Assembly: GCA_000310025.1 (NCBI GenBank)
Contig: FN648687.1
Location: 1 to 64,000 of the forward strand
DNA: 64,000 nucleotides
Reading direction: 5' to 3'
Source: Ectocarpus siliculosus
Taxonomy: Eukaryota; Sar; Phaeophyceae; Ectocarpales; Ectocarpaceae
Position numbers and translations under genes: made by a program. Under the pieces are notes generated by a model. It was not told the origin of the DNA and did no database searches. It worked only from the letters and a program-made list of their open reading frames with translations. The first letter of the stretch is position 1, and the number at the start of each line of letters is the position of its first letter. This document shows, in pieces, positions 1 through 64,000 of this stretch.

Positions 1-180
1 GCCCAAATTGAAAGGTATATTCGTTCATTAGTACGCATTGTGCCAACGTATCCTGGGCTCTTATATCTTCATATCTGTGTTGGAGACGTTGCGTTTTGTC
101 CAGCCGGAAAAAAAAGAAATTCTAGTACACTAAGGCCAGTTAACCCGGACCGTCGAACCGACACAATCTACAGTCAGGAG

Positions 181-470
181 GTCTGGCCTTCGGTTGTGAC
201 TGCCTCCCAACCTGTATCATCGGTGCTTTCACAACCAGGAGGTTTGGCCTAAGGTTGTGGCTGCCCCCCAACCTGTGTGATCGGTGCTTGCACAACTAAG
301 TGGTATGGCCAACGTTGTGGCTGCCTCCCAACCTGGCTGTGTGACCGGTTCTTGCACAACCAAGAGGTGTGGCCTAACGTTGTGGCTGACTCCCAACCTC
401 CCGCATCCGTCCTTGTACAACCAAGCCGTTTGGCCAAGGTTGGGGCCTCCTCCCAACACCCCTCTAAACT
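181..470 (+). repeat. 61-bp minisatellite, about 4.5 units
   Basis: Successive units begin with a GT(C/T/A/G)TGGCC motif at about 181, 242, 302, 367 and 427. Each continues through a conserved GTTGTGGCTGCCTCCCAACC core and ends in a CACAACCAAG-like stretch. Unit length is about 61-65 bp, and the last unit decays into a C-rich tail. A fragment of the tail (ACAACCTGCCCTC) recurs near 757, so the repeat has a dispersed relative close by. Reading frames through it are repeat shadows. Confidence 0.8.
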
Positions 471-579
471 TACCCCTACCTTCTGGGTGCCCACAACCCA
501 CCCACAACCTGCCCTCTGGCCATCCGTGCACGTGGGACCCTGCACAAAAGGCTATCCCACGATCGCTGTTGCTTGAGAC

Positions 580-2030
580 CTATATCTTCGCGGGGAGTCC
601 GCACAGACGCCGGAGTTGATATTGAAGGCATGACACGAGCATGCGAGCATCAGACCATAAAAAAATCCCCGACTTGCCACACATCCTGCGAGTAGCAACA
701 TACAGCTTCTTCACATACTATGTGCTTGCTAGCTTCGTTCAAGATTGAGATCGCATACAACCTGCCCTCGGGCCACCCATGCTGGTACAACGGCGCCAGA
801 ATAGATGGGAAGAACAGACAGATACGTAGCTTTCGCCGCCATACCCTACGAGATCTATATATCTCCGGAATTGTGGTACCGAAACCTTCGCAGTCCGTAC
901 GCGTCTTGCGCGTTTGGAAGCTTGCCGTGTAAGCTTCCGCTCTCATCTCGGTACGACATCATCAATCTGCGCCATTGTCGTACCGTTGTTGCCACCCGCA
1001 AGCGTCTTCCACATTTATTTGTAAAACTCGCCATTACACCACATGCTTCGACGTTTGTGTGTTGCTTGCTGTCTTCTACGCGTACCTCGGGTGTAGTCTT
1101 CAAACAAGGGCCTTCAAACAAAGTATCATGTTCGTGGAAGTTTATCTTTTTCCAGCAAAACAACAATTACAGTACGGCTTCAATCCTCTCCTTTCAAAAC
1201 TCAACCCGCATACACTTGCCATCGCCATGCAACCTACGAGCGCAGCGGCGACCCCCGATAGCGGTCGCCCGCGAAGCGGCGTTGTATTCTACTACAACTA
1301 CTGCTGTTCCTTTAGTACCTCGTGGTTTATCGTAGCAAGCCGGAATCGGCGGCGAGGGTAGACCGAACAAACCCAATGCCGACCAACGATCAACGCACTA
1401 CACGTGCAAATGTACATACGTAGAAAGGTCATATCTTGCGCACGCTGCACATTCAAGCTCGTTACATTGCTTCCACTTTGCTGTACGGGAGGTGCTTGCC
1501 GTTCCGAAGATGGTCGCTTTGTTCAGCGGCGGCGGCAGGCGGCAAGCGGCAAGCGGCAGTCTATTTTACGTATGCGTTGTAGCACGGCGGTACCATCAGC
1601 AGCAGCAGGTACATGCGGCACAAGCAAGCACCTAGCAGATGGCCGAGGAAGAAGTTCGCTTGCTTCCTTCCCCTCACCCCTCCAAGAATCCAAAGAGACC
1701 CCATTGCGGTCGTCCTTCTACGTGTGACTGTTGTGCGCAACATGCAATGCACGCTGTGTGTGTGCTACAGCGGTACTGTCATCATGCGTTGGCCAATGAG
1801 AATAAGGCCCCCAAACCGCATAAAAATGCTGATGGATCTATATAGACGGCGTTGCCAGTTGAGTGCACCAGGTCACGCTGTGCCGCTGCTGCTGGTGCTG
1901 TTGCGAGTAAGGTTAGGGCTATACAGTTTACACCCATCACGGGACATACGCGACAGAATCAACCAGGGTGCGGGCTGTCAAGTCCTACCCGTTATTCATG
2001 CGGGTTGACATTTTCCACGAGAGTCCACCC
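580..2030. other. no recognisable gene
   Basis: Several overlapping open frames of 60-176 codons exist on both strands, but none shows a recognisable domain and all have mixed composition. A short run of GGCGGCAGGC/GGCAAGC repeats lies near 1,528-1,556. I see no transposon ends here. Confidence 0.4.
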
Positions 2031-2034
2031 TCGA

Positions 2035-2280
2035 CATGAAGCTTTGGAATTTTTGCCATGGAAACCACGGAAACGTTCCATGGAGGGCCATGGAACTTGC
2101 CCTGGAAATCTCCGTGGAAATGCCATGGAATATTTCACGGAGTCCATGGAGTCCATGGGCCTCCATGGAGTAATCCACAGAGCCCCATGGAATTCCATGG
2201 AGCTCCATAAGGTGCTATGTAACGTTTCATGAAACTCCATGGAACTCAACCATATTCCATGGAGTTCCATGGAATTGATA
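2035..2280. repeat. CCATGG palindrome array
   Basis: The stretch is almost entirely made of variants of the decamer TTCCATGGAA and its halves (CCATGGAG, TTCCACGG, CTCCATGG), in irregular spacing. Both strands therefore read alike. The overlapping open frames (many MELHG or SMEFHG peptides) come from this composition. The same decamer sits inside each unit of the 116-bp satellite at 38-47.8 kb. A related palindromic array at 17.5-18.25 kb uses GTCCCATGGGAC instead. Confidence 0.85.
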
Positions 2281-2879
2281 AATCATGTGGACGATTGGCT
2301 GAGACACATTTATGCCTGGCAGTGTGGCCACAGCTCTGATTGAAATTCTGGCCACGACCATTTCCAAAAATCGTTTTTTTTTTCAAAGCGTCTTTAACGC
2401 GAGGAACATGTCTTTAAAATTCCGGGGACGATAACCTACCATGCCCGGGGTCAATGGAGTTGTACCATACGTCAAATGACGCCCCGTTGCAGCAGGGATA
2501 CATAGCACGAAACGAGAACACCGTACACTTGGCGATCACATCGTGGCAGTGGGTGAAATCCGGATGTCCTATATAACCGAGTTTGAAGTACTTAATATTT
2601 AGCAGTCACAGCGTGGTCTCTATGCGTTGTTGAAAACCTTGCCGACAGCTTTGTCACACCGAACCAGCCCGCTGTTCCAACTTAAGCACGGAACACGTGC
2701 TATGCCACGCGCTACCTACCCGACAGGGACAAAACGACGAACATTAACCAGAAATTATCGGTAAAAGACAGACAGCACTAGAAACAAAAACAAGACAAAC
2801 TTGAAAGAAGAAAGAGATTTCATCACTTTACGCTTGACTTAAGTTTCATGGATATACGAATGCACAGCCCTCGCAAGAA
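2281..2879. other. no recognisable feature
   Basis: This is moderately AT-rich sequence without long open frames, tandem structure or recognisable ends. Confidence 0.4.
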
Positions 2880-3330
2880 GGTCTAGTGCTTCGCTGTACT
2901 TCCCGTCCTTCCCCTTCGCGTTCAAGAAGGAGCGGCAGTCCTCGAGACGAGAGCGGACGTCGGCCTCTCTCTGTAAGCGACATTGTCATGCACGACCCTG
3001 GCCTACCGTCGCCGTCCTCCTATGCACTGGACACATCGCCATTGAGGTCTATGTTGTCAAGGTCCTCCTTTACACCCGGCAGCTTTATTTCTATCTCTTC
3101 CTCCAACACCTCTGGGGCATCCTCTACACGAAGCTACGTCTTCACTACCTCACGGACTTGAACCTCAGTGAGGCCTGCGGGCTTCTCGACGAACAAGTTG
3201 TCCGTCAACACTCCCGCCATAGACCTAAAGTCCATGACGCTGGCTGGCATAGACATCTCCGCGACCCGGTCGCAGAGGTTGTCGACTTCATCGTGCACGT
3301 TGGTTCACCACGTACTGTCAAGCCGGCGGT
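2880..3330 (-). pseudogene. decayed coding remnant, family unknown
   Basis: On the minus strand one frame gives a strongly protein-like, acidic run. It reads VHDEVDNLCDRVAEMSMPAS, then a stretch with LTEVQVREVVKT, a stop, and then LRVEDAPEVLEEEIEIKLPG continuing to DLDNIDLNGDVSSA and a second stop. The balanced composition and the repeated Glu/Asp/Val pattern differ from neighbouring random frames, so I read it as the C-terminal end of a dead gene or transposase. Acidic tails of this kind occur in pogo/Tigger-type transposases, but no catalytic motif is visible, so the family stays open. Confidence 0.35.
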
Positions 3331-3840
3331 GGACGAGCCGCCGGCAGACGAGAAGAATCTCTCCATACCAACACCAAGTAGTAGCGCCAGCGGCAGCAGA
3401 CAGCTTTCTGTGCTGTCTACACGGGCGTGCTGGTGTGGTGCATCACGAGTTTTGGGGGGGCGCGCGGTAAAAATACCCCCCCCCCCTATGGTATATGTCT
3501 GCGGGGCACCCTGGTTCAGATTTGTTTCCGTCTTCATCGCGGGGAGTTGACTTAGAGCGAGCGTCTTTACCGCGGGGATGACTGTAAATATATTTTGGAC
3601 CAAGAAAACCACGCGCGTGGTGAACCCAGCCCTGTGGTGGTGGACCAAGTATACCTCGCGTTGGTGAGGGGGGGTTTACCCCTCCCGGCACTGTGGTGGT
3701 GGACCAAGCCAACTACTGCTACACCCCTGCTGCTGTTGGTGCACGAGTTTGTATCTCACAGCTGTCCGTGTGCGTCTCACGTTGTGTGCCCTGCACCTGT
3801 CTTCATCCTCGTCGATGTGTAATCCCTTCCATACGTCCTG
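3331..3840. other. C/G-run-rich spacer with a short direct repeat
   Basis: There is no gene. The motif CTGTGGTGGTGGACCAAG occurs twice (about 3,631 and 3,690), the two copies separated by a run of G, and homopolymer C and G tracts (3,455-3,486) are present. The stretch looks like small imperfect repeats in non-coding DNA. Confidence 0.45.
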
Positions 3841-3852
3841 TACAACCTTGAC

Positions 3853-5880
3853 TCATGCCGTGGGTTGTCTACCCCTCTTTTTTTTCGCCCACTTCGCCTC
3901 CCACACTATTCTCGGCAACCTCTCTTGTCCCGTCCCGCATATACGATACTGCCATGTCAGCTTCCTTGCGTCTCTTTCCCACCGTAGGGATTGGATCCCC
4001 AATTCTGCCCTGAGAGCTGCACTACTTGTGCGCTTGGAGCATCCTAGAATGATTTTCGCTGCTTGCATCTGCGCCGCCTCGATTTCTTTCACTACCTTCT
4101 CATTTCCTTCCCGTACTTCTCCGGCGTACTCTAGCGGCGGTATGATTACGCTCTTCAAAACCGTCAAGTTGGTGCGTGTATCGACGTGCCGGTTTGCGAG
4201 TATTGAGTGCAGTTTCCCTGCTCGTGCTTTGCTCTTTTCCGCTACCTTGGACATGTGTGCATTCCACGAGCAGTCGTTTGCGATCTCTACTCCGAGGTAT
4301 GTGTACTGGTCCACTACCACAATCTCCTCGATCCCCCACTTCCGTCTATGTTCTACTGTTTCCTCCCTGACTTCGTAGCATACCATGACGGCACTCTTAT
4401 TAACGTTGGCAGACAATCTCCACATATCAATTTGTAGTTGCATGCAGTCCCTCAGGGGTGTTTTGACATACCAACAAAATCATCCGCGAACAGCATTCCT
4501 GACACCGAAGTTTCCGTGTCCCCTACTTCTACCCCCTTTCGGACTGCCTCTACGACTTCCAACAGATCGTTGATGAACACCTAAACCAAAGTTGGGGACA
4601 GCCTGCAACCTTGTGGGACCCCCTGCCCAACGTCGAAGAATTTTGACAGTTCTCCTTCTAGCACGACCGCGCTTTTCGTACACTTTGCCATCTTCTTCGG
4701 CACTCTCCACTTTTCCCCCTTGATCCGGTACGTGGACAAGTGTATCCATAGCCCATTTCTCCATATGGTGTCGTATGCCTTTTTCACGTCCAGGAAAAGG
4801 GAGTAGGTCGGCTTGCCCGCCCTCTTCCTACCTTGGATAATCCTCCCTACCGTGAATGCGTGGGCTACGCACCCCCCCTTCTGTCGGAAACCTGCCTGGC
4901 CCTCACTAATGCTACGTTCCTTCTCCAATACTCCCACTATTCTATTGTTCAGCAGGTTAAAAAACACCCCTGTGTTCAACAGTGTGATATCCCTGGAGTT
5001 TCCTGGGTCAGTCTTGTTTCCTTTCTTAAACAAGTTCACAACCACTCCTTCCCTCCATTTACTTGGCTCATACTTATTTTTCCACACCCAGTTGGATCAT
5101 CCCCTTCCCCCCAAACTTCATGAACTCGTTGACTATCCCATCCGCCCCTGCTGCTGCTTTGTGGCACTGCAGCTTGTTCACACACGCCTCAACCTCGTCC
5201 TAAGTAAACTCCTTTTCTAGTTCTACGTTCCTAACGTCTGCCTTCGATATCTGTTCTTCTTTCTGGGCCCATGCGTCCACCTCCTTCTGAAACACTTGGT
5301 TAAAAGATTAATTCTCCGAAGGAACTTCAAGTTTTTTGTGGTGTCCTGCTAGACCTTCCCTTTTTCCATCCCCACTGCCGACTAGTCCACCGTTCACACC
5401 TTGCAAAGTTGCTACCCCTGAGTTGTTGAACTCTGTCCTCGTCCTGTCCCTTAGAATCCCAAACAGCGGCAGCTCCAACATGTCTCCCTTCCACAGTTTC
5501 AGCTTCCATCCTCCCGGCTTCTTCGCCATCCTCATGATCTCTACAGAAACTGGACCGTGGCCACTTGTTTTCGTGATTTTTCAGGCAGGTATACGCAATA
5601 CTCGGCCTTTCCAATCCGAGTGTCTGGTGGAGGTTGTGGTTCCTTTCAGTTCTTTTGCCGGCTCACCGACGCTAAATAGCGCCTCCAACATAGGCTCGTA
5701 GTCTAGATCTGAGCTCACACGTCCCGGCACAAGTACCCCAGTCTTGGGCCGGGTGTTCTGCTTGAAAAACACCCAGACGTCCCCCGATCACCCAATATAT
5801 CATCTCCGAAGTCCCGCGGTACAAGCTACTTTCCTCCTGGGAGGTCATTTTCACCACAATAAGTTCAGCGACGACTTGCA
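3853..5880 (-). mobile_element. decayed LINE (non-LTR retrotransposon)
   Basis: On the minus strand, frames carry the signature blocks of a non-LTR reverse transcriptase in the right order. First comes an endonuclease-to-RT linker (about 5,300-5,880), then WREGVVVNLFKKGNKTDPGN (about 5,060). These are followed by the palm motif SLFLDVKKAYDTIWRNGLW (about 4,750-4,810), GVPQGCRLSPTLV (about 4,600), the catalytic FADD in GMLFADDFVGMSK (about 4,480-4,500) and a post-RT region with YTYLGVEIANDCSWNAHMSK (to 3,853). The frame is interrupted several times: a stop just after the SPTLV block, another shortly after FADD, and frame changes in the linker. The copy is therefore dead. It differs clearly from the LINE at 57.3 kb. 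Neither terminus nor a target duplication could be found. Confidence 0.85.
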
Positions 5881-5896
5881 TAGCCTAAGATCCTAC

Positions 5897-6865
5897 TACT
5901 CATAGTCGTGCATGCCGTAGTCGTTAGACCATTGACCTCGCATCCCTACAAAGCCGGGACGTTTTTCACACGCCGGGATTGAACGTACACCAACGTCCAG
6001 CGTCTCTTGTAGCTTCACCATGGATTGCTACCCCACTGATGCTCCCGAGCAGAGCTATCTGCCGAAGGTTCGGCCAATTCCCTTCTGCTTTGTACTCGCC
6101 TCTCTCCAATCGAGAGCAATGCATTGTGCGTACCGCACATCACCGCACATCTAGCTCCGCAGTTTTTGCGTTGGTGAGGTCGTTCAGCTTGCTCGGCGTG
6201 AGTAATAAGCTTTGCTTTGATGGCTCTATGTTTGATTGGTCCACTTCAAGCAAATAACACCCCCCTCCTCCGCCCCCTCGGCCTTGTTTGCCATCGGGGT
6301 TTGGGTTTTCGTCGCTTGGCAATGACGTTATAAAACAAGCCCCCCCCTGCGGTGTTTGCCATCGGGATTGGGTTTTCGTCGCTTGGCAACGACGTTGTAA
6401 AAGAAGCCAATTCACTTCGTGAACTCGGCAACCAGGTTAAGTTTTTTTTTTTTTACCTCGGTTTTTTTTTGGCGGTAACCATAATGGTGGTCGAGTAGAT
6501 CATGTTGTGCGGGGTGGAGAAACCTCACTTCGCGCAAGGGGGATGATCGCACCACGTTGTGTTAAAATGTTCAAGCATCCTCGAGGCGGTTACACAGTGC
6601 TTACAACTGTCTCTGGAAGTGAAAGAACCAGAAAATAAATTAAGTCATACGTAGCTGTCATCCGTACGCAAGGAAGTAAGCAAAGATGCCGAACACCCTT
6701 AGCAGGATGCAGCTCACCCTTCATGCGACTCGCCGAATACCTCACGGCGCTTCGCGCTTTGTGATGTGAGAGCCTGGTCCGGTGAGAACCCGGCGTGCTC
6801 CGTCCCGGCTTTGTAGGGATGCGAGGTCAATGGTCTAATGACTACGGCATGCACGACTATGAGTA
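5897..6865. mobile_element. foldback DNA element with ~66-bp TIRs
   Basis: The left end starts TACTCATAGTCGTGCATGCC at 5,897. The right end is its reverse complement, finishing at 6,865. The two arms match over about 66 bp with one mismatch and then continue with small gaps to about 86 bp (ending near ACGCCGGG). The interior of about 800 bp has no transposase and holds a 70-bp tandem duplication. This is the structure of a non-autonomous terminal-inverted-repeat transposon or foldback element. The right end abuts a poly-C run (6,866 on), and no target-site duplication could be recognised, so the superfamily is open. Confidence 0.85.
6283..6410. repeat. tandem duplication inside the foldback element
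   Basis: Two copies of about 70 bp follow each other, each with TTTGCCATCGGG then GGGTTTTCGTCGCTTGGCAA and a GACGTT(A/G)TAAAA tail. They differ by a few substitutions. This is internal structure of the 5,897-6,865 element. Confidence 0.75.
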
Positions 6866-7884
6866 CCCCCCCCCCCCCCCCCTCCACCGTCCCATCCATT
6901 TTGGATCTCACGTCGGAGAGTTTTGGGGTGTCTTAGCTCGAAGTCCTCCACCGCCCGTTGGGGCACTTTGGTATTTTGTTTTTCATGGGTTCCATTAGGC
7001 ATTAACCTTAGGTGAGCTTGTACTTCCTTTGGACTGTACCCTCATCCTCTGGCGGAGGTAGAGGGGGTGGGGGGGCGCATGGCCTCTATTTTTCCGGGGG
7101 GGGTCGGGTACGGGTTGGGGATTGGGTCTATGTGTACTGCATTCTCGAAGTGTCCCCTCACTAGGGCTACTGTGGATTTTCAGTATACAGCAATCCTTAC
7201 TCAACGCGTCTATGTGTCCGAATTCAAACGGTCTGCCGGACCACACCATAGCAGTGCCTTCTCCGGCAACACTCTTCTCCTCCTGCCCGGCCGCTCCCTG
7301 CCGCCGCCGCCGCTCGTGCGTATAGCCGGCTGTTTGTATCACACCGGTGTGTCGACGAAGCAAACAACGAGTGATTTCTTCCGAGAGGGGGGACATCACA
7401 TTGCCTGCGCATGATAAACTGCCTTTGAGTACAAGTCACATGCAGCAGGTGGTCTATGTGCACTACTGTGACCACACACTGCACCACGCCCGAAACACCG
7501 CGCGGTGCCTGCGAGCGAGGCGAGTTGCGATGCTACACTCGCATTCACTCCACACCGATTGCATCAACAACTAAACCACTCTCTCTATGCCTTCTCCCCC
7601 TTGCTGATAGGGATCCAAGCGAACAACATCTGTCATTATTATGTACATATTTCATCTGGCAGCTGTGGTCGATGAATTTGGGTTCATTTCCGTGAACCAG
7701 CTTGTACCGACAACAGTGGCATCATTAGAAACTGTTGACATTCCCTCTCGAACATTCTTGTAACAGCTCTTCGTGGCATTCTCCTGTGCTAGCACAGAAA
7801 TCTAATCTGCACCACCAAGGTTGGTTGAACCGTATGTCCCTTGCAAATCTCAAACAACGTTGACGTGTCTGCCGGGTATATCAG
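6866..7884. other. upstream region of the glycosyltransferase gene
   Basis: No gene is recognised. The stretch contains homopolymer C and G tracts (6,866-6,881; 7,064-7,075) and short shadow frames. At least one earlier exon of the glycosyltransferase should lie here or further left, because the first exon I can place starts behind a splice acceptor in mid-codon. I could not identify that exon, a TATA box or a transcription start. Confidence 0.35.
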
Positions 7885-10800
7885 CGCTGAGATGCAGGTG
7901 AAGCTGATGGCCCAGCAGAATTCTACCGAGTTCGTCGCGTCGGTCAACGTTACGCTCGAGGAAGAAACCGAGGAACGGACGGATCAATTCGTCCACACCA
8001 CGGACAACGATTGCAACTCCAGGTGGACGTCTTGGCCTGCGGTTCAAGAGGCGGCCATCGCCAGTGGCACGGTGCTAGTGTTCGACGTTTTTGCGTCTAT
8101 CGGCAACTTATTCGTCACTCTTCATTGCCTCATCAAGGTGATGCTGTGTCGTGTAAGCACTGTGAGACATCCTGTAGCTCATTCAGGATGACACTAGCAC
8201 AAACTAAGCAAGTACTCTCGCGCGTGTTGACACTGAAATATATATGAACGTGGAGTCCGACAAAAAAGTTGATTTACGGACAATCCTTTGCGGCGAGACA
8301 GGATGGTGTACACCACGTTCGTTTGTCCAGAGTTTCAGTGTCTTCCTCCAATAACCTGGGTGAATACGTGGGCTTGCTTGCGGCAGTAGTTGTTCAATTT
8401 GAGTGGGTTCCAGATGAAGTCAACCACCCTCGGTTTGGTTTCGTCCCAATAACTTACCAAGATAGGAACGTTGATTTGTTCGACATTTCGAGCGTTCCAT
8501 CCAGGCGACCCTGAAAATGCTCGTCTGTCGCTTACACAATCTACAAGTGCATCACATGTTGCCCAACGTAAACGATGATGGATATCTTTCCTCCTAATTA
8601 AACGAAAACCTTGCATGGTTGTTTGATTTTCTTGGGACGGGCACATTCAATGCGGAAATGCTTGTGAGACGGTGACGGAAAAATAGGGACTACACACCTT
8701 GGGTTCGAATTTGGACAACGTCAACCAACATTTACCATGACCTTCACTGGCCTTAGACACAATCACCTGAAAACATAACGGGTCGCTTGTCTCCGGTCAA
8801 TTTATATTGGCGGATGTTGGAGGCAGGTGTTTCTTGATTGATAGCGCCACCATCAATTGGGCAATCGTGATCTTCCCTGCATGAGCTATGACTGTGAGCC
8901 CGACCCTGGGAGGAACGCGATGCTGTCCTCATCGCAACGTTTACTACTAGGTTCATGTCGGGGCCATTGTTCAAGCAGAAAATTCGACTATTCGGGCTTG
9001 GTCTCGTCGCAAACTTCCTTACCACTAATTTATGAGATTCGACCTTTGTTGCCTCTCTGTAGACCGCCCGGCTCCTCGAAGTGGCACTGCTTCTCAAATG
9101 GGAGAAATTTCAAGGATTTCGAGCGGCGTTCGACCCGGCATCAATCAAGTGGGACGTGGATCCGACGACGCTTGTTCAACAGGCAGAAGGGTTGACTCTA
9201 GGTTTGTTGCCTGCGAAAGTGTGGGTGAACTACCAACCGATCCGTCAACCGTACGGTCGCTCAGCGTTTGTGGCCAAGCCGAGGCAAACAATGTTTGGCG
9301 TAACAACTGAATGTTTTGACGACGCGGCAAATGTCTCGTGTTGGTCGGTCGTTTGCTGTGATGGAAAAATATCGCCGTTTGTGTGTTTCATTACCTATAT
9401 GCTCGTGAATCAGGTGCTGAAGTCGAACAGCTTTACCCTTTCGAGTTTCCGGATGGACATTTGGTACTCTCGTCCCGGCAGTTAGAAACCCTTGCACAAC
9501 GGACGGGTATCCCTGAGACAAGCTCGGCAGAAATGGCCGCTGCAGTTAAAGAAGGCTGGGCCAGACTGCGACATCTTTCCAAAGATATCGTAAGTTTTGA
9601 GCATGGCTCTCCCGAACCATGTGCCTGGAACATGTTCCTGCGACGCAGGTGGGTCAATTATACGCTCGTGTACGGTAAAACGCATGCCACTTAATGGTGT
9701 CTGCCTTCAGGAAATCGTGTCTTGAGGGTTCGTGTGTAGTTGGAAATTTTGTGCAGTCGCCCATGGATGGATTCGATTTTGTAGGGTGTGTTGTCCCGTC
9801 GGTAGCCCTCGGACTGACTTGTCTGTTGCCGCGAAGTTGGCGGGTAGCTGTCTGTCGGCTACGTTTCCAGAATTTTAGTGTTTGTATGACCACATGCCCA
9901 CTTTCGTATGTTCCCAAAAATGATTGGCATCCGTTTTACCAAGATGAGCCGTCAGTATCGGACAGAGGCCTTTGTTCCCTCCAAAACGTATCCGGATCGC
10001 TCTCCGCGAGCATTGCTTACCCGCCTGTTCTAACGATACATGTGGCTCAGGTAGTGGCACCCCTGCATTGAATATTGCCTTGCAAACAATCCTGGAAAGA
10101 AATCAACCCCGGTCAACTGTAGGTCAAGATCCCTCTCTTTCACCCATGACCACCTGAAAACAAACATTGCTGGCGCAGCGCTTCCATGATGGCCAGCCTA
10201 GAGGCTCACAACCCGTGGACGCATTCTGGGTTCGACCCTCGCCCAAAGGACTACGTGGCGTGGCATATCCGGACTTCGAATGGGGAGAGCAAGAAATCGT
10301 TCAATCCAGATGTGAATACATATGTTTTCCATGGGCAGTCACCAACTACTGTGTTGCCGAATTTTCTGTCTGGCACCGACATCGCGGGGAAGATGTGCCC
10401 GAAGATGTTTGCCGAAGACACTCCGAAAATGCCGGTTTACATATCGTCCAACAGGTGTGTACGATATCCTATCGTAGCGATCTACGAAACGGTGTAACTG
10501 CCGTCACCCTGTGTCTCTGTTTCGATCGTTTTAGCTTCCAACCATTGGGAGTCCTTGCCGTGCTTAACCTAGCCATTCACAGCTGCCGCCACAGGCCATT
10601 TTTTCTAATTTTTTGCATTGTATTTTTTGCCGCTCCTCCGTTGCTTCTCGCCTGCCTTCATCTTTCCTGTCTTTTCGACACTGTTGCGCTGTCGCGGTTG
10701 CAGCAAAACCATGGCGCGCAACTGCTCCGCCCTTGCTGCTGAGCACGAGATTCGGGCAGGGTTCGTTGATATCGGTATAGAAGATCTGAATGCCCATACC

Positions 10801-11004
10801 TATTTCAGCAAGAATCCCAATGCGACGGCCTTGAACGCGTTCATCGACTACCTGTTTCTGATGGATTCTTCTATCATTGTTCAAACAGGATCGTCGTTCT
10901 CCACGACTGTTGCAAGAATAAAGGGTTTGAGGTGTAGGCCAGTAGAACACCCTCAAGACCTCCCTGTCGACAGATTGAGGGTCTGCTTGCCGGCTGGCTG
11001 CTAA
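7885..11004 (+). CDS. glycosyltransferase, fucosyltransferase-like, multi-exon
   Basis: Five coding segments can be placed: 7,885-8,137; 9,063 to about 9,290 (donor uncertain); 9,414-9,648; 10,179-10,454; and 10,704-11,004 (TAA). Each visible border has AG before and GT after, and the junction codons work: ATCAAG to ACCGCC in phase 0; CGCAG to CGCTTCC completing a serine; AACAG to CAAAACC completing a serine. The protein has SGTVLVFDVFASIGNLFVTL near its visible start, then YVAWHIRTSNGESK (a basic HIR motif as in fucosyltransferase folds), PVYISSN and NAFIDYLFLMDSSIIVQTGS followed by SFSTT. These resemble the nucleotide-sugar-binding region of GT23/GT37-like enzymes, which fucosylate glycans in the Golgi. 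The N-terminus (signal anchor) is missing from this model, and an extra exon near 9,880-10,050 is possible. The family call is by motif memory, without alignment. Confidence 0.6.
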
Positions 11005-12560
11005 GTGTTCGTAGTGGAATCCCGGAACTTGTCGTTTTCGTCGCGTCTGCTTGTTCACAGTCGTAGCGTCCAATTGGAAATTGCCCTTCATGGCCTTACG
11101 ACCGACAAATCAAGCAACGGTGATACTGTGTCTCAGCCGTGGCCATACGTGGACTATGCATACGGCGTGTGTCTTGTCGGCGACACGCGTTTCTGCAGCG
11201 ATGGGGGTGTTCTTTATTTCGCGATCGGTTCGTGGGCTGCGCTTGGTACAGCAGCCTACAACAAAGGGTACGCTTCAAGTGCGGTTGCAACTCGTTGTGT
11301 GACTTGGAACGAACAACGAAAAAACGTTGATTACTGACGTATTCCTGGGTCGAGTTTTGATGGTGCTGAGGTGGAGTGAGAGGAGGGGGCGAGCACGCGC
11401 TTATCCTCGAAATCATGGAAGTACACAAACCCAGCAACGTCAACCAAGCACACGCCTTCAGAGTATGGCACTGGTAAGCCAAGATACCCCACTGGCTAAT
11501 GCTGACGCCGTGTTCTCGAATTTGCAATGACATATCATGCTATCATGCTGTGTATATACTTGAAGGATGGTCGACGTGTCGTGACATATTTCTTACTTTT
11601 AGTACAGGGAAAAAAAACTTAGATCGCATTTGGTTTTATACACAGCATTAGTCTATGGACCAGACACCGGAGAAGGTTCACCTTCAGTCACGCGCAACCG
11701 CATGACAAAGACCGACACTCGTCGAAAATGATTGACAGCACGGAGCATAGACGCGAACGCGTCAGCCGCACTTATGGACCTACCGTAAGTCATGCAGAGG
11801 TAACGCAGCTTTGGTAGCCCGCATGTGTATCGACACCACCCTGTTTTACGCCGCAGCAGCACGCACAGCAACAGATACACACGTTCAATCATGTACAGAT
11901 AAAAGACCGACACACGTCGCAACTGATTGACATCACAGAATAGATGCGCGGCACGGGTCGGCGCATGACACGAGACGAAGCACTCTACTGCAGTCTGGTG
12001 CGTGCCCCTATCGATTCCAACGTAGGTAGAGGGAGTTGCGGCCGCTGTCGTGCGCCAAGGACACCAATCAACCTGGAACCTGCTGTGCACCCGCCCTTAC
12101 AGCGTTGTTCGCTGCTGTGCATTTATGTCCGCATATTTTGTTTTCTTTAGAATTGCTTCATTATTTCGTCGGTTTCTAGGCTACGTGTTGGGGAGAGAGA
12201 CGCACGAAACGCTCATCGTCTCTCCGGCCGCGTTAGCTGCGAAGGCCGGCGTCGACTTTTACAAAACTCTCTCCCCACAAATACTAGCCGGGGGACTACG
12301 ACTGCAACGGCAGGAGTCCCGAAACTAACCAAGTTCTCAAATGGTACACACCATTCTACAACACCCGACTAGATACCGAATATTCCCGAACTTATGCCCC
12401 CACCTTCAAGGGATGGGAGTGGGGGGTTTTCTAAACTGCCGCCGTTACTGCGATAGGCGGCTGCTGCTGTCCTTCCGTTGCTTCACCCGCTCTGTAGCTT
12501 TCACACGTTATCCGACTTTGCTACAGCCCCTGCGTGGACTCGATCACAGAATGACGCCCC
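11005..12560. other. 3' flank of the gene and a dispersed repeat
   Basis: No gene is recognised. The segment 11,553-11,670 (GGATGGTCG...TATTTCTT...TATGGACCAGAC) is clearly related to 55,294-55,410 inside the first Helitron. Downstream, 11,700-11,950 contains two imperfect copies of a stretch with GACCGACAC(T/A)CGTCG followed by TGATTGACA. The 145-codon minus-strand frame here lies inside this repeat and is probably not a gene. Confidence 0.5.
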
Positions 12561-12563
12561 CAG

Positions 12564-14500
12564 CTATAGACCTACAATAATAAATCGACACACCGTGACG
12601 GGGATGTATCCGCCCGATGCAAGAGCCGTCGCGCCTCGGATTCGCAACGAGTGCAACGCGTACTCCTGAGGGTTACGCACCGACTTCGCTACCACTTCTC
12701 TGACTGCACGGAGGACAGCACTATACCTCACTACTCTCACTGCTCTTCCACTACGGTACGAAGCCAACAGTGCTGAGTCACGCAACGTTGTATGACACGA
12801 CAATAGCTCCACCACAAGAGTCACCGCGCCGCCGCGTGCTCTCACAGCTGACTGCGGTCCGGTGACTTCGTCTCGCGTACGAACCCGTATATTTCCTTTC
12901 TGCTCTTGATCGGCCTTGTGCCCTCTAAACCTCATTTCGACACGGTCTGCTCTACGATAGTGACTAAAGTCTAGTTGCGTCACGCCGGCAAACAACGCTC
13001 CGCCCGCCCTCGTAAGACAGTATGCCTCATGCACGCTGCCCGCGTCATTCGCGAACACCTCATCAGACCGTGGGATGAAGAGATAGGACAGGCACAGACA
13101 CAGCCACATCACTCTGCCCCCTTCCCCCCAGTTCTGGCTTGCGCTTTCCCCGTCCAGCGGCATGCCCCAAGACACAGGGAGGCGCACGCGGCGTACCGTT
13201 CCCATAGCCACGTGGTTCCTCGCCACCACCCTTAGCGCACATTTCAACATCGGAGACGACAAGTCTAGCTCGACCGAAGCTTCCAGCCTATGAAAATGTT
13301 GTACAGCCGTGAGTTTTCCGGATATTGTACTCGCTAGATTACACTCGAAACACCAGGCTACGAAGTCTATCAACTCCCACACATGAAGGTCCCTGGCACG
13401 TTGCCCTAGGAACTTGGGCTTCTCCGTCAGCCTCTGAAACGTGCACGAAGAGTTGAAGCCTGACGTGTAAGTCCTCCTAGACGACTGAGTACTCGACGAG
13501 CTGGATGCCAAGACGTCGGTAACAAAGTCCCGTCCTGCCTGTCCCAGGTCCTGAACCTGCTGATTACCCTGGGGCCAACCTCGTGTAAACCGGCGTGCTG
13601 CCGTTCGATTTGGCCGCATGTGCGCTGCCAACCAAGGTAGGCCCCCCCAGGCACGCGGGAGAGCCCGCACCCCTATTTGTCTTTCCCGTGGTTGAAAAAA
13701 TCAGCGGCCTTGGGTCTCGCGCCGCCCTCGCCAGCGGCGCGCGCCTCTCCTCCGCACCCCCTCCCCCGTTGCCGTGGCCAACGCTGCGACCAAAGCATTC
13801 GACCCGGAAGTTGAGAGCGTATTGAGCGTTGCCGCCACTTTCTCTGTCACCAGAACGCCTTGGCGAGGCAAGGATTGCCACTCCGGCTGCGATAGTTTTG
13901 CAACTGCCGGAGGGCGTCCCACGATGAGCCACGCTTTTACCCAGCGGAGGTCCCCCTGCATCATCGCCTTACCCTTTGCCGCAGCCTTAGCAGTCTTGGC
14001 GCTGGGTACAGCGGGGGGCCGAGAGGCCGGTGGTGCGGCGGTTGTGCCCACCAGTTGCACCTCCCCCTGAAGGCCAGGTCCTGCTGCTTGAAGCTGCCAG
14101 CCTCGTCGCGCTCCCGCTGCAGCTCCTCCCTCAGGCCGTCCACCAGCCCGCGGAGAGGAGCGAGCTCAGTCTCGTCAGCGGGGGGGGTCGCGGCGGGTGC
14201 CTGTCCCTCGCGCTCACGACGAGGATACGGCTCGATGCCTCGCGGGAGTACGTGACCCGCTGCGCGTCGAGGGGCGAGCCGTCGAGCTCGCCACCGATCG
14301 TGCGGTAAACCTCCTCGTGCGTGGTGTCGAGGGTGTCGCCGCCCGACCTTGACCTGCTTGCCCGGCAGCGGCCTTGCGACTCCGCGTGGAGGCCCGTGTC
14401 GGCATCTGGTCGCGTTTGGAGTCGTTTAAGCAGCGAACCGGCGGCAGGCGGCGGGCGAACGTCAGGGCGGCGTTGCGGGAACACTTCTCTTCCTCTTCAT
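12564..14500 (-). mobile_element. broken tyrosine-recombinase element (Crypton- or DIRS-type)
   Basis: The 368-codon minus-strand frame at 12,564-13,670 reads as a tyrosine recombinase. An N-terminal SAM-like, DNA-binding part contains YTSGFNSSCTFQRL and DLHVWELIDFVAWCFECNL. The first catalytic arginine lies in a block reading YLFIPRSDEVF, and the HxxR box is in LHSLRIRGATALASGG near the end. Further upstream on the same strand (13,700-14,500) frames give a coiled-coil-like stretch (GLVDGLREELQRERDEAGS) and Pro/Ala-rich linkers that probably belong to the same protein. Such recombinases move Cryptons and DIRS-like elements. No reverse transcriptase accompanies it here, which slightly favours Crypton. 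The copy looks broken in several places, and no termini were found. Confidence 0.65.
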
Positions 14501-14635
14501 CCTGAGCGTGGTCGATCGCGCCTGGATCTGCAGTTAGAATGCTCTACAAGTTCCTTTCTTCGGGCGGAAGTATCTGACGAGGCTCTGTGTCGGGCTCAGA
14601 ACGACGCGTTGTTACCGTTTATGAGACAAGAAAAC

Positions 14636-15390
14636 ACACCCCGGTGATAACATTTTGGAGTTGAAAATATTTTCACCGGGTGTGGTATCCTGTGGGGGGT
14701 GTGTTATCTTGTGTACCCCAGGTGGTGATAAAGTGCAGCTCGCAGGGGCCCCTAAGGGGGTGTGATAAAACAGGGGGTGTGATAGCGCGTCCGAACACCC
14801 ACAACGTGTGTTTGGGGATGTGATAAATGAGGGGGTGTGATAGCACGTCTGCTGCGGTGCTCGTACGTGCTGCTGAGAGCAAGAGAGCAACTGGCTGCTG
14901 CTGAGGCGATGCGGAGGCTGTCATGTTGGCGCCTGTTGCTGCTCAAGCTCCCGCTGCTGTTAGATCAGCAGGAGCAGGAGTAGGAGCCTCTTGCGTAGAG
15001 GTGTGTGCGGGCCCAAAGAAGGAGGTGATCTACTGTGGCGCCTGCGCTGCTGCAGTCGAAGCAGTTGTCGAAGGAGCGGAGGTACTTGCGGCTGCATTCT
15101 GCTCTGCCTGCACGTTCATGTTGTTGGGGGTCTCCATGCGGGGTGTTTCCCCGCACACAGGTCACGTGGTTGTGTGTGTGATTGCTCAGGGCAGATGCTG
15201 TCACCCCGGTGATGAAGAAGGAGGGGCCCCGTGACTATATGCAGCGCAACTAAAAATATCACTGGGTGCGTTACCTTATGTACCCCCGGTGATAAATCGA
15301 TGGTTTGTCAGAAGCGCACAAGACTATCACCGGGGTGTCGTATTCTGTGGGGGGTGTGCTTCCTTGTGTAGGTGTGTTATCTTGTGTCAT
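14636..15390. repeat. cluster of TATCACCGGGGTGT inverted motifs
   Basis: The motif TATCACCGGGGTGT and close variants occur in forward orientation near 14,671, 15,256 and 15,325, and in reverse orientation near 14,636, 14,725 and 15,285. Neighbouring copies can form hairpins of about 40-65 nt. The outermost pair is a perfect 14-bp inverted repeat. A second motif, GTGTTATCTTGTGTACCCC, accompanies several copies, and GGGGGTGTGATA recurs between 14,757 and 14,850. This could be one inverted-repeat element or several nested MITEs. No coding capacity is recognised. Confidence 0.65.
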
Positions 15391-16430
15391 ATACGGTATA
15401 TCACGAGCTTGCGTTGGTTCGTTCTCGACGCCTGTAGATTGAATGGAGTGATTATTGCTGGTTACGCTACGGTCATTGGGAGTCCCGTATCTCGACAATC
15501 CCGAATATTCCTCGACACGTTTTCTGTAGGTGTTGAGGAGAGGCGGGTATCAAAAGACCAACCGGGTATTCAAGGCCACCTGGCTCAAAAACACTACGCC
15601 TTTTTATAGTTTTTTTTCCTTGTTGTCATGGACCTTGCGGATCGTTTAAGTCCAAGTTTGCTCCAGCTGGATAAAAACTGAGCCCTCTACAGCGTTCGGC
15701 GCCAGGGTGGCGTGCGATATTTCAGCCTTTCTCGATTTTGTTTTTTTCAGCCGCTAAGGGCGTATATTAACGAAGTGCCGAGAATCAAAATCGAGATCCG
15801 ATCGGTCGAATATCTGCTACCTCCTGACGACGCCCTTTGATGCTATGGAAGTTTCTCTGTCTGGGAAGAAGCCCCCGGGGAACTCTTGTTTTTCAAAATC
15901 TAATCAAAGAGGCAAGGAGTAAAAGACTTCGAAGTCTTGGAGCAGTTGCCGCGAGGCCGCCGCGCAGCAAGTGTACGACACGACCTGCTGCACCCTGCTC
16001 ATAGAGGGGCTATCGGCACCCTACTACCGAGACCATGGCCATTATTTGTAGCCAGAAGACCCTGCTCGCTGGCAAGCAATAAAACGGGCCGGCTCGTTAG
16101 GTGCTAGAGGAGAAACGATCGTGACAAGCGGTGAACGGACTGACGATCAGAACAGGGCTGCGCCGCTTTTTCGGGCTGTTCCGTGCGGGAGAGGGTAGTT
16201 GCATCCTTTTTTTTCTCCACACTCACGATACCCCAATGCATCGAACCTTGTACGAGACAGATGGTGGTTAAAACTACCTCCCGTCGCGTGGCATTGCTAA
16301 TGCTGTTGCTTCCTCCTTCGAAGAGCTATCGGTGGAAAACTAAATTGTGAGCAGATATTCGGCGCGACCCGTGCTGCGCCCAAAGTAGGCCTATTTTGCC
16401 CAATAAACGGCCCAACGAAAACCAGGGGAT
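15391..16430. other. no recognisable gene
   Basis: This is mixed sequence without long frames, tandem repeats or recognisable transposon ends. T-rich tracts are present near 15,600, 15,750 and 16,205. Confidence 0.4.
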
Positions 16431-16439
16431 TCTTCGTTT

Positions 16440-16680
16440 TTGTCCCGGGTAAGACCCCGGTTTATGGGAACGAAATCTTGTAGATATATCTTCATCTTGG
16501 CCAAGATCTGTCAGTTTCACGATTTATGGGAGCAAAATCTTCCGATATATATTGGCCAAGATTTTTCGAGGCCCGAAATCTGCCCTTTCGAACAAATCTT
16601 GACCCAAGATCTGTCGAAATGAAGCTTCCGACAAATCTTGAGGCGGCGTAACAAATCTTGCCTGGGTGCGGCGCGATCAC
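16440..16680. repeat. short-period repeats of an AAATCTTG motif
   Basis: AAATCTTG/AAAATCTT, or their complement CAAGAT, occur about ten times within 240 bp. They are often coupled to GATCTGTC or TTGGCCAAGAT. Two flanking segments (GGGAACGAAATCTTGTAGAT and GGGAGCAAAATCTTCCGATA) are tandem copies separated by about 65 bp. A third, dispersed instance (GCAAATCTTGGCGAAGATAT) lies near 17,428. This is a degenerate minisatellite. Confidence 0.6.
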
Positions 16681-17470
16681 CGTGGGTCAGTCAACCTAAT
16701 CGTCCATAACGCCATGAAGTCTGCACGTGGCACACTCGCAAGGGTCTCTAACGCACCTGACGTCACTATGTCTGCGCCTGTGGCGCCGACATCGAACAAA
16801 AACGTCCAAGGCGCGCGAAAAAATGGAAATTTGCTCTGGCTCGTTCCACATGCGTCATCACCAGTCGGTCGAGGGACCGTTAAAAAGAGTACTTTATTTT
16901 GAAGTAGAAAAAGAGAAGAGGAAGAAAGTTTTGCTAACACAGCTCTGTCGTATGCGACGCTCCTGTCTCTTCATCGATTGACCCAACACCCAATCCGTTT
17001 GCACCCGAGCCAGATCCGTGAGTGCAGATGACAGCGCCGGGGGTTTGACCTCGGTACACCCGCTACATAGTGAGATACGTGCATGGGTGTCATCGGCCTC
17101 GGGTTGATGTACTTTCTTGTCAGTTGGACAGCAATGGAACAATAATATTGTTTCTCCGCTTGACATAAGCTCGTGGGCAACGGCTTCTATTTTGCACCCC
17201 AGGTAGGCGCCCATCGCTAGTATCCACGTATCCACCCATAGTGCTGAGCCAATACAGCTGGGGGGGGGACGCCCCTTCTATAACTGCGTTATGCTCACTT
17301 TTCGCCACACCTCGGCATTTTCTGTGGACCAAGTGGCCGTTGTGCCTTTATCAACTTCAAGCAGAAGAGAGGAACAACACGCCGCTTTTTCAACATTGAA
17401 CATACTTCCCCCATAAATCGCGTTACTGCAAATCTTGGCGAAGATATATTGTGCGCAAATGATGAGGGTA
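16681..17470. other. no recognisable gene
   Basis: There are short overlapping frames on both strands with no domain I recognise. A G-run (17,260-17,269) precedes the palindromic array. Confidence 0.4.
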
Positions 17471-17487
17471 CTTGCATTATTGGGAGC

Positions 17488-18255
17488 CCACGTGGGACGT
17501 CCCATGGGACAGCCCTGTGACGTCCCACGTGTCCCATGGTGTCCCATGGGACACGTGAGACGTCCCGTGGCACGCGTAGGACGTTCCATGGGGCACCATG
17601 GGACGCGTGGGACGGCCCAGGGCTGTCCTATAACACGTCACACGNNNNNNNNNNNNNNNNNNNNNNNNNNNNNNNNNNNNNNNNNNNNNNNNNNNNNNNN
17701 NNNNNNNNNNNNNNNNNNNNNNNNNNNNNNNNNNNNNNNNNNNNNNNNNNNNNNNNNNNNNNNNNNNNNNNNNNNNNNNNNNNNNNNNNNNNNNNNNNNN
17801 NNNNNNNNNNNNNNNNNNNNNNNNNNNNNNNNNNNNNNNNNNNNNNNNNNNNNNNNNNNNNNNNNNNNNNNNNNNNNNNNNNNNNNNNNNNNNNNNNNGG
17901 ACGTCCCAGGGGTGTCCCATGGGACACCATGGGCCACGTGGGACGTCCCGGGAGAAGTCCAGTAGAACACATGCAACGATTGCAGCCCCCCCCCCCACTG
18001 CCCCCCGTAAGCTTTGGATGTCCCAAAAGCCGCACGTTGCTTCCCCATCGGACGCGTGGGACGTCGAATGTCCGTCCCATGGCGCTGGGACGTCGAATGT
18101 CCGTCCCATGGCGCTGGGACGTTGAATGACTGTCCCATGGGACGCGTGGGACGTCCGAAATCTGTACGGTGGGAGAGTCATTGGAAGGCCCACGTGTCCC
18201 ACGCGACTCGTGGGACGTCCAATAGCGTCCAATAGATGTCCCATGGATCACGCGT
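17488..18255. repeat. palindromic GGGACGTCCC / GTCCCATGGGAC array
   Basis: The DNA on both sides of the gap is built from self-complementary blocks: GGGACGTCCC, GTCCCATGGGAC, CCCACGTGGGAC and GGGACGCGT. These are joined with little unrelated sequence. At 18,060-18,125 a near-perfect tandem of about 36 bp occurs (GGGACGTCGAATGTCCGTCC, then CATGGCGCT). The long open frames reported across this region on both strands run through the N gap and are composition artefacts. Confidence 0.85.
17645..17898. other. assembly gap (254 N)
   Basis: This is a run of N inside the palindromic array. Assembly probably failed because of self-complementary tandem sequence, so the true array length is unknown. Confidence 0.99.
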
Positions 18256-20794
18256 GTCCCGTTGGTCGTCCCTACGTGTCACCGTCCAGGGATGCAAGCG
18301 AACCACGCGCGTTGGAGTTACATGGAAACAACCTGGTACGCATTTAGAAGTGTTCTTTGTTTCCAACCGCACTGAGACTGACGTATTTTCATTGGTCGGC
18401 CGGTTAGCGCGGTCGATGCTAATGAAAAAATACATACGCTTACACTCACTCCTTCCTTCACTAGACGGCATCAGTGTATCTTACCTCTCTCTCTGAACTC
18501 GAGATGCACCAAAGAAACATGCATATCGCCTCTTCGAACAAAACTCATTGCACTGTATCTGGAACCAAATTGGGACGTGCGATTGGTTGATGTTGGGTGC
18601 ACATTTTTCTCCCGTCATCCCTGGCGTGACTACGCGCCGTAGCACCTGTGTATCTCTTCAAAGGCGCACAATATCCTTCCAAAATGCACTGTACAACAAC
18701 TACGAGCCGACAGGGGAGCGAAAACCTTGAGACCTCTCTAACCAGGGACACCAGGAAACACGATCGAGTTTTAGGTTGGACCATAACGTAAGCCTTTACA
18801 ACGAGGAACCCAATGAGGCTGGTCAGGGAACCTCTACAGCTGAGTGTGAGCATTTCCCACCAGCAGCATCGGAGGCAAGGGACAACTGAGCACCAGGCAT
18901 ATCGCCAACAAGAGTGTTGAACGCAAGGCAACCCGAACTCCTGCTTGACTCCATGCTGCCGCGTCCGTGGTGGACACGGAACCGTGTTCATATTTGCGCC
19001 ATAATAGATCGGAAAAGACGGGCCAAAACGATGCAAACGGACCAAAACGATGCACCCTCTACGCGAATCCAATGAACGGTCACTATAACTGCCACGGATA
19101 TGCGACCAACTCCTCCTACTATGTACGTAAATACATAATTTTGCAGCTTGTCATCACCCTTCCATCGGACTAGATGGGAAAATGCTCCAAGGACGTCCTC
19201 GATGGGACTCGGTGTGTTTGATGCATGCGACGGTTACCCTACGGTGAGCGCTTTCCCAAAACAAACGACACGAACTTGACTTGCTAGAACGGTAACCATG
19301 GACAACCCGCAGTACAACCACTGAGGTGCGCCACCCAAGGACGAGGGGCACTCACTTAACGCACTACTCGAAAGAACGCCCTTGTCTCAGAAGACTGTCC
19401 CAGGGAATATTGGCGAAAGGATGACGTGACCTTTCCTAGACTAGACATACAGACGTCACCCAGATGTCTCCCGCACAGCTACAAGACCTCATGGGGTCTC
19501 CTGTGACATTAGCGGCGGGGACTCTCCTCCATCGATTATACGATTCCATTTAGAAATAACACCATATAGCAGGACTCAATAGATACATCTATGAAGACAA
19601 TCGTCACAATGATGGGAACAAAAGGCACAAGACCTCAACCATGTGCGTCGTCTGCTAAGAAAGCTGCTTGTGCAGAAAACAGAACGTCTCACCACGCACG
19701 AACGAAGACAACTGTCGCTCAAGAGAGCAGGCCATGCTGCCGTTGCCGAAGTACCCCGTACAATACTCTCTCCGTACTCCTCTATTAATACCAAAAGAAG
19801 GCAGTGTTAGACCTAACCCTTGGGGTCGCGTTGATTACCGAGCGAAGATTACAGCCAACACAACGTGAATCTATAGGAAATAGTCGTCACGTCCGAAAAG
19901 AAGGGTTTTGTCCTATCACCTTGGAGCTCAGCAACAGCTCGTTGTGGACGTGGTTCCGGCGTGCGTTGGCAACAAGAGACGGGCTGTTGTCTGGTGACTT
20001 CAGTCTCTGCTTATCGATAGCTCAGCTTTGTCTGGCTCGGTCTTCTTGGGGTCCTGTTGTCCGTGTTCCTCTCTGCAGCCCGAGGTAGCCCGCCCCTTCC
20101 CCAGCTACGCAGACGGGCACCCTTATTCGCCGGATAAATGGGTATTTATTGTTTTCTTTCGAATTGCATTTATTAATATTTTCTACCGCGCGAGGAAAGA
20201 GAAATATACCAAACTGGCAGAGAGCACGTTTCCCGCAGACACGTTTCTGCGGCCTTTCCATCGTGCCTCTGCCTTTCTCCCAATAAAGGCTGTCTCTCTC
20301 TTCCCTCCAAACAGCAACTGAGGGTGCTCTCTCCTGCGGTGGAAAGAACCAATCTTGCTGCACACAGTAGTCTCAGATGACCAAGTCCCTAAAATGGTAC
20401 CCTACCATTTTCTTCGCCAACATCGAGGTCATCATGACACCACTCGTGCAGTGGGATTTGCTCCTGTTACTGCCTACCTACCGCACACAGTGCTTTCCCC
20501 CGATTGCCTCCCGACTCGCTATATCGTACCGATCGGGACACCCCTTGCGAGTCCTCTACTGTGGGCGGCTCCTGCACATTCCTCTGACTTCATCTTCCCG
20601 CCCTTCGCGATACTCGTTCCAATGTGTTGCCCCCAACAGCCATATACAGCAAATTCCCAAATCCTTAGCTAAATGGTGCAGCGCGCGCTAGTTTCTGGGA
20701 TTCACCCCTATTTCGTAACTATTTGCCTCGAAGCTCCGCGGGCTTGAGCATAATTCAGAACTTCCACTGCACAACCTTTGACTAAGACCGGATG
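18256..20794. other. no recognisable gene
   Basis: No domain is recognised on either strand, although some plus-strand frames between 18,900 and 19,800 are long-ish and interrupted, as in decayed coding DNA of unknown kind. A 25-bp segment at about 20,123 that encodes PYSPDKWV has a second copy near 23,770 with only synonymous differences. Confidence 0.35.
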
Positions 20795-21440
20795 TTAACG
20801 GCGCGTCATCGGGCAACGTTGCACAACATGACAACGACGCCACCACCAGAGCAACTGCTCCGCCGTCTGCTCTGTATCCCGATCATGGGTGGTTAACCTC
20901 ATCCCGATTCTTGGATCGCCTGATGCGATGTACGAGGCGAACCCCGACCACTCCGGCGTGACGACGGCAGGAATAATCGGCACCCGGCCGTGATACGGGT
21001 GGCATCCTACACACCGCCGCCGCATCGACCAGCTGCCCCGCTCCGCGATTGAGGACCCGATGAGGTCGTCCAACAGGTCTGAGTTCGCCTGTGCCTTAAA
21101 TCTCGCTGTAGCCCTTATTGCCATGCCGTCGGGCCGCCCTCATTCGGCCGTGTCTTTTACTTCACTCAGCTCTCGGCGACCCCTTCAATAACATCCTTTT
21201 GATTCCACCGCCGCCCCTGGGCCGCGGTCTGCGGTCCGCGGAGAAGACCGTGCACGGCACGGGCGCCTTGCTGCTCCCCGAGCGGGCGTAAGCCCTGGTT
21301 CCCATGAAGACGGTCGCGGCGTGGTCGCGGCGTGGGGCACCCGGCGGACACATCCGCCGTCATGGCTTCTGAAAGGAAACACCTGGCGTTGCCGGCCACG
21401 ATCCCCACGCACCGGTCCGCCCGCGTCCTGTCGCCCTGCC
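20795..21440 (-). other. GC-rich block with unrecognised open frames
   Basis: The base composition rises sharply here compared with its flanks. A minus-strand frame (20,795-21,124, 109 codons) contains LLDDLIGSSIAERGSW and VVTPEWSGFASYIASGDP. The block upstream of it (21,166-21,408) is also open in more than one frame. I recognise no family. The block could be an exon of a host gene, a captured fragment or a decayed element. The frames upstream of 21,124 contain stops, so it is not an intact single-exon gene. Confidence 0.3.
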
Positions 21441-21479
21441 CAGGCGTGACCTCGATTCAATCGCCATCTGCGAGTGTGC

Positions 21480-23360
21480 AAGCGCTCCCTTTCACAACAA
21501 GCAACAGAGCAAAACGAAACCGAGTTGATGCGTTTCGTCCACGCGAATAGCGGAAAAATTGGCATTAAAATATTTCGTGCGTACATCGCACGAATGCCGA
21601 CTCTGTGAATGTGGGTAGTGCTGTTGAAATAAGCCCCCCCAAACCAGGCCACCAAAACACGGTTGATGTGTTTCGCCCCGGCACATACCGATTGCATATC
21701 ATCTGCACGATATACATGACCAACCGCGTAATCGCACAAACTCGGCGGCCGCAGGAACGGCACTACTGTATGAAACAGGCGGCCCTACCACAGAACCAAC
21801 AACGAATGTTGGTTGTTTTGTTCTGGCGGATACTGACAATCCACACCATGTTCATGATTCTACTGGATAGCGAGAATCGCTCGAATGCGACAACCGCGGG
21901 AAGCATTGTTGTTGCTAGGAACACGCCCACACTCACGGCCGCCATTCACGACTCATGTGTTTGGTTGTCGGCATAATGTATCCGCGTGAATCGCCCACTG
22001 CGAAAACCCTGTCAGCACTGTTCGAAACCAAGCCTACAAATCACGGTCGCCAATCACAAATTCATGTGATTTGCAGTGGCAATGTTGAAAACATATTTTG
22101 ATTGCCATGATTGCCGGATTTTTGCGAACGCGCTGGCCGCATTAGACACCGTTTCGCAACCGGAGCTCCATCACCACTCGCAGAAATCACCATGATATGA
22201 CTGGGACACGTTAGATTGGGTGGTCTAAGCAGATACTGGCAACCAAGTTCTGGTCGACATGTCTGCAGGAATCACACGAATGCGACGGCCTCGGTAGGCA
22301 ACATCGTTGCAACAACTACCACACCACCGCCAGCCACGATTGATGTGTCTTGTTCCGGCAGACACTGACCGAGCACAATATAAATGGATAGTGAGACTGC
22401 GTGAATCGTCAAAGCGCGACAATCGCAGTTAGTATCGCTTCGAAAACCTAACGCTCCCACCCTATCTGCAAAACATTGTAGACGTGTTTAGCTCCGTCGC
22501 CTACTTAGATTATATTCCTCGTGATGCATTCATAGCTGCGTGAACCGTGCAAAGCGACATCTGTGATATGCCGCAAACTTCATGACCGCCAAGCACAAGT
22601 GATATTTGTGGTCCCCGCAAAAGAATGGGCTGCGTAGACCGCACGATACGACACTCTGGTATGTACTGCTGCGAAAAAAAACAAGCCTACCAACCACGGT
22701 CGCCAATCACGATCCCGGGAGAAAAATATCTGCTTGAGTCGCCCACTGGGGAACCCCTGCTAGTTAGCACTGGTCAACACGAAGCACCGACCTGGACCGT
22801 TAAACACGATTGATGCGTCCGGTGCCGGCATACACAAGTCTGCGTTAATCTTCGACAATTCTCGTACGTAGCACTGTTCCGGTCAAGCTCACCGACCACG
22901 GCCGCTAGACACGAGTCATGTGTTCGGTCCCGGCATAAACTGATCTGCGTGAATCGCCCAATGCGACGTCCCTGGTAGATATCCATGTTCAGAAACAAGA
23001 AGCTACCAACCACGGTCGCCAAACACGCTTTATGTGCTTGGTTCCGGCATGAACAAATGTGTGTGAATCGCCCGATGCGACAATCCTGACAAGTAGCACT
23101 GTTCCAAAATGAAGTTCACCAGCCACGGCCGCCAAATACGATTGGTGTGTTTGGTCCCGGCATACACAAACCGGCGAGATAAAACCCCATGCGGCAACCC
23201 TGGCAAAATCTCCCCATACCACAACCTTGGTAGGAAGCACTGTACAAAGTGAAGCTCACCAGCTACGGCCGCCAAACACGATTGATGTGTTTGGTCCCGG
23301 CATAAACTGATCTGAAGAACCGCCTCATGCGACAACCCTGATAGGTTGCTACAATGGACC
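21480..23360 (+). repeat. old, diverged block of the 123-bp satellite family
   Basis: Units of irregular length (about 105-140 bp) share the order CACCA-CACGGCCGCCA, then TGTGTTTGGTCCCGGCAT, then a GTGAATCGCC(C/G)..TGCGAC block and a GTAGCACTGTT block. Good anchors are the CGGCAT motifs at about 22,827, 22,932, 23,046, 23,159 and 23,299. The same blocks in the same order make up the much more regular array at 47.8-50.7 kb (CACCAATCACGGCCGACACA, GTGTGTGGTTCCGGCAT). This is therefore a relic array of the same family. Minus-strand frames of the CRDQTHQSCLAAVAGEL type are shadows of the repeat. Confidence 0.8.
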
Positions 23361-23399
23361 ACGAGTGACAACATCAAATATCGACATCCCTTGTCGGGG

Positions 23400-26300
23400 A
23401 CCATAGATTTCGAGAGGTTTGTCCCGAGTTCTCAGGTACGACTGCTGTAGCTCGGGTAGCCCGATTTCCCAACTGGAAGAGGAGGCAAGGAAATACTCCA
23501 CTTCCCGTCAGCTCCCGAGGCTGGCACACCACTAGAAGCCTTCTATGTGACCACCTCGCTAGTTGTCTCTGCGATACTCTCTCTCTGGCACGCTAAGACT
23601 CTGTGGACACAAGGCTTGAACAGAATGGTAACACCTGCGACTCCTCCTCTCGACCGAGGGGGCCCCGCAGTACGCAATGCGATCCGGGTACCCCAATATA
23701 AACAGTATGGCAATTCGAGTTGTTTCAATAAACCTCGGTTTGTTTTGTCTACGCCTTAAACAAACCTGCCCATATTCGCCGGACAAATGGGTGAAGAAAT
23801 GGGCAGCCTCGGGCGTCGTACCGTGCGCTCCTGCCGAGCACGTCCCGCCCCCGGCCGCCTCCCCCTTTGCCGTATCCGGCGGTGTCACTACTATCCCTGT
23901 CTCCGGTGAAGACCCCCGCTTTCGCTTGCCTGTTGATCACGCTCGCGTGACGAACTGCATCTAGCTGTACTGCGGCTTCCTACTTTGCGTGCCCGCTGCT
24001 GTCCTTTCTTCTTACGCGCGCTTTGCAGCTTGCGCTCGCTACTCGGCATGCTTCACCACTTCGCGTTTGCGCTCTCTTCTGAAAGGAATCAGGGAAGGGG
24101 GTTCGGATTTTTTCCCCTTTGACCCCAGGTTTCTGAACAACTAATGAAGCTACAATCCGAAAATGTTCCGCCAATGAACGCCATTTTATTCTGTCTGTTC
24201 GACGAATGAACTTTGCTATTTTTGGCAACCACGTATGCATACGTTTGGAAAGCGAAGAGACTAAACATTGGCCATGGTGGTCTTTTTTACTACGTAGTCG
24301 GCAACGAAAAATAGTGCTGTAGTTGTCTCGACCCGGCTGTGGGTCCGCAAGGACATTGCGTACAGAGCAGGACGGTCATCACTACTTACGACGAAAAATA
24401 GGGTTAGTGTCATCGGCAGAACCGTTGCGCCCAGGCACAAATTTCGAAGATATGTGAAAGAAATACACCGATGAGAATGAGCAGGTAGTCTGATTGTTTC
24501 AAACATGAAGCCGCTGCCACCCTTATCGCCCTCCAATGCGGTTGAAGACATATTGCAAGGAAGGAACGGCTGTCACTGCTATCAATTGCGCAGAAACAGG
24601 AGCAAAAGCTGCAGCTACGGAAGCTGAAGCAATGTTGAAAGTAGAGTTAAATGAGAAAAAAAATGAAGTTCTCCAACGCGCGCACACACACACGGAAGAG
24701 GCGGCGAACTCGTCCAAAATCAACGCTCGCCGTAACAGGTTTGCAGCAGCCACCCGTCTACTGGGCTCAACACCAGACAATGCAAGGAAAGTAAGAAGCG
24801 GAAACCCATCCACCGACGAGGAGGTCTGGGGCCGCAGCCATCCTCCGCACTCTTCAAAGGGTTGAAGAGACATTGCGACGAAAGAAGGGAAACGACGTGT
24901 TCTCATGGCGCAGTAACGGCATCATGAGCTGCAGTGTAGAGTCAGGTGTTTTCACCCGAAATTCAGTTCATGGGCTACGACGAAAAGCCCCACACAACCC
25001 AATTTCAACTTGTTCCACCGTCGCGCATGTTTCCCTTCTCCCCCCCCCGCGCCCAAAAACCTCCGACAGACCTTCCCGTTGAACACTTCCCCCTACCATT
25101 GCTCCGACGAGAGCTCGCCCCCGAGGTGCTCGCCCTAAGGCGGTAGTGGACTTCGGCGCCCTCGATTCGCCCGTTCCTGCTGAGTCGGCTGGTTGTGTTA
25201 CCACCACATTTTTGATATTGCTCGGCAGGCGTTGGACTCTCTGGACCCGTGCGTTACCCAAAACTACCCCGTCGTACGATTCTGGACCGGTTTCTTGTAC
25301 CACCTCGTGAATACGACAGGTACGATTTCAAAATACGCGATTGCGTTCAAGTTCAGCACGTTCGTGGCAGCAGATGAAAAAGGCTTGGATGGGTGTAAAC
25401 CCGCCGATAGAAGAACGATCACATGAATCCATAGATATGTCCGGTCCACGGGTGGTGTGAAATAAACCACAAGAGCAAATTCCCTCTTGGCAAAAGCACA
25501 TGGTACAGTTAAAGGGAGTCAGGGTCAGGGCGCAGTTGCCTGTAGATGTTCAGCTCCAGTTACAAACTCCAACGAGCCAGCACGCACGACGCCTCTTCAT
25601 GGTGTCCTTTACTGATTACAATACATTGTACCCCCTGACATTTATTCGCGCTTTCCGTTTTGGCTACATAGTTTGACATGAATTTTTGGATGCTGTGCAT
25701 TTTATCAGTGATTGCAAAGGAGGCAGCTGGAGGCAGACGCTATGTAGATTTCTACTTTTGCCTTGCGGGTTTTTAGAAAGATGGGGTCTTGCGATTTATA
25801 TATGTCAACATCGCGATTCCTTGTGTCCACAAAGTACCTTCTCTTCAGAAACCCAGGAAACGCCTGGAAACGCCTGCACATCTCGGGTTTCCAAAGTCCT
25901 AGCTCCAGCACAAATCTACCATCCCAAATTCACGGTCCGCTGACCGCTCTCGTGGTCAACGGCAAATTGTGAGTTTGTAGCCTTTGCGATACACTACAGG
26001 CATGATTGAGCACTCCGCGATATTCCTAAGGACGCTTCTATCACCGAGGTCGGTGCGCTACAAGCAGGAATTTTGAAAGCTGTGCGGTCCGATTTCAAAA
26101 CGCTTCAAGCACACACAGCCGATCGCCGCCAACGTGAGTCTGCGAGGCCGTGAACTTTAGCGCCGCTCGTCGCCATTGTCGTTTTGGATGGCTGATGGTG
26201 TCACGTGGAATCTTGTGCCGATACCAAAATGTACTCTTCGTGACGACGAAAAATATGTTTGGGCTGCATGTCCGATGAAAGTCTCAAACTGCGTATCTGT
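23400..26300. other. no recognisable gene
   Basis: I see no conserved domain. Short frames at 24,536-24,865 (plus, 109 codons, Ala/Glu-rich) and 25,193-25,426 (plus) are unrecognised and unsupported by splice structure. A TATAAA-like site and an AATAAA signal lie near 23,695 and 23,726. A G/C-poor stretch carries two loose copies of an ACGAAAAATAG motif near 24,304 and 24,400. Confidence 0.35.
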
Positions 26301-26312
26301 CTGAAATACCAG

Positions 26313-28650
26313 TACCGAGCTGCAGGTGAAGCTTCTGGCCACGAAGGATAATTCTACCGAGCTTGGCTCGGATGTTGCGCTCGAGGAAGAAGCCGGGAAA
26401 GGGCAGGATCGATTCGTCCACACCACGGGAGACGATTGTGACCCTTTGTGGACTTCTTGGCCTGCTGTTCAAGAGGCGGCCATCGCCAATGGCACCATGC
26501 TCGTGTTTCAAATCTTTCCATCTGTGGGCAACGTATTCATCACTCTCAACAGCCTCATCAAGGTGATGCTGTGTTCAACAAAGTGCGATGGCTGTGTTAT
26601 TCAAACACTGTGGTAATCCTGAAGCTCGTTCAGGGTGACACCTCATAACATGACGTGACACCTGTATAAGATAGGCAAGCACTAAGTGTGTCGACACTTC
26701 AGTTCGTGGTACCACAGCAAGTGTTCGGGGGGAAATACATGACCGAGATGAACCATTTCGGTCGTGACGTGACGTGATTATTCTCCCCTCGGTAGGTTCG
26801 ACGTATTGGTGCGCGACATGCTGAGGATCCCATCTAAGCGGCAATAAAAAATGCCCGGTCACCCATTCTGACCTGACCACGTATTTCCTCACACCATGCT
26901 GCCAAACGTTGAGGATGGTGGATAGTTTGTCTCCGGGAACAACCGATACCCTTTTTGCGTTCGTTGGACTTGCTGGGGAGGGGCATATTCAGCGTCGAAG
27001 TGAATCGAACATGGGGGGAAAATAAGGATAACAGCCGCACCTTGTTGACAAAGTCGGACAACGCGACGTATCCGTGTATTCCATGACTTCCATTGCTAAA
27101 GGTCTTTCGTGGCCTTCGACGCAACGTTCAATAAAGGAAACGGGCAGCTGTCTCTCGATTGATGACACCGCCACCATTGACATGATCTCAATCTTCCCGT
27201 TATCAACGCAATGCTGTCCTCACCGGAACATGTACTGCCGGTGTTGTGTCGCCGCCGTTGTTCAAGCAGCAAGTTCGGCTTCACGGATTTGCTTCGTCGA
27301 ACGCCCCTCCCATCATATCTTGTACCCCGCTACGTCACGAGATTCCACCCCTTTCTTGCCTTTTTCTAGACGGCCAGGCTACTTGAAGTGGCGCTGTTTC
27401 TGAAGTGGGAAAATTTTCCTGGATGTCGAGCGGCTTTCGACACGGCATCAATCAAGTGGGACCTGGATCTGACGACACTTGTTTAGAAAGCAGAAGAGTT
27501 GACTCTAGGTTGGTAACGTGCGAAAGTGTGAATGACGTACAAACCGCCCTGTCAACACTATGTTCGCTTAGCAATTGCGGCCGAGCCGAGGCAAATAGAA
27601 TTGGCGTACTGACTAACGCTGGACGCAAACAAATTGGCGAACTGACTAACGCTAGATGCAAACAAATCCCCGTGTGTTTCACCACCCATATACTCGTGAT
27701 TCAGGTGCCGAAGTCGACCGTCTTTACCCTTTGAAGTTCTCGGATGGTAATTTGGTACTCTCTTCCCGGCAGCTAGACACCCTTGCAAGGCAGGCGGGCA
27801 TCCCCGATACAAGCGTGGCAGAAATGGCCGCTGCAATTAAAGAGGGCTGGAGCAGCCTGCGACGTCTTTCCAAAGCTATCGCGGGTTCTGCGGTTGGTCC
27901 TCCCGAACCATGTGCATGGAACATGTTCTTGCGACGCAGGTACGGCAGGTTTTCGGTCGTGTATGGTGTTCCCTGACAAATAATGTCTGCAGTCGCCCAT
28001 GGCCGGATTCGAGTCGAAGGGACGTGTAGATCCCGTCGGGACGGGTTGGGACTGACTGTCTATTGCCGCGAAATTGACGGGTAGCTTTCGTCGACTTCAG
28101 CGTAACATATTTCTTTTGTTTTGCACGACCAACTTCCACCTTTTGGACGTCCCCAACTTTGACTGGTACAATTTTTACCAAGACTTGCCGTTTGTAAGTT
28201 ACGGGGGCCTTGGCCCCCTTGCAAAGTACCCCAGTCGCTATCCGGGAGCGATTCTCGCTATACCCGTATCTGATTTACCCACATATACTTTTGATGCAGG
28301 TGCTTCAAGGTATGCCGTCTGTAGGCTCAGCCAGTAGCACCTCTGCGTTGATCACTCTCCGTGCAAAGAAATCTGGAAGGAAATCAACCCCGGGTTGTTG
28401 TGCGCTCTCTATTTATATTCCTACGGACAGCTTCCGAACCTATCAGATCATAATCCCATCCTTATTCCATGACCACCTAAAACAAAATTTTGCTGGCGCA
28501 GACCTTCGACGATAGCCAGCCTAGAGGCTCACAACCCGTGGACGCCTTCTGGCTTCGGCCCTCGCCCGAAGGACTATGTGGCGTGGCATGTCAGGACATC
28601 CCGATGGGGAGAGCGAGCATTCCTTCAAACCAGATGTGCACACCTATATT
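26313..28650 (+). pseudogene. second glycosyltransferase copy, decayed
   Basis: The exon-like segments 26,313-26,562, 27,370 to about 27,590, 27,705-27,939 and 28,502 to about 28,650 match the gene at 7,885-11,004 in order, frame and splice borders. They include WTSWPAVQEAAIANGTMLVF, TARLLEVALFLKWENF, NMFLRR and HNPWT-type sequence. The second segment contains in-frame stops (TAG and TAA after TTLV and LTLGW, and a TGA further on), and the fourth loses frame at its start. Similarity stops abruptly near 28,650, where copia-type sequence begins, so the last exon is absent. Intron sequences are partly alignable, which indicates a genomic (not retro-) duplication of some age. Confidence 0.8.
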
Positions 28651-31600
28651 CAAACGCAAACATTGGATCACATCTGATCCCAAAACAAGATGTCTCGGGA
28701 ACAATCCCGGACCCGGCTGATGTCGATCCGATCGGTTGCTGACCGTTGCCTCCGGTCCCTAGCACCCGAAATCCTTGATTTGAACTTGTTTCGGTCCAAA
28801 TGTTTGATGACTATATCAAAAAGCATGCCCGCGTTAGGGCGTGGTGAACCGCGATGCGGCGCCGGTTGATCATTTGCCGCGGAAGGAAGTACCGCAACGC
28901 GGTGTTTTTGGTCCTCTAGCTGAACATGGTGTTGGCGGCGAGAGAGCCCCTGAGGTGTCACTATAGATGAGGTTGGCTTGAAGTTGTCGAACCTGAGCTC
29001 CATTAAAAGGTTGGAGAAATGCACCTAGCCTTCTGTAGACTGTGCCGTCAGTGATTGTGTCTTGGTTCCAAAGCTGACTAGCCCTCCCTCAAGGAAGACC
29101 AGGTACCCTGTCGTTGACATCTTGTTGGCTGGTCAGCTCCGAAAAAAGAGTCGGCGAACACTGCAGGCAATGTGGAATTGACCTCATTCGAATACGATGC
29201 GTAAGCCACCGAAGTGCGCGTTTTGCCGCCGTCATGTGGGCCCGAGCAGGCTAGCTGCAGCCCTCGTCAGTTGGTTGACCGGGTACCACAGGTCATACAG
29301 TGTGCATTGAGCCAGGTAGAGCAGCATGCCTGTGTAGGACTGGTACCGCTTGTACTCGGCTGCTCCGAGTAGCTTATCCGCTGGCTGATCTTTCGAGAGT
29401 TGTGGTTCGTGTCCTGCAGTGCGGATGGGGTTACAGTTAGTTCTCCATGCCGAACCTCTCGAGAATGCTCTTGACGTAGCCCTTCTGCCAGACGACTAGC
29501 GTTCCTTCTCCGTAGTTGCGAATGACCTCTACGGCTAGAATGACACGAACTTCTCCCATGTCTCTCATTTCCAAGCGATCTTGGGGCTCATTCTTCAGTC
29601 AGCGACGACCTCGGGGTCCTTTCCGCTGATCAGGATGTCGTCGGCGTTTAACGTCCGGATTACAAGGGTGTCGCCGCTTCCGTGTAGGTAAAAGCAGGGA
29701 GGGGTCAGACTGCGTGGGCCTGAACCCGATCATCACTAGTACTTCGTCGATGGTGTCGTACCAGAGGACTAGGGACTGCTCGAGCCCATCGAGGCTGCGT
29801 TCGAGCTTGTAGACCATGATCTCCCTCGTCGCGGGGTCTTTTACGTCTTGTCCTGAGACGGTCTTGATCCACACATCCTGTACGATGATCGACTGAAGCA
29901 ACATCATGGTTACGTTTATCTGTCATACTGGCCATCTGTGTTCGCGTGCTATGGCGAGTAAGGTGCGAACGCTCCCGATGCGGCACACCGGTGCGTAACT
30001 TCTCCCGTAGTTGATCCCAGATTCTTGTACATGGCCTTGAACCACCAGCCCGACATTCAATCTTCCGTCCGCCTTCTGTGCCGAGGACCTCTCGTCCGCG
30101 TTGGCACCAACATGTACACCTTGTGTTTCGCCAGACTGTCCAACTCCTTTCCGATAGCTACCTTCCACAGAGTGCCTTTGGCGAGGTGATGGCTTGAAGG
30201 TGTTGGGGATATTGATGGCTCTATGCTCGTCCTTCAAAAAATCCTTGGGGGATCGGGGTGCCTGTGTCGTACACGTCAGCGAAATTGGCGAATCAACATG
30301 AGCAAAATCTAGAGACGTGCTCGCGTGATCGTGGTTGGTCTTGCTGACGGTGTCCAACAGCTGGCAAGCAGCTAGAGCGCTGTGTTCGGGCCGCATCGAG
30401 GGGGCGGCCATTCATCCATGTTGATCCCCAGAGAGCTAGGGGCAAGGGCGGCGTCGACGGTGTCGGAGGAGTTCGGCCTCGTCCTGGCGACAACGCGGGT
30501 TACTTCTGGCGGCCGCGATATACCTTGTTCTGGTGTCGGCTTACCCCCGAGTTCGATTCCTCCCTGTTCCGCAATCGGTTCGTCTCCGAACGGCATTGCC
30601 TGAGGCGAGCTCGGCGGGCTGGATGCAGTGGCGTTTCCATTGTTGATAGATTGTTGCTGCAGCTCCTCCCGGATCATGTTGTTGTGTCGCATCTGGCGGA
30701 TCTCATGCAGGAGGAGTTGGTTCTTGGCCTGGTAGTCGATGGTGTCGAGATTGCCCAATCCATCGAATGTATTATCGGTAGTGGACATCCCAAGAATGGA
30801 CGTGAAGCGAAGGACGTCTTCCTCGTAGGAGCGGTCATCATCGGGCACGTTGAGAGGCATGGAGTACGCCGACGTCTCGATAAAGGTGACGTTTCTGCTC
30901 TCCACTACGTTGCAGGTTGCAGGTGTATAGATCCTGTAGGCCGTACTACTGTCTTGACTGAAGCTGCAGAGTATGTCTTCGAAGGCGCGGTCCCTCGGCA
31001 TTTTATTTGCGTCGCTCGTAGTGCACTAAGGGTCTGGCACCGATGACTCGAAGGTTTGACAGGTCCGCTTCTTTTCCGTACATTTTGAAGTATGGGATCA
31101 CTCTTCCCAGTGCTGTATGATACACCGCATGATACACCGCCGTCAGCATTACTTCTCCGCACAGAGTAGGTGAAACGGCTTTGTCCTTTTTAAGGCAACG
31201 AGTGATTGTCTCCAAAGTATGTCCGTCTCGTTCGGATACGCCGTTTTGCTGGAGCGTATTCGTCGCGAAGTATTCGATGGTGATGCCGGAGTCTGTGCAT
31301 TAAATGGTGATCTCACCTCCGACGGTTTCCCCTCTTCTGTCGCACGGAGTGGTCTCGATGCGGCAGCCTACCGGACAACCACGTGCATGTTGTAGGCGTG
31401 AAGGGCTCGAGCGGACTCGGACTTGACCTTCAGCAGGTAGATCTCCTTCTTCCACGTGAGGGCGTCGGTGAACTTGGAGACGTATCGGAAGCCCCCTTCC
31501 GCAGGCGGAGTGAGCTGCCCCATTTTGTCGGTGTAAACCAGTTACACACGCACCGTCGTCTTGCGTGTAGTCTTCTTCGGGTGCGCTAGCTGCTTGCTGT

Positions 31601-33950
31601 TGCTGATGGTGCCAATGTCACATGGTGACATGGACTCCGGGAAGTCGACTCCGTCGCCCTTCTTTTGAACAGTAATTCCATGTTCTTGATTTTGAGAGAC
31701 CGTACTTGTGCGTGTTACGGCACCGGGGTGCGATCGTTTTTGAATTTATTCGTATCTTGGCTTTTGTTCGCACCCCGGTGCCACAACGCCGATGGGTGCA
31801 ATATCACCCATACCGGTGCGGATATAATGGAATTAAACGATTTCGTTCAAGATTTCCAACGCACTCCGGTGAGATGACACCGATAGGTGCGATACTCAAG
31901 AAACGAACACAGGCGTTTCTAGTACGAGTACCGCAATCCTGCGTGATACGGCACTCAAAATGAAGCGACTGATGCTAGCTTGGGGTAGACGCACCCAGTG
32001 GCGCTTTGACTCCTGCTGGGAATGGTATGCTGTGCGGTATCGCTATTTTCCATCCTCTTTGTTGGTGGCAATCCCCTCATTTGTTGGCCGGTGTATTCAT
32101 CCGTCTTTGTCTGCATCAAAGGGCATGCTAACCGAACTACTTCTGGTTCGGTTGGTTGGAGTAGGTGACGCGTTTTGTGTGCTTGACTGAGTGACTGAGT
32201 GCATTTGTACCGCATCTTGACGGTACGATATACACACATGAAAGGAATGACAACTGGTATCTACCGGACCCTCTCAGCCGATCGTTACATACATTTCGAC
32301 ACGTGGCCAGAGGGTACTGGTACATTGTGGAAGATCAAATTGTTTCGTCCTAAGCAGGTTTTATTTCGTTGGTATCGCACCGGGTGCGTTTACACGAATA
32401 CCGGTGTGCTAATGCAATTATATCATATGCCGTTGTCGATGTTTGTTCGCACCCCGATGCCATAGCACCGATGGGTGCGAAACCAACGGTGAATACCCCA
32501 ACACGCACAATTACGGTACCCAAGTCTCCTGCTACAAGCGTTCGCGTTAATCGTGGCGGCGTATGCGACCCCTAGGTCATCGTCACCCACTACAGTGTCC
32601 GGCTTGCCGAACGCCCAGTCTTCCGGGAAGACGTGAGGTGCTCTTATCGTCGATACCTCAATTTTCTTACAGCGGCTTGGAAAACATATGGCCAGGGAAC
32701 GCATGCCCATGTCCTGCTTCAGCGGGATGACGTAATCTCAAGGTTCTAGGTGAGGGTTGCCGGCCCACACGAGAGCCTGACCCCGTTCTTCATCTGGGCA
32801 GTAGGCGAGAAGATGTTGCGTCTGGGGACAAGCAGTCCTCGAAGACGCACAGCCTGTTCATCGTCGCAGCTATCCATGGTCGTGCAGTGGGCAAGTCCCG
32901 TGGCAGTCCCTATCGGGTCATGGTGACCGGCAACCATGATCGCCTTCGGCTTCGCGAGTTCTCTTCCGCATTATCTCCTTTCAAGTGTGTGATGAGGTGG
33001 TCGTCGACCAGTGTCTCCGTCGAACAGGTGTCGACGAGTAGAGTGACTTCCTCAGGACTGGCATCGACTTCATTTCCTTTGATTGGTGGCGTACCTGAAC
33101 CCTTCGTCTGACTCGTCACCGTCTGCCCTAGACTCAGAAGCGGCTTTCATCCTGCTCGTCTCCATCGCAGTGGCTGATTCCTTCCTGTCGCTAGCTGAAG
33201 AACTCCTTGCCGTGAAGTTAGCTTTGATCGGCCGCTTCACTCGTTGCTCGTATTATTCCTAGGGTTAGTTTTTTTGGTAGTGAGGTGAACGGAGCACCAC
33301 TTGGTAGCTCCCGCTGGTTTGGTCTTCTTCTGTCTCCCCTTCCCTCTCCTTTCGGGACAGTTCCTGCGGATGTGTCCCTTCTCTCCGCAGCCGACACAGG
33401 TTTCTTGCTCTGATGTGGTTGTGGGCATGGCGAAGCCGCGGCCGGATGCCGCCCTTGGACCCTTTGCGAGACTGCTCGTCGAGAAGACATGTGACGCATG
33501 GTAGTCAGCATCTGGTTGACGTTGAAGTCTGGGTCGCGGTACATGATCATCGTCACGTGCCTATGCTCGCTGGTGGATTATGTGACAAATATGGCCTTGG
33601 AGTAGCGGTTCAAGATTGTCTGCCCATCTTCTCGAACTGGTCGGGGAGGAAGTCCTTCTCGTTAAAGTAGTCGTCCGAGTTCTGTCCGGGCTCCTCCATG
33701 GTGGCTCTAATCACTTCCTCCGTAACGTGGTTGTAGTTGAGGTTACGTTTGTTCGTGTTAGTGCGTATGTACTCCGATTTGTAGACGAGGTGACAGTTTT
33801 AGGTGCCCTGCACATAGGTATGCGTTTGGTAGTACAACCAGAGAATGATTGTGCGGAGCCCCCACACCAGCTGTCGTGCTCGTGGCACTTCCTGCTCTTT
33901 CCCCCCAACCGGGTGTGAGTGATAATAAACGTGTAAGGCAACAAGGGCAT
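28650..33950 (-). mobile_element. fossil Ty1/copia-type retroelement
   Basis: Read on the minus strand, parts follow the copia order. A gag region with a CCHC zinc knuckle (CVGCGEKGHIRRNC) lies near 33,370-33,410. It is followed by an aspartic-protease-like stretch (about 32,910-33,120), integrase (about 31,000-31,500), reverse transcriptase (VYKLERSLDGLEQSLVLWYD, near 29,790) and RNase H (28,700-29,300). The element is broken, with many breaks, and clearly old. No long terminal repeats could be recognised at either side. A separate inverted-repeat element (31,699-32,517) sits inside it. Its left limit coincides with the loss of similarity in the second glycosyltransferase copy. Confidence 0.8.
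31699..32517. mobile_element. 819-bp inverted-repeat element inside the copia fossil
   Basis: The left end reads ACCGTACTTGTGCGTGTT. The right end is the reverse complement of ACCGTAATTGTGCGTGTT (one mismatch in 18), ending at 32,517. Inside the left end lies a perfect 15-bp inverted repeat, GGCACCGGGGTGCGA (about 31,718) with its complement (about 31,769). Similar CACCGG(G)TGCG motifs occur near the right end (32,368-32,480). There is no coding capacity. No clear target duplication is visible, so it is a MITE-like element of unassigned superfamily. Confidence 0.7.
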
Positions 33951-34004
33951 ACCACTTACGGTTGATGAATACTCTAGATTTTCCTTCGAAGGAGCCCCAT
34001 TGTA

Positions 34005-34969
34005 ATGACTATGCCTGGCGACAGCCCAACGAGCGAACGCTGCGGAACCACGACCGACACGCGAGTGACGGTGCTGGGGACGAGGCTCGAGGAGCAAAGC
34101 AAGGTGCTTTCGGCTGTCATGGAAAAGCTAGGACAACTTCAGATGCCGTCTGCCAGGGCGGCGGGGGCAGAAAAGGGGGAGTCAAGCGGCGCTGGCAACG
34201 CCCCAGGGCCGGAGGAGCCGCGCCGGGCACACGGTTTGAGGTGCCACCTGGTGGAGTCGGAGGAGTAGGTCCCCTGGGCCACCCATCTGCTGGCCCCCCG
34301 CTGGGAAGCAAAACACAAGGAGTTTAGATGCAGGATATGATGGACAAGATGTCATCGCTGCTGCAGGAAAAGTCAGATAGCGGAAGCCGAGAGGGGTCAG
34401 GCGGGGCTGGAAGAAACGCCGCATCCGGCGGTGGGAGTGTCGGAATCTCGCCGCCAGGCAGCTGCATGTCAGAGGTGCACGCTGCGGCTGGCGTAAGAAC
34501 ATATGAAGCCGCTGGAAGAAGGAGTAGTAGCAGATCCGGCACGGAAGGTGAACCGGTGCGGGCGTTTGACGTCTCTGCAAATGGTGGGTTTGGTGGGTTC
34601 CAGACCATCGACTTTCTCTGTACGGTTGGCCTCTCTGGCAGAGGTGCTGCTGGGGGTAGCTTGAATGCCCCCGGCACACGGGGCGAGGTGTGCGAAGGTA
34701 GAGCCTGGAGGATTATCCTTCGGGGCCACAAACATGAACGACCTGTTCGGACAGGCCCAATGACAAGGCAGCAGAGGGGCGTCGGCGTCGGCGGTGGAGT
34801 AGCGGGCGGCACAACACACGAGCCTGTTGATCGCGGCAAAAGTGTTCGCTACGCACGAGAGAACTGGAGCATTGCATTCATCGGCGATTCTGGTGACGTG
34901 GAATTGCCACAGAGGAGGAAGGACGAGACCGCGAAATCTGCTGTGCTATTGAACCAGGGCCAACAATAA
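34005..34969 (+). CDS. unrecognised Gly/Ser-rich reading frames
   Basis: Two plus-strand frames follow each other (34,005-34,268 and 34,328-34,969). The first begins MTMPGDSPTSERC, with a helical stretch (RLEEQSKVLSAVMEKLGQLQ), and ends in a Pro/Gly-rich tail. The second has another helical start (MQDMMDKMSSLLQEKSDSGS) and then low-complexity Gly/Ser/Arg sequence with no domain. Helix followed by low complexity resembles the N-terminal part of some retroelement structural proteins, and the frames start directly beside the copia fossil but on the opposite strand. No function is assigned, and it may not be a gene. Confidence 0.3.
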
Positions 34970-35417
34970 CACGGTGTTGCCGCGGGGCGCTTCTTTCTGG
35001 TTGAGAATCGTGAGTGATATTGAATGATATTGCTTGTGACGAATGATACCGAAAGTTTCTACAGGGGTTCGCGGTTAAGTGAGGCGTTCCCATTTTCTGA
35101 TTTGGTGTTCATAGAGTGATGGTAGCTTCACTCACGATGATACGACCAATGATGATTTTCGAAAGGGGTTTCGCGGTTCAGGCGTTTCCATTCTTGAGTG
35201 TGGGTGTTTTGTTGAGCAAATGTTGTTCGTCTTTTTCGATGGAAAAATCCAGGCGTGCTTTTGCGGGTATTTCGTACGACGATGGGAATTCGGCTCCAAA
35301 AAGCAGCAACTCTATCATGGGGATTCGCGGTACAGGCGCTTCCATTTCGTGATGTCCGCGGGCGGTGAAAACTTTCACACCCTGTACAACTAAATTAGTT
35401 GGTAGTTGTTTGCCAGA

Positions 35418-35675
35418 CGACTATTCTTCCAGGAGGGTGCGCACCTAGTTGCCTGCAGACACCTACTCTTCCAGGAGGGTGCGCACCTAGTTGCCTGTAG
35501 ATGACTATTCTTCCAGGAGTGTGCACACCTAGTTGCCTGTACATGACTACTCTTCCAGGAGCGCGCGTACCTACAGTAGTTCCCTGTACATGACTACTCT
35601 TCAAGTAGCGTGCGCACCAAGTTGCCTGTACACGACTACTCTTCCAGAAGCGCGCGCACCTAGGTGCTTACGAAC
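35418..35675 (+). repeat. 42-bp tandem repeat, first array
   Basis: About six units occur, each with TTGCCTG(C/T)A, GACTACTCTTCCAGGAG and TGCGCACCTAG. The array ends in a GTGCTTACGAACAACTAGCC segment that also closes the second array at 36,350. Confidence 0.85.
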
Positions 35676-36129
35676 AACTAGCCGGTAGTTGTCTGGCAAA
35701 CAACAAACTTAGCTGGCTTATTAGTTAAAATCTGCCCTGGAGTTACAATGAGAACGCATTAACATGTGAGGTCGTTTCTGCGCGGAAAAGGGGGGCAGGC
35801 GAGGAAGATCAGGCCAACCTTATTAACCTGTGTCGGTCTATTCCTGCCCGTCCGTGTGTATCGGTCACTGCGAGTGCATGGGGTGCGGTAGTGCCCCGCT
35901 GTGCCGGCAGCAACAAATTGTTCTACATTGACACCCTGGGGTAGTCAGCCTGTCCGTGTGTGTGTGCGTGACGTATGTGGTAGCGCGGTAGTCCACCTGT
36001 GGCGGCAACTATGGTTCTATTTTGACATCTGCCCGTTTCTGTCTGTGTTTGGGTGTTTGTGTGTGCGATTCTTCTGTGGTTGACAATTACCCAGGCAACA
36101 AACAACATGTTCTGTATTGACAACTGCCC

Positions 36130-36362
36130 GGGCATCTACTTGCCTGCAGACACCTACTCTTCCAGGAGGGTGCGCACCTAGTTGCCTGCAGACACCTCCT
36201 CTTCCAGCAGGGTGCGCACCTACTGTAGTTGCCTGCAGATGACTACTCTTAAAGGAGCGTGCGCACCTAGTTGGCTGTAGATGACTACTCTTTCAGGAGC
36301 GTGCGCACCTAGTTGCCTCCAGATGACTACTCTTCCAGAAGCGCGCGCAACTAGGTGCTTAC
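36130..36362 (+). repeat. 42-bp tandem repeat, second array
   Basis: About five units of the same 42-bp repeat are present in the same orientation as at 35,418-35,675. They are followed by the same closing segment and the GGTAGTTGTCTGGCAAACAA motif. Confidence 0.85.
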
Positions 36363-36430
36363 GAACAACTAGCCGGTAGTTGTCTGGCAAACAACTAACT
36401 TAGTTAGTTAGATACAGTTGTACAGGGTGT

Positions 36431-38000
36431 TTTAACTTTGTCTGGGGCAGAACAAATAAGGGTACGCGGGACCAGGCGTATCAAAGGAGGGGATGCAGCG
36501 TAGGCGCTCCCCGCAACCGATGAAAATTCACGCACGTAGACTAAACCGGTACAGCGTTAGTCCAAGGGTCCAAATACCATAACAGAGCCCAGTACCGCGA
36601 TGGTGGTGTGATCCCAACTGTTTGGCTGCACAAGCACATCAACAAGGAGATGTTTGCATTGTATCAGTTGTCGCGACTCTTTCCGTGTGCGTTTTCCGAC
36701 TGACTTGCAGCGGGCTCATGGGTTCATCGACGTCGCGTTTGTTGGAGCTACAGATCGAGTACCCAGTGGCTGCTAATGTCGTCGCTGATGGTATCTCTCT
36801 GCCCTGGCGCGAAAGCATCGTTGGCCTAAACCCCGAGGGTTTTCCGTGTGTCGGCTGTGGAGGAGAGGCACAGGACCCGGTATACCAAAAGTCGCAGACA
36901 CCGACGCAGGGAAAATTGTGCTGGCGTCAACATGACGTGGAAATCGGGAGGGCAGGATCTTGTTGTAGGTGACAATTCCGTTGTTGCTGCCGGTAGGTGT
37001 GGACCCATCTACCAGATGTATCACCTTGTGTGTGTGAGGTGGAAATGGTGGAGGGAGGACACTGCTGTAGCTGACACTTCCATTGATGCTGCGAGTGTGG
37101 ACCTTTGTACCAAAGGATTCACCCTATTGAGGGATTAGTAAGAGCAAGGCGTCTCCACAATCTATATCAGTGCTTGTCTTGTAGTAGGGGAGAGGCCCCA
37201 TTTCAAGAATTTCTGTATTTATCTTGAAGGAGGAATAAAAGCCTTCGCAATCATACGTTCTCGATGCAGTAGATTGTCAGTCGTGTTTTCCGCGAGAGTT
37301 GAATGTAAGAAGTATTGTGTGTGGTGTGGCGTAAAACTCGCTTCGAAGAGGGAGGGAGGTTATCGCACGACATGATGGCCCGTAGTTTTCTTCGAGTAAG
37401 GGAAAGCAGCCTATCGACGCGTGCTGTATGGTGGTTGAGAATTGGAGTCGAAGAGTTGTTAGTAAGCAGGCTGAGAATTGATTTGCCGCGAGTCGGAGTA
37501 AGAGTTGTATGCAAGTAGGCTTATCATGCGTGATGTTTTTGGCAATACGATGATAGCATCATACGCCACCCACCCCGGGGGAGCCGTGATCCGGGGGCGC
37601 CGTGATGCGCCGGAACCAAGGGGTAGGGAGGAAATTAGGTTCTCGGGATCATCGATAGTTGTTCGTCGAGCGGGGAGGGCAGTAGGAGTAAAATTGCAAC
37701 AGGCGTTTGTTTGGAATTTGTTGCAGTAAACCGATGGGAGTGGCTGCAGACTTGTAAGGCTTCATTGGGTACTAGGTGATGATATTGAAACGAGGTATGT
37801 AAGTTACCCGGATCGATGACGTTGTCGGCGTTCTCCTGTTTGCGTAATTATCTTGCCTTTTGGAGTAGCGTTCTTGGGAGGGAGGGGTTTTGACCCGGTG
37901 GACGGGTTTTCCCTTAGGGTTTTATTGATTTTTTGTTTTTGCCGAAAAACCTGACTTGAGGCGGCCGAAGCACGCATCCCAGAGAAGTGGTTAGATACTT
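36431..38000. other. no recognisable gene; one 102-bp tandem duplication
   Basis: At 36,934 and 37,036 two diverged copies of a stretch with GTGGAAAT, GTAG(G/C)TGACA(A/C)TTCC and GTGTGGACC follow each other. Short frames nearby (36,622-36,972; 37,505-37,729) show no domain. An AATAAA signal lies near 37,235. Confidence 0.4.
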
Positions 38001-38004
38001 TTGC

Positions 38005-41000
38005 GAATGGAAGTGGTTGTGACTTGCATGGAAGCTGTGAAGAGGGTCATTTTCGCATTGGTGTTGGGTGAAACGCCATCCATGGAAGCGAGGGAACGCT
38101 TCGGCTCATTCTACCCAAGTCATCGAAGTATAGGGTGAATTGCATGGAAGCTGTCAAGAGGGTCATTTGTACAATGGTGTAGGGTAAAACGCAATCCGTT
38201 GGAGTGAGGGGTGCGCTTCGGTTTATCCGACTGAAGTCATGGAAGAGCAGGCGACTTCCATGGAAGCTGTCAAGAGGATCATTTGTACAATAGTGTTGTG
38301 TGAAACGCCATTCTTCAAAGTGATGGGGGCGCCTGGGCTCATTCTACCGAAATCATGGGAGTGGAGGTGACTTTCATGGAAGCTGTCAAGAGTATCATGT
38401 GTACAGGAGCGTGGAGTGGAACGCCATCCGTGGAAGTGAGGGGGGCGCTTGGGCTAATATCTACCGAAGTCATGGAAGTGGTTGTGACTTACATGGAAGC
38501 TGTCAAGAGGGTCATTTTTACAGCAGTGTGGTGTGAAACGCCATCCTAGGAAGTAAGGGGGGCGCTTGGGCTAATATCTACCGAAGTCATGGAAGTGGTT
38601 GTGACTTACATGGAAGCTGTCAAGAGGGTCATTTTTACAATGGTGTAGGGTGAAACGCCATCCGTGGGAGTGAGGGGTGCGCTTGGGCTCATTCTACGCA
38701 AGTCATCGAAGTGGTTGTGACATGCATGGAAACTGCCAAGAGGGTCATTTTTGCATTGGTGTTGGGTGAAACGCCGACTCATGCAACGGTAGGGGTGCAC
38801 GAATCCCTTCTGAGTTTCAAACGTTAGAAGCTCCATATGTCAGCCTGGAATGGACATTGACACAATATGAAAATATTGCGTGATAGGTAATCCGAAGGGC
38901 TAGATGAAACACGATTGAAATTTGAAATCGGAGTTGATATTCGACAATCGCTGGTTGGTTACTCATCTGAATAACAGAAGGTTCTGGGCCATAATGTGCT
39001 ATCCCTATCGTTGCATGACTCCGCCATCCTAGGAAACGAGGGGGGCGCTTTGGCTCATTCTACCCAAGTCATCATAGAATAAGGTGACTTGCATGGAAGC
39101 TGTCAAGAAGATCATTTTTACAATGATGTAGGGTGAAACGCCAACCGTGGGAGTGAGGGGTGCGCTTGGGTTTATCCGACTGAAGTCATCGAAGAGCAGG
39201 TGACTTCCATGGAAGCTGTCAAGAGGATCATTTTTTCAGGAGTGTGGTGTGAAACTCCGTCCGTGGAAGTGAGGGGGGCGCCTGGGCTCATTCTACCGAA
39301 GTCATGGAAGTGGAGGTGACTTCCATGGAAGCTGGCAAGAGGATCACTTGTACAGCAGTGTGGGTTGAATGGCCGTCCGTGGAAGTTTAGGGGGCGCTTG
39401 GGCACATTCTACCAGAGTCATGGGAGTGGAGGTGACTGCCATGGAAGCCGTCAATGGGATTATGTGTAAAGAAGTGTGAATTGACACGCCGTCCGTGAAA
39501 GTGAGGGGGGCGCTTGGGCTCATTCTACCGAAGTCGTGGAAGTGGCGGTGACTTCCATGGAAGTTGTCAAGAGGGCCACTTGTACAGCAGTGTAGGGTGA
39601 AAGGCCATCCGTCAAAGTGAGGATGGCGCTTGGGCTCATTCTACCATATTCACAGAAGTGGAGGTGACTTGCATGGAAGCCATCAAGGGGATCACGTGTA
39701 CAGGAGAGTGGTGTAAAACGCCGTCCGTGAAAGTGAGGGGGGCGCTTTGGCTCATTCTACCCAAGTCATAAAAGTGGAGGTGGCTTGCATGGAAGCTGTC
39801 AAGGAGATTATATGTACGGAAGTGTGGTATGAAATCCGTCCGTGGAAGTGAGGGGAGCGCTTGGGCTCATTCTACCGAAATCAAGAAAGTGGAGGAGACT
39901 TTCATGCAAGCTGTCAAGAGAATCATTTATACAGTAATGTGGTGTGAAGCGCTGTCCGTGGAAGTGAGGGGGGCGCCTGGGCTCACTCCACCGAAGTCAT
40001 GGAATGGGGTGACTTTCATGAAACCTGTCAAGAGGATCATTTGTGGAATGGTGTGGTGGAAACCGCCGTCCGTGAAAGTAAGGAGGGCGCTCGGACTCAT
40101 TATACCGAAGTCATAAAAGTGGGGGTGGCTTGCATGGAAGCTGTCAAGGGGAGTATATGTATTGGAGTGTGGTATGAAATCCGTCCGTGGCAGTGAGGGG
40201 AGCGCTTGGGCTCATTCTATCGAAGTCAAGAAAGTGAAGGTGACTTTCATGCAAGCTGTCAAGAGGATCATTTGTACAATAATGTGGTGTGAAACGCCGT
40301 CCGTGGAAATTAGGTGGACACTTGGGCTCATTCTACCGAAGTCATGGAGATGGAGGTGACTCCCATGGAAGCAGTCACGAGGATCATTGGTACAGGAGTG
40401 AGGTATAAAATCCGTCCGTGGAAGCGAGGTGGGGACCTGGGCTCAGTTTACCGAAGTCAAGGAAGTGGAGGTGACTTCCATGGAAGCTGTCACGAGGATC
40501 ATTTGTACAATAGTGTTGTGTGAAACGCCATTCTTCAAAGTGACGGGGGCGCTTGGGCTCGTTCTACCAAATTCACAGAAGTGGAGGTGACTTTCATGGA
40601 AGCTGTCAAGAGTATCATGTGTACGGGAGCGTGGCGTGGAACGCCATCCGTGGAAGTATGGGGTGCGCTTGGGCTCTTTTGACCGAAGTCATGGAAGTGG
40701 TGGTGACTTCCATGGAAGCTGTCAAGGGGGTCATTTTTACAGCGGTGTGGTGTGAAGCGCCGTCCGTGGAAGTGAGGGGGGCGCCTGGGCCACATTACAC
40801 CGAAGTCATGGAAGTGGAGGTGACTTCCATGGAAGCTGCCAAGAGGATCACTTGTACAGGAGTGTGGGTTGAAAAGCCGTCCGTGGAAGTTTAGGGGGCG
40901 CTTGGGCTCATTCTACCGAAGTCGTGGAAGTGGAGGAGACTTTCATGCAAGCTGTCAAGAGAATCATTTATACAGTAATGTGGTGTGAAGCGCTGTCCGT

Positions 41001-44000
41001 GGAAGTGAGGGGGGCGCCTGGGCTCACTCCACCGAAGTCATGGAATGGGGTGACTTTCATGAAACCTGTCAAGAGGATCATTTGTGGAATGGTGTGGTGG
41101 AAACCGCCGTCCGTGAAAGGGAGGAGGGCGCTTGGACTCATTTTATCGAAGTCATAAAAGTGGGGGTGGCTTGCATGGAAGCTGTCAAGGGGAGTATATG
41201 TATTGGAGTGTGGTATGAAATCCGTCCGTGGCAGTGAGGGGAGCGCTTGGGCTCATTCTATCGAAGTCAAGAAAGTGAAGGTGACTTTCATGCAAGCTGT
41301 CAAGAGGATCATTTGTACAATAATGTGGTGTAAAACGCCGTCCGTGGAAATGAGGTGGACACTTGGGCTCATTCTACCGAAGTCATGGAGATGGAGGTGA
41401 CTCCCACGGAAGCAGTCACGAGGATCATTGGTACAGGAGTGAGGTATAAAATCCGTCCGTGGAAGCGAGGTGGGGACCTGGGCTCAGTTTGCCGAAGTCA
41501 AGGAGGTGGAGGTGACTTCCATGGAAGCTGTCACGAGGATCATTTGTACAATAGTGTTGTGTGAAACGCCATTCTTCAAAGTGACGGGGGCGCTTGGGCT
41601 CGTTCTACCAAATTCACAGAAGTGGAGGTGACTTTCATGGAAGCTGTCAAGAGTATCATGTGTACGGGAGCGTGGAGTGGAACGCCATCCGTGAAGGTAT
41701 GGCGTGCGCTTGGGCTCTTTTGACCTAGGTCATGGAACTGGTGGTGACTTCCATGGAAGCTGTCAAGGGGGTCATTTTTACAGCGGTGTGGTGTGAAACG
41801 CCGTCCGTGGAAGTGAGGGGGGCGCCTGGGCTCATTCTACCGAAGTCATGGGAGTGGAGGTGACTTCCATGGAAGCTGCCAAGAGGATCAGTTGTACAGG
41901 AGTGTGGGTTGAAAAGTCCGTGGAAGTTTAGGGGGCGCTTGGGCACATTCTACCAGAGTCATGGGAGTGGAGGTGACTCCCATGGAAGCCGTCAATGGGA
42001 TTATGTGTAAAGAAGTGTGAACTGACACGCCGTCCGTGAAAGTGAGGGGCGCTTGGGCTCATTCTACCGAAGTCGTGGAAGTGGAAGTGCCTTCCATGGA
42101 ACCTGTCAAGGGGATTATACGTAGGGGAGCGTGGTTAAAGACGCCGTCCGTTGAAGTGAGCGAAGGGCTTCGACTCATTTAACCGAAGTGATGGAAGTGG
42201 AGGTGACTTCCATGGAAGCTGTCAAGAGGAATATTTGTGCAATTGTTTGGTGGAAATCCCCGTCCGTAGAAGTGAGGGGGGCGCTTGGGCTAATATCTAC
42301 CGAAGTCATGGAAGTAGAGGTGACTTCCATGGAAGCTGTCAAGAAGATCATGTGTACAATGATGTAGGGTGAAACGCCATCCGTGGAAGTTTAGGGGGCG
42401 CTTGGGCTCATTCCACCGAAGTCATGAAAGTAGAAGTGACTTCCATGGAAGCTGTCAAGAGGATCATTTGTACAGTAGGGTGGTTTGAATCGCCGGCCAT
42501 GGAAGTGAGGCGGGCGCTTGGGCTCACTCCACCGAAGTCTTGAAAGTGGCGGTGAGCTTCATGGAAGCTGTCAAGAGGATCATTTGTACAATAATGTGGT
42601 GTGAAACGCTGTCCTTGGGAGTGACGGGGGCCCTTGGGCTCATTCTACCGAAGTCATGGAAGTGGAGGTGACTTCCACGGAACTAGTCAAGAGGATCACT
42701 TGTACAGTAATGCGGTGTGACGCGCCGTCAGTGGAAGCGAGGGGAGCGCGTGGGCTCACATCACCGAAGTCATGGCAGTGGAGGTGACGTCCATGGAAGC
42801 TGTCAAGAGGATCATTTGTGCAATTGTGTGGTGGAAATCCTCGTCCGTAGAAGTGAGGGGGGCGCTTGGGCTCACTCCACCAAAACCATGGAAGTCAAGG
42901 TGACTTCCATGGAAGCTGTCAAGGGGATTATACGTAAGGGAGCGTGGTTTAAAACGCCGTCGGTTGAAGTGAGCGAAGGGCTTCGACTAATTCTACCGAA
43001 GTCCTGGAAGTGGAGGTGACTTCCATGGAAGCTGTCAAGAGGATCATTTTTTGAATGATGTAGGGTGAAACGCCATCCGTGGAAGTTTTGGGGGCGCTTG
43101 GGCTCATTCCTCCGAAGTCATGAAAGTAGAAGCATGGAAGCTGCCAAGAGGATCATTGGTACAGTAGGGTGGTTTGAATCGCCGGCCATGGAAGTGAGGC
43201 GGGCGCTTGGGCTCACTCCACCGAAGTCTTGAAAGTGGCGGTGAGCTTCTTGGAAGCTGTCTAGAGGATCATTTGTACAATAATGTGGTGTGAAACGCTG
43301 TCCTTGGGAGTGACGGGGGCCCTTGGGCTCATTCTACCGAAGTCATGGAAGTGGAGGTGACTTCCACGGAACTAGTCAAGAGCATCACTTGTACAGTAGT
43401 GTGGTGTGACGCGCCGTCAGTGGAAGCGAGGGGGGCGCTTGGGCTCACTTCACCGAAGTCATGGCAGTGGAGGTGACTTCCATGGAAGCTGTCAAGAGGA
43501 TCATTTGTGCAATTGTGTGGTGGAAATTCCCGTCCGCAGAAGTGAGGGGGGCGCTTGGGCTCACTCCACCAAAGTCATGGAAGTAGAGGTGACTTCCATG
43601 GAAGCTGTCAAGAAAGTCATGTGTACAATGGTGTAGGGTGAAACGCCATCCGTACACGTGGGGGGGGACGCTTGGGCTCACTCCACCGAAGTCATGAAAG
43701 TGGAGGTGTCGTGCATGGAAGCTGTCAAGGGGAATATATGTAAGGGAGCGTGGTATAAAACGCAGTCCGTTGAAGTAAGGGAGGCGCTTCGAATCATTTA
43801 ACCGAAGTCATGGAAGTGGAGGTGACTTCCATGGAAGCTGTCAAGAGGATCGTTTGTACAATGATGTAGGGTGAAACGCCATCCGTGGAAGTTTAGGGGG
43901 CGCTCGGGCTCATTCCACCGAAGTCATGGGAGTGGAAGTGACTTCCATGGAAGCTGTCAAGGGGATTATACGTAGGGGAGCGTGGTATAAAACGCCGTCC

Positions 44001-47000
44001 GTTGAAGTGAGCGAAGGGCTTCGACTCATTTAACCGAAGTCATGGAAGTAGAGGTGACTTCCATGGAGGCTGTCAAGAAGGTCATGTGTACAATGGTGTA
44101 GGGTGAAGCGCCATCTCGTACACGTGGGGGGGGACGCTTGGGCTCACTCCACCGAAGTCATGAAAGTGGAGGTGTCTTGCATGGAAGCTGTCAAGGGGAA
44201 TATATGTAAGGGAGCGTGGTATAAAACGCAGTCCGTTGAAGTAATGGAGGCGCTTCGACTCATTTTACCGGAGTCATGGAAGTGGAGGTGACTTCCATGG
44301 AAGCTGTCAAGAGGATCATTTGTACAACGATGTAGAGTGAAACGCCATCCGTGGAAGTTTAGGGGGCGCTTGGGCTCATTCCACCGAAGTCATGGGAGTG
44401 GAAGTGACTTCCATGGAAGCTGTCAAGGGCATTGTACGTAGGGGAGCGTGGTTTATAAGGCCGTCCGTTGAAGTGAGCGAAAGGCTTCGACTCATTTAAC
44501 CGAAGTCATGGAAGTGGAGGTGACTTCCATGGAAGCTGTCAAGAGGATTATTTGTGCAATTGTTTGGTGGAAATCCCCGTCCGTAGAAGTGAGGGGGGCG
44601 CTTGGGCTCACTCCACCAAAACCATGGAAGTAGAGGTGACTTCCATGGAAGCTGTCAAGGGGGTTATACGTAAGGGAGCGTGGTTTAAAACGCCGTACGT
44701 TGAAGTGAGCGAAGGGCTTCGACTCATTTAACCGAAGTGATGGAAGTGGAGGTGACTTCCATGGAAGCTGTCAAGAGGATCATTTGTGCAATTGTTTGGT
44801 GGAAATCCCCGTCCGTAGAAGTGAGGGGAGCGCTTGGGCTCACTCCACCAAAGTCATGGAAGTAGAGGTGTCTTGCATGGAAGCTGTCAAGAAGGTCATG
44901 TGTACAATGGTGTAGTGTGTAAACGCCATCCGTACACGTGGGGGGGGACGCTTGGGCTCACTCCACCGAAGTCATGAAAGTGGAGGTGTCTTGCATGGAA
45001 GCTGTCAAGGGGAATATATGTAAGGGAGCGTGGTATAAAACGCAGTCCGTTGAAGTAAGGGAGGCGCTTCGACTCATTTTACCGAAGTCATGGAAGTGGA
45101 GGTGACTTCCATGGAAGCTGTCAAGAGGATCATTTGTACAACGATGTAGAGTGAAACGCCATCCGTGGAAGTTTAGGGGGCGCTTGGGCTCATTCCACCG
45201 AAGTCATGGGAGTGGAAGTGACTGCCATGGAAGCTGTCAAGGGCATTGTACGTAGGAGGAGGTGGTGGGAAACCCCATGGGTACAAGGGGGGGGGGGCGC
45301 TTGGGCTCACTCCACCGAAGTCATGAAAGTGGAGTTGTCTTGCATGGAAGCTGTCAAGAAGGTCATGTGTACAATGGTGTAGGGTGAAACGCCATCGGTA
45401 CACGTGGGGGGGGGCGCTTGGGCTCACTCCACCGAAGTCATGAAAGTGGAGTTGTCTTGCATGGAAGCTGTCAAGGTGATTATATGTAAGGGACCGTGGT
45501 ATAAAACGCAGTCCGTTGAAGTAAGGGAGGCGCTTCGACTCATTTTGCCGAAGTCATGGAAGTGGAGGTGACTTGCATGGAAGCTGTCAAGAGGATCGTG
45601 AGTACAATGATGTAGGGTGAAACGCCATCCGTGGAAGTTTAGGGGGCGCTTGGGCTCATTCCACCGAAGTCATGAAAGTAGAGGTAACTTCCATGGAAGC
45701 TGTCAAAAGGATCACTTGTACAGTAGGGTGGTTTCAAACGCCGTCCATGGAAGTGAGGCGGGCGCTTGGGTTCACTCCACCCAAGTCTTGGAAGTGACGG
45801 TGACCTTCATGGAAGCTGTCAAGGGGATTATATGTAAGGGAGCGTGGTATAAAACGCAGTCCGTTGAAGTAAGGAAGGCGCTTCGACTCATATAACCGAA
45901 GTCATGGAAGTGGAGGTGACTTCCATGGAAGCTGTCAAGCGGATCATTTGTACAATGATGTAGGGTGAAACGCCATCCGTGGAAGTTTTGGGGGCGCTTG
46001 GGCTCATTCCACCGAAGTCATGAAAGTAGAAGTGACTTCCATGGAAGCTGTCAAGAGGATCATTTGTACAGTAGGGTGGTTTGAATCGCCGGCCATGGAA
46101 GTGAGGCGGGCGCTTGGGCTCACTCCACCGAAGTCTTGAAAGTGGCGGTGAGCTTCATGGAAGCTGTCAAGAGGATCATTTGTACAATAATGTGGTGTGA
46201 AGCGCTGTCCTTGGGAGTGACGGGGGCCCTTGGGCTCATTCTACCGAAGTCATGGAAGTGGAGGTGACTTCCACGGAACTAGTCAAGAGGATCACTTGTA
46301 CAGTAGTGTGGTGTGACGCGCCGTCAGTGGAAGCGAGGGGGGCGCTTGGGCTCACTTCACCGAAGTTATGGCAGTGGAGGTGACTTCCATGGAAGCCGTC
46401 AAGAGGATCATTTGTGCAATTGTGTGGTGGAAATCCCCGTCCGTAGAAGTGAGGGGGGCGCATGGGCTCACTCCACCAAAACCATGGAAGTCACGGTGAC
46501 TTCCACGGAAGCTGTCAAGGGGGTTATACGTAAGGGAGCGTGGTTTAAAACGCCGTCCGTTGAAGTGAGCGACGGGCTTCGACTCATTTTACCGAAGTCC
46601 TGGAAGTGGAGGTGACTTCCATGGAAGCTGTCAACAGGATAATTTGTGCAATTGTGTTGTGGAAATCCCCGTCCGTAGAAGTGAGGGGGGCGCTTGGGCT
46701 CACTCCACCAAAGTCATGGAAGTAGAGGTGATTTCCATGGAAGCTGTCAAAAGGATCACTTGTACAGTAGGGTGGTTTGAAACGCTGTCCATGGAAGTGA
46801 GGCGGGCGCTTGGGTTCACTCCACGTCATGAAAGTATAGGTAACTTCCATGGAAGCTGTCAAAAGGATCACTTGTACAGTAGGGTGGTTTGAATCGCCGG
46901 CCATGGAAGTGAGACGGGCGCTTGGGCTCACTCCACCGAAGTCTTGAAAGTGGCGGTGAGCTTCTTGGAAGCTGTCAAGATGATCATTTGTACAGGAGTG

Positions 47001-47811
47001 TTGGGTGAAACGCTGTCCTTGGGAGTGACGGGGGCCCTTGGGCTCATTCTACCGAAGTTATGGAAGTGGAGGTGACTTCCACGGAACTAGTCAAGAGGAT
47101 CACTTGTACAGTAGGGTGGTTTGAATCGCCGGCCATGGAAGTGAGACGGGCGCTTGGGCTCACTCCACCGAAGTCTTGAAAGTGGCGGTGAGCTTCTTGG
47201 AAGCTGTCAAGATGATCATTTGTACAGGAGTGTTGGGTGAAACGTTGTCCTTGGGAGTGACGGGGGCCCTTGGGCTCATTCTACCGAAGTTATGGAAGTG
47301 GAGGTGACTTCCACGGAACTAGTCAAGAGGATCACTTGTACAGTAGGGTGGTTTGTAACGCCGTCCATGGAACTGAGGCGGGCGCTTGGGCTCACTCCAC
47401 CGAAGTCTTGGAAGTGACGGTGACCTTCATGGAAGCTGTCAAGGGGATTATTCGTACAGTAGTGTGGGGTGAAACGCTGTCCTTGGGAGTAACGGGGGCC
47501 TTTGGGCTCGTTCTATCGGAGTCATGGAAGTGGAGCTGACCTTCATGGAAGCTGTCAAGAGGATCATTTGTACAGTAATATAGGGTGAAACGCCATCCTC
47601 GAAAGTGAAAGGGGCGCTCGGGCTCATTCGACCGATTTCATGGAAGTGGAGGTGACTTCCATGGAAGCTGTAAAGGGGATCATTTGTACAGTAGTGTGGT
47701 GTGAAACGCCGTCCTTGAAAGTGAGGGGGGCGCTTGGGCTCACTCCACCAAAGTCGTGGAAGTGGAAAATACTTTCGTGGAAGCTGTCAAGGGGATCATG
47801 TGTACAAGAGT
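38005..47811 (+). repeat. 116-bp satellite array, roughly 80 units
   Basis: A unit of 115-117 bp is repeated head to tail. It contains GAAGTCATGGAAGTGGAGG, the palindrome-bearing TTCCATGGAAGCTGTCAAG, then TTGTACA, GTGAAACGCC(A/G)TCCGTG and GGGCGCTTGGGCTCA. Spacing was checked at several places (for example 40,807 to 40,923, 43,809 to 43,925 and 45,903 to 46,019, each 116). Sub-arrays repeat at larger scale: about 39,880-40,870 matches about 40,921-41,900 with an offset of 1,041 bp (nine units). The open frames with MEVEVTSMEAVK-like peptides shift frame every unit and are not genes. Confidence 0.95.
38776..39021. mobile_element. 246-bp MITE inside the 116-bp satellite
   Basis: The left end GACTCATGCAACGGTAGGG and the right end (complement of GAGTCATGCAACGATAGGG) match at 17 of 19 positions. 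CGCC flanks the element on both sides (38,772-38,775 and 39,022-39,025). Removing the element plus one CGCC restores the normal satellite text GAAACGCCATCC. This gives exact borders and a 4-bp target duplication. There is no coding capacity. Confidence 0.9.
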
Positions 47812-50743
47812 GTGGTTGCGGCATTAATACTCTCCCTACTCATGCGATAGTCGCTACAAAAGCAACAACCTTGTATGAAGCGCCGTGGACAACAAAAGCC
47901 CACCATCCGGCCGCCGCACACTCTAGATGTGTGTGGGTCCGGCATTCATATTCCACTATTCATGCGTGAGTCGCCACGCAGGCAACAATCCCCGTGAGTA
48001 GGGCTGTTGCAAAATCAAGCGCACCATCCGCACACCACACACTCTTGATTTATGTGGTTCCGGCATTCATACTCTCTCTACTGATGCCTAAGTCGCCACA
48101 CACGCATCAACCGTTGTAAGTCGCACCGTGAACAAAAAAGCCCACCATCCGGCCGCCACACACTCTAGATGTGTGTGGGTCCGGCATTCATATTCCACTA
48201 TTCATGCGTGAGTCGCCACGCAGGCGACAATCCTCGTGAGTAGCGCTGTAGCAAAATCAAGCGCACCATCCCGGCGCCACACACTCTTGATATATGTGGC
48301 TTCGGCATTCATACTCGCTCTACTGATGCCTAAGTCGCCACACACGCATCAACCGTTGTAAGTAGCACCGTGAACACAAAAAGCCTACCAATCACGGCCG
48401 ACGCACACTACTTATGTGTGTGGTTCCAGCATTCATACCATCTCTACTCATGCGTGAATCCCCACGAAGGCGACAACCCTCGGGAGTTCCGCTGTTCCCA
48501 AAACAAAGCACCACCATCCGGCCGCCACACACTATTTATGTGTGTGGCTTCGGCATGCATACTCTCTTGTTTCCTCTTTTGATCGCCACAAAAGCAACCA
48601 CCTTGTAATGAGCGCAGTGGCCAAAAAAGCCCGCCGCCACGGCCTGCACACACACACCGTTCATGTGTGTGGTTGCGGCATCCATACTCTCTCTACTCAT
48701 GCGTGAATCGCTACAAAAGCAACAACCTTGGTAAGTAACGCCGTGGGCAAAACAAGCTCACCAATCACGGCCGACACACAATGTACATGTGTGTGGTTCC
48801 GGCATTCATACTCTCTCTACTCATGCCTAAGTCGCCACACACACATCAACCGCCGTAAGTAGCACCTTGAACCAAAAAGCCCACCAATCACGGGCGACGC
48901 ACACTAATTATGTGTGTGGTTCCGGCATTCATCCTGTCTCCACTCATGCGTGAATCCCCACGCAGGCGACAATCCTCGTGAGTAGGGGCTCTTGCAAAAT
49001 CAATCGCACCATGCGGGCGCCACACATTTTTGATGTGTGTCGTTTCGGCATTCCTAACATCTGTACTCATGCGTTAGTGGTTACAAATCAACAACGTTCG
49101 TGAGTAACGCCGTGGACAACAAAAGCCCACCAGCCACCGCCGCCACACAATCTAAATGTGTGTGGGTCCGGCATTCATATTCCATTATTCATGTGTGAGT
49201 CGCCACGAAGACGACAACCCTCGGGAGTTCCGCTGTTCCCAAAACAAAGCACCACCATCCGGCCGCCACACACTATTTATGTGTGTAGCTTCGGCATGCA
49301 TACCCTCTTGTTTCTTCTTTTGATCGCCACAAAAGCAACCACCTTGTAATGAGCCCAGTGGCCAAAAGAAGCCCGCCGCCACGGCCGGCACAAACTGTTC
49401 ATGTGCTTGGTTGCGGCATCCATACTCTCTCTACTCATGCGTGAGTCGCCACAAAAGCAACAACCTTGGTAAGCAACGAGCTCACCAATCACGGCCGACA
49501 CACACTACTTTTGTGTGTGGTTCCGGCATTCATACTCTCTCTACTCATGCCTATGTCGCCACACGCACATCAACCGCCGTAAGTAGCACCGTAAACAAAA
49601 AAAGCTCACCAATCGCGGGCGACGCACACTACTTATGTGTGGGGTTCCGGCATTCATACCATCTCTACTCTTGTGTGAATCCCCACGCAGGCGACAATCC
49701 TCGTGAGTAGCGCTCTTGCGAAATAAATCGCACCATGCGGGCGCCACACACTTTTGATGTGTGTGGTTTCGGCATTCATATTCTCTTTACTCATGCGTTA
49801 GTGGTTACAAAACAACAACCTCCGTGAGTAACGCCGTGGACAACAAAAGCCCACCAGCCACTGCCGCTACACACTCTAGATGTGTGTGGGTCCGGCATTC
49901 ATATTCCACTATTCATGCGTGAGTCGCCACGAAGGCGACAACCCTCGGGAGTTCCGCTGTTCCCAAAACAAAGCACCACCATCCGGCCGCCACACACTAT
50001 TTATGTGTGTGGCTTCGGCATGCATACTCTCTTGTTTCTTCTTTTGATCGCCACAAAAGCAACCACCTTGTAATGAGCGCCGTGGCCAAAAGAAGCCCGC
50101 CGCCACGGCCGGCACACATTGTTCATGTGTGTGGTTGCGGCATCCATACTCTCTCTACTCATGCGTGAGTCGCCACAAAAGCAACAACCTTGGTAAGCAA
50201 CGCCGTGGACAAAACAAGCTCACCAATCACGGCCGACACACACTTTACATGTGTGTGGTTCCGGCATTCATACTTTCTCTACTCATGCCTAAGTCGCCAC
50301 ACGCACATCAACAGCCGTAAGTAGCACCGTAAACAATACAAGCTCACCAATCACGGCCGACACACACTGTACATGTGTGTGGTTCCGGCATTCATCCTAT
50401 CTCTACTCATGCGTGACTCCCCACGAAGGCGACAATGCTCGTGAGTAGCGCTGTTGCAAAATCATGCGTACCATCCGGCGGCCACACACTCTTGATATAT
50501 GTGGTTTCGGCATTCATACTCGCTCTACTGATGCCTAAGTCGCCACACACGCATCAACCGTTGTAAGTAGTAGCGTGAACAAAATAAGCCCACCAATCAC
50601 GGCCGACGCACACTACTTATGTGTGTGGTTCCGGCATTCATACCATCTCTACTCATGCGTGAATCCCCACGAAGGCGACAACCCTCGGGAGTTCCGCTGT
50701 TCCCAAAACAAAGCACCACCATCCGGGCGCCACACACTCTTGA
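47812..50743 (+). repeat. 123-bp satellite array, about 24 units
   Basis: The unit is 123-124 bp (GGCAT anchors at 48,677, 48,801, 48,924 and 49,047). It comprises GTCGCCAC(A/G), CAACC..GTAAGTA, CACCAATCACGGCCGACACA, the dyad ACACACTGTACATGTGTGT, GGTTCCGGCATTCATACTC and CTCTACTCATGC. Several subfamilies alternate. Small frames here (for example MCVVPAFIPSLLMRESPRRR) are repeat shadows. The array is interrupted at 50,744 by a Helitron. Confidence 0.95.
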
Positions 50744-51637
50744 TCATGTTATATATTCAAAGGGCTCCGGACTTCGGGCGCAGAGGCGCCCTCGTCCTCA
50801 GTAGTAGGCTTTAAAAAGGAAGGTGTGAAGGCTATGCACAGCATACCAAGGGCATGAAGCCGCAGAGTGACCGAATGAACGGTGTGAAGATGTTCGCGTT
50901 GTATTCGAGAAATGTGCCGTTCCCGGTGTAACACGATGAAGCCAAAAGAGTCGCGTGTACGTGATTTTTTGTCTAGCTTCGCCCGGTGCGGTCGCCTCCC
51001 TATTCTTGCGCTGGTAAGAACGTAGTAACACTCAGGCAACGTTTTCTAAGTGGCTTTGCTGTGGCCAATATCCTCCCCAAAGGGGTCAAAGAAAGAACGA
51101 ACACTGCAACTGTTCGACGGTATTGCCGGTAGATGTTACTGGTGTAACGCCGCCTAACTCTCATATTCACACTTCTTCAGTGTCGCGCCTTTCTCTAATA
51201 TCCCCCTCTAATGTTCTGGAGCTATGATCCTAACTTTTTCGGTGTCATCCCGCCCGAATGGTCATATTCTAACTTCTCCGGTGTAATGTCGCACCCTTCT
51301 CTAATGTCCCCCTCTAATGACGCCGATATGCGGTATCCCTCAAAATATGATGGGAGCCGAACACCTACAACATTCAGACAAAGTAAGAACAAACACCGCA
51401 CGCAGGCGTTGCCGCTAGTTGACGGTGAAAGAGTTGACGCCTCCCGTCTCGGGTCATCGTTGCCCCTTACGGCCCTGGTGGTTATTGCCGATTACCACTG
51501 CGGAAGGTATGGTTTTGTTTGCAGCCTTGTACGCAGGTCTCGAGCTGCTTAATGTTGAAGCGTGACGGTGATGGCCTTGATGATGTCGGCGATGGTGCAG
51601 GCGGTGGGGTGCCTGCGCTGGCGGCAGAATGCAATTA

Positions 51638-51798
51638 TTAGGTCGATGGATGTAAGAGCGGGTACGTGTCATAACCGTATAATGTAAATTTAGAGCAGAA
51701 GAAAGAGGTTGTTGGGGAAGAGGTATTCATAAAGTGGATGTTTATCTCGGCATCAAAAGTTCGTTTAGCTGCGATGATTTCTTCGACACGGAATAGTT
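51638..51798 (-). pseudogene. OTU-domain C-terminal remnant in the first Helitron
   Basis: The minus-strand frame reads VEEIIAAKRTFDAEINIHFM and on to LLHPST before tandem stops. This is the second half of an OTU-type cysteine protease domain (EI-AA-x-F-x-x-I-IH pattern). It aligns with the end of the helicase-OTU frame at 62,400. Here the codon after AAK is CGA (Arg), whereas the other copy has TGA. The catalytic Asp-Gly-x-Cys half is missing, because unrelated sequence starts just upstream. Confidence 0.7.
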
Positions 51799-52084
51799 CT
51801 CATAATGTTGTTGGAGGTCGAATATGCCGTGGTAAGCACGTTCATGCAAGGTGAGCATTGAAGGCGCTGGCGGTTCAGTCCATGTCATTTTTTGAATACA
51901 GCCTGCGCCTAATGCAGTAAATCCGAAAAGCCCGTTGTATCGTGATATTACACCGTTTCATGGAATAATTGGTGGAAGTTAGTCAGAGGTTAATGAATTT
52001 AGTAGTTTCAAACAGCGCCATAAGATGGTGGGGGATAGATTGGAGAGGATGGATACACGACTTGCCTTTGTTACAACAATTTAA

Positions 52085-52366
52085 TCACTTTTCTTCTTTC
52101 CAAAGTATAGCATTGCAGTGAGAACATGTAATATTTTGTGGATCATCCGAATCCGTGTGTTCTAGCTCAAAAGGTGCCGAGGGGAAGTCGAATGATTGCG
52201 AGTCAATGTCTTGCACTCCAAGGCAGATTTGGTTATTAGCATCACCGCGATGGCTGTCTAGACTGGGTGCCGGTAACCTTGGTGCACGATTCCTCATTTG
52301 GCTAAAATGTTGACGTATCATATCGAGTTCAGGGTCTGAGTCGTGTGGTGTGTTATTGTTTGAATT
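52085..52366 (-). pseudogene. Helitron N-terminal zinc-motif fragment
   Basis: A minus-strand frame contains NNNTPHDSDPELDMIRQHFS, then an Asp/Pro-rich stretch, and ends ITCSHCNAILWKEEK followed by a stop. The CxxC-A-hydrophobic-x-x-E ending is the characteristic zinc-binding start of Helitron Rep/helicase proteins. The Rep (HUH) domain that should follow is absent. This fragment and the OTU piece thus bracket a large internal loss. Confidence 0.65.
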
Positions 52367-52769
52367 GCGACGATTTCAGCTTGCGCGTTATCCGGACAGG
52401 TGTGTTTGTGGTGTTCGAGTTTCAGGCGTAGTTCGGGGTTGCGTGAGCGATCTTCGTTGCGTATTTCGACGAGCTGAAGGTGTTCGTCGATTTGGAGTTG
52501 TTGGTACGTTCCTCGAGGGAGTGTTACTCGCGCTGGGGGTGTGGATTTTCACGTGCAGTATGTGATCGTGTTTGGCGATTTTGAGGTGCGGCTGCTGAAC
52601 GAGTTACCCAATGAATTGACGTCAGCCGACATTGATGATTGTCAGACATGGGGTGACATCTTTACTCTATTGATAGTTGGCGAAAGCCAGTTGCACGTGG
52701 CAACAATCTACCTTGAATTTCTTGAGACGAAATGGAAACACGCGTCTTACTTTAGAGGTCGGCGTGGGT

Positions 52770-52975
52770 AGTTCCCAGGTCGCGGTGCTCGTCGGTCTTG
52801 TTGAGGATCTCGTTGATAGTCTGGTCCCACAGGCGGCGGGCGCACTGGTAGTGCAGCGGCGGGGAGTCTCAATCCTTGATGATCAGGTCGTCCTCGACGA
52901 TCTCGCCCGTGCACCCGTCGGCCAGGTCTTCCTCGTTAGTCGCTGCGTCGGGACACCCTTGCAGTAGATATCGGA
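52770..52975 (-). other. GC-rich coding-like fragment, possible captured exon
   Basis: The minus-strand frame reads TNEEDLADGCTGEIVEDDLI, IKD, one TGA, then PPLHYQCARRLWDQTINEIL and NKTDEHRDLG. Codon third positions are almost all G or C, in contrast to the AT-richer Helitron around it. The composition is that of a well-expressed host gene. I do not recognise the family, and capture of a host exon by the Helitron is an inference. Confidence 0.4.
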
Positions 52976-53549
52976 TGGGTGACAGGGAAAATTATTAGGA
53001 AAAAATATCGCATGGTTTTACATTATGAAAAAATGATATTTATATTTATGACGTCGACGGTTGAACTCGGTGCACTGACAGGGGAAAATATAAGGAACAT
53101 ATGTCAAATGGTCTCCCCATACCAAAAAATGCTATTTTTTTTATGACGTCGACCGGTGAACACGGTGTACTTTTGTGACATATGGGTAACTGATTTACAG
53201 CAACAGTCGGATGCATCCGCGCACCCATATCTAGGTAACTACGCACACACACGACTCGTCACTACACAATCGCGTTCCGATGTAAACGGGTGCACACATG
53301 ATTTACCCCGATAAGGCTGGCGGGGGCGACGGTGACGTGCATGAACTTCTTGCCGCCGAAGACTTGGCACCAGCGCAAAGACGCCACACCGCGTGGATAA
53401 TATTCCACTCTGACAATAACAGCAAGCACAAAAGGGCATTGTTGTGGAGAGATTTAGCGGTTGCGGTTGCGATGCAGTTTCATGCCAGGCCTTCATGCAG
53501 CACCTGAACAACATTCAGGCACACATCAGGCGGAATCTACTTGATACAA

Positions 53550-54011
53550 TCAAAGAGAGAACTTTCTTTTACCTTTGTAGCCGCGGCTGTTGACCTGGTC
53601 GGTTGGGATCCCGAGCGAAGGAGTACCTCCCATCGGGGCGAGGCAGAGCTGGGACGGCTTGTGGTACGTTGTCGACGGGGTGGGGATGGTACAGGATACG
53701 CTGCAACTGTCCGCGTCGCGGTTGTTGGTACGGTCGCAACGGGCAAACTTGCCTTTACCGTCGCGCTTGTTTATGAGCTTGAGGTGACCGCCGTCGCAGT
53801 CGGGCCCGGGGCAACGCCAGTTGGGGTCGCCCTGTTTTACAGGGCGGCGGTACACTCCACTACGACTCTCTGACTGGGTGGACTTACGCTTTGCTGGGGA
53901 GCTACGGGAGAGGGCGTTCATGTTGTGTTGCAGCTGAAGGTCGACGCGGGAATGAGAGGAGGAGAGGATGTCGAAAGTGAAAGTGACCGGGATGTATGTG
54001 CACTCTTTCAT
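53550..54011 (-). CDS. small zinc-ribbon protein, Helitron cargo
   Basis: This is an open frame of 153 codons. Translation may begin at the second Met (MNALSRSSPAKRKS), which removes an AT-rich leader. The middle part carries cysteines in a zinc-ribbon-like layout: WRCPGPDCDGG, KFARCDR and DADSCSVSC (CxxxxC, then C about 20 residues on, then C and CxxxC). Basic stretches lie on both sides, and the C-terminus is Pro/Ser-rich and ends in Lys/Arg. The order suggests nucleic-acid binding. No catalytic domain is visible. Whether it is a Helitron gene or a captured one is open. Confidence 0.45.
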   Translation of the reverse strand: MKECTYIPVTFTFDILSSSHSRVDLQLQHNMNALSRSSPAKRKSTQSESRSGVYRRPVKQGDPNWRCPGPDCDGGHLKLINKRDGKGKFARCDRTNNRDADSCSVSCTIPTPSTTYHKPSQLCLAPMGGTPSLGIPTDQVNSRGYKGKRKFSL

Positions 54012-54839
54012 TCATTCTGCATTGACTAACTTCTGACTAACTTCCAGCAGATATTCTAACTTCTGGCACACCTCCAGCAGTTATCCCATGAAATGTGCAC
54101 TCTTTCATTCACTCTGCATAGTTATCTTGTGACTAAACTTCCACCAATTATTCTAACTTCCGACTACTGTATTGTAACTTCCACCAATTATTCCATGAAA
54201 CGGTGTGATATCACGAAAAGTTGATCTCTGTATATACATACGATGTAGCGCAGTCTACAGCAGCACCTTCAATACAACAACAGTAGTACAACAACATGTT
54301 CACAGTATTGATGATGCCGTGAGATTTGCGTGCATGTTCAAGCTCAAAACAGAGCAAGTAAAGTCTAAAGTTGTGGCATACCACAACAACAACGATCAAT
54401 CTACATTTGTCAAATCTTCCTTGCTACATACAGCTGCAGAATATTAGGAACAATAAAAACACACATGGAAAGATGCAGAATATGTGCAACTTGGAGGGTG
54501 TGTGTGGCATATACGTAGTACGTACGTAAACTCCGTGCGGTGACAGTACACGATGCACATACATACTCCAGTTCGGGTTGCTTCCGCTAGAGAAGAAGGC
54601 GACAGGATGCATGCATGCACTACTACTGTACCTACCTACAACACATATCATTTTAGTACGGACAGTCTGTCGATATCTATCTACAGATGAGACCACGCGG
54701 CAAAAAAAAGTCTGTGCTAGGTACTGCTTGTATGCTTGTACTTCAAGTATGTATGTGTCATGATTTATGAGTTGACGTTCTCCGAAATCTCATCCAATGA
54801 GCTGCGTGATTCTTTAGAGATCACAGTCCCTTGATGTCC

Positions 54840-56000
54840 CTTGCGTAGACGCGCCCGGATGCACGATATTTAGCCGTACTTTACGGTGCTGTAACTTGGC
54901 TCGCCCTTGGAGTCTAGAGCTCGCCACAGGGAGGGGCGCTGTGGTCTCGAGAGTGGCACGCCCACGTCGGCGAAGACGGCCGAAAAATTTGTATGAACCC
55001 CATTTAAAAACAATTAAAACCGATTTACCGCACCGCAACGTCTAGCTCAATGACTGAAATAGTGGTTGCGTGCATTCACCGTGCTGTAACTCTACTCGCC
55101 TTTGGAGTTTCGAGCTCGCGAGAGGGGCGATGCGATCCAGAGACTGGCCCGCTGCAGCGGGCAACAACCGGCGAAAAATAAAGTATCAAGGCGACCGCGA
55201 ACTGATGCACCACAAAAAACGTCTTGCTTTTAGAGTGCAACAATGGTTGAACTCTTGCGTCTCAGGCCTCCGACATAATTGTAGTTAAGTCTATACTTAC
55301 AGGATGGTCGTCGTGACGTGATATATTTCTTGTTATTAGTATGGAAAGAAATAAAAAAAAGATGGCTCGATTTTTGAATTTCTACAGCAGTATGGACCAG
55401 ACGCCGACTTTACATGGAAGTCGTACGAGTGTCGACTTAGTTGTGCTGTCACAGCATCTTCCACGCACTTCTGCCAGTGCTGGTTTGTTGATTGGAGTCT
55501 TGTAGGTCGAGATACAGCAGTGGGTTGGACTCCCGGGTTGTGGAGGCAAAAGTGAACCAGAGCAAAAAATTTCATGCATTTCTAGCTCGATTACTGCTGC
55601 TGTGTTTTTGCTACAGCAGTATGGACTACTAGACGCCGAACGACGTCCGCGTGCTACAAGTACCGCAACGACCTAACGGGATGGGATACTTCCTGCCACG
55701 GCGAAGCATAGTACAGTGCGATGCTAACATCCGTTCGTGTGTCGCGCGGCTGCCACATGTGTCGACGACAGGTTCACGTAGAGCTCTCGCCATGTTGTCG
55801 TTACCGCGCAGGAGGACCCCTCGGAGATGTTCACATGGCGCTACAACGACAGCAGTAGTACTGTACATAGATGTCGTAGGAGAGTGGAGTTGTGCTGTCA
55901 CAGCATCTCCCACGCATTCTCCTACCGGTGCTTGTGTCGATTGGAGTCTTGCAGGCCGAAATACAAGAGTGGGACTCCCGGGTTGTGGAAGCAAACCTGC
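54840..56000. repeat. two pairs of diverged direct repeats inside the first Helitron
   Basis: Pair one: about 54,875-54,990 and 55,075-55,185 share GTGCTGTAACT, CTCGCC(C/T)TTGGAGT, GAGCTCGC and GGCGAA. Pair two: about 55,376-55,560 and 55,612-56,000 share CTACAGCAGTATGGAC, GTTGTGCTGTCACAGCATCT, GATTGGAGTCTTG and GACTCCCGGGTTGTGGA. The second copy of pair two carries an insertion of about 200 bp. Part of pair two is related to 11,553-11,670. The 227-codon plus-strand frame at 55,651-56,334 runs through these repeats and is not convincing as a gene. Confidence 0.65.
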
Positions 56001-56187
56001 CTGCAGCAACAGAAAAGGCGGTGTTCTATTTACTATAATAGAGTATCCCGCTCAACTTTTGTTTTTTTCGCGGCATGTGGTCGCACATTTCTTTGCCACT
56101 GCTGAAAAAGACCGCTGGATCTTTACGCAGTCCATCTTTAGCATTTATCGTTTTACACTGAACGACGCAGGACGGGTCGACCTTCAT

Positions 56188-56209
56188 CGTTGTTGTTGTT
56201 GTTGTTGTT
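56188..56209 (+). repeat. (GTT)7 microsatellite
   Basis: This is a short uninterrupted trinucleotide run inside the first Helitron. Confidence 0.9.
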
Positions 56210-56999
56210 TTCTCCACATTAAAAACCGTTCCGACGTCCTCCTCGATACTTGTGGACTACCTGTTGGAAATTGGGGGAATCCCTTCATTCTGAGAGAGAG
56301 AACCATAGGTCGCCATCCGGCCTTTTCTTTTTAGTATGCACTTTTCTTCTTGTGAAGTTTTGACGTTGCGCTTGCCATCTTCGCTACGTAAGTGTTTGTG
56401 TCTTCAAACCTTCTCAGCCGGCCTTCAAACTTCTTGTTGATAAGTCTCCGTGTGGTAACTTCTCCGCGCATGAGTCATATGCAGCTATGACCTGCGCTTT
56501 GACTTTCACGATGGGTGTTTTACCTCCCCGTCTTGCGTTGGTGAGTACCTGCGATATACAGAAGGATCGCTCCACGACGCAAACAAACGTCGACGTCTTC
56601 GTTTTTTTTTTGTTCCCTTCGCACTCCATCCTTGCGGGGGTTTTCACCCCGAGTTCGAACGTGGGGTGCAATTTCCTCTCTTCGTACCTTCCTCGTCGGC
56701 CTTCTCCGTCGTTGTGTACATAATGTATACATACCTCGATTTTTCGGCTTTTCGATTCCGATAGACAAGACTACGGACTGACATGTTCCTTTCACCCCCG
56801 ACGGGACCGCGCGCTCGTCGAGAGTGCCGAAATTCTTCATCACTTCCTTGCCTCTCCCAACACCGTCCCTTCTTCCCGCCCTTACAAATCCTCTCCCCTT
56901 CTTCTTCTTCTTTCCGTCCTCCCGGACACTCACCACCATCCGTCCTGGACGTTGGCCCACAGCCCCATTGGGGGGCGGGGGGCCAATCCTTAACCCTAG

Positions 57000-57270
57000 T
57001 ATATGTGGTTGCGGCATCCATACTCTCTCTACTCATGCGTTAGTCGCTACAAAAGCAACAACCTTGGTAAGCAACGCCGTGGACAAAACCAGCTCACCAA
57101 TCACGGCCGACACACACGGTACATGTGTGTGGTTCCGGCATTCATACTTTCTCTACTCATGCGTGAATCTCCACGCAGGCGACAATCCTCGTGACTAGCG
57201 CTGTTGCTAAATCAATCGCACCATTCGGGCGCCACACACTTTTGATGTGTGTGGTTCCGGCATTCATACT
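57000..57270 (+). repeat. 123-bp satellite, about two units between Helitron and LINE
   Basis: The satellite resumes in register after the Helitron with TATATGTGGTTGCGGCATCC and runs to GGCATTCATACT at 57,270, where LINE sequence starts. Confidence 0.9.
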
Positions 57271-60200
57271 ACGAACGAACAACCACCGCCGCGGAATTGG
57301 TGACCGACTTCACCAATGCTCTCCTCGAAGCAGCACGGACGACCCTAGGGGAGGAACCGCGGAGACGCCGCACGCAGGGGTGGTGTGAGACCCCAGAGAC
57401 GAGAGCAGTGCTGGAGGAGGCCGTTACCACACGGCGGGAAGCGCGCCGGGCGATGAGGGGCAACTGGAACTCAGCAACGTGGAGAACTCTCAAAGCAGCG
57501 CGTAAGGGAGTGGCTACAGCAGTCGAAACGGGCATTTATGCCCACCTGGACGGGTATGTGACTGAACTCGAAGTAACCTACAAAGATCGCGACATGAGAG
57601 GACTGTACCAACACCTCAAGAGATCAGTGGGCCTCAGCGGGAGACAAGCGGGGGGACAGCAGTTCGTCGCGGATGAGAACGGCGTGTTGCTCCGGAACAG
57701 GGACGACATCCTCCAACGGTGGGCGAGATTCTTCAGCACCCTACTCAACACCAAGTCCCACACCCTGAACCCAGACATCATCGAACGAGTGACGCAGCGG
57801 CCAGCGACACGTGACAGTCAACGGTTGGGAGAGGTGCCAGATCTCGAGGAGGTGGCACGGGCAGCGAAAGGCCTCAAGAACTGGAAGGCACCCGGCCATG
57901 ACTCCCTCCCTGCCGAATTGCTCAAGATCGATGACGACGAACCCGTTGTCCTGAGACACCTCCATACCATCCTCGTCAAGGTGTGGAACGGAGGAGATAT
58001 CCCCCAAGAGTGGAAAGACTCAACCATCAAGGTGCTGTACAAGAAGGGTGACCGGTCCGACTGTAACAACTACAGGGGGATTTCGCTACTATCTCACGTA
58101 GGCAAGGTTCCCATCAAGATCATCACCAACCGTCTAAGCGCCTTCTGCGAAGCCAACAACATCCTCCCGGAGGAACAGTGCGGATTTCGACCCGGGCGAT
58201 CCACCGTCGACATGCTGTTTGTCGTGCGTCGCCTCCAGGAGCTGGGGCGGAGAAAGAAAATACCGCTCTACATGTGCTTCGTCGACTTGAAGAAGGCGTA
58301 TGATTCGGTGGACCGGGAGATGCTATGGAAGGTGCTGGCCAGGGCCGGGATTCCCGCGAAGCTAATCAAAGTCATCCGCCAATTCCACGATGGAATGCGG
58401 CCCGGGTGCGCATGGACGACGGAGAACTATCGGACTGGTTCTTCGTCACACAGGGTGTGCGACAAGGATGTGTGCTATCCCCACTGCTGTTCAACATCTT
58501 CTTCGCCGAGGTCCTCGAGGTCGTCGTTATCCGATTCAGCGAGGATGATGTTGTTCTGCGGAATCTGGTGTGCTTGGAGGAGGGGAAGACGGAAGCGGGG
58601 GGGGGGGAGGAGACGCCCCTTGACCGAGTACGGAGGGCAGTATGGGGGATGCTGTATGCCGATGATGCCGGCGTCGTATCGAGGTCTGCAGAAGGACTGG
58701 CGAGAATGATGACCATCATCGTTGAGGTGTTCGGAGAGTTCGGGCTAACGGTGTCGGAGAAGAAGACGGAGACGCTCCTGATGCGCGCGAAGGACAAGCC
58801 GACTGCAACATCACAGTCTCCCCCGCCTCCTCCTCCACCACTGACTATCGAAGCCGCGGGACAGAAATACGCCCAGACGACCGAGTTCCGGTACCTCGGT
58901 GGCCTCGTCAACGAACATGGCGACCTCACCCGGGAGATCAGCTACAGGAGCAGAGGAGCGTGGGGGTGCCTCAGGCGATATGGCCAGGAGCTCTTCGACA
59001 GACCGAAAGCGGCATTCCGACTCAAGATCCGCCTCCTCCAGGCGGAGGCGATGGAAGCACTGCTGTACGGCTGCATGACATGGTCACCACTCAGCGGCCA
59101 CTATCAGGCGCTGCGGTCGACACACCACTGACTGCTCCTTCGAGTTATCGGGTACAAGCGCAAGAAAGACACCTACCGGCAGCTCTCGTACGCCCAGACG
59201 CTGAAGAGGGTCGAATGCCAGAGCGTTGAAGCCACGATCCGACAACGACGCCTACTGTTCGCGGGAGCACTGGCAAGGCAGCCGGACGGGCGACTCCCGA
59301 AACGACTGATGCTCGGCGAGCTGGCGGGGGGGGACAAGCCACGTAGGGGGGGACAGGAACAGAACTGGCCGAAGTGTGTCCTCGACGACCTGAAGGCCTT
59401 CGGGGCCGACCACGGGTCTACTAAAACCGACCCAAGTTGTCTCGGAATTCCCGTACCGAAAGACACGGCACCGAAGTCAAGGTGGACGGAAGCCGCGAAG
59501 GTGGAGGGGGGAGTACCCTGGCATGCGGCGGTGGTGCAGGGAGCTGAGAGGTTCATGACCTCCTGGCACGAGAAGGAAGAAGAGGCCAGCCAACAACGAG
59601 CGCTCAAACGAAACCACAAGCCAACAACCAATGGGGCGGGAGGGGGGCAGGAGACGGACGAGACGGCGAGGGAAAAAAGCAAACGAGAATAGACGGACCG
59701 AGTGGCACGACACGTGCCGGATTGAATTTCTTTTGGCCAATTCCCCCCCCCCAATGCTGCACCATTGCACCAACCCCCCAGTAGTAGTGATTTCGTACCA
59801 TTACAATGTATCGCTGGTTGGTGGCCATGTTTGCGTGTTTGCTTGTTCGTTAGTGGTCTCTCCACCGTGTGCCTTATTCTGCCTCATACTTCCTGATATT
59901 TTCGGCCTGGTCCCTCTTTGTCCTCGCCCTTTTTCATTTTATTTTAATTTATTTTCTCTTCTCCTTACGGTTTCCATTTTTTTTTTTTCTCCTTTCTTTT
60001 CTCTTTGTCCTTTTTTGTTCTCTCTTTTTCTCTCTTTTTCTGTGCCAGATGGACTTGTCTCTGCTTGCGTTGTGAAGTACCAAGATTGAACCAAGGGAGT
60101 GTACCTCTTTCTCTCCGGCCCATGATAGATAGTGACTGCTAATCTCAGTTGATACCCCGCATAGCGCGAAGAGGGAGCGGAGGATCCCAGAATATCTGTC

Positions 60201-60456
60201 GTTGATTTCAATTGACTTGCGGACCCCTCGGTGCCAGTTTATTTGAGTGTACCATTTTAGGGTAAGTTAACCTGTGACCACGGGAATCGACCGCGTCGAG
60301 TGTTGGATCAATACGGACATACGAAGGTACTGGGTAGAGAGNNNNNNNNNNNNNNNNNNNNNNNNNNNNNNNNNNNNNNNNNNNNNNNNNNNNNNNNNNN
60401 NNNNNNNNNNNNNNNNNNNNNNNNNNNNNNNNNNNNNNNNNAACAACAACAACAAC
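57271..60456 (+). mobile_element. 5'-truncated LINE inserted in the 123-bp satellite
   Basis: The endonuclease is missing and the element starts in the endonuclease-RT linker. RT blocks follow in order: GLKNWKAPGHDSLPAELLK (about 57,870), WKDSTIKVLYKKGDRSDCNN, FVDLKKAYDSVDREMLW (about 58,280), GVRQGCVLSPLLF (about 58,460) and the catalytic YADD in MLYADDAGVVSRS (about 58,650). A post-RT part follows (RYLGGLVNEHGDLTREISYR; RRLLFAGALARQPDGRLPKR) to about 59,690. There are two visible lesions: a one-base frame change near 58,395-58,410 in a GGCCCGGG context, and an in-frame TGA at 59,129-59,131. The 3' region is T-rich, contains the 100-N gap and ends in (AAC)5 directly against the satellite. 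Despite these lesions it is far better preserved than the LINE at 3.9 kb. Confidence 0.88.
60342..60441. other. assembly gap (100 N)
   Basis: This is a run of exactly 100 N, probably a gap of unknown size, between the LINE 3' region and its (AAC)n tail. The length and continuity of the LINE end are therefore uncertain. Confidence 0.99.
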
Positions 60457-61316
60457 TATCTCTACTCATGGGTGAATCCCCACGAAGGCGACAATCCTCG
60501 TGAGTAGCGCTGTTGCAAAATCAAGCGCACCATCCGGGCGCCACACACTCTTGATATATGTGGTTGCGGCATCCATACTCTCTCTACTCATGCGTTAGTC
60601 GCTACAAAAGCAACAACCTTGGTAAGCAACGCCGTGGACAAAACAAGCCCACCAATCACGGCCGACACACACTGTACATGTGTGTGGTTCCGGCATTCAT
60701 ACCAGCTCTACTCATGCGTGAATACCCACGAAGGCGACAATCCTCGTGAGCCGCTGTTGCAAAATCAATCGCACCATTCGGGCGCCACACACTTTTCATG
60801 TGTGTGGCTTCGGCATTCATACTCTCTCTACTCATGCGTTAGTGGTTACAAAACAACAACCTTCGTGAGTAACGCCGTGGACAACAAAAGCCCACCAGCG
60901 ACTGCCGCCACACACTCTAGATGTGCGTGGGTCCCGCATTCATATTCCACTATTCATGCGTGGATCGCCACGAAGGCGACAACCATCGGTAGTTCCGCTG
61001 TTCCCAAAACAAATCACCACCATCCGGCCGCCACACACTATTTATGTGGGTGGCTTCGGCATCCATACTCTCTTGTTTCTTCTTTTGATCGCCACAAAAG
61101 GAACCACCTTGTAATGAGCGCAGTGGGCAAAGGAAGCCCGCCGCCACGGCCGGCACAAACTGTTCATGTGTGTGGTTGCGGCATCCATACTCTTTCTACT
61201 CATGCGTGAGTCGCTACAAAAGCAACACCCTTGGTAAGCAACGCGGTGGACAAAACATGCGCACCAATCACGGCCGACACACACTTTTGATGTGTGTGGT
61301 TCCAGCATTCATACTA
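60457..61316 (+). repeat. 123-bp satellite, about seven units, with Helitron empty site
   Basis: The array resumes after the LINE tail with TATCTCTACTCATGGG. The unit around 60,521-60,680 has the same text as the combined left and right flanks of the first Helitron, with the A/T insertion point at 60,554/60,555. The array ends at 61,316 (CATTCATACTA), where the second Helitron begins. Confidence 0.93.
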
Positions 61317-64000
61317 TCATGTTATATATACAAGGGCTCCGGAGTTCGGGGGCAGAGGCGCCCTCGTCCTCAGCAGTAGGCTTAAAAGGGAAGGTGTGAA
61401 GGCTGTGCACAGCATACCAAGGGCATGAAGCAGGGTGACCGAATGAACGGTGTGAAGATGTTCGCGTTGTATTCGAAAAATATATGTGCCGTTCCCGGTG
61501 GAAGATGAAGCCAAAAGAGTCGCGTGTACGTGATTTTTGGTCTAGCGTCGCCCGGTGCGGACGAAAAGGAGATGTAAGGGTACGATCACCTCCCTACTCT
61601 TGCGCCGGTAAGAACGTAGTAACACTCCCAGGCAACGTTCTCTAAGTGGCTTTGCTGTGGCTAATATCCTCCCCAAAGGGGCCAAAGAAAGAACGAACAC
61701 TGCAACTGTTCGACGGTATTGCCGGTAGGTGATGGTACTGGTGTGTTGCCGCCTAGCTCTCATATTCACACTTCTTCAGTGTCGCGCCTCTCTCTAATGT
61801 CCCCCTCTAATGTCCCCCTCTAAAGTTCTGGAACAATTATTCTAACTTATTCAGTGTCGTTCCGTCCGAATGTACTGCAGTGTGGATCCGCTCTAATGTG
61901 GCGCCCTTCTCTAATGCCCCCCTCTAATGACGCCGATATGCGGTATCCCTCACAATATGAAAGGAGTCGAAGACCTACAACATTCAGACAAACGAAGAAC
62001 GAACACCGCACGTACAGCAGTGTGGAGCAAACGCCGTCCGCCTATTTCTGCAGGCAACCATTGTTCGACTGCGTTGCCGTTTGTTGACGGTGAAATAGTT
62101 GACACCTCCCGTCTCGGGTCACCGTTGCCCCTCGTGCCCTGGAAGGCATGGTTTCGTTTGCAGCACTGTCCGCAGGTCTCCAGCTTCACAATGTTAAAGC
62201 ACCACGGTGATGTCGGTGATGGTGCAGGCGGTAGGCGGGCGGCAGAATGCAATTATTGGGGAGATGGATGTAAGAGCGTGTACGTGTCATAATGCCTAGA
62301 TGATACCGTATAACGTAAATGTAAAGCAGAAGAAAGAGGTAGTTGGGGAGGAGGTAATGTGGAGGCATCAAAGTGGATGTTTATCTGAGCGTCAAAAATT
62401 CACTTAGCTGCGATGATTTCTGGCTGGCCCATGTAAGTATGCGTCATTGACATTTTGGCGAGGTAGTCGTCATAAGAGTTATAGGTGAACGGTTGCAGTC
62501 CTGAAGCATATAGGGGATCTAATCCTATGTCGTTGTAAATGTGGAAGTCGATGTCATTGCGGTTGGCTGACATGAAAGAGACGATATTTTGTCGAAGCTG
62601 AAAGTGCAGTTCGGGGTCACCGAGAAAGCGCCTTGCCAGTGCTCGGAAGCCGCAGGCACCGTCTCCTACTTCGTGTTGAACTGACCCTCTAGGCTGAGGT
62701 GGAGAAGGTGGAGGAGGTGGCGGAGGAGGTGGAGGTGGGGGAGGAGGTGGGTGAGTTCCTGAAGGTATCGTGTCATTTGTGGTGTTAGGAGATGAGTTGG
62801 GATCATCTGTGGCGGCCTGTATGAAAGGTGGGTAGACAATGTTATCAGTGTACGGTACGTCGTGTACAACATGAGATGGTGGTAGGAGGCACATGATCGA
62901 ACTTCTGTTCCGAGCTCTGCTGAGTGCAACGTAAAGTTGACCGTGTGCGAAAGGGGATGATCGTAAGTCGAGCCCTATACGGGAAAGTGTTTGACCTTGG
63001 CCTTTGTTGATCGTGATGGAGTAAGCTGTGCGCAGAGGAAATTGAACGCGCATGAAGTTGATGCCTGATTTGCCAACTTTTGCAGGGAAATTAATGCGAG
63101 GAATGAGGACGATGGGGCGAGGCCTTTCGTCAGTGAGGAGTTCGACTTGAATAACACGAGAGTTAGATGAAACTGCGTGTAAGATGCATTTTTGACCGTT
63201 CACAAGGCCCTGTGAAAAGTTCAGGTTTCGGACTATCATAGCAAGGCCGTTAGATTTCAGCTCGAGTTCATGTGGTGGCACACCTTGGACGTTGAGTTGA
63301 TTTAGGTGTTCAGGGGCATCAAACGCGGTTGATGTGTTGTCATCAGATGTGAGGGAGTCTGAGCTATAAAAGGTGGTTGTTGTGCCGGATCGTTCATCAG
63401 ATATGGTGGTATTAGAGCGATCAATTGCGTAGTTTGTTGTAGCGAGGATTGCTCGATCGTTCCAGTTTCGGGCGTCCTCGTTCATGTCAGGATACACAAA
63501 GTTCACTAGTTCATCAAAATCGGTTGTGTGTTGAAGTTGAAAGCGCTTCGGGTCATGCTTATCTGCAGTATTATTACGGGGTATGAGATTGTTACCATCT
63601 GGGAGCTTTATAGTTTGGTGTTTGTTTTCCCCAACGTTTCGCACAAATGCAGCATACTCAGGGTCTTCTTTGTCCCGTTGTGATTTTGTGAGACGCAGAC
63701 TGGTTGTGTGTTGCCAAAGGGTGCTGGAGATGAACGCTGCGTCAACGGTATCCGTCGGAGATCCTGACTTGACAAAGGGTCCAATTTGCCTCCAATCGCC
63801 TGAAAATAACACCGTTTTACCACCAAAGTGATGAGAATTCCTCATTAGATCTTTAAGGGTTCTGTCTAAAGCCTCGACGCAGTACCTATGAGTCATCGGC
63901 AGCTCGTCCCATATAATTAAGTTTGCGTTTCACAACAACTCCGCGCGTTGACTGTTAGCGTATATGTTGCAAACGCATGAGGATGAAAGTTTCTCTTCCA
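61317..64000. mobile_element. second Helitron, partial (continues beyond window)
   Basis: It begins TCATGTTATATATAC directly after an A of the satellite, like the element at 50,744. It matches that element by eye through about 1.05 kb with small indels, up to the end of the OTU coding region (GCTGCGATGATTTCT near 62,410). Beyond that point it keeps the helicase that the first copy has lost. The hairpin near the terminus has one mismatch here. The far end lies outside the window. Confidence 0.85.
62400..63929 (-). CDS. Helitron PIF1-type helicase fused to OTU protease
   Basis: The frame is open from 63,929 to 62,400, with the first ATG at 63,896. It opens with NANLIIWDELPM (Walker B; DE). Numbered from that ATG, it continues with LFSGDWRQIGPFV (about residue 27), ITINKGQGQTLSRIG (about 295) and QLYVALSRARN (about 320), the late motifs of SF1B PIF1-like helicases that unwind DNA during Helitron transposition. 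A Pro run (about 383-398) leads to VGDGACGFRALARRFLGD (410 on), with the Asp-Gly-x-Cys of OTU cysteine proteases, and then LRQNIVSFM and PEIIAAK. An in-frame TGA (63,930-63,932) precedes NANLII; upstream, CNIYANSQRAELL continues the helicase. A second TGA at 62,400 cuts the OTU domain, whose tail (IFDAQINIHFD) follows in frame. Rep and ATP-binding parts lie beyond the window. Confidence 0.85.
   Translation of the reverse strand, partial: NANLIIWDELPMTHRYCVEALDRTLKDLMRNSHHFGGKTVLFSGDWRQIGPFVKSGSPTDTVDAAFISSTLWQHTTSLRLTKSQRDKEDPEYAAFVRNVGENKHQTIKLPDGNNLIPRNNTADKHDPKRFQLQHTTDFDELVNFVYPDMNEDARNWNDRAILATTNYAIDRSNTTISDERSGTTTTFYSSDSLTSDDNTSTAFDAPEHLNQLNVQGVPPHELELKSNGLAMIVRNLNFSQGLVNGQKCILHAVSSNSRVIQVELLTDERPRPIVLIPRINFPAKVGKSGINFMRVQFPLRTAYSITINKGQGQTLSRIGLDLRSSPFAHGQLYVALSRARNRSSIMCLLPPSHVVHDVPYTDNIVYPPFIQAATDDPNSSPNTTNDTIPSGTHPPPPPPPPPPPPPPPSPPQPRGSVQHEVGDGACGFRALARRFLGDPELHFQLRQNIVSFMSANRNDIDFHIYNDIGLDPLYASGLQPFTYNSYDDYLAKMSMTHTYMGQPEIIAAK

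Follow-up and report, generated by a model that had tools for sequence, protein, structure and literature searches.

Rolling-circle transposons of the Helitron1 type are recognised by a 5'-TC, a 3'-CTRR, a hairpin near the 3' end and insertion between A and T (PMC5148889, in the text available). The elements described with a reversed transposase gene (RepHel) belong, in the published excerpts available, to the Helitron2/Helentron group and include Helitron-2_CRe, Helitron-1_DR, Helentron-Da-40A and FoHeli4/5. A further described element is proto-Helentron-Pi of Phytophthora infestans, which as excerpted from PMC4067079 is ~14 kb long, starts with TT, ends in CTAG, inserts between A and T without target duplication, carries SET-domain and other genes and no endonuclease, and has a RepHel that groups with Helentrons; its boundary too was confirmed by a paralogous empty site. 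Helitrons are known in brown algae (PMC12477816, in excerpt). In the window, by which we mean the whole 64,000-bp stretch of Ectocarpus siliculosus DNA analysed here, we describe what we take, with a probability of roughly 90%, to be a two-copy Helitron family, with a non-autonomous copy 1 and a decayed copy 2 inserted separately in one satellite array and a RepHel-OTU transposase that is encoded in reverse.

Borders and target site of copy 1

Tandem Repeats Finder delimits an array of a 123-bp satellite (246-bp as a dimer) at 47,810-50,743, to the left of copy 1. Satellite is present again at 57,000-57,271, where it ends at a LINE-like insert, and at 60,456-61,316, to the left of copy 2, so that both Helitron copies and the LINE-like element break up ~4 kb of satellite. 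Copy 1 (50,744-56,999, forward strand) is flanked by A on the left and T on the right, shows no target duplication and has the termini TCATGTTATATAT at its 5' end (50,744-50,756) and TTAACCCTAG at its 3' end, and it thereby displays the 5'-TC, the 3'-CTRR and the insertion between A and T without duplication that characterise Helitron1. The left flank runs ...CACTCTTGA up to 50,743 and the right flank begins at 57,000 with TATATGTGG. Because a T is common to the start of the element and to the right flank, the cut falls either between A and TC on the left and between CTAG and T on the right, or one base rightward of these points. The window contains N runs at 17,645-17,898 and 60,342-60,441 and the insert is free of them. 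An initial sequence-only reading had placed the break of the satellite at 50,743 and its resumption at 57,000 and had described an insert of 6,256 bp starting with TC, ending with CTAG, lying between A and T and lacking a target duplication, all of which we were able to confirm.

Copy 1 interrupts the satellite in exact phase, without loss or gain of a single base. The linkers of the satellite are 22 bp long in 23 of the 25 instances caught by the pattern, the linker restored by joining the two flanks is also 22 bp, and A and T meet at the position of the break in 22 of the 23 linkers of that length. The joined flanks read CACACACTCTTGATATATGTGG, a sequence found uninterrupted at 60,542, in agreement with the earlier statement that the same array carries the unbroken text, and also at 48,278 and 50,483. 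Identity of the joined flanks to the 60.5-kb site extends over 60,528-60,644 (junction between 60,554 and 60,555) and is exact for 27 bp to the left and 90 bp to the right, with the alignment continuing both ways, much as had been proposed. When the join was searched with 100 bp per side against the array stretches, the one to the right of copy 1 being taken up to 57,268, its best place was 60,457-60,654 with a score of 170, the next scoring 137. The left flank alone is however closest to the unit at 48,439-48,538 (94 out of 100, versus 74 for 60,457-60,554), so the 60.5-kb match does not establish that site as the pre-insertion allele, and what was called the "empty site" represents a paralogous unit of the satellite. 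The sequence-only reading held the Helitron to be "proven" by it, which is somewhat strong as the matching site, which does exist, is one among many paralogous units and the left flank has a better match elsewhere.

Satellites recombine, and one could therefore ask whether a rearrangement of the array or a segmental duplication, with satellite boundaries that match by chance, might have produced the same picture without transposition. Such an event could draw on many paralogous in-phase linkers (the 25 caught), and the best relatives of the left and right flanks are indeed different units. The exact phase of the interruption speaks against it, as does the start of copy 2 at the same base of the element in a different satellite position, which duplication of a junction would not give, and we regard it as highly improbable.

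Near its 3' end copy 1 contains a hairpin of 35 nt (56,952-56,986, forward strand), with an outer stem of 7 bp (TTGGCCC/GGGCCAA) and an inner stem, which is followed by the 13 nt TCCTTAACCCTAG up to the terminus, close to the ~10-12 nt that separate the hairpin from the 3' end in Helitron1. DNA folding of 56,940-56,999 gave -18.1 kcal/mol (z -3.04), with 1 of 200 shuffles as good. Even when as many as 4 mismatches were allowed, the last 17 bases of copy 1 had no other match in the window, and the 3' end of the family is known from copy 1 alone, the 5' end from both copies.

A second copy and its reversed helicase-OTU gene

A search of both strands of the window for TCATGTTATATAT, allowing up to 2 mismatches, returned 2 places, both exact, the second being the start of copy 2 (61,317-64,000, forward strand, continuing past the window end). 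Copy 2 has the identical 13-bp 5' end at another position of the satellite, the preceding text reading CATACTA versus CTCTTGA. The context of A and T is visible on its left side only, its right side lying beyond the window. Its segment 61,317-62,421 (~1.1 kb) aligns with the first 1,039 bp of copy 1 at 76% identity. This second copy is stronger proof of a Helitron than the empty site, and together with its helicase-OTU gene and the reversed direction of that gene, none of which had been noted from the sequence alone, it forms the more informative part of the locus.

The gene of copy 2 (62,259-63,998, reverse strand) runs antisense to the TC-to-CTAG direction and comprises the end of a PIF1 helicase, a proline-rich linker and an OTU-like domain. 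The PIF1-type helicase expected of an autonomous Helitron1 member is present in copy 2, although its gene is disrupted by in-frame stops at two places (63,930-63,932 and 62,400-62,402). With the stops masked we obtained matches to PIF1 (6e-31), Pif1_2B (2.6e-10) and OTU (1.7e-5, 25.8 bits against a cut-off of 23.3), whereas with the stops left unmasked the OTU match fell to 17.2 bits, below the 23.3-bit cut-off. Among 26 PDB sequences retrieved with the helicase, Helraiser (7lcc, E 4.2e-43) ranked first, and OTUD3 (4bou, E 1.9e-5) was matched in addition by the first half of the OTU domain. The assignment to Helitrons made earlier is thus supported by the ends, the target between A and T, the 3' subterminal hairpin and a second copy with a Helitron-type helicase. 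The three antisense frames of 61,317-62,402 gave no Pfam family at E <=0.1, and no endonuclease domain was seen behind the helicase. The helicase is truncated by the end of the window, the region upstream of it falling beyond 64,000, and a Rep domain would be expected in the complete gene.

A six-frame Pfam search of copy 1 with stops read through detected neither Rep nor a helicase nor any transposase family, the one weak match being IQ_SCN5A_C (E 0.037, below cut-off). Likewise 12 of the 16 ORFs of at least 80 aa that overlap copy 1 gave none of these families in Pfam, with one weak match below cut-off to HTH_91 (E 0.064). Translation and nucleotide alignment did reveal a decayed tail of the OTU-like domain at 51,641-51,781 on the reverse strand, alike in place and strand in copies 1 and 2 and antisense to TC-to-CTAG in both; taken alone, the tail of copy 1 has no Pfam match. 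Copy 1 further contains a segment (51,940-54,216) between 42-bp inverted repeats that are 98% complementary, possibly a nested TIR DNA transposon, and by eye we saw no target duplication in the flanking sequence inspected.

The helicase-OTU gene could instead be foreign to the family, copy 2 being a composite of one Helitron inside another in opposite orientation. For Fusarium Helitrons, self-insertion has been put forward as a way in which reversed genes might have arisen (PMC5148889, in the excerpts available), and no more than the final portion of the gene falls within the window. Copy 1, which over its 5' kilobase is 76% identical to copy 2, nevertheless carries the OTU tail at the corresponding place and on the matching strand, indicating that the arrangement was already that of the family that was copied. 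A foreign gene is therefore unlikely in our view, and an ancient nesting is compatible with the two-copy family that we favour.

We also looked for relatives in contig collections of viruses, bacteria and archaea, where misses say little about a eukaryotic family. The copy 2 helicase had 5 pattern matches each in the viral and genome contigs, none of them confirmed by tblastn, a 33-bp stretch common to both copies had no match in either set and the 5'-end pattern had none in the viral contigs. Phage records gave 12 matches to the helicase, all below 60% identity and each covering 11-27% of the query; among the 10 listed, 7 coincide with features annotated as helicase or TraA relaxase, the other 3 being unannotated, and these matches reflect general helicase similarity.

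Direction of the element and proposed transposition

The reversed gene raises the question as to whether the element should be read in the direction of the gene, from CTAGGG... to ...CATGA, as a Helitron2/Helentron-like element with a 5' hairpin in which TC and CTAG are coincidental. In the excerpts available, published elements with reversed genes and 5' hairpins belong to the Helitron2/Helentron group and OTU domains are known from Helentrons, and copy 1 does have a weaker hairpin close to its TC end (z -2.21, a value reached by 5 of 200 shuffles). In copy 2, however, the corresponding region adopts a different and less stable fold (z -1.28, reached by 21 of 200 shuffles). No exact inverted match of at least 6 bp exists between the first and last 100 bases of copy 1, and no endonuclease domain was seen. 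As TC, CTAG, the target between A and T and the hairpin 13 nt from CTAG jointly fit the canonical orientation, we consider a reading in the gene direction very unlikely.

For the two-copy family read from TC to CTAG, copy 1 would have arisen by rolling-circle transposition into an AT dinucleotide of a satellite unit and copy 2 would be a decayed member inserted independently at another position of the same array. RepHel, encoded opposite to TC-to-CTAG with an OTU protease-like domain at its end, would cut the 5' TC terminus, with copying running on through the element as far as the 3' hairpin and CTAG, followed by insertion into an AT dinucleotide. Copy 1 may have been mobilised in trans, and the OTU domain may have a role. 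The insertion of copy 1 as an event is an ordinary Helitron insertion; the value of the locus lies in a well-bounded 5' end, provided by two independent insertions in one array, and in the link between a non-autonomous copy and a coding relative.

Comparison with known rolling-circle elements

Three assignments were tried and rejected: Helitron2, which has asymmetric terminal inverted repeats and a hairpin at each end, whereas here the terminal 100 bases share no exact inverted match of at least 6 bp and the hairpin near the TC end of copy 1 folds differently in copy 2; Helentron, the domain behind the helicase being OTU and not an AP endonuclease; and a satellite-carrying Helentron of the kind reported from oyster (PMC7492417, in excerpt), the satellite here lying outside the element ends. 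In the literature searched, including the available portions of PMC5148889, PMC3627910, PMC4067079, PMC12477816 and PMC9741609, we found no reversed RepHel with Helitron1-type ends, and the portions available of PMC4289320, PMC4522978 and PMC6431247 make no mention of a RepHel gene in reverse.

We tentatively suggest, as a possibility that falls somewhat short of even odds, a Helitron lineage in which Helitron1-type ends are combined with a reversed transposase gene fused to an OTU deubiquitinase-like domain and without endonuclease, i.e. a mosaic of Helitron and Helentron. If so, new pairings of ends with transposase genes can arise in rolling-circle transposons, and the direction of the gene is free relative to the end that is nicked first. 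The family adds a reversed, OTU-bearing gene to the group with canonical ends and bears on the origin of Helitrons, Helitron2 and Helentrons from one another.

The helicase aligns with that of Helraiser, the bat Helitron transposase (7lcc), over query residues 2-345, but the match ends before the OTU part, the comparison being limited to the helicase region within the window. With proto-Helentron-Pi, as far as its available description goes, the family shares the CTAG 3' end, insertion between A and T without target duplication, the lack of an endonuclease domain and a paralogous empty site, whereas it starts with TC in place of TT and copy 1 is only 6,256 bp. It resembles the Helitron2/Helentron elements with reversed RepHel, as excerpted, in a transposase gene that runs opposite to the direction of its relatives and in an OTU domain, such domains being known in Helentrons, but that group is described with different target sites and with asymmetric terminal inverted repeats, and neither such a repeat nor an endonuclease is seen here. 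In its 5'-TC, CTAG end, 3' hairpin, target between A and T without duplication and PIF1-type helicase the family is like Helitron1, from which it differs in a helicase gene antisense to TC-to-CTAG and in the OTU domain fused behind the helicase.

Borders of the insertion and the empty site

The inserted element at 50,744-56,999 (copy 1) begins with TC, ends with CTAG and has A and T on either side, as the sequence-only reading had described. When its flanks are joined they give regular text of the surrounding 123-bp satellite, with unbroken instances at 60,542, 48,278 and 50,483. The joined linker has the same length, 22 bp, as 23 of the 25 satellite linkers caught by our pattern, and A followed by T is found at the break position in 22 of these 23. 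The breakpoints are in exact satellite phase; given the 123-bp period, a random pair would be expected in phase in roughly 1 of 123 cases. The nearest N gap (60,342-60,441) lies outside copy 1, between a LINE-like element and the array.

We ran the alignment that the earlier reading had proposed, of the joined flanks against the uninterrupted satellite text near 60.5 kb (the empty site), and found identity over 27 bp on the left side of the junction and 90 bp on its right side, with the alignment extending further. Using 100 bp per side, this site ranked first within the three searched stretches of the array, with a score of 170 versus 137 for the next. The right flank is nearest to the text from 60,555 on; the left flank alone, however, is nearer to 48,439-48,538 (94/100) than to 60,457-60,554 (74/100), so the empty site is a paralogous satellite unit and not demonstrably the pre-insertion allele. 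To call the insertion proven by it is somewhat too strong. It marks the location of the ends of copy 1 and gives no date for the insertion event.

A second copy and the content of the first

The first 1,039 bp of copy 1 are repeated with 76% identity at 61,317-62,421, in a decayed relative (copy 2) of which the left side lies within the window. The 13-base TCATGTTATATAT occurs at 50,744 and 61,317 and nowhere else in the window, on either strand, with up to two mismatches. The preceding satellite text is CATACTA for copy 2 and CTCTTGA for copy 1, placing the two at different positions of the repeat unit. This independent start supports the 5' border better than the empty site does; only copy 1 bears on the 3' border. 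As homologous units at the copy 2 position read CATACCATCTC (48,434, 49,655 and 50,639), its target was probably A followed by T as well; CATACTATCTC itself does not occur within the window.

As single-stranded DNA, 56,952-56,986 folds into a hairpin (-18.1 kcal/mol, z -3.04, equalled by 1 of 200 shuffles) followed by 13 nt to the CTAG end; the available text of PMC5148889 places the hairpin of canonical Helitrons 10-12 nt from the 3' end. The TC-end hairpin of copy 1 is weaker (z -2.21) and its copy 2 counterpart folds differently (z -1.28).

Using Pfam, no recognisable transposase was found in 12 of the 16 ORFs of at least 80 aa that overlap copy 1, nor in its six frames read through stops; the best reading of copy 1 is a non-autonomous relative mobilised in trans. 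It contains a 2.3-kb segment (51,940-54,216) with 42-bp inverted repeats, 98% complementary, which is possibly another DNA transposon; by eye its flanks carry no target duplication. More repeats adjoin these inverted repeats.

The same array is also interrupted by a LINE-like retrotransposon (57,272-60,341) with RVT_1 reverse transcriptase matches (E 2e-16 and 5e-15) in two frames that overlap. Its left flank is CATACTA, as for copy 2, and (AAC)n separates the N gap from the satellite resuming near 60,455. A separate ~116-bp satellite of nearly 9 kb (39,022-47,816) directly adjoins the array. A minus-strand ORF of 368 aa at 12,564-13,670 had no Pfam match; by eye, its end resembles a tyrosine recombinase.

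A reversed helicase-OTU gene

Copy 2 continues into a minus-strand frame with an open part at 62,403-63,929, for which the best PDB match was Helraiser, the bat Helitron transposase (7lcc, E 4.2e-43); the other 25 sequences found, mostly PIF1-type helicases, all matched less well. With two in-frame stops masked, 62,259-63,998 matched PIF1 (6e-31), the Pif1 2B domain (2.6e-10) and, after a proline-rich linker, OTU (1.7e-5, past the curated cut-off) in Pfam; unmasked, OTU scored 17.2 bits, under the 23.3 cut-off. OTUD3 (4bou, 1.9e-5) was a further match for the first half of the OTU part, while the second half aligned to it only without significance. The two stops indicate that the gene is broken. 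Within the coding stretch of the linker, between helicase and OTU, lies a GAGGTGGAG-type repeat (62,696-62,750).

The gene is oriented towards the TC end, antisense to the TC-to-CTAG direction. Copy 1 retains a decayed OTU tail (51,641-51,781) with matching position and direction, although not long enough to give a Pfam match, so this arrangement is that of the family and not of copy 2 alone. Reversed RepHel (Rep and helicase) genes have been published for Helitron2/Helentron elements; in the open-access papers searched, partly as passages, we found no such case with TC/CTRR ends.

Relation to known systems

The ends, target, hairpin and copy 2 helicase, inside which the window ends before any Rep domain, are those of a Helitron and bear out that original assignment. 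The features of Helitron2 and Helentron were looked for and not found: the first and last 100 bases of copy 1 share no exact inverted match of 6 bp or more, and 61,317-62,402, read in all three antisense frames, contained neither a Helentron-type endonuclease nor any other Pfam family. OTU domains are already known in Helentrons (passages of PMC4067079 and PMC9741609); according to the latter, OTU domains of transposons have not been assayed for catalysis, and its authors propose that transposition proteins might be protected from degradation by a related protease domain. In its mix of features the nearest known system is proto-Helentron-Pi, which, in the available parts of PMC4067079, has a RepHel grouping with Helentrons and starts with TT, whereas copy 1 starts with TC.
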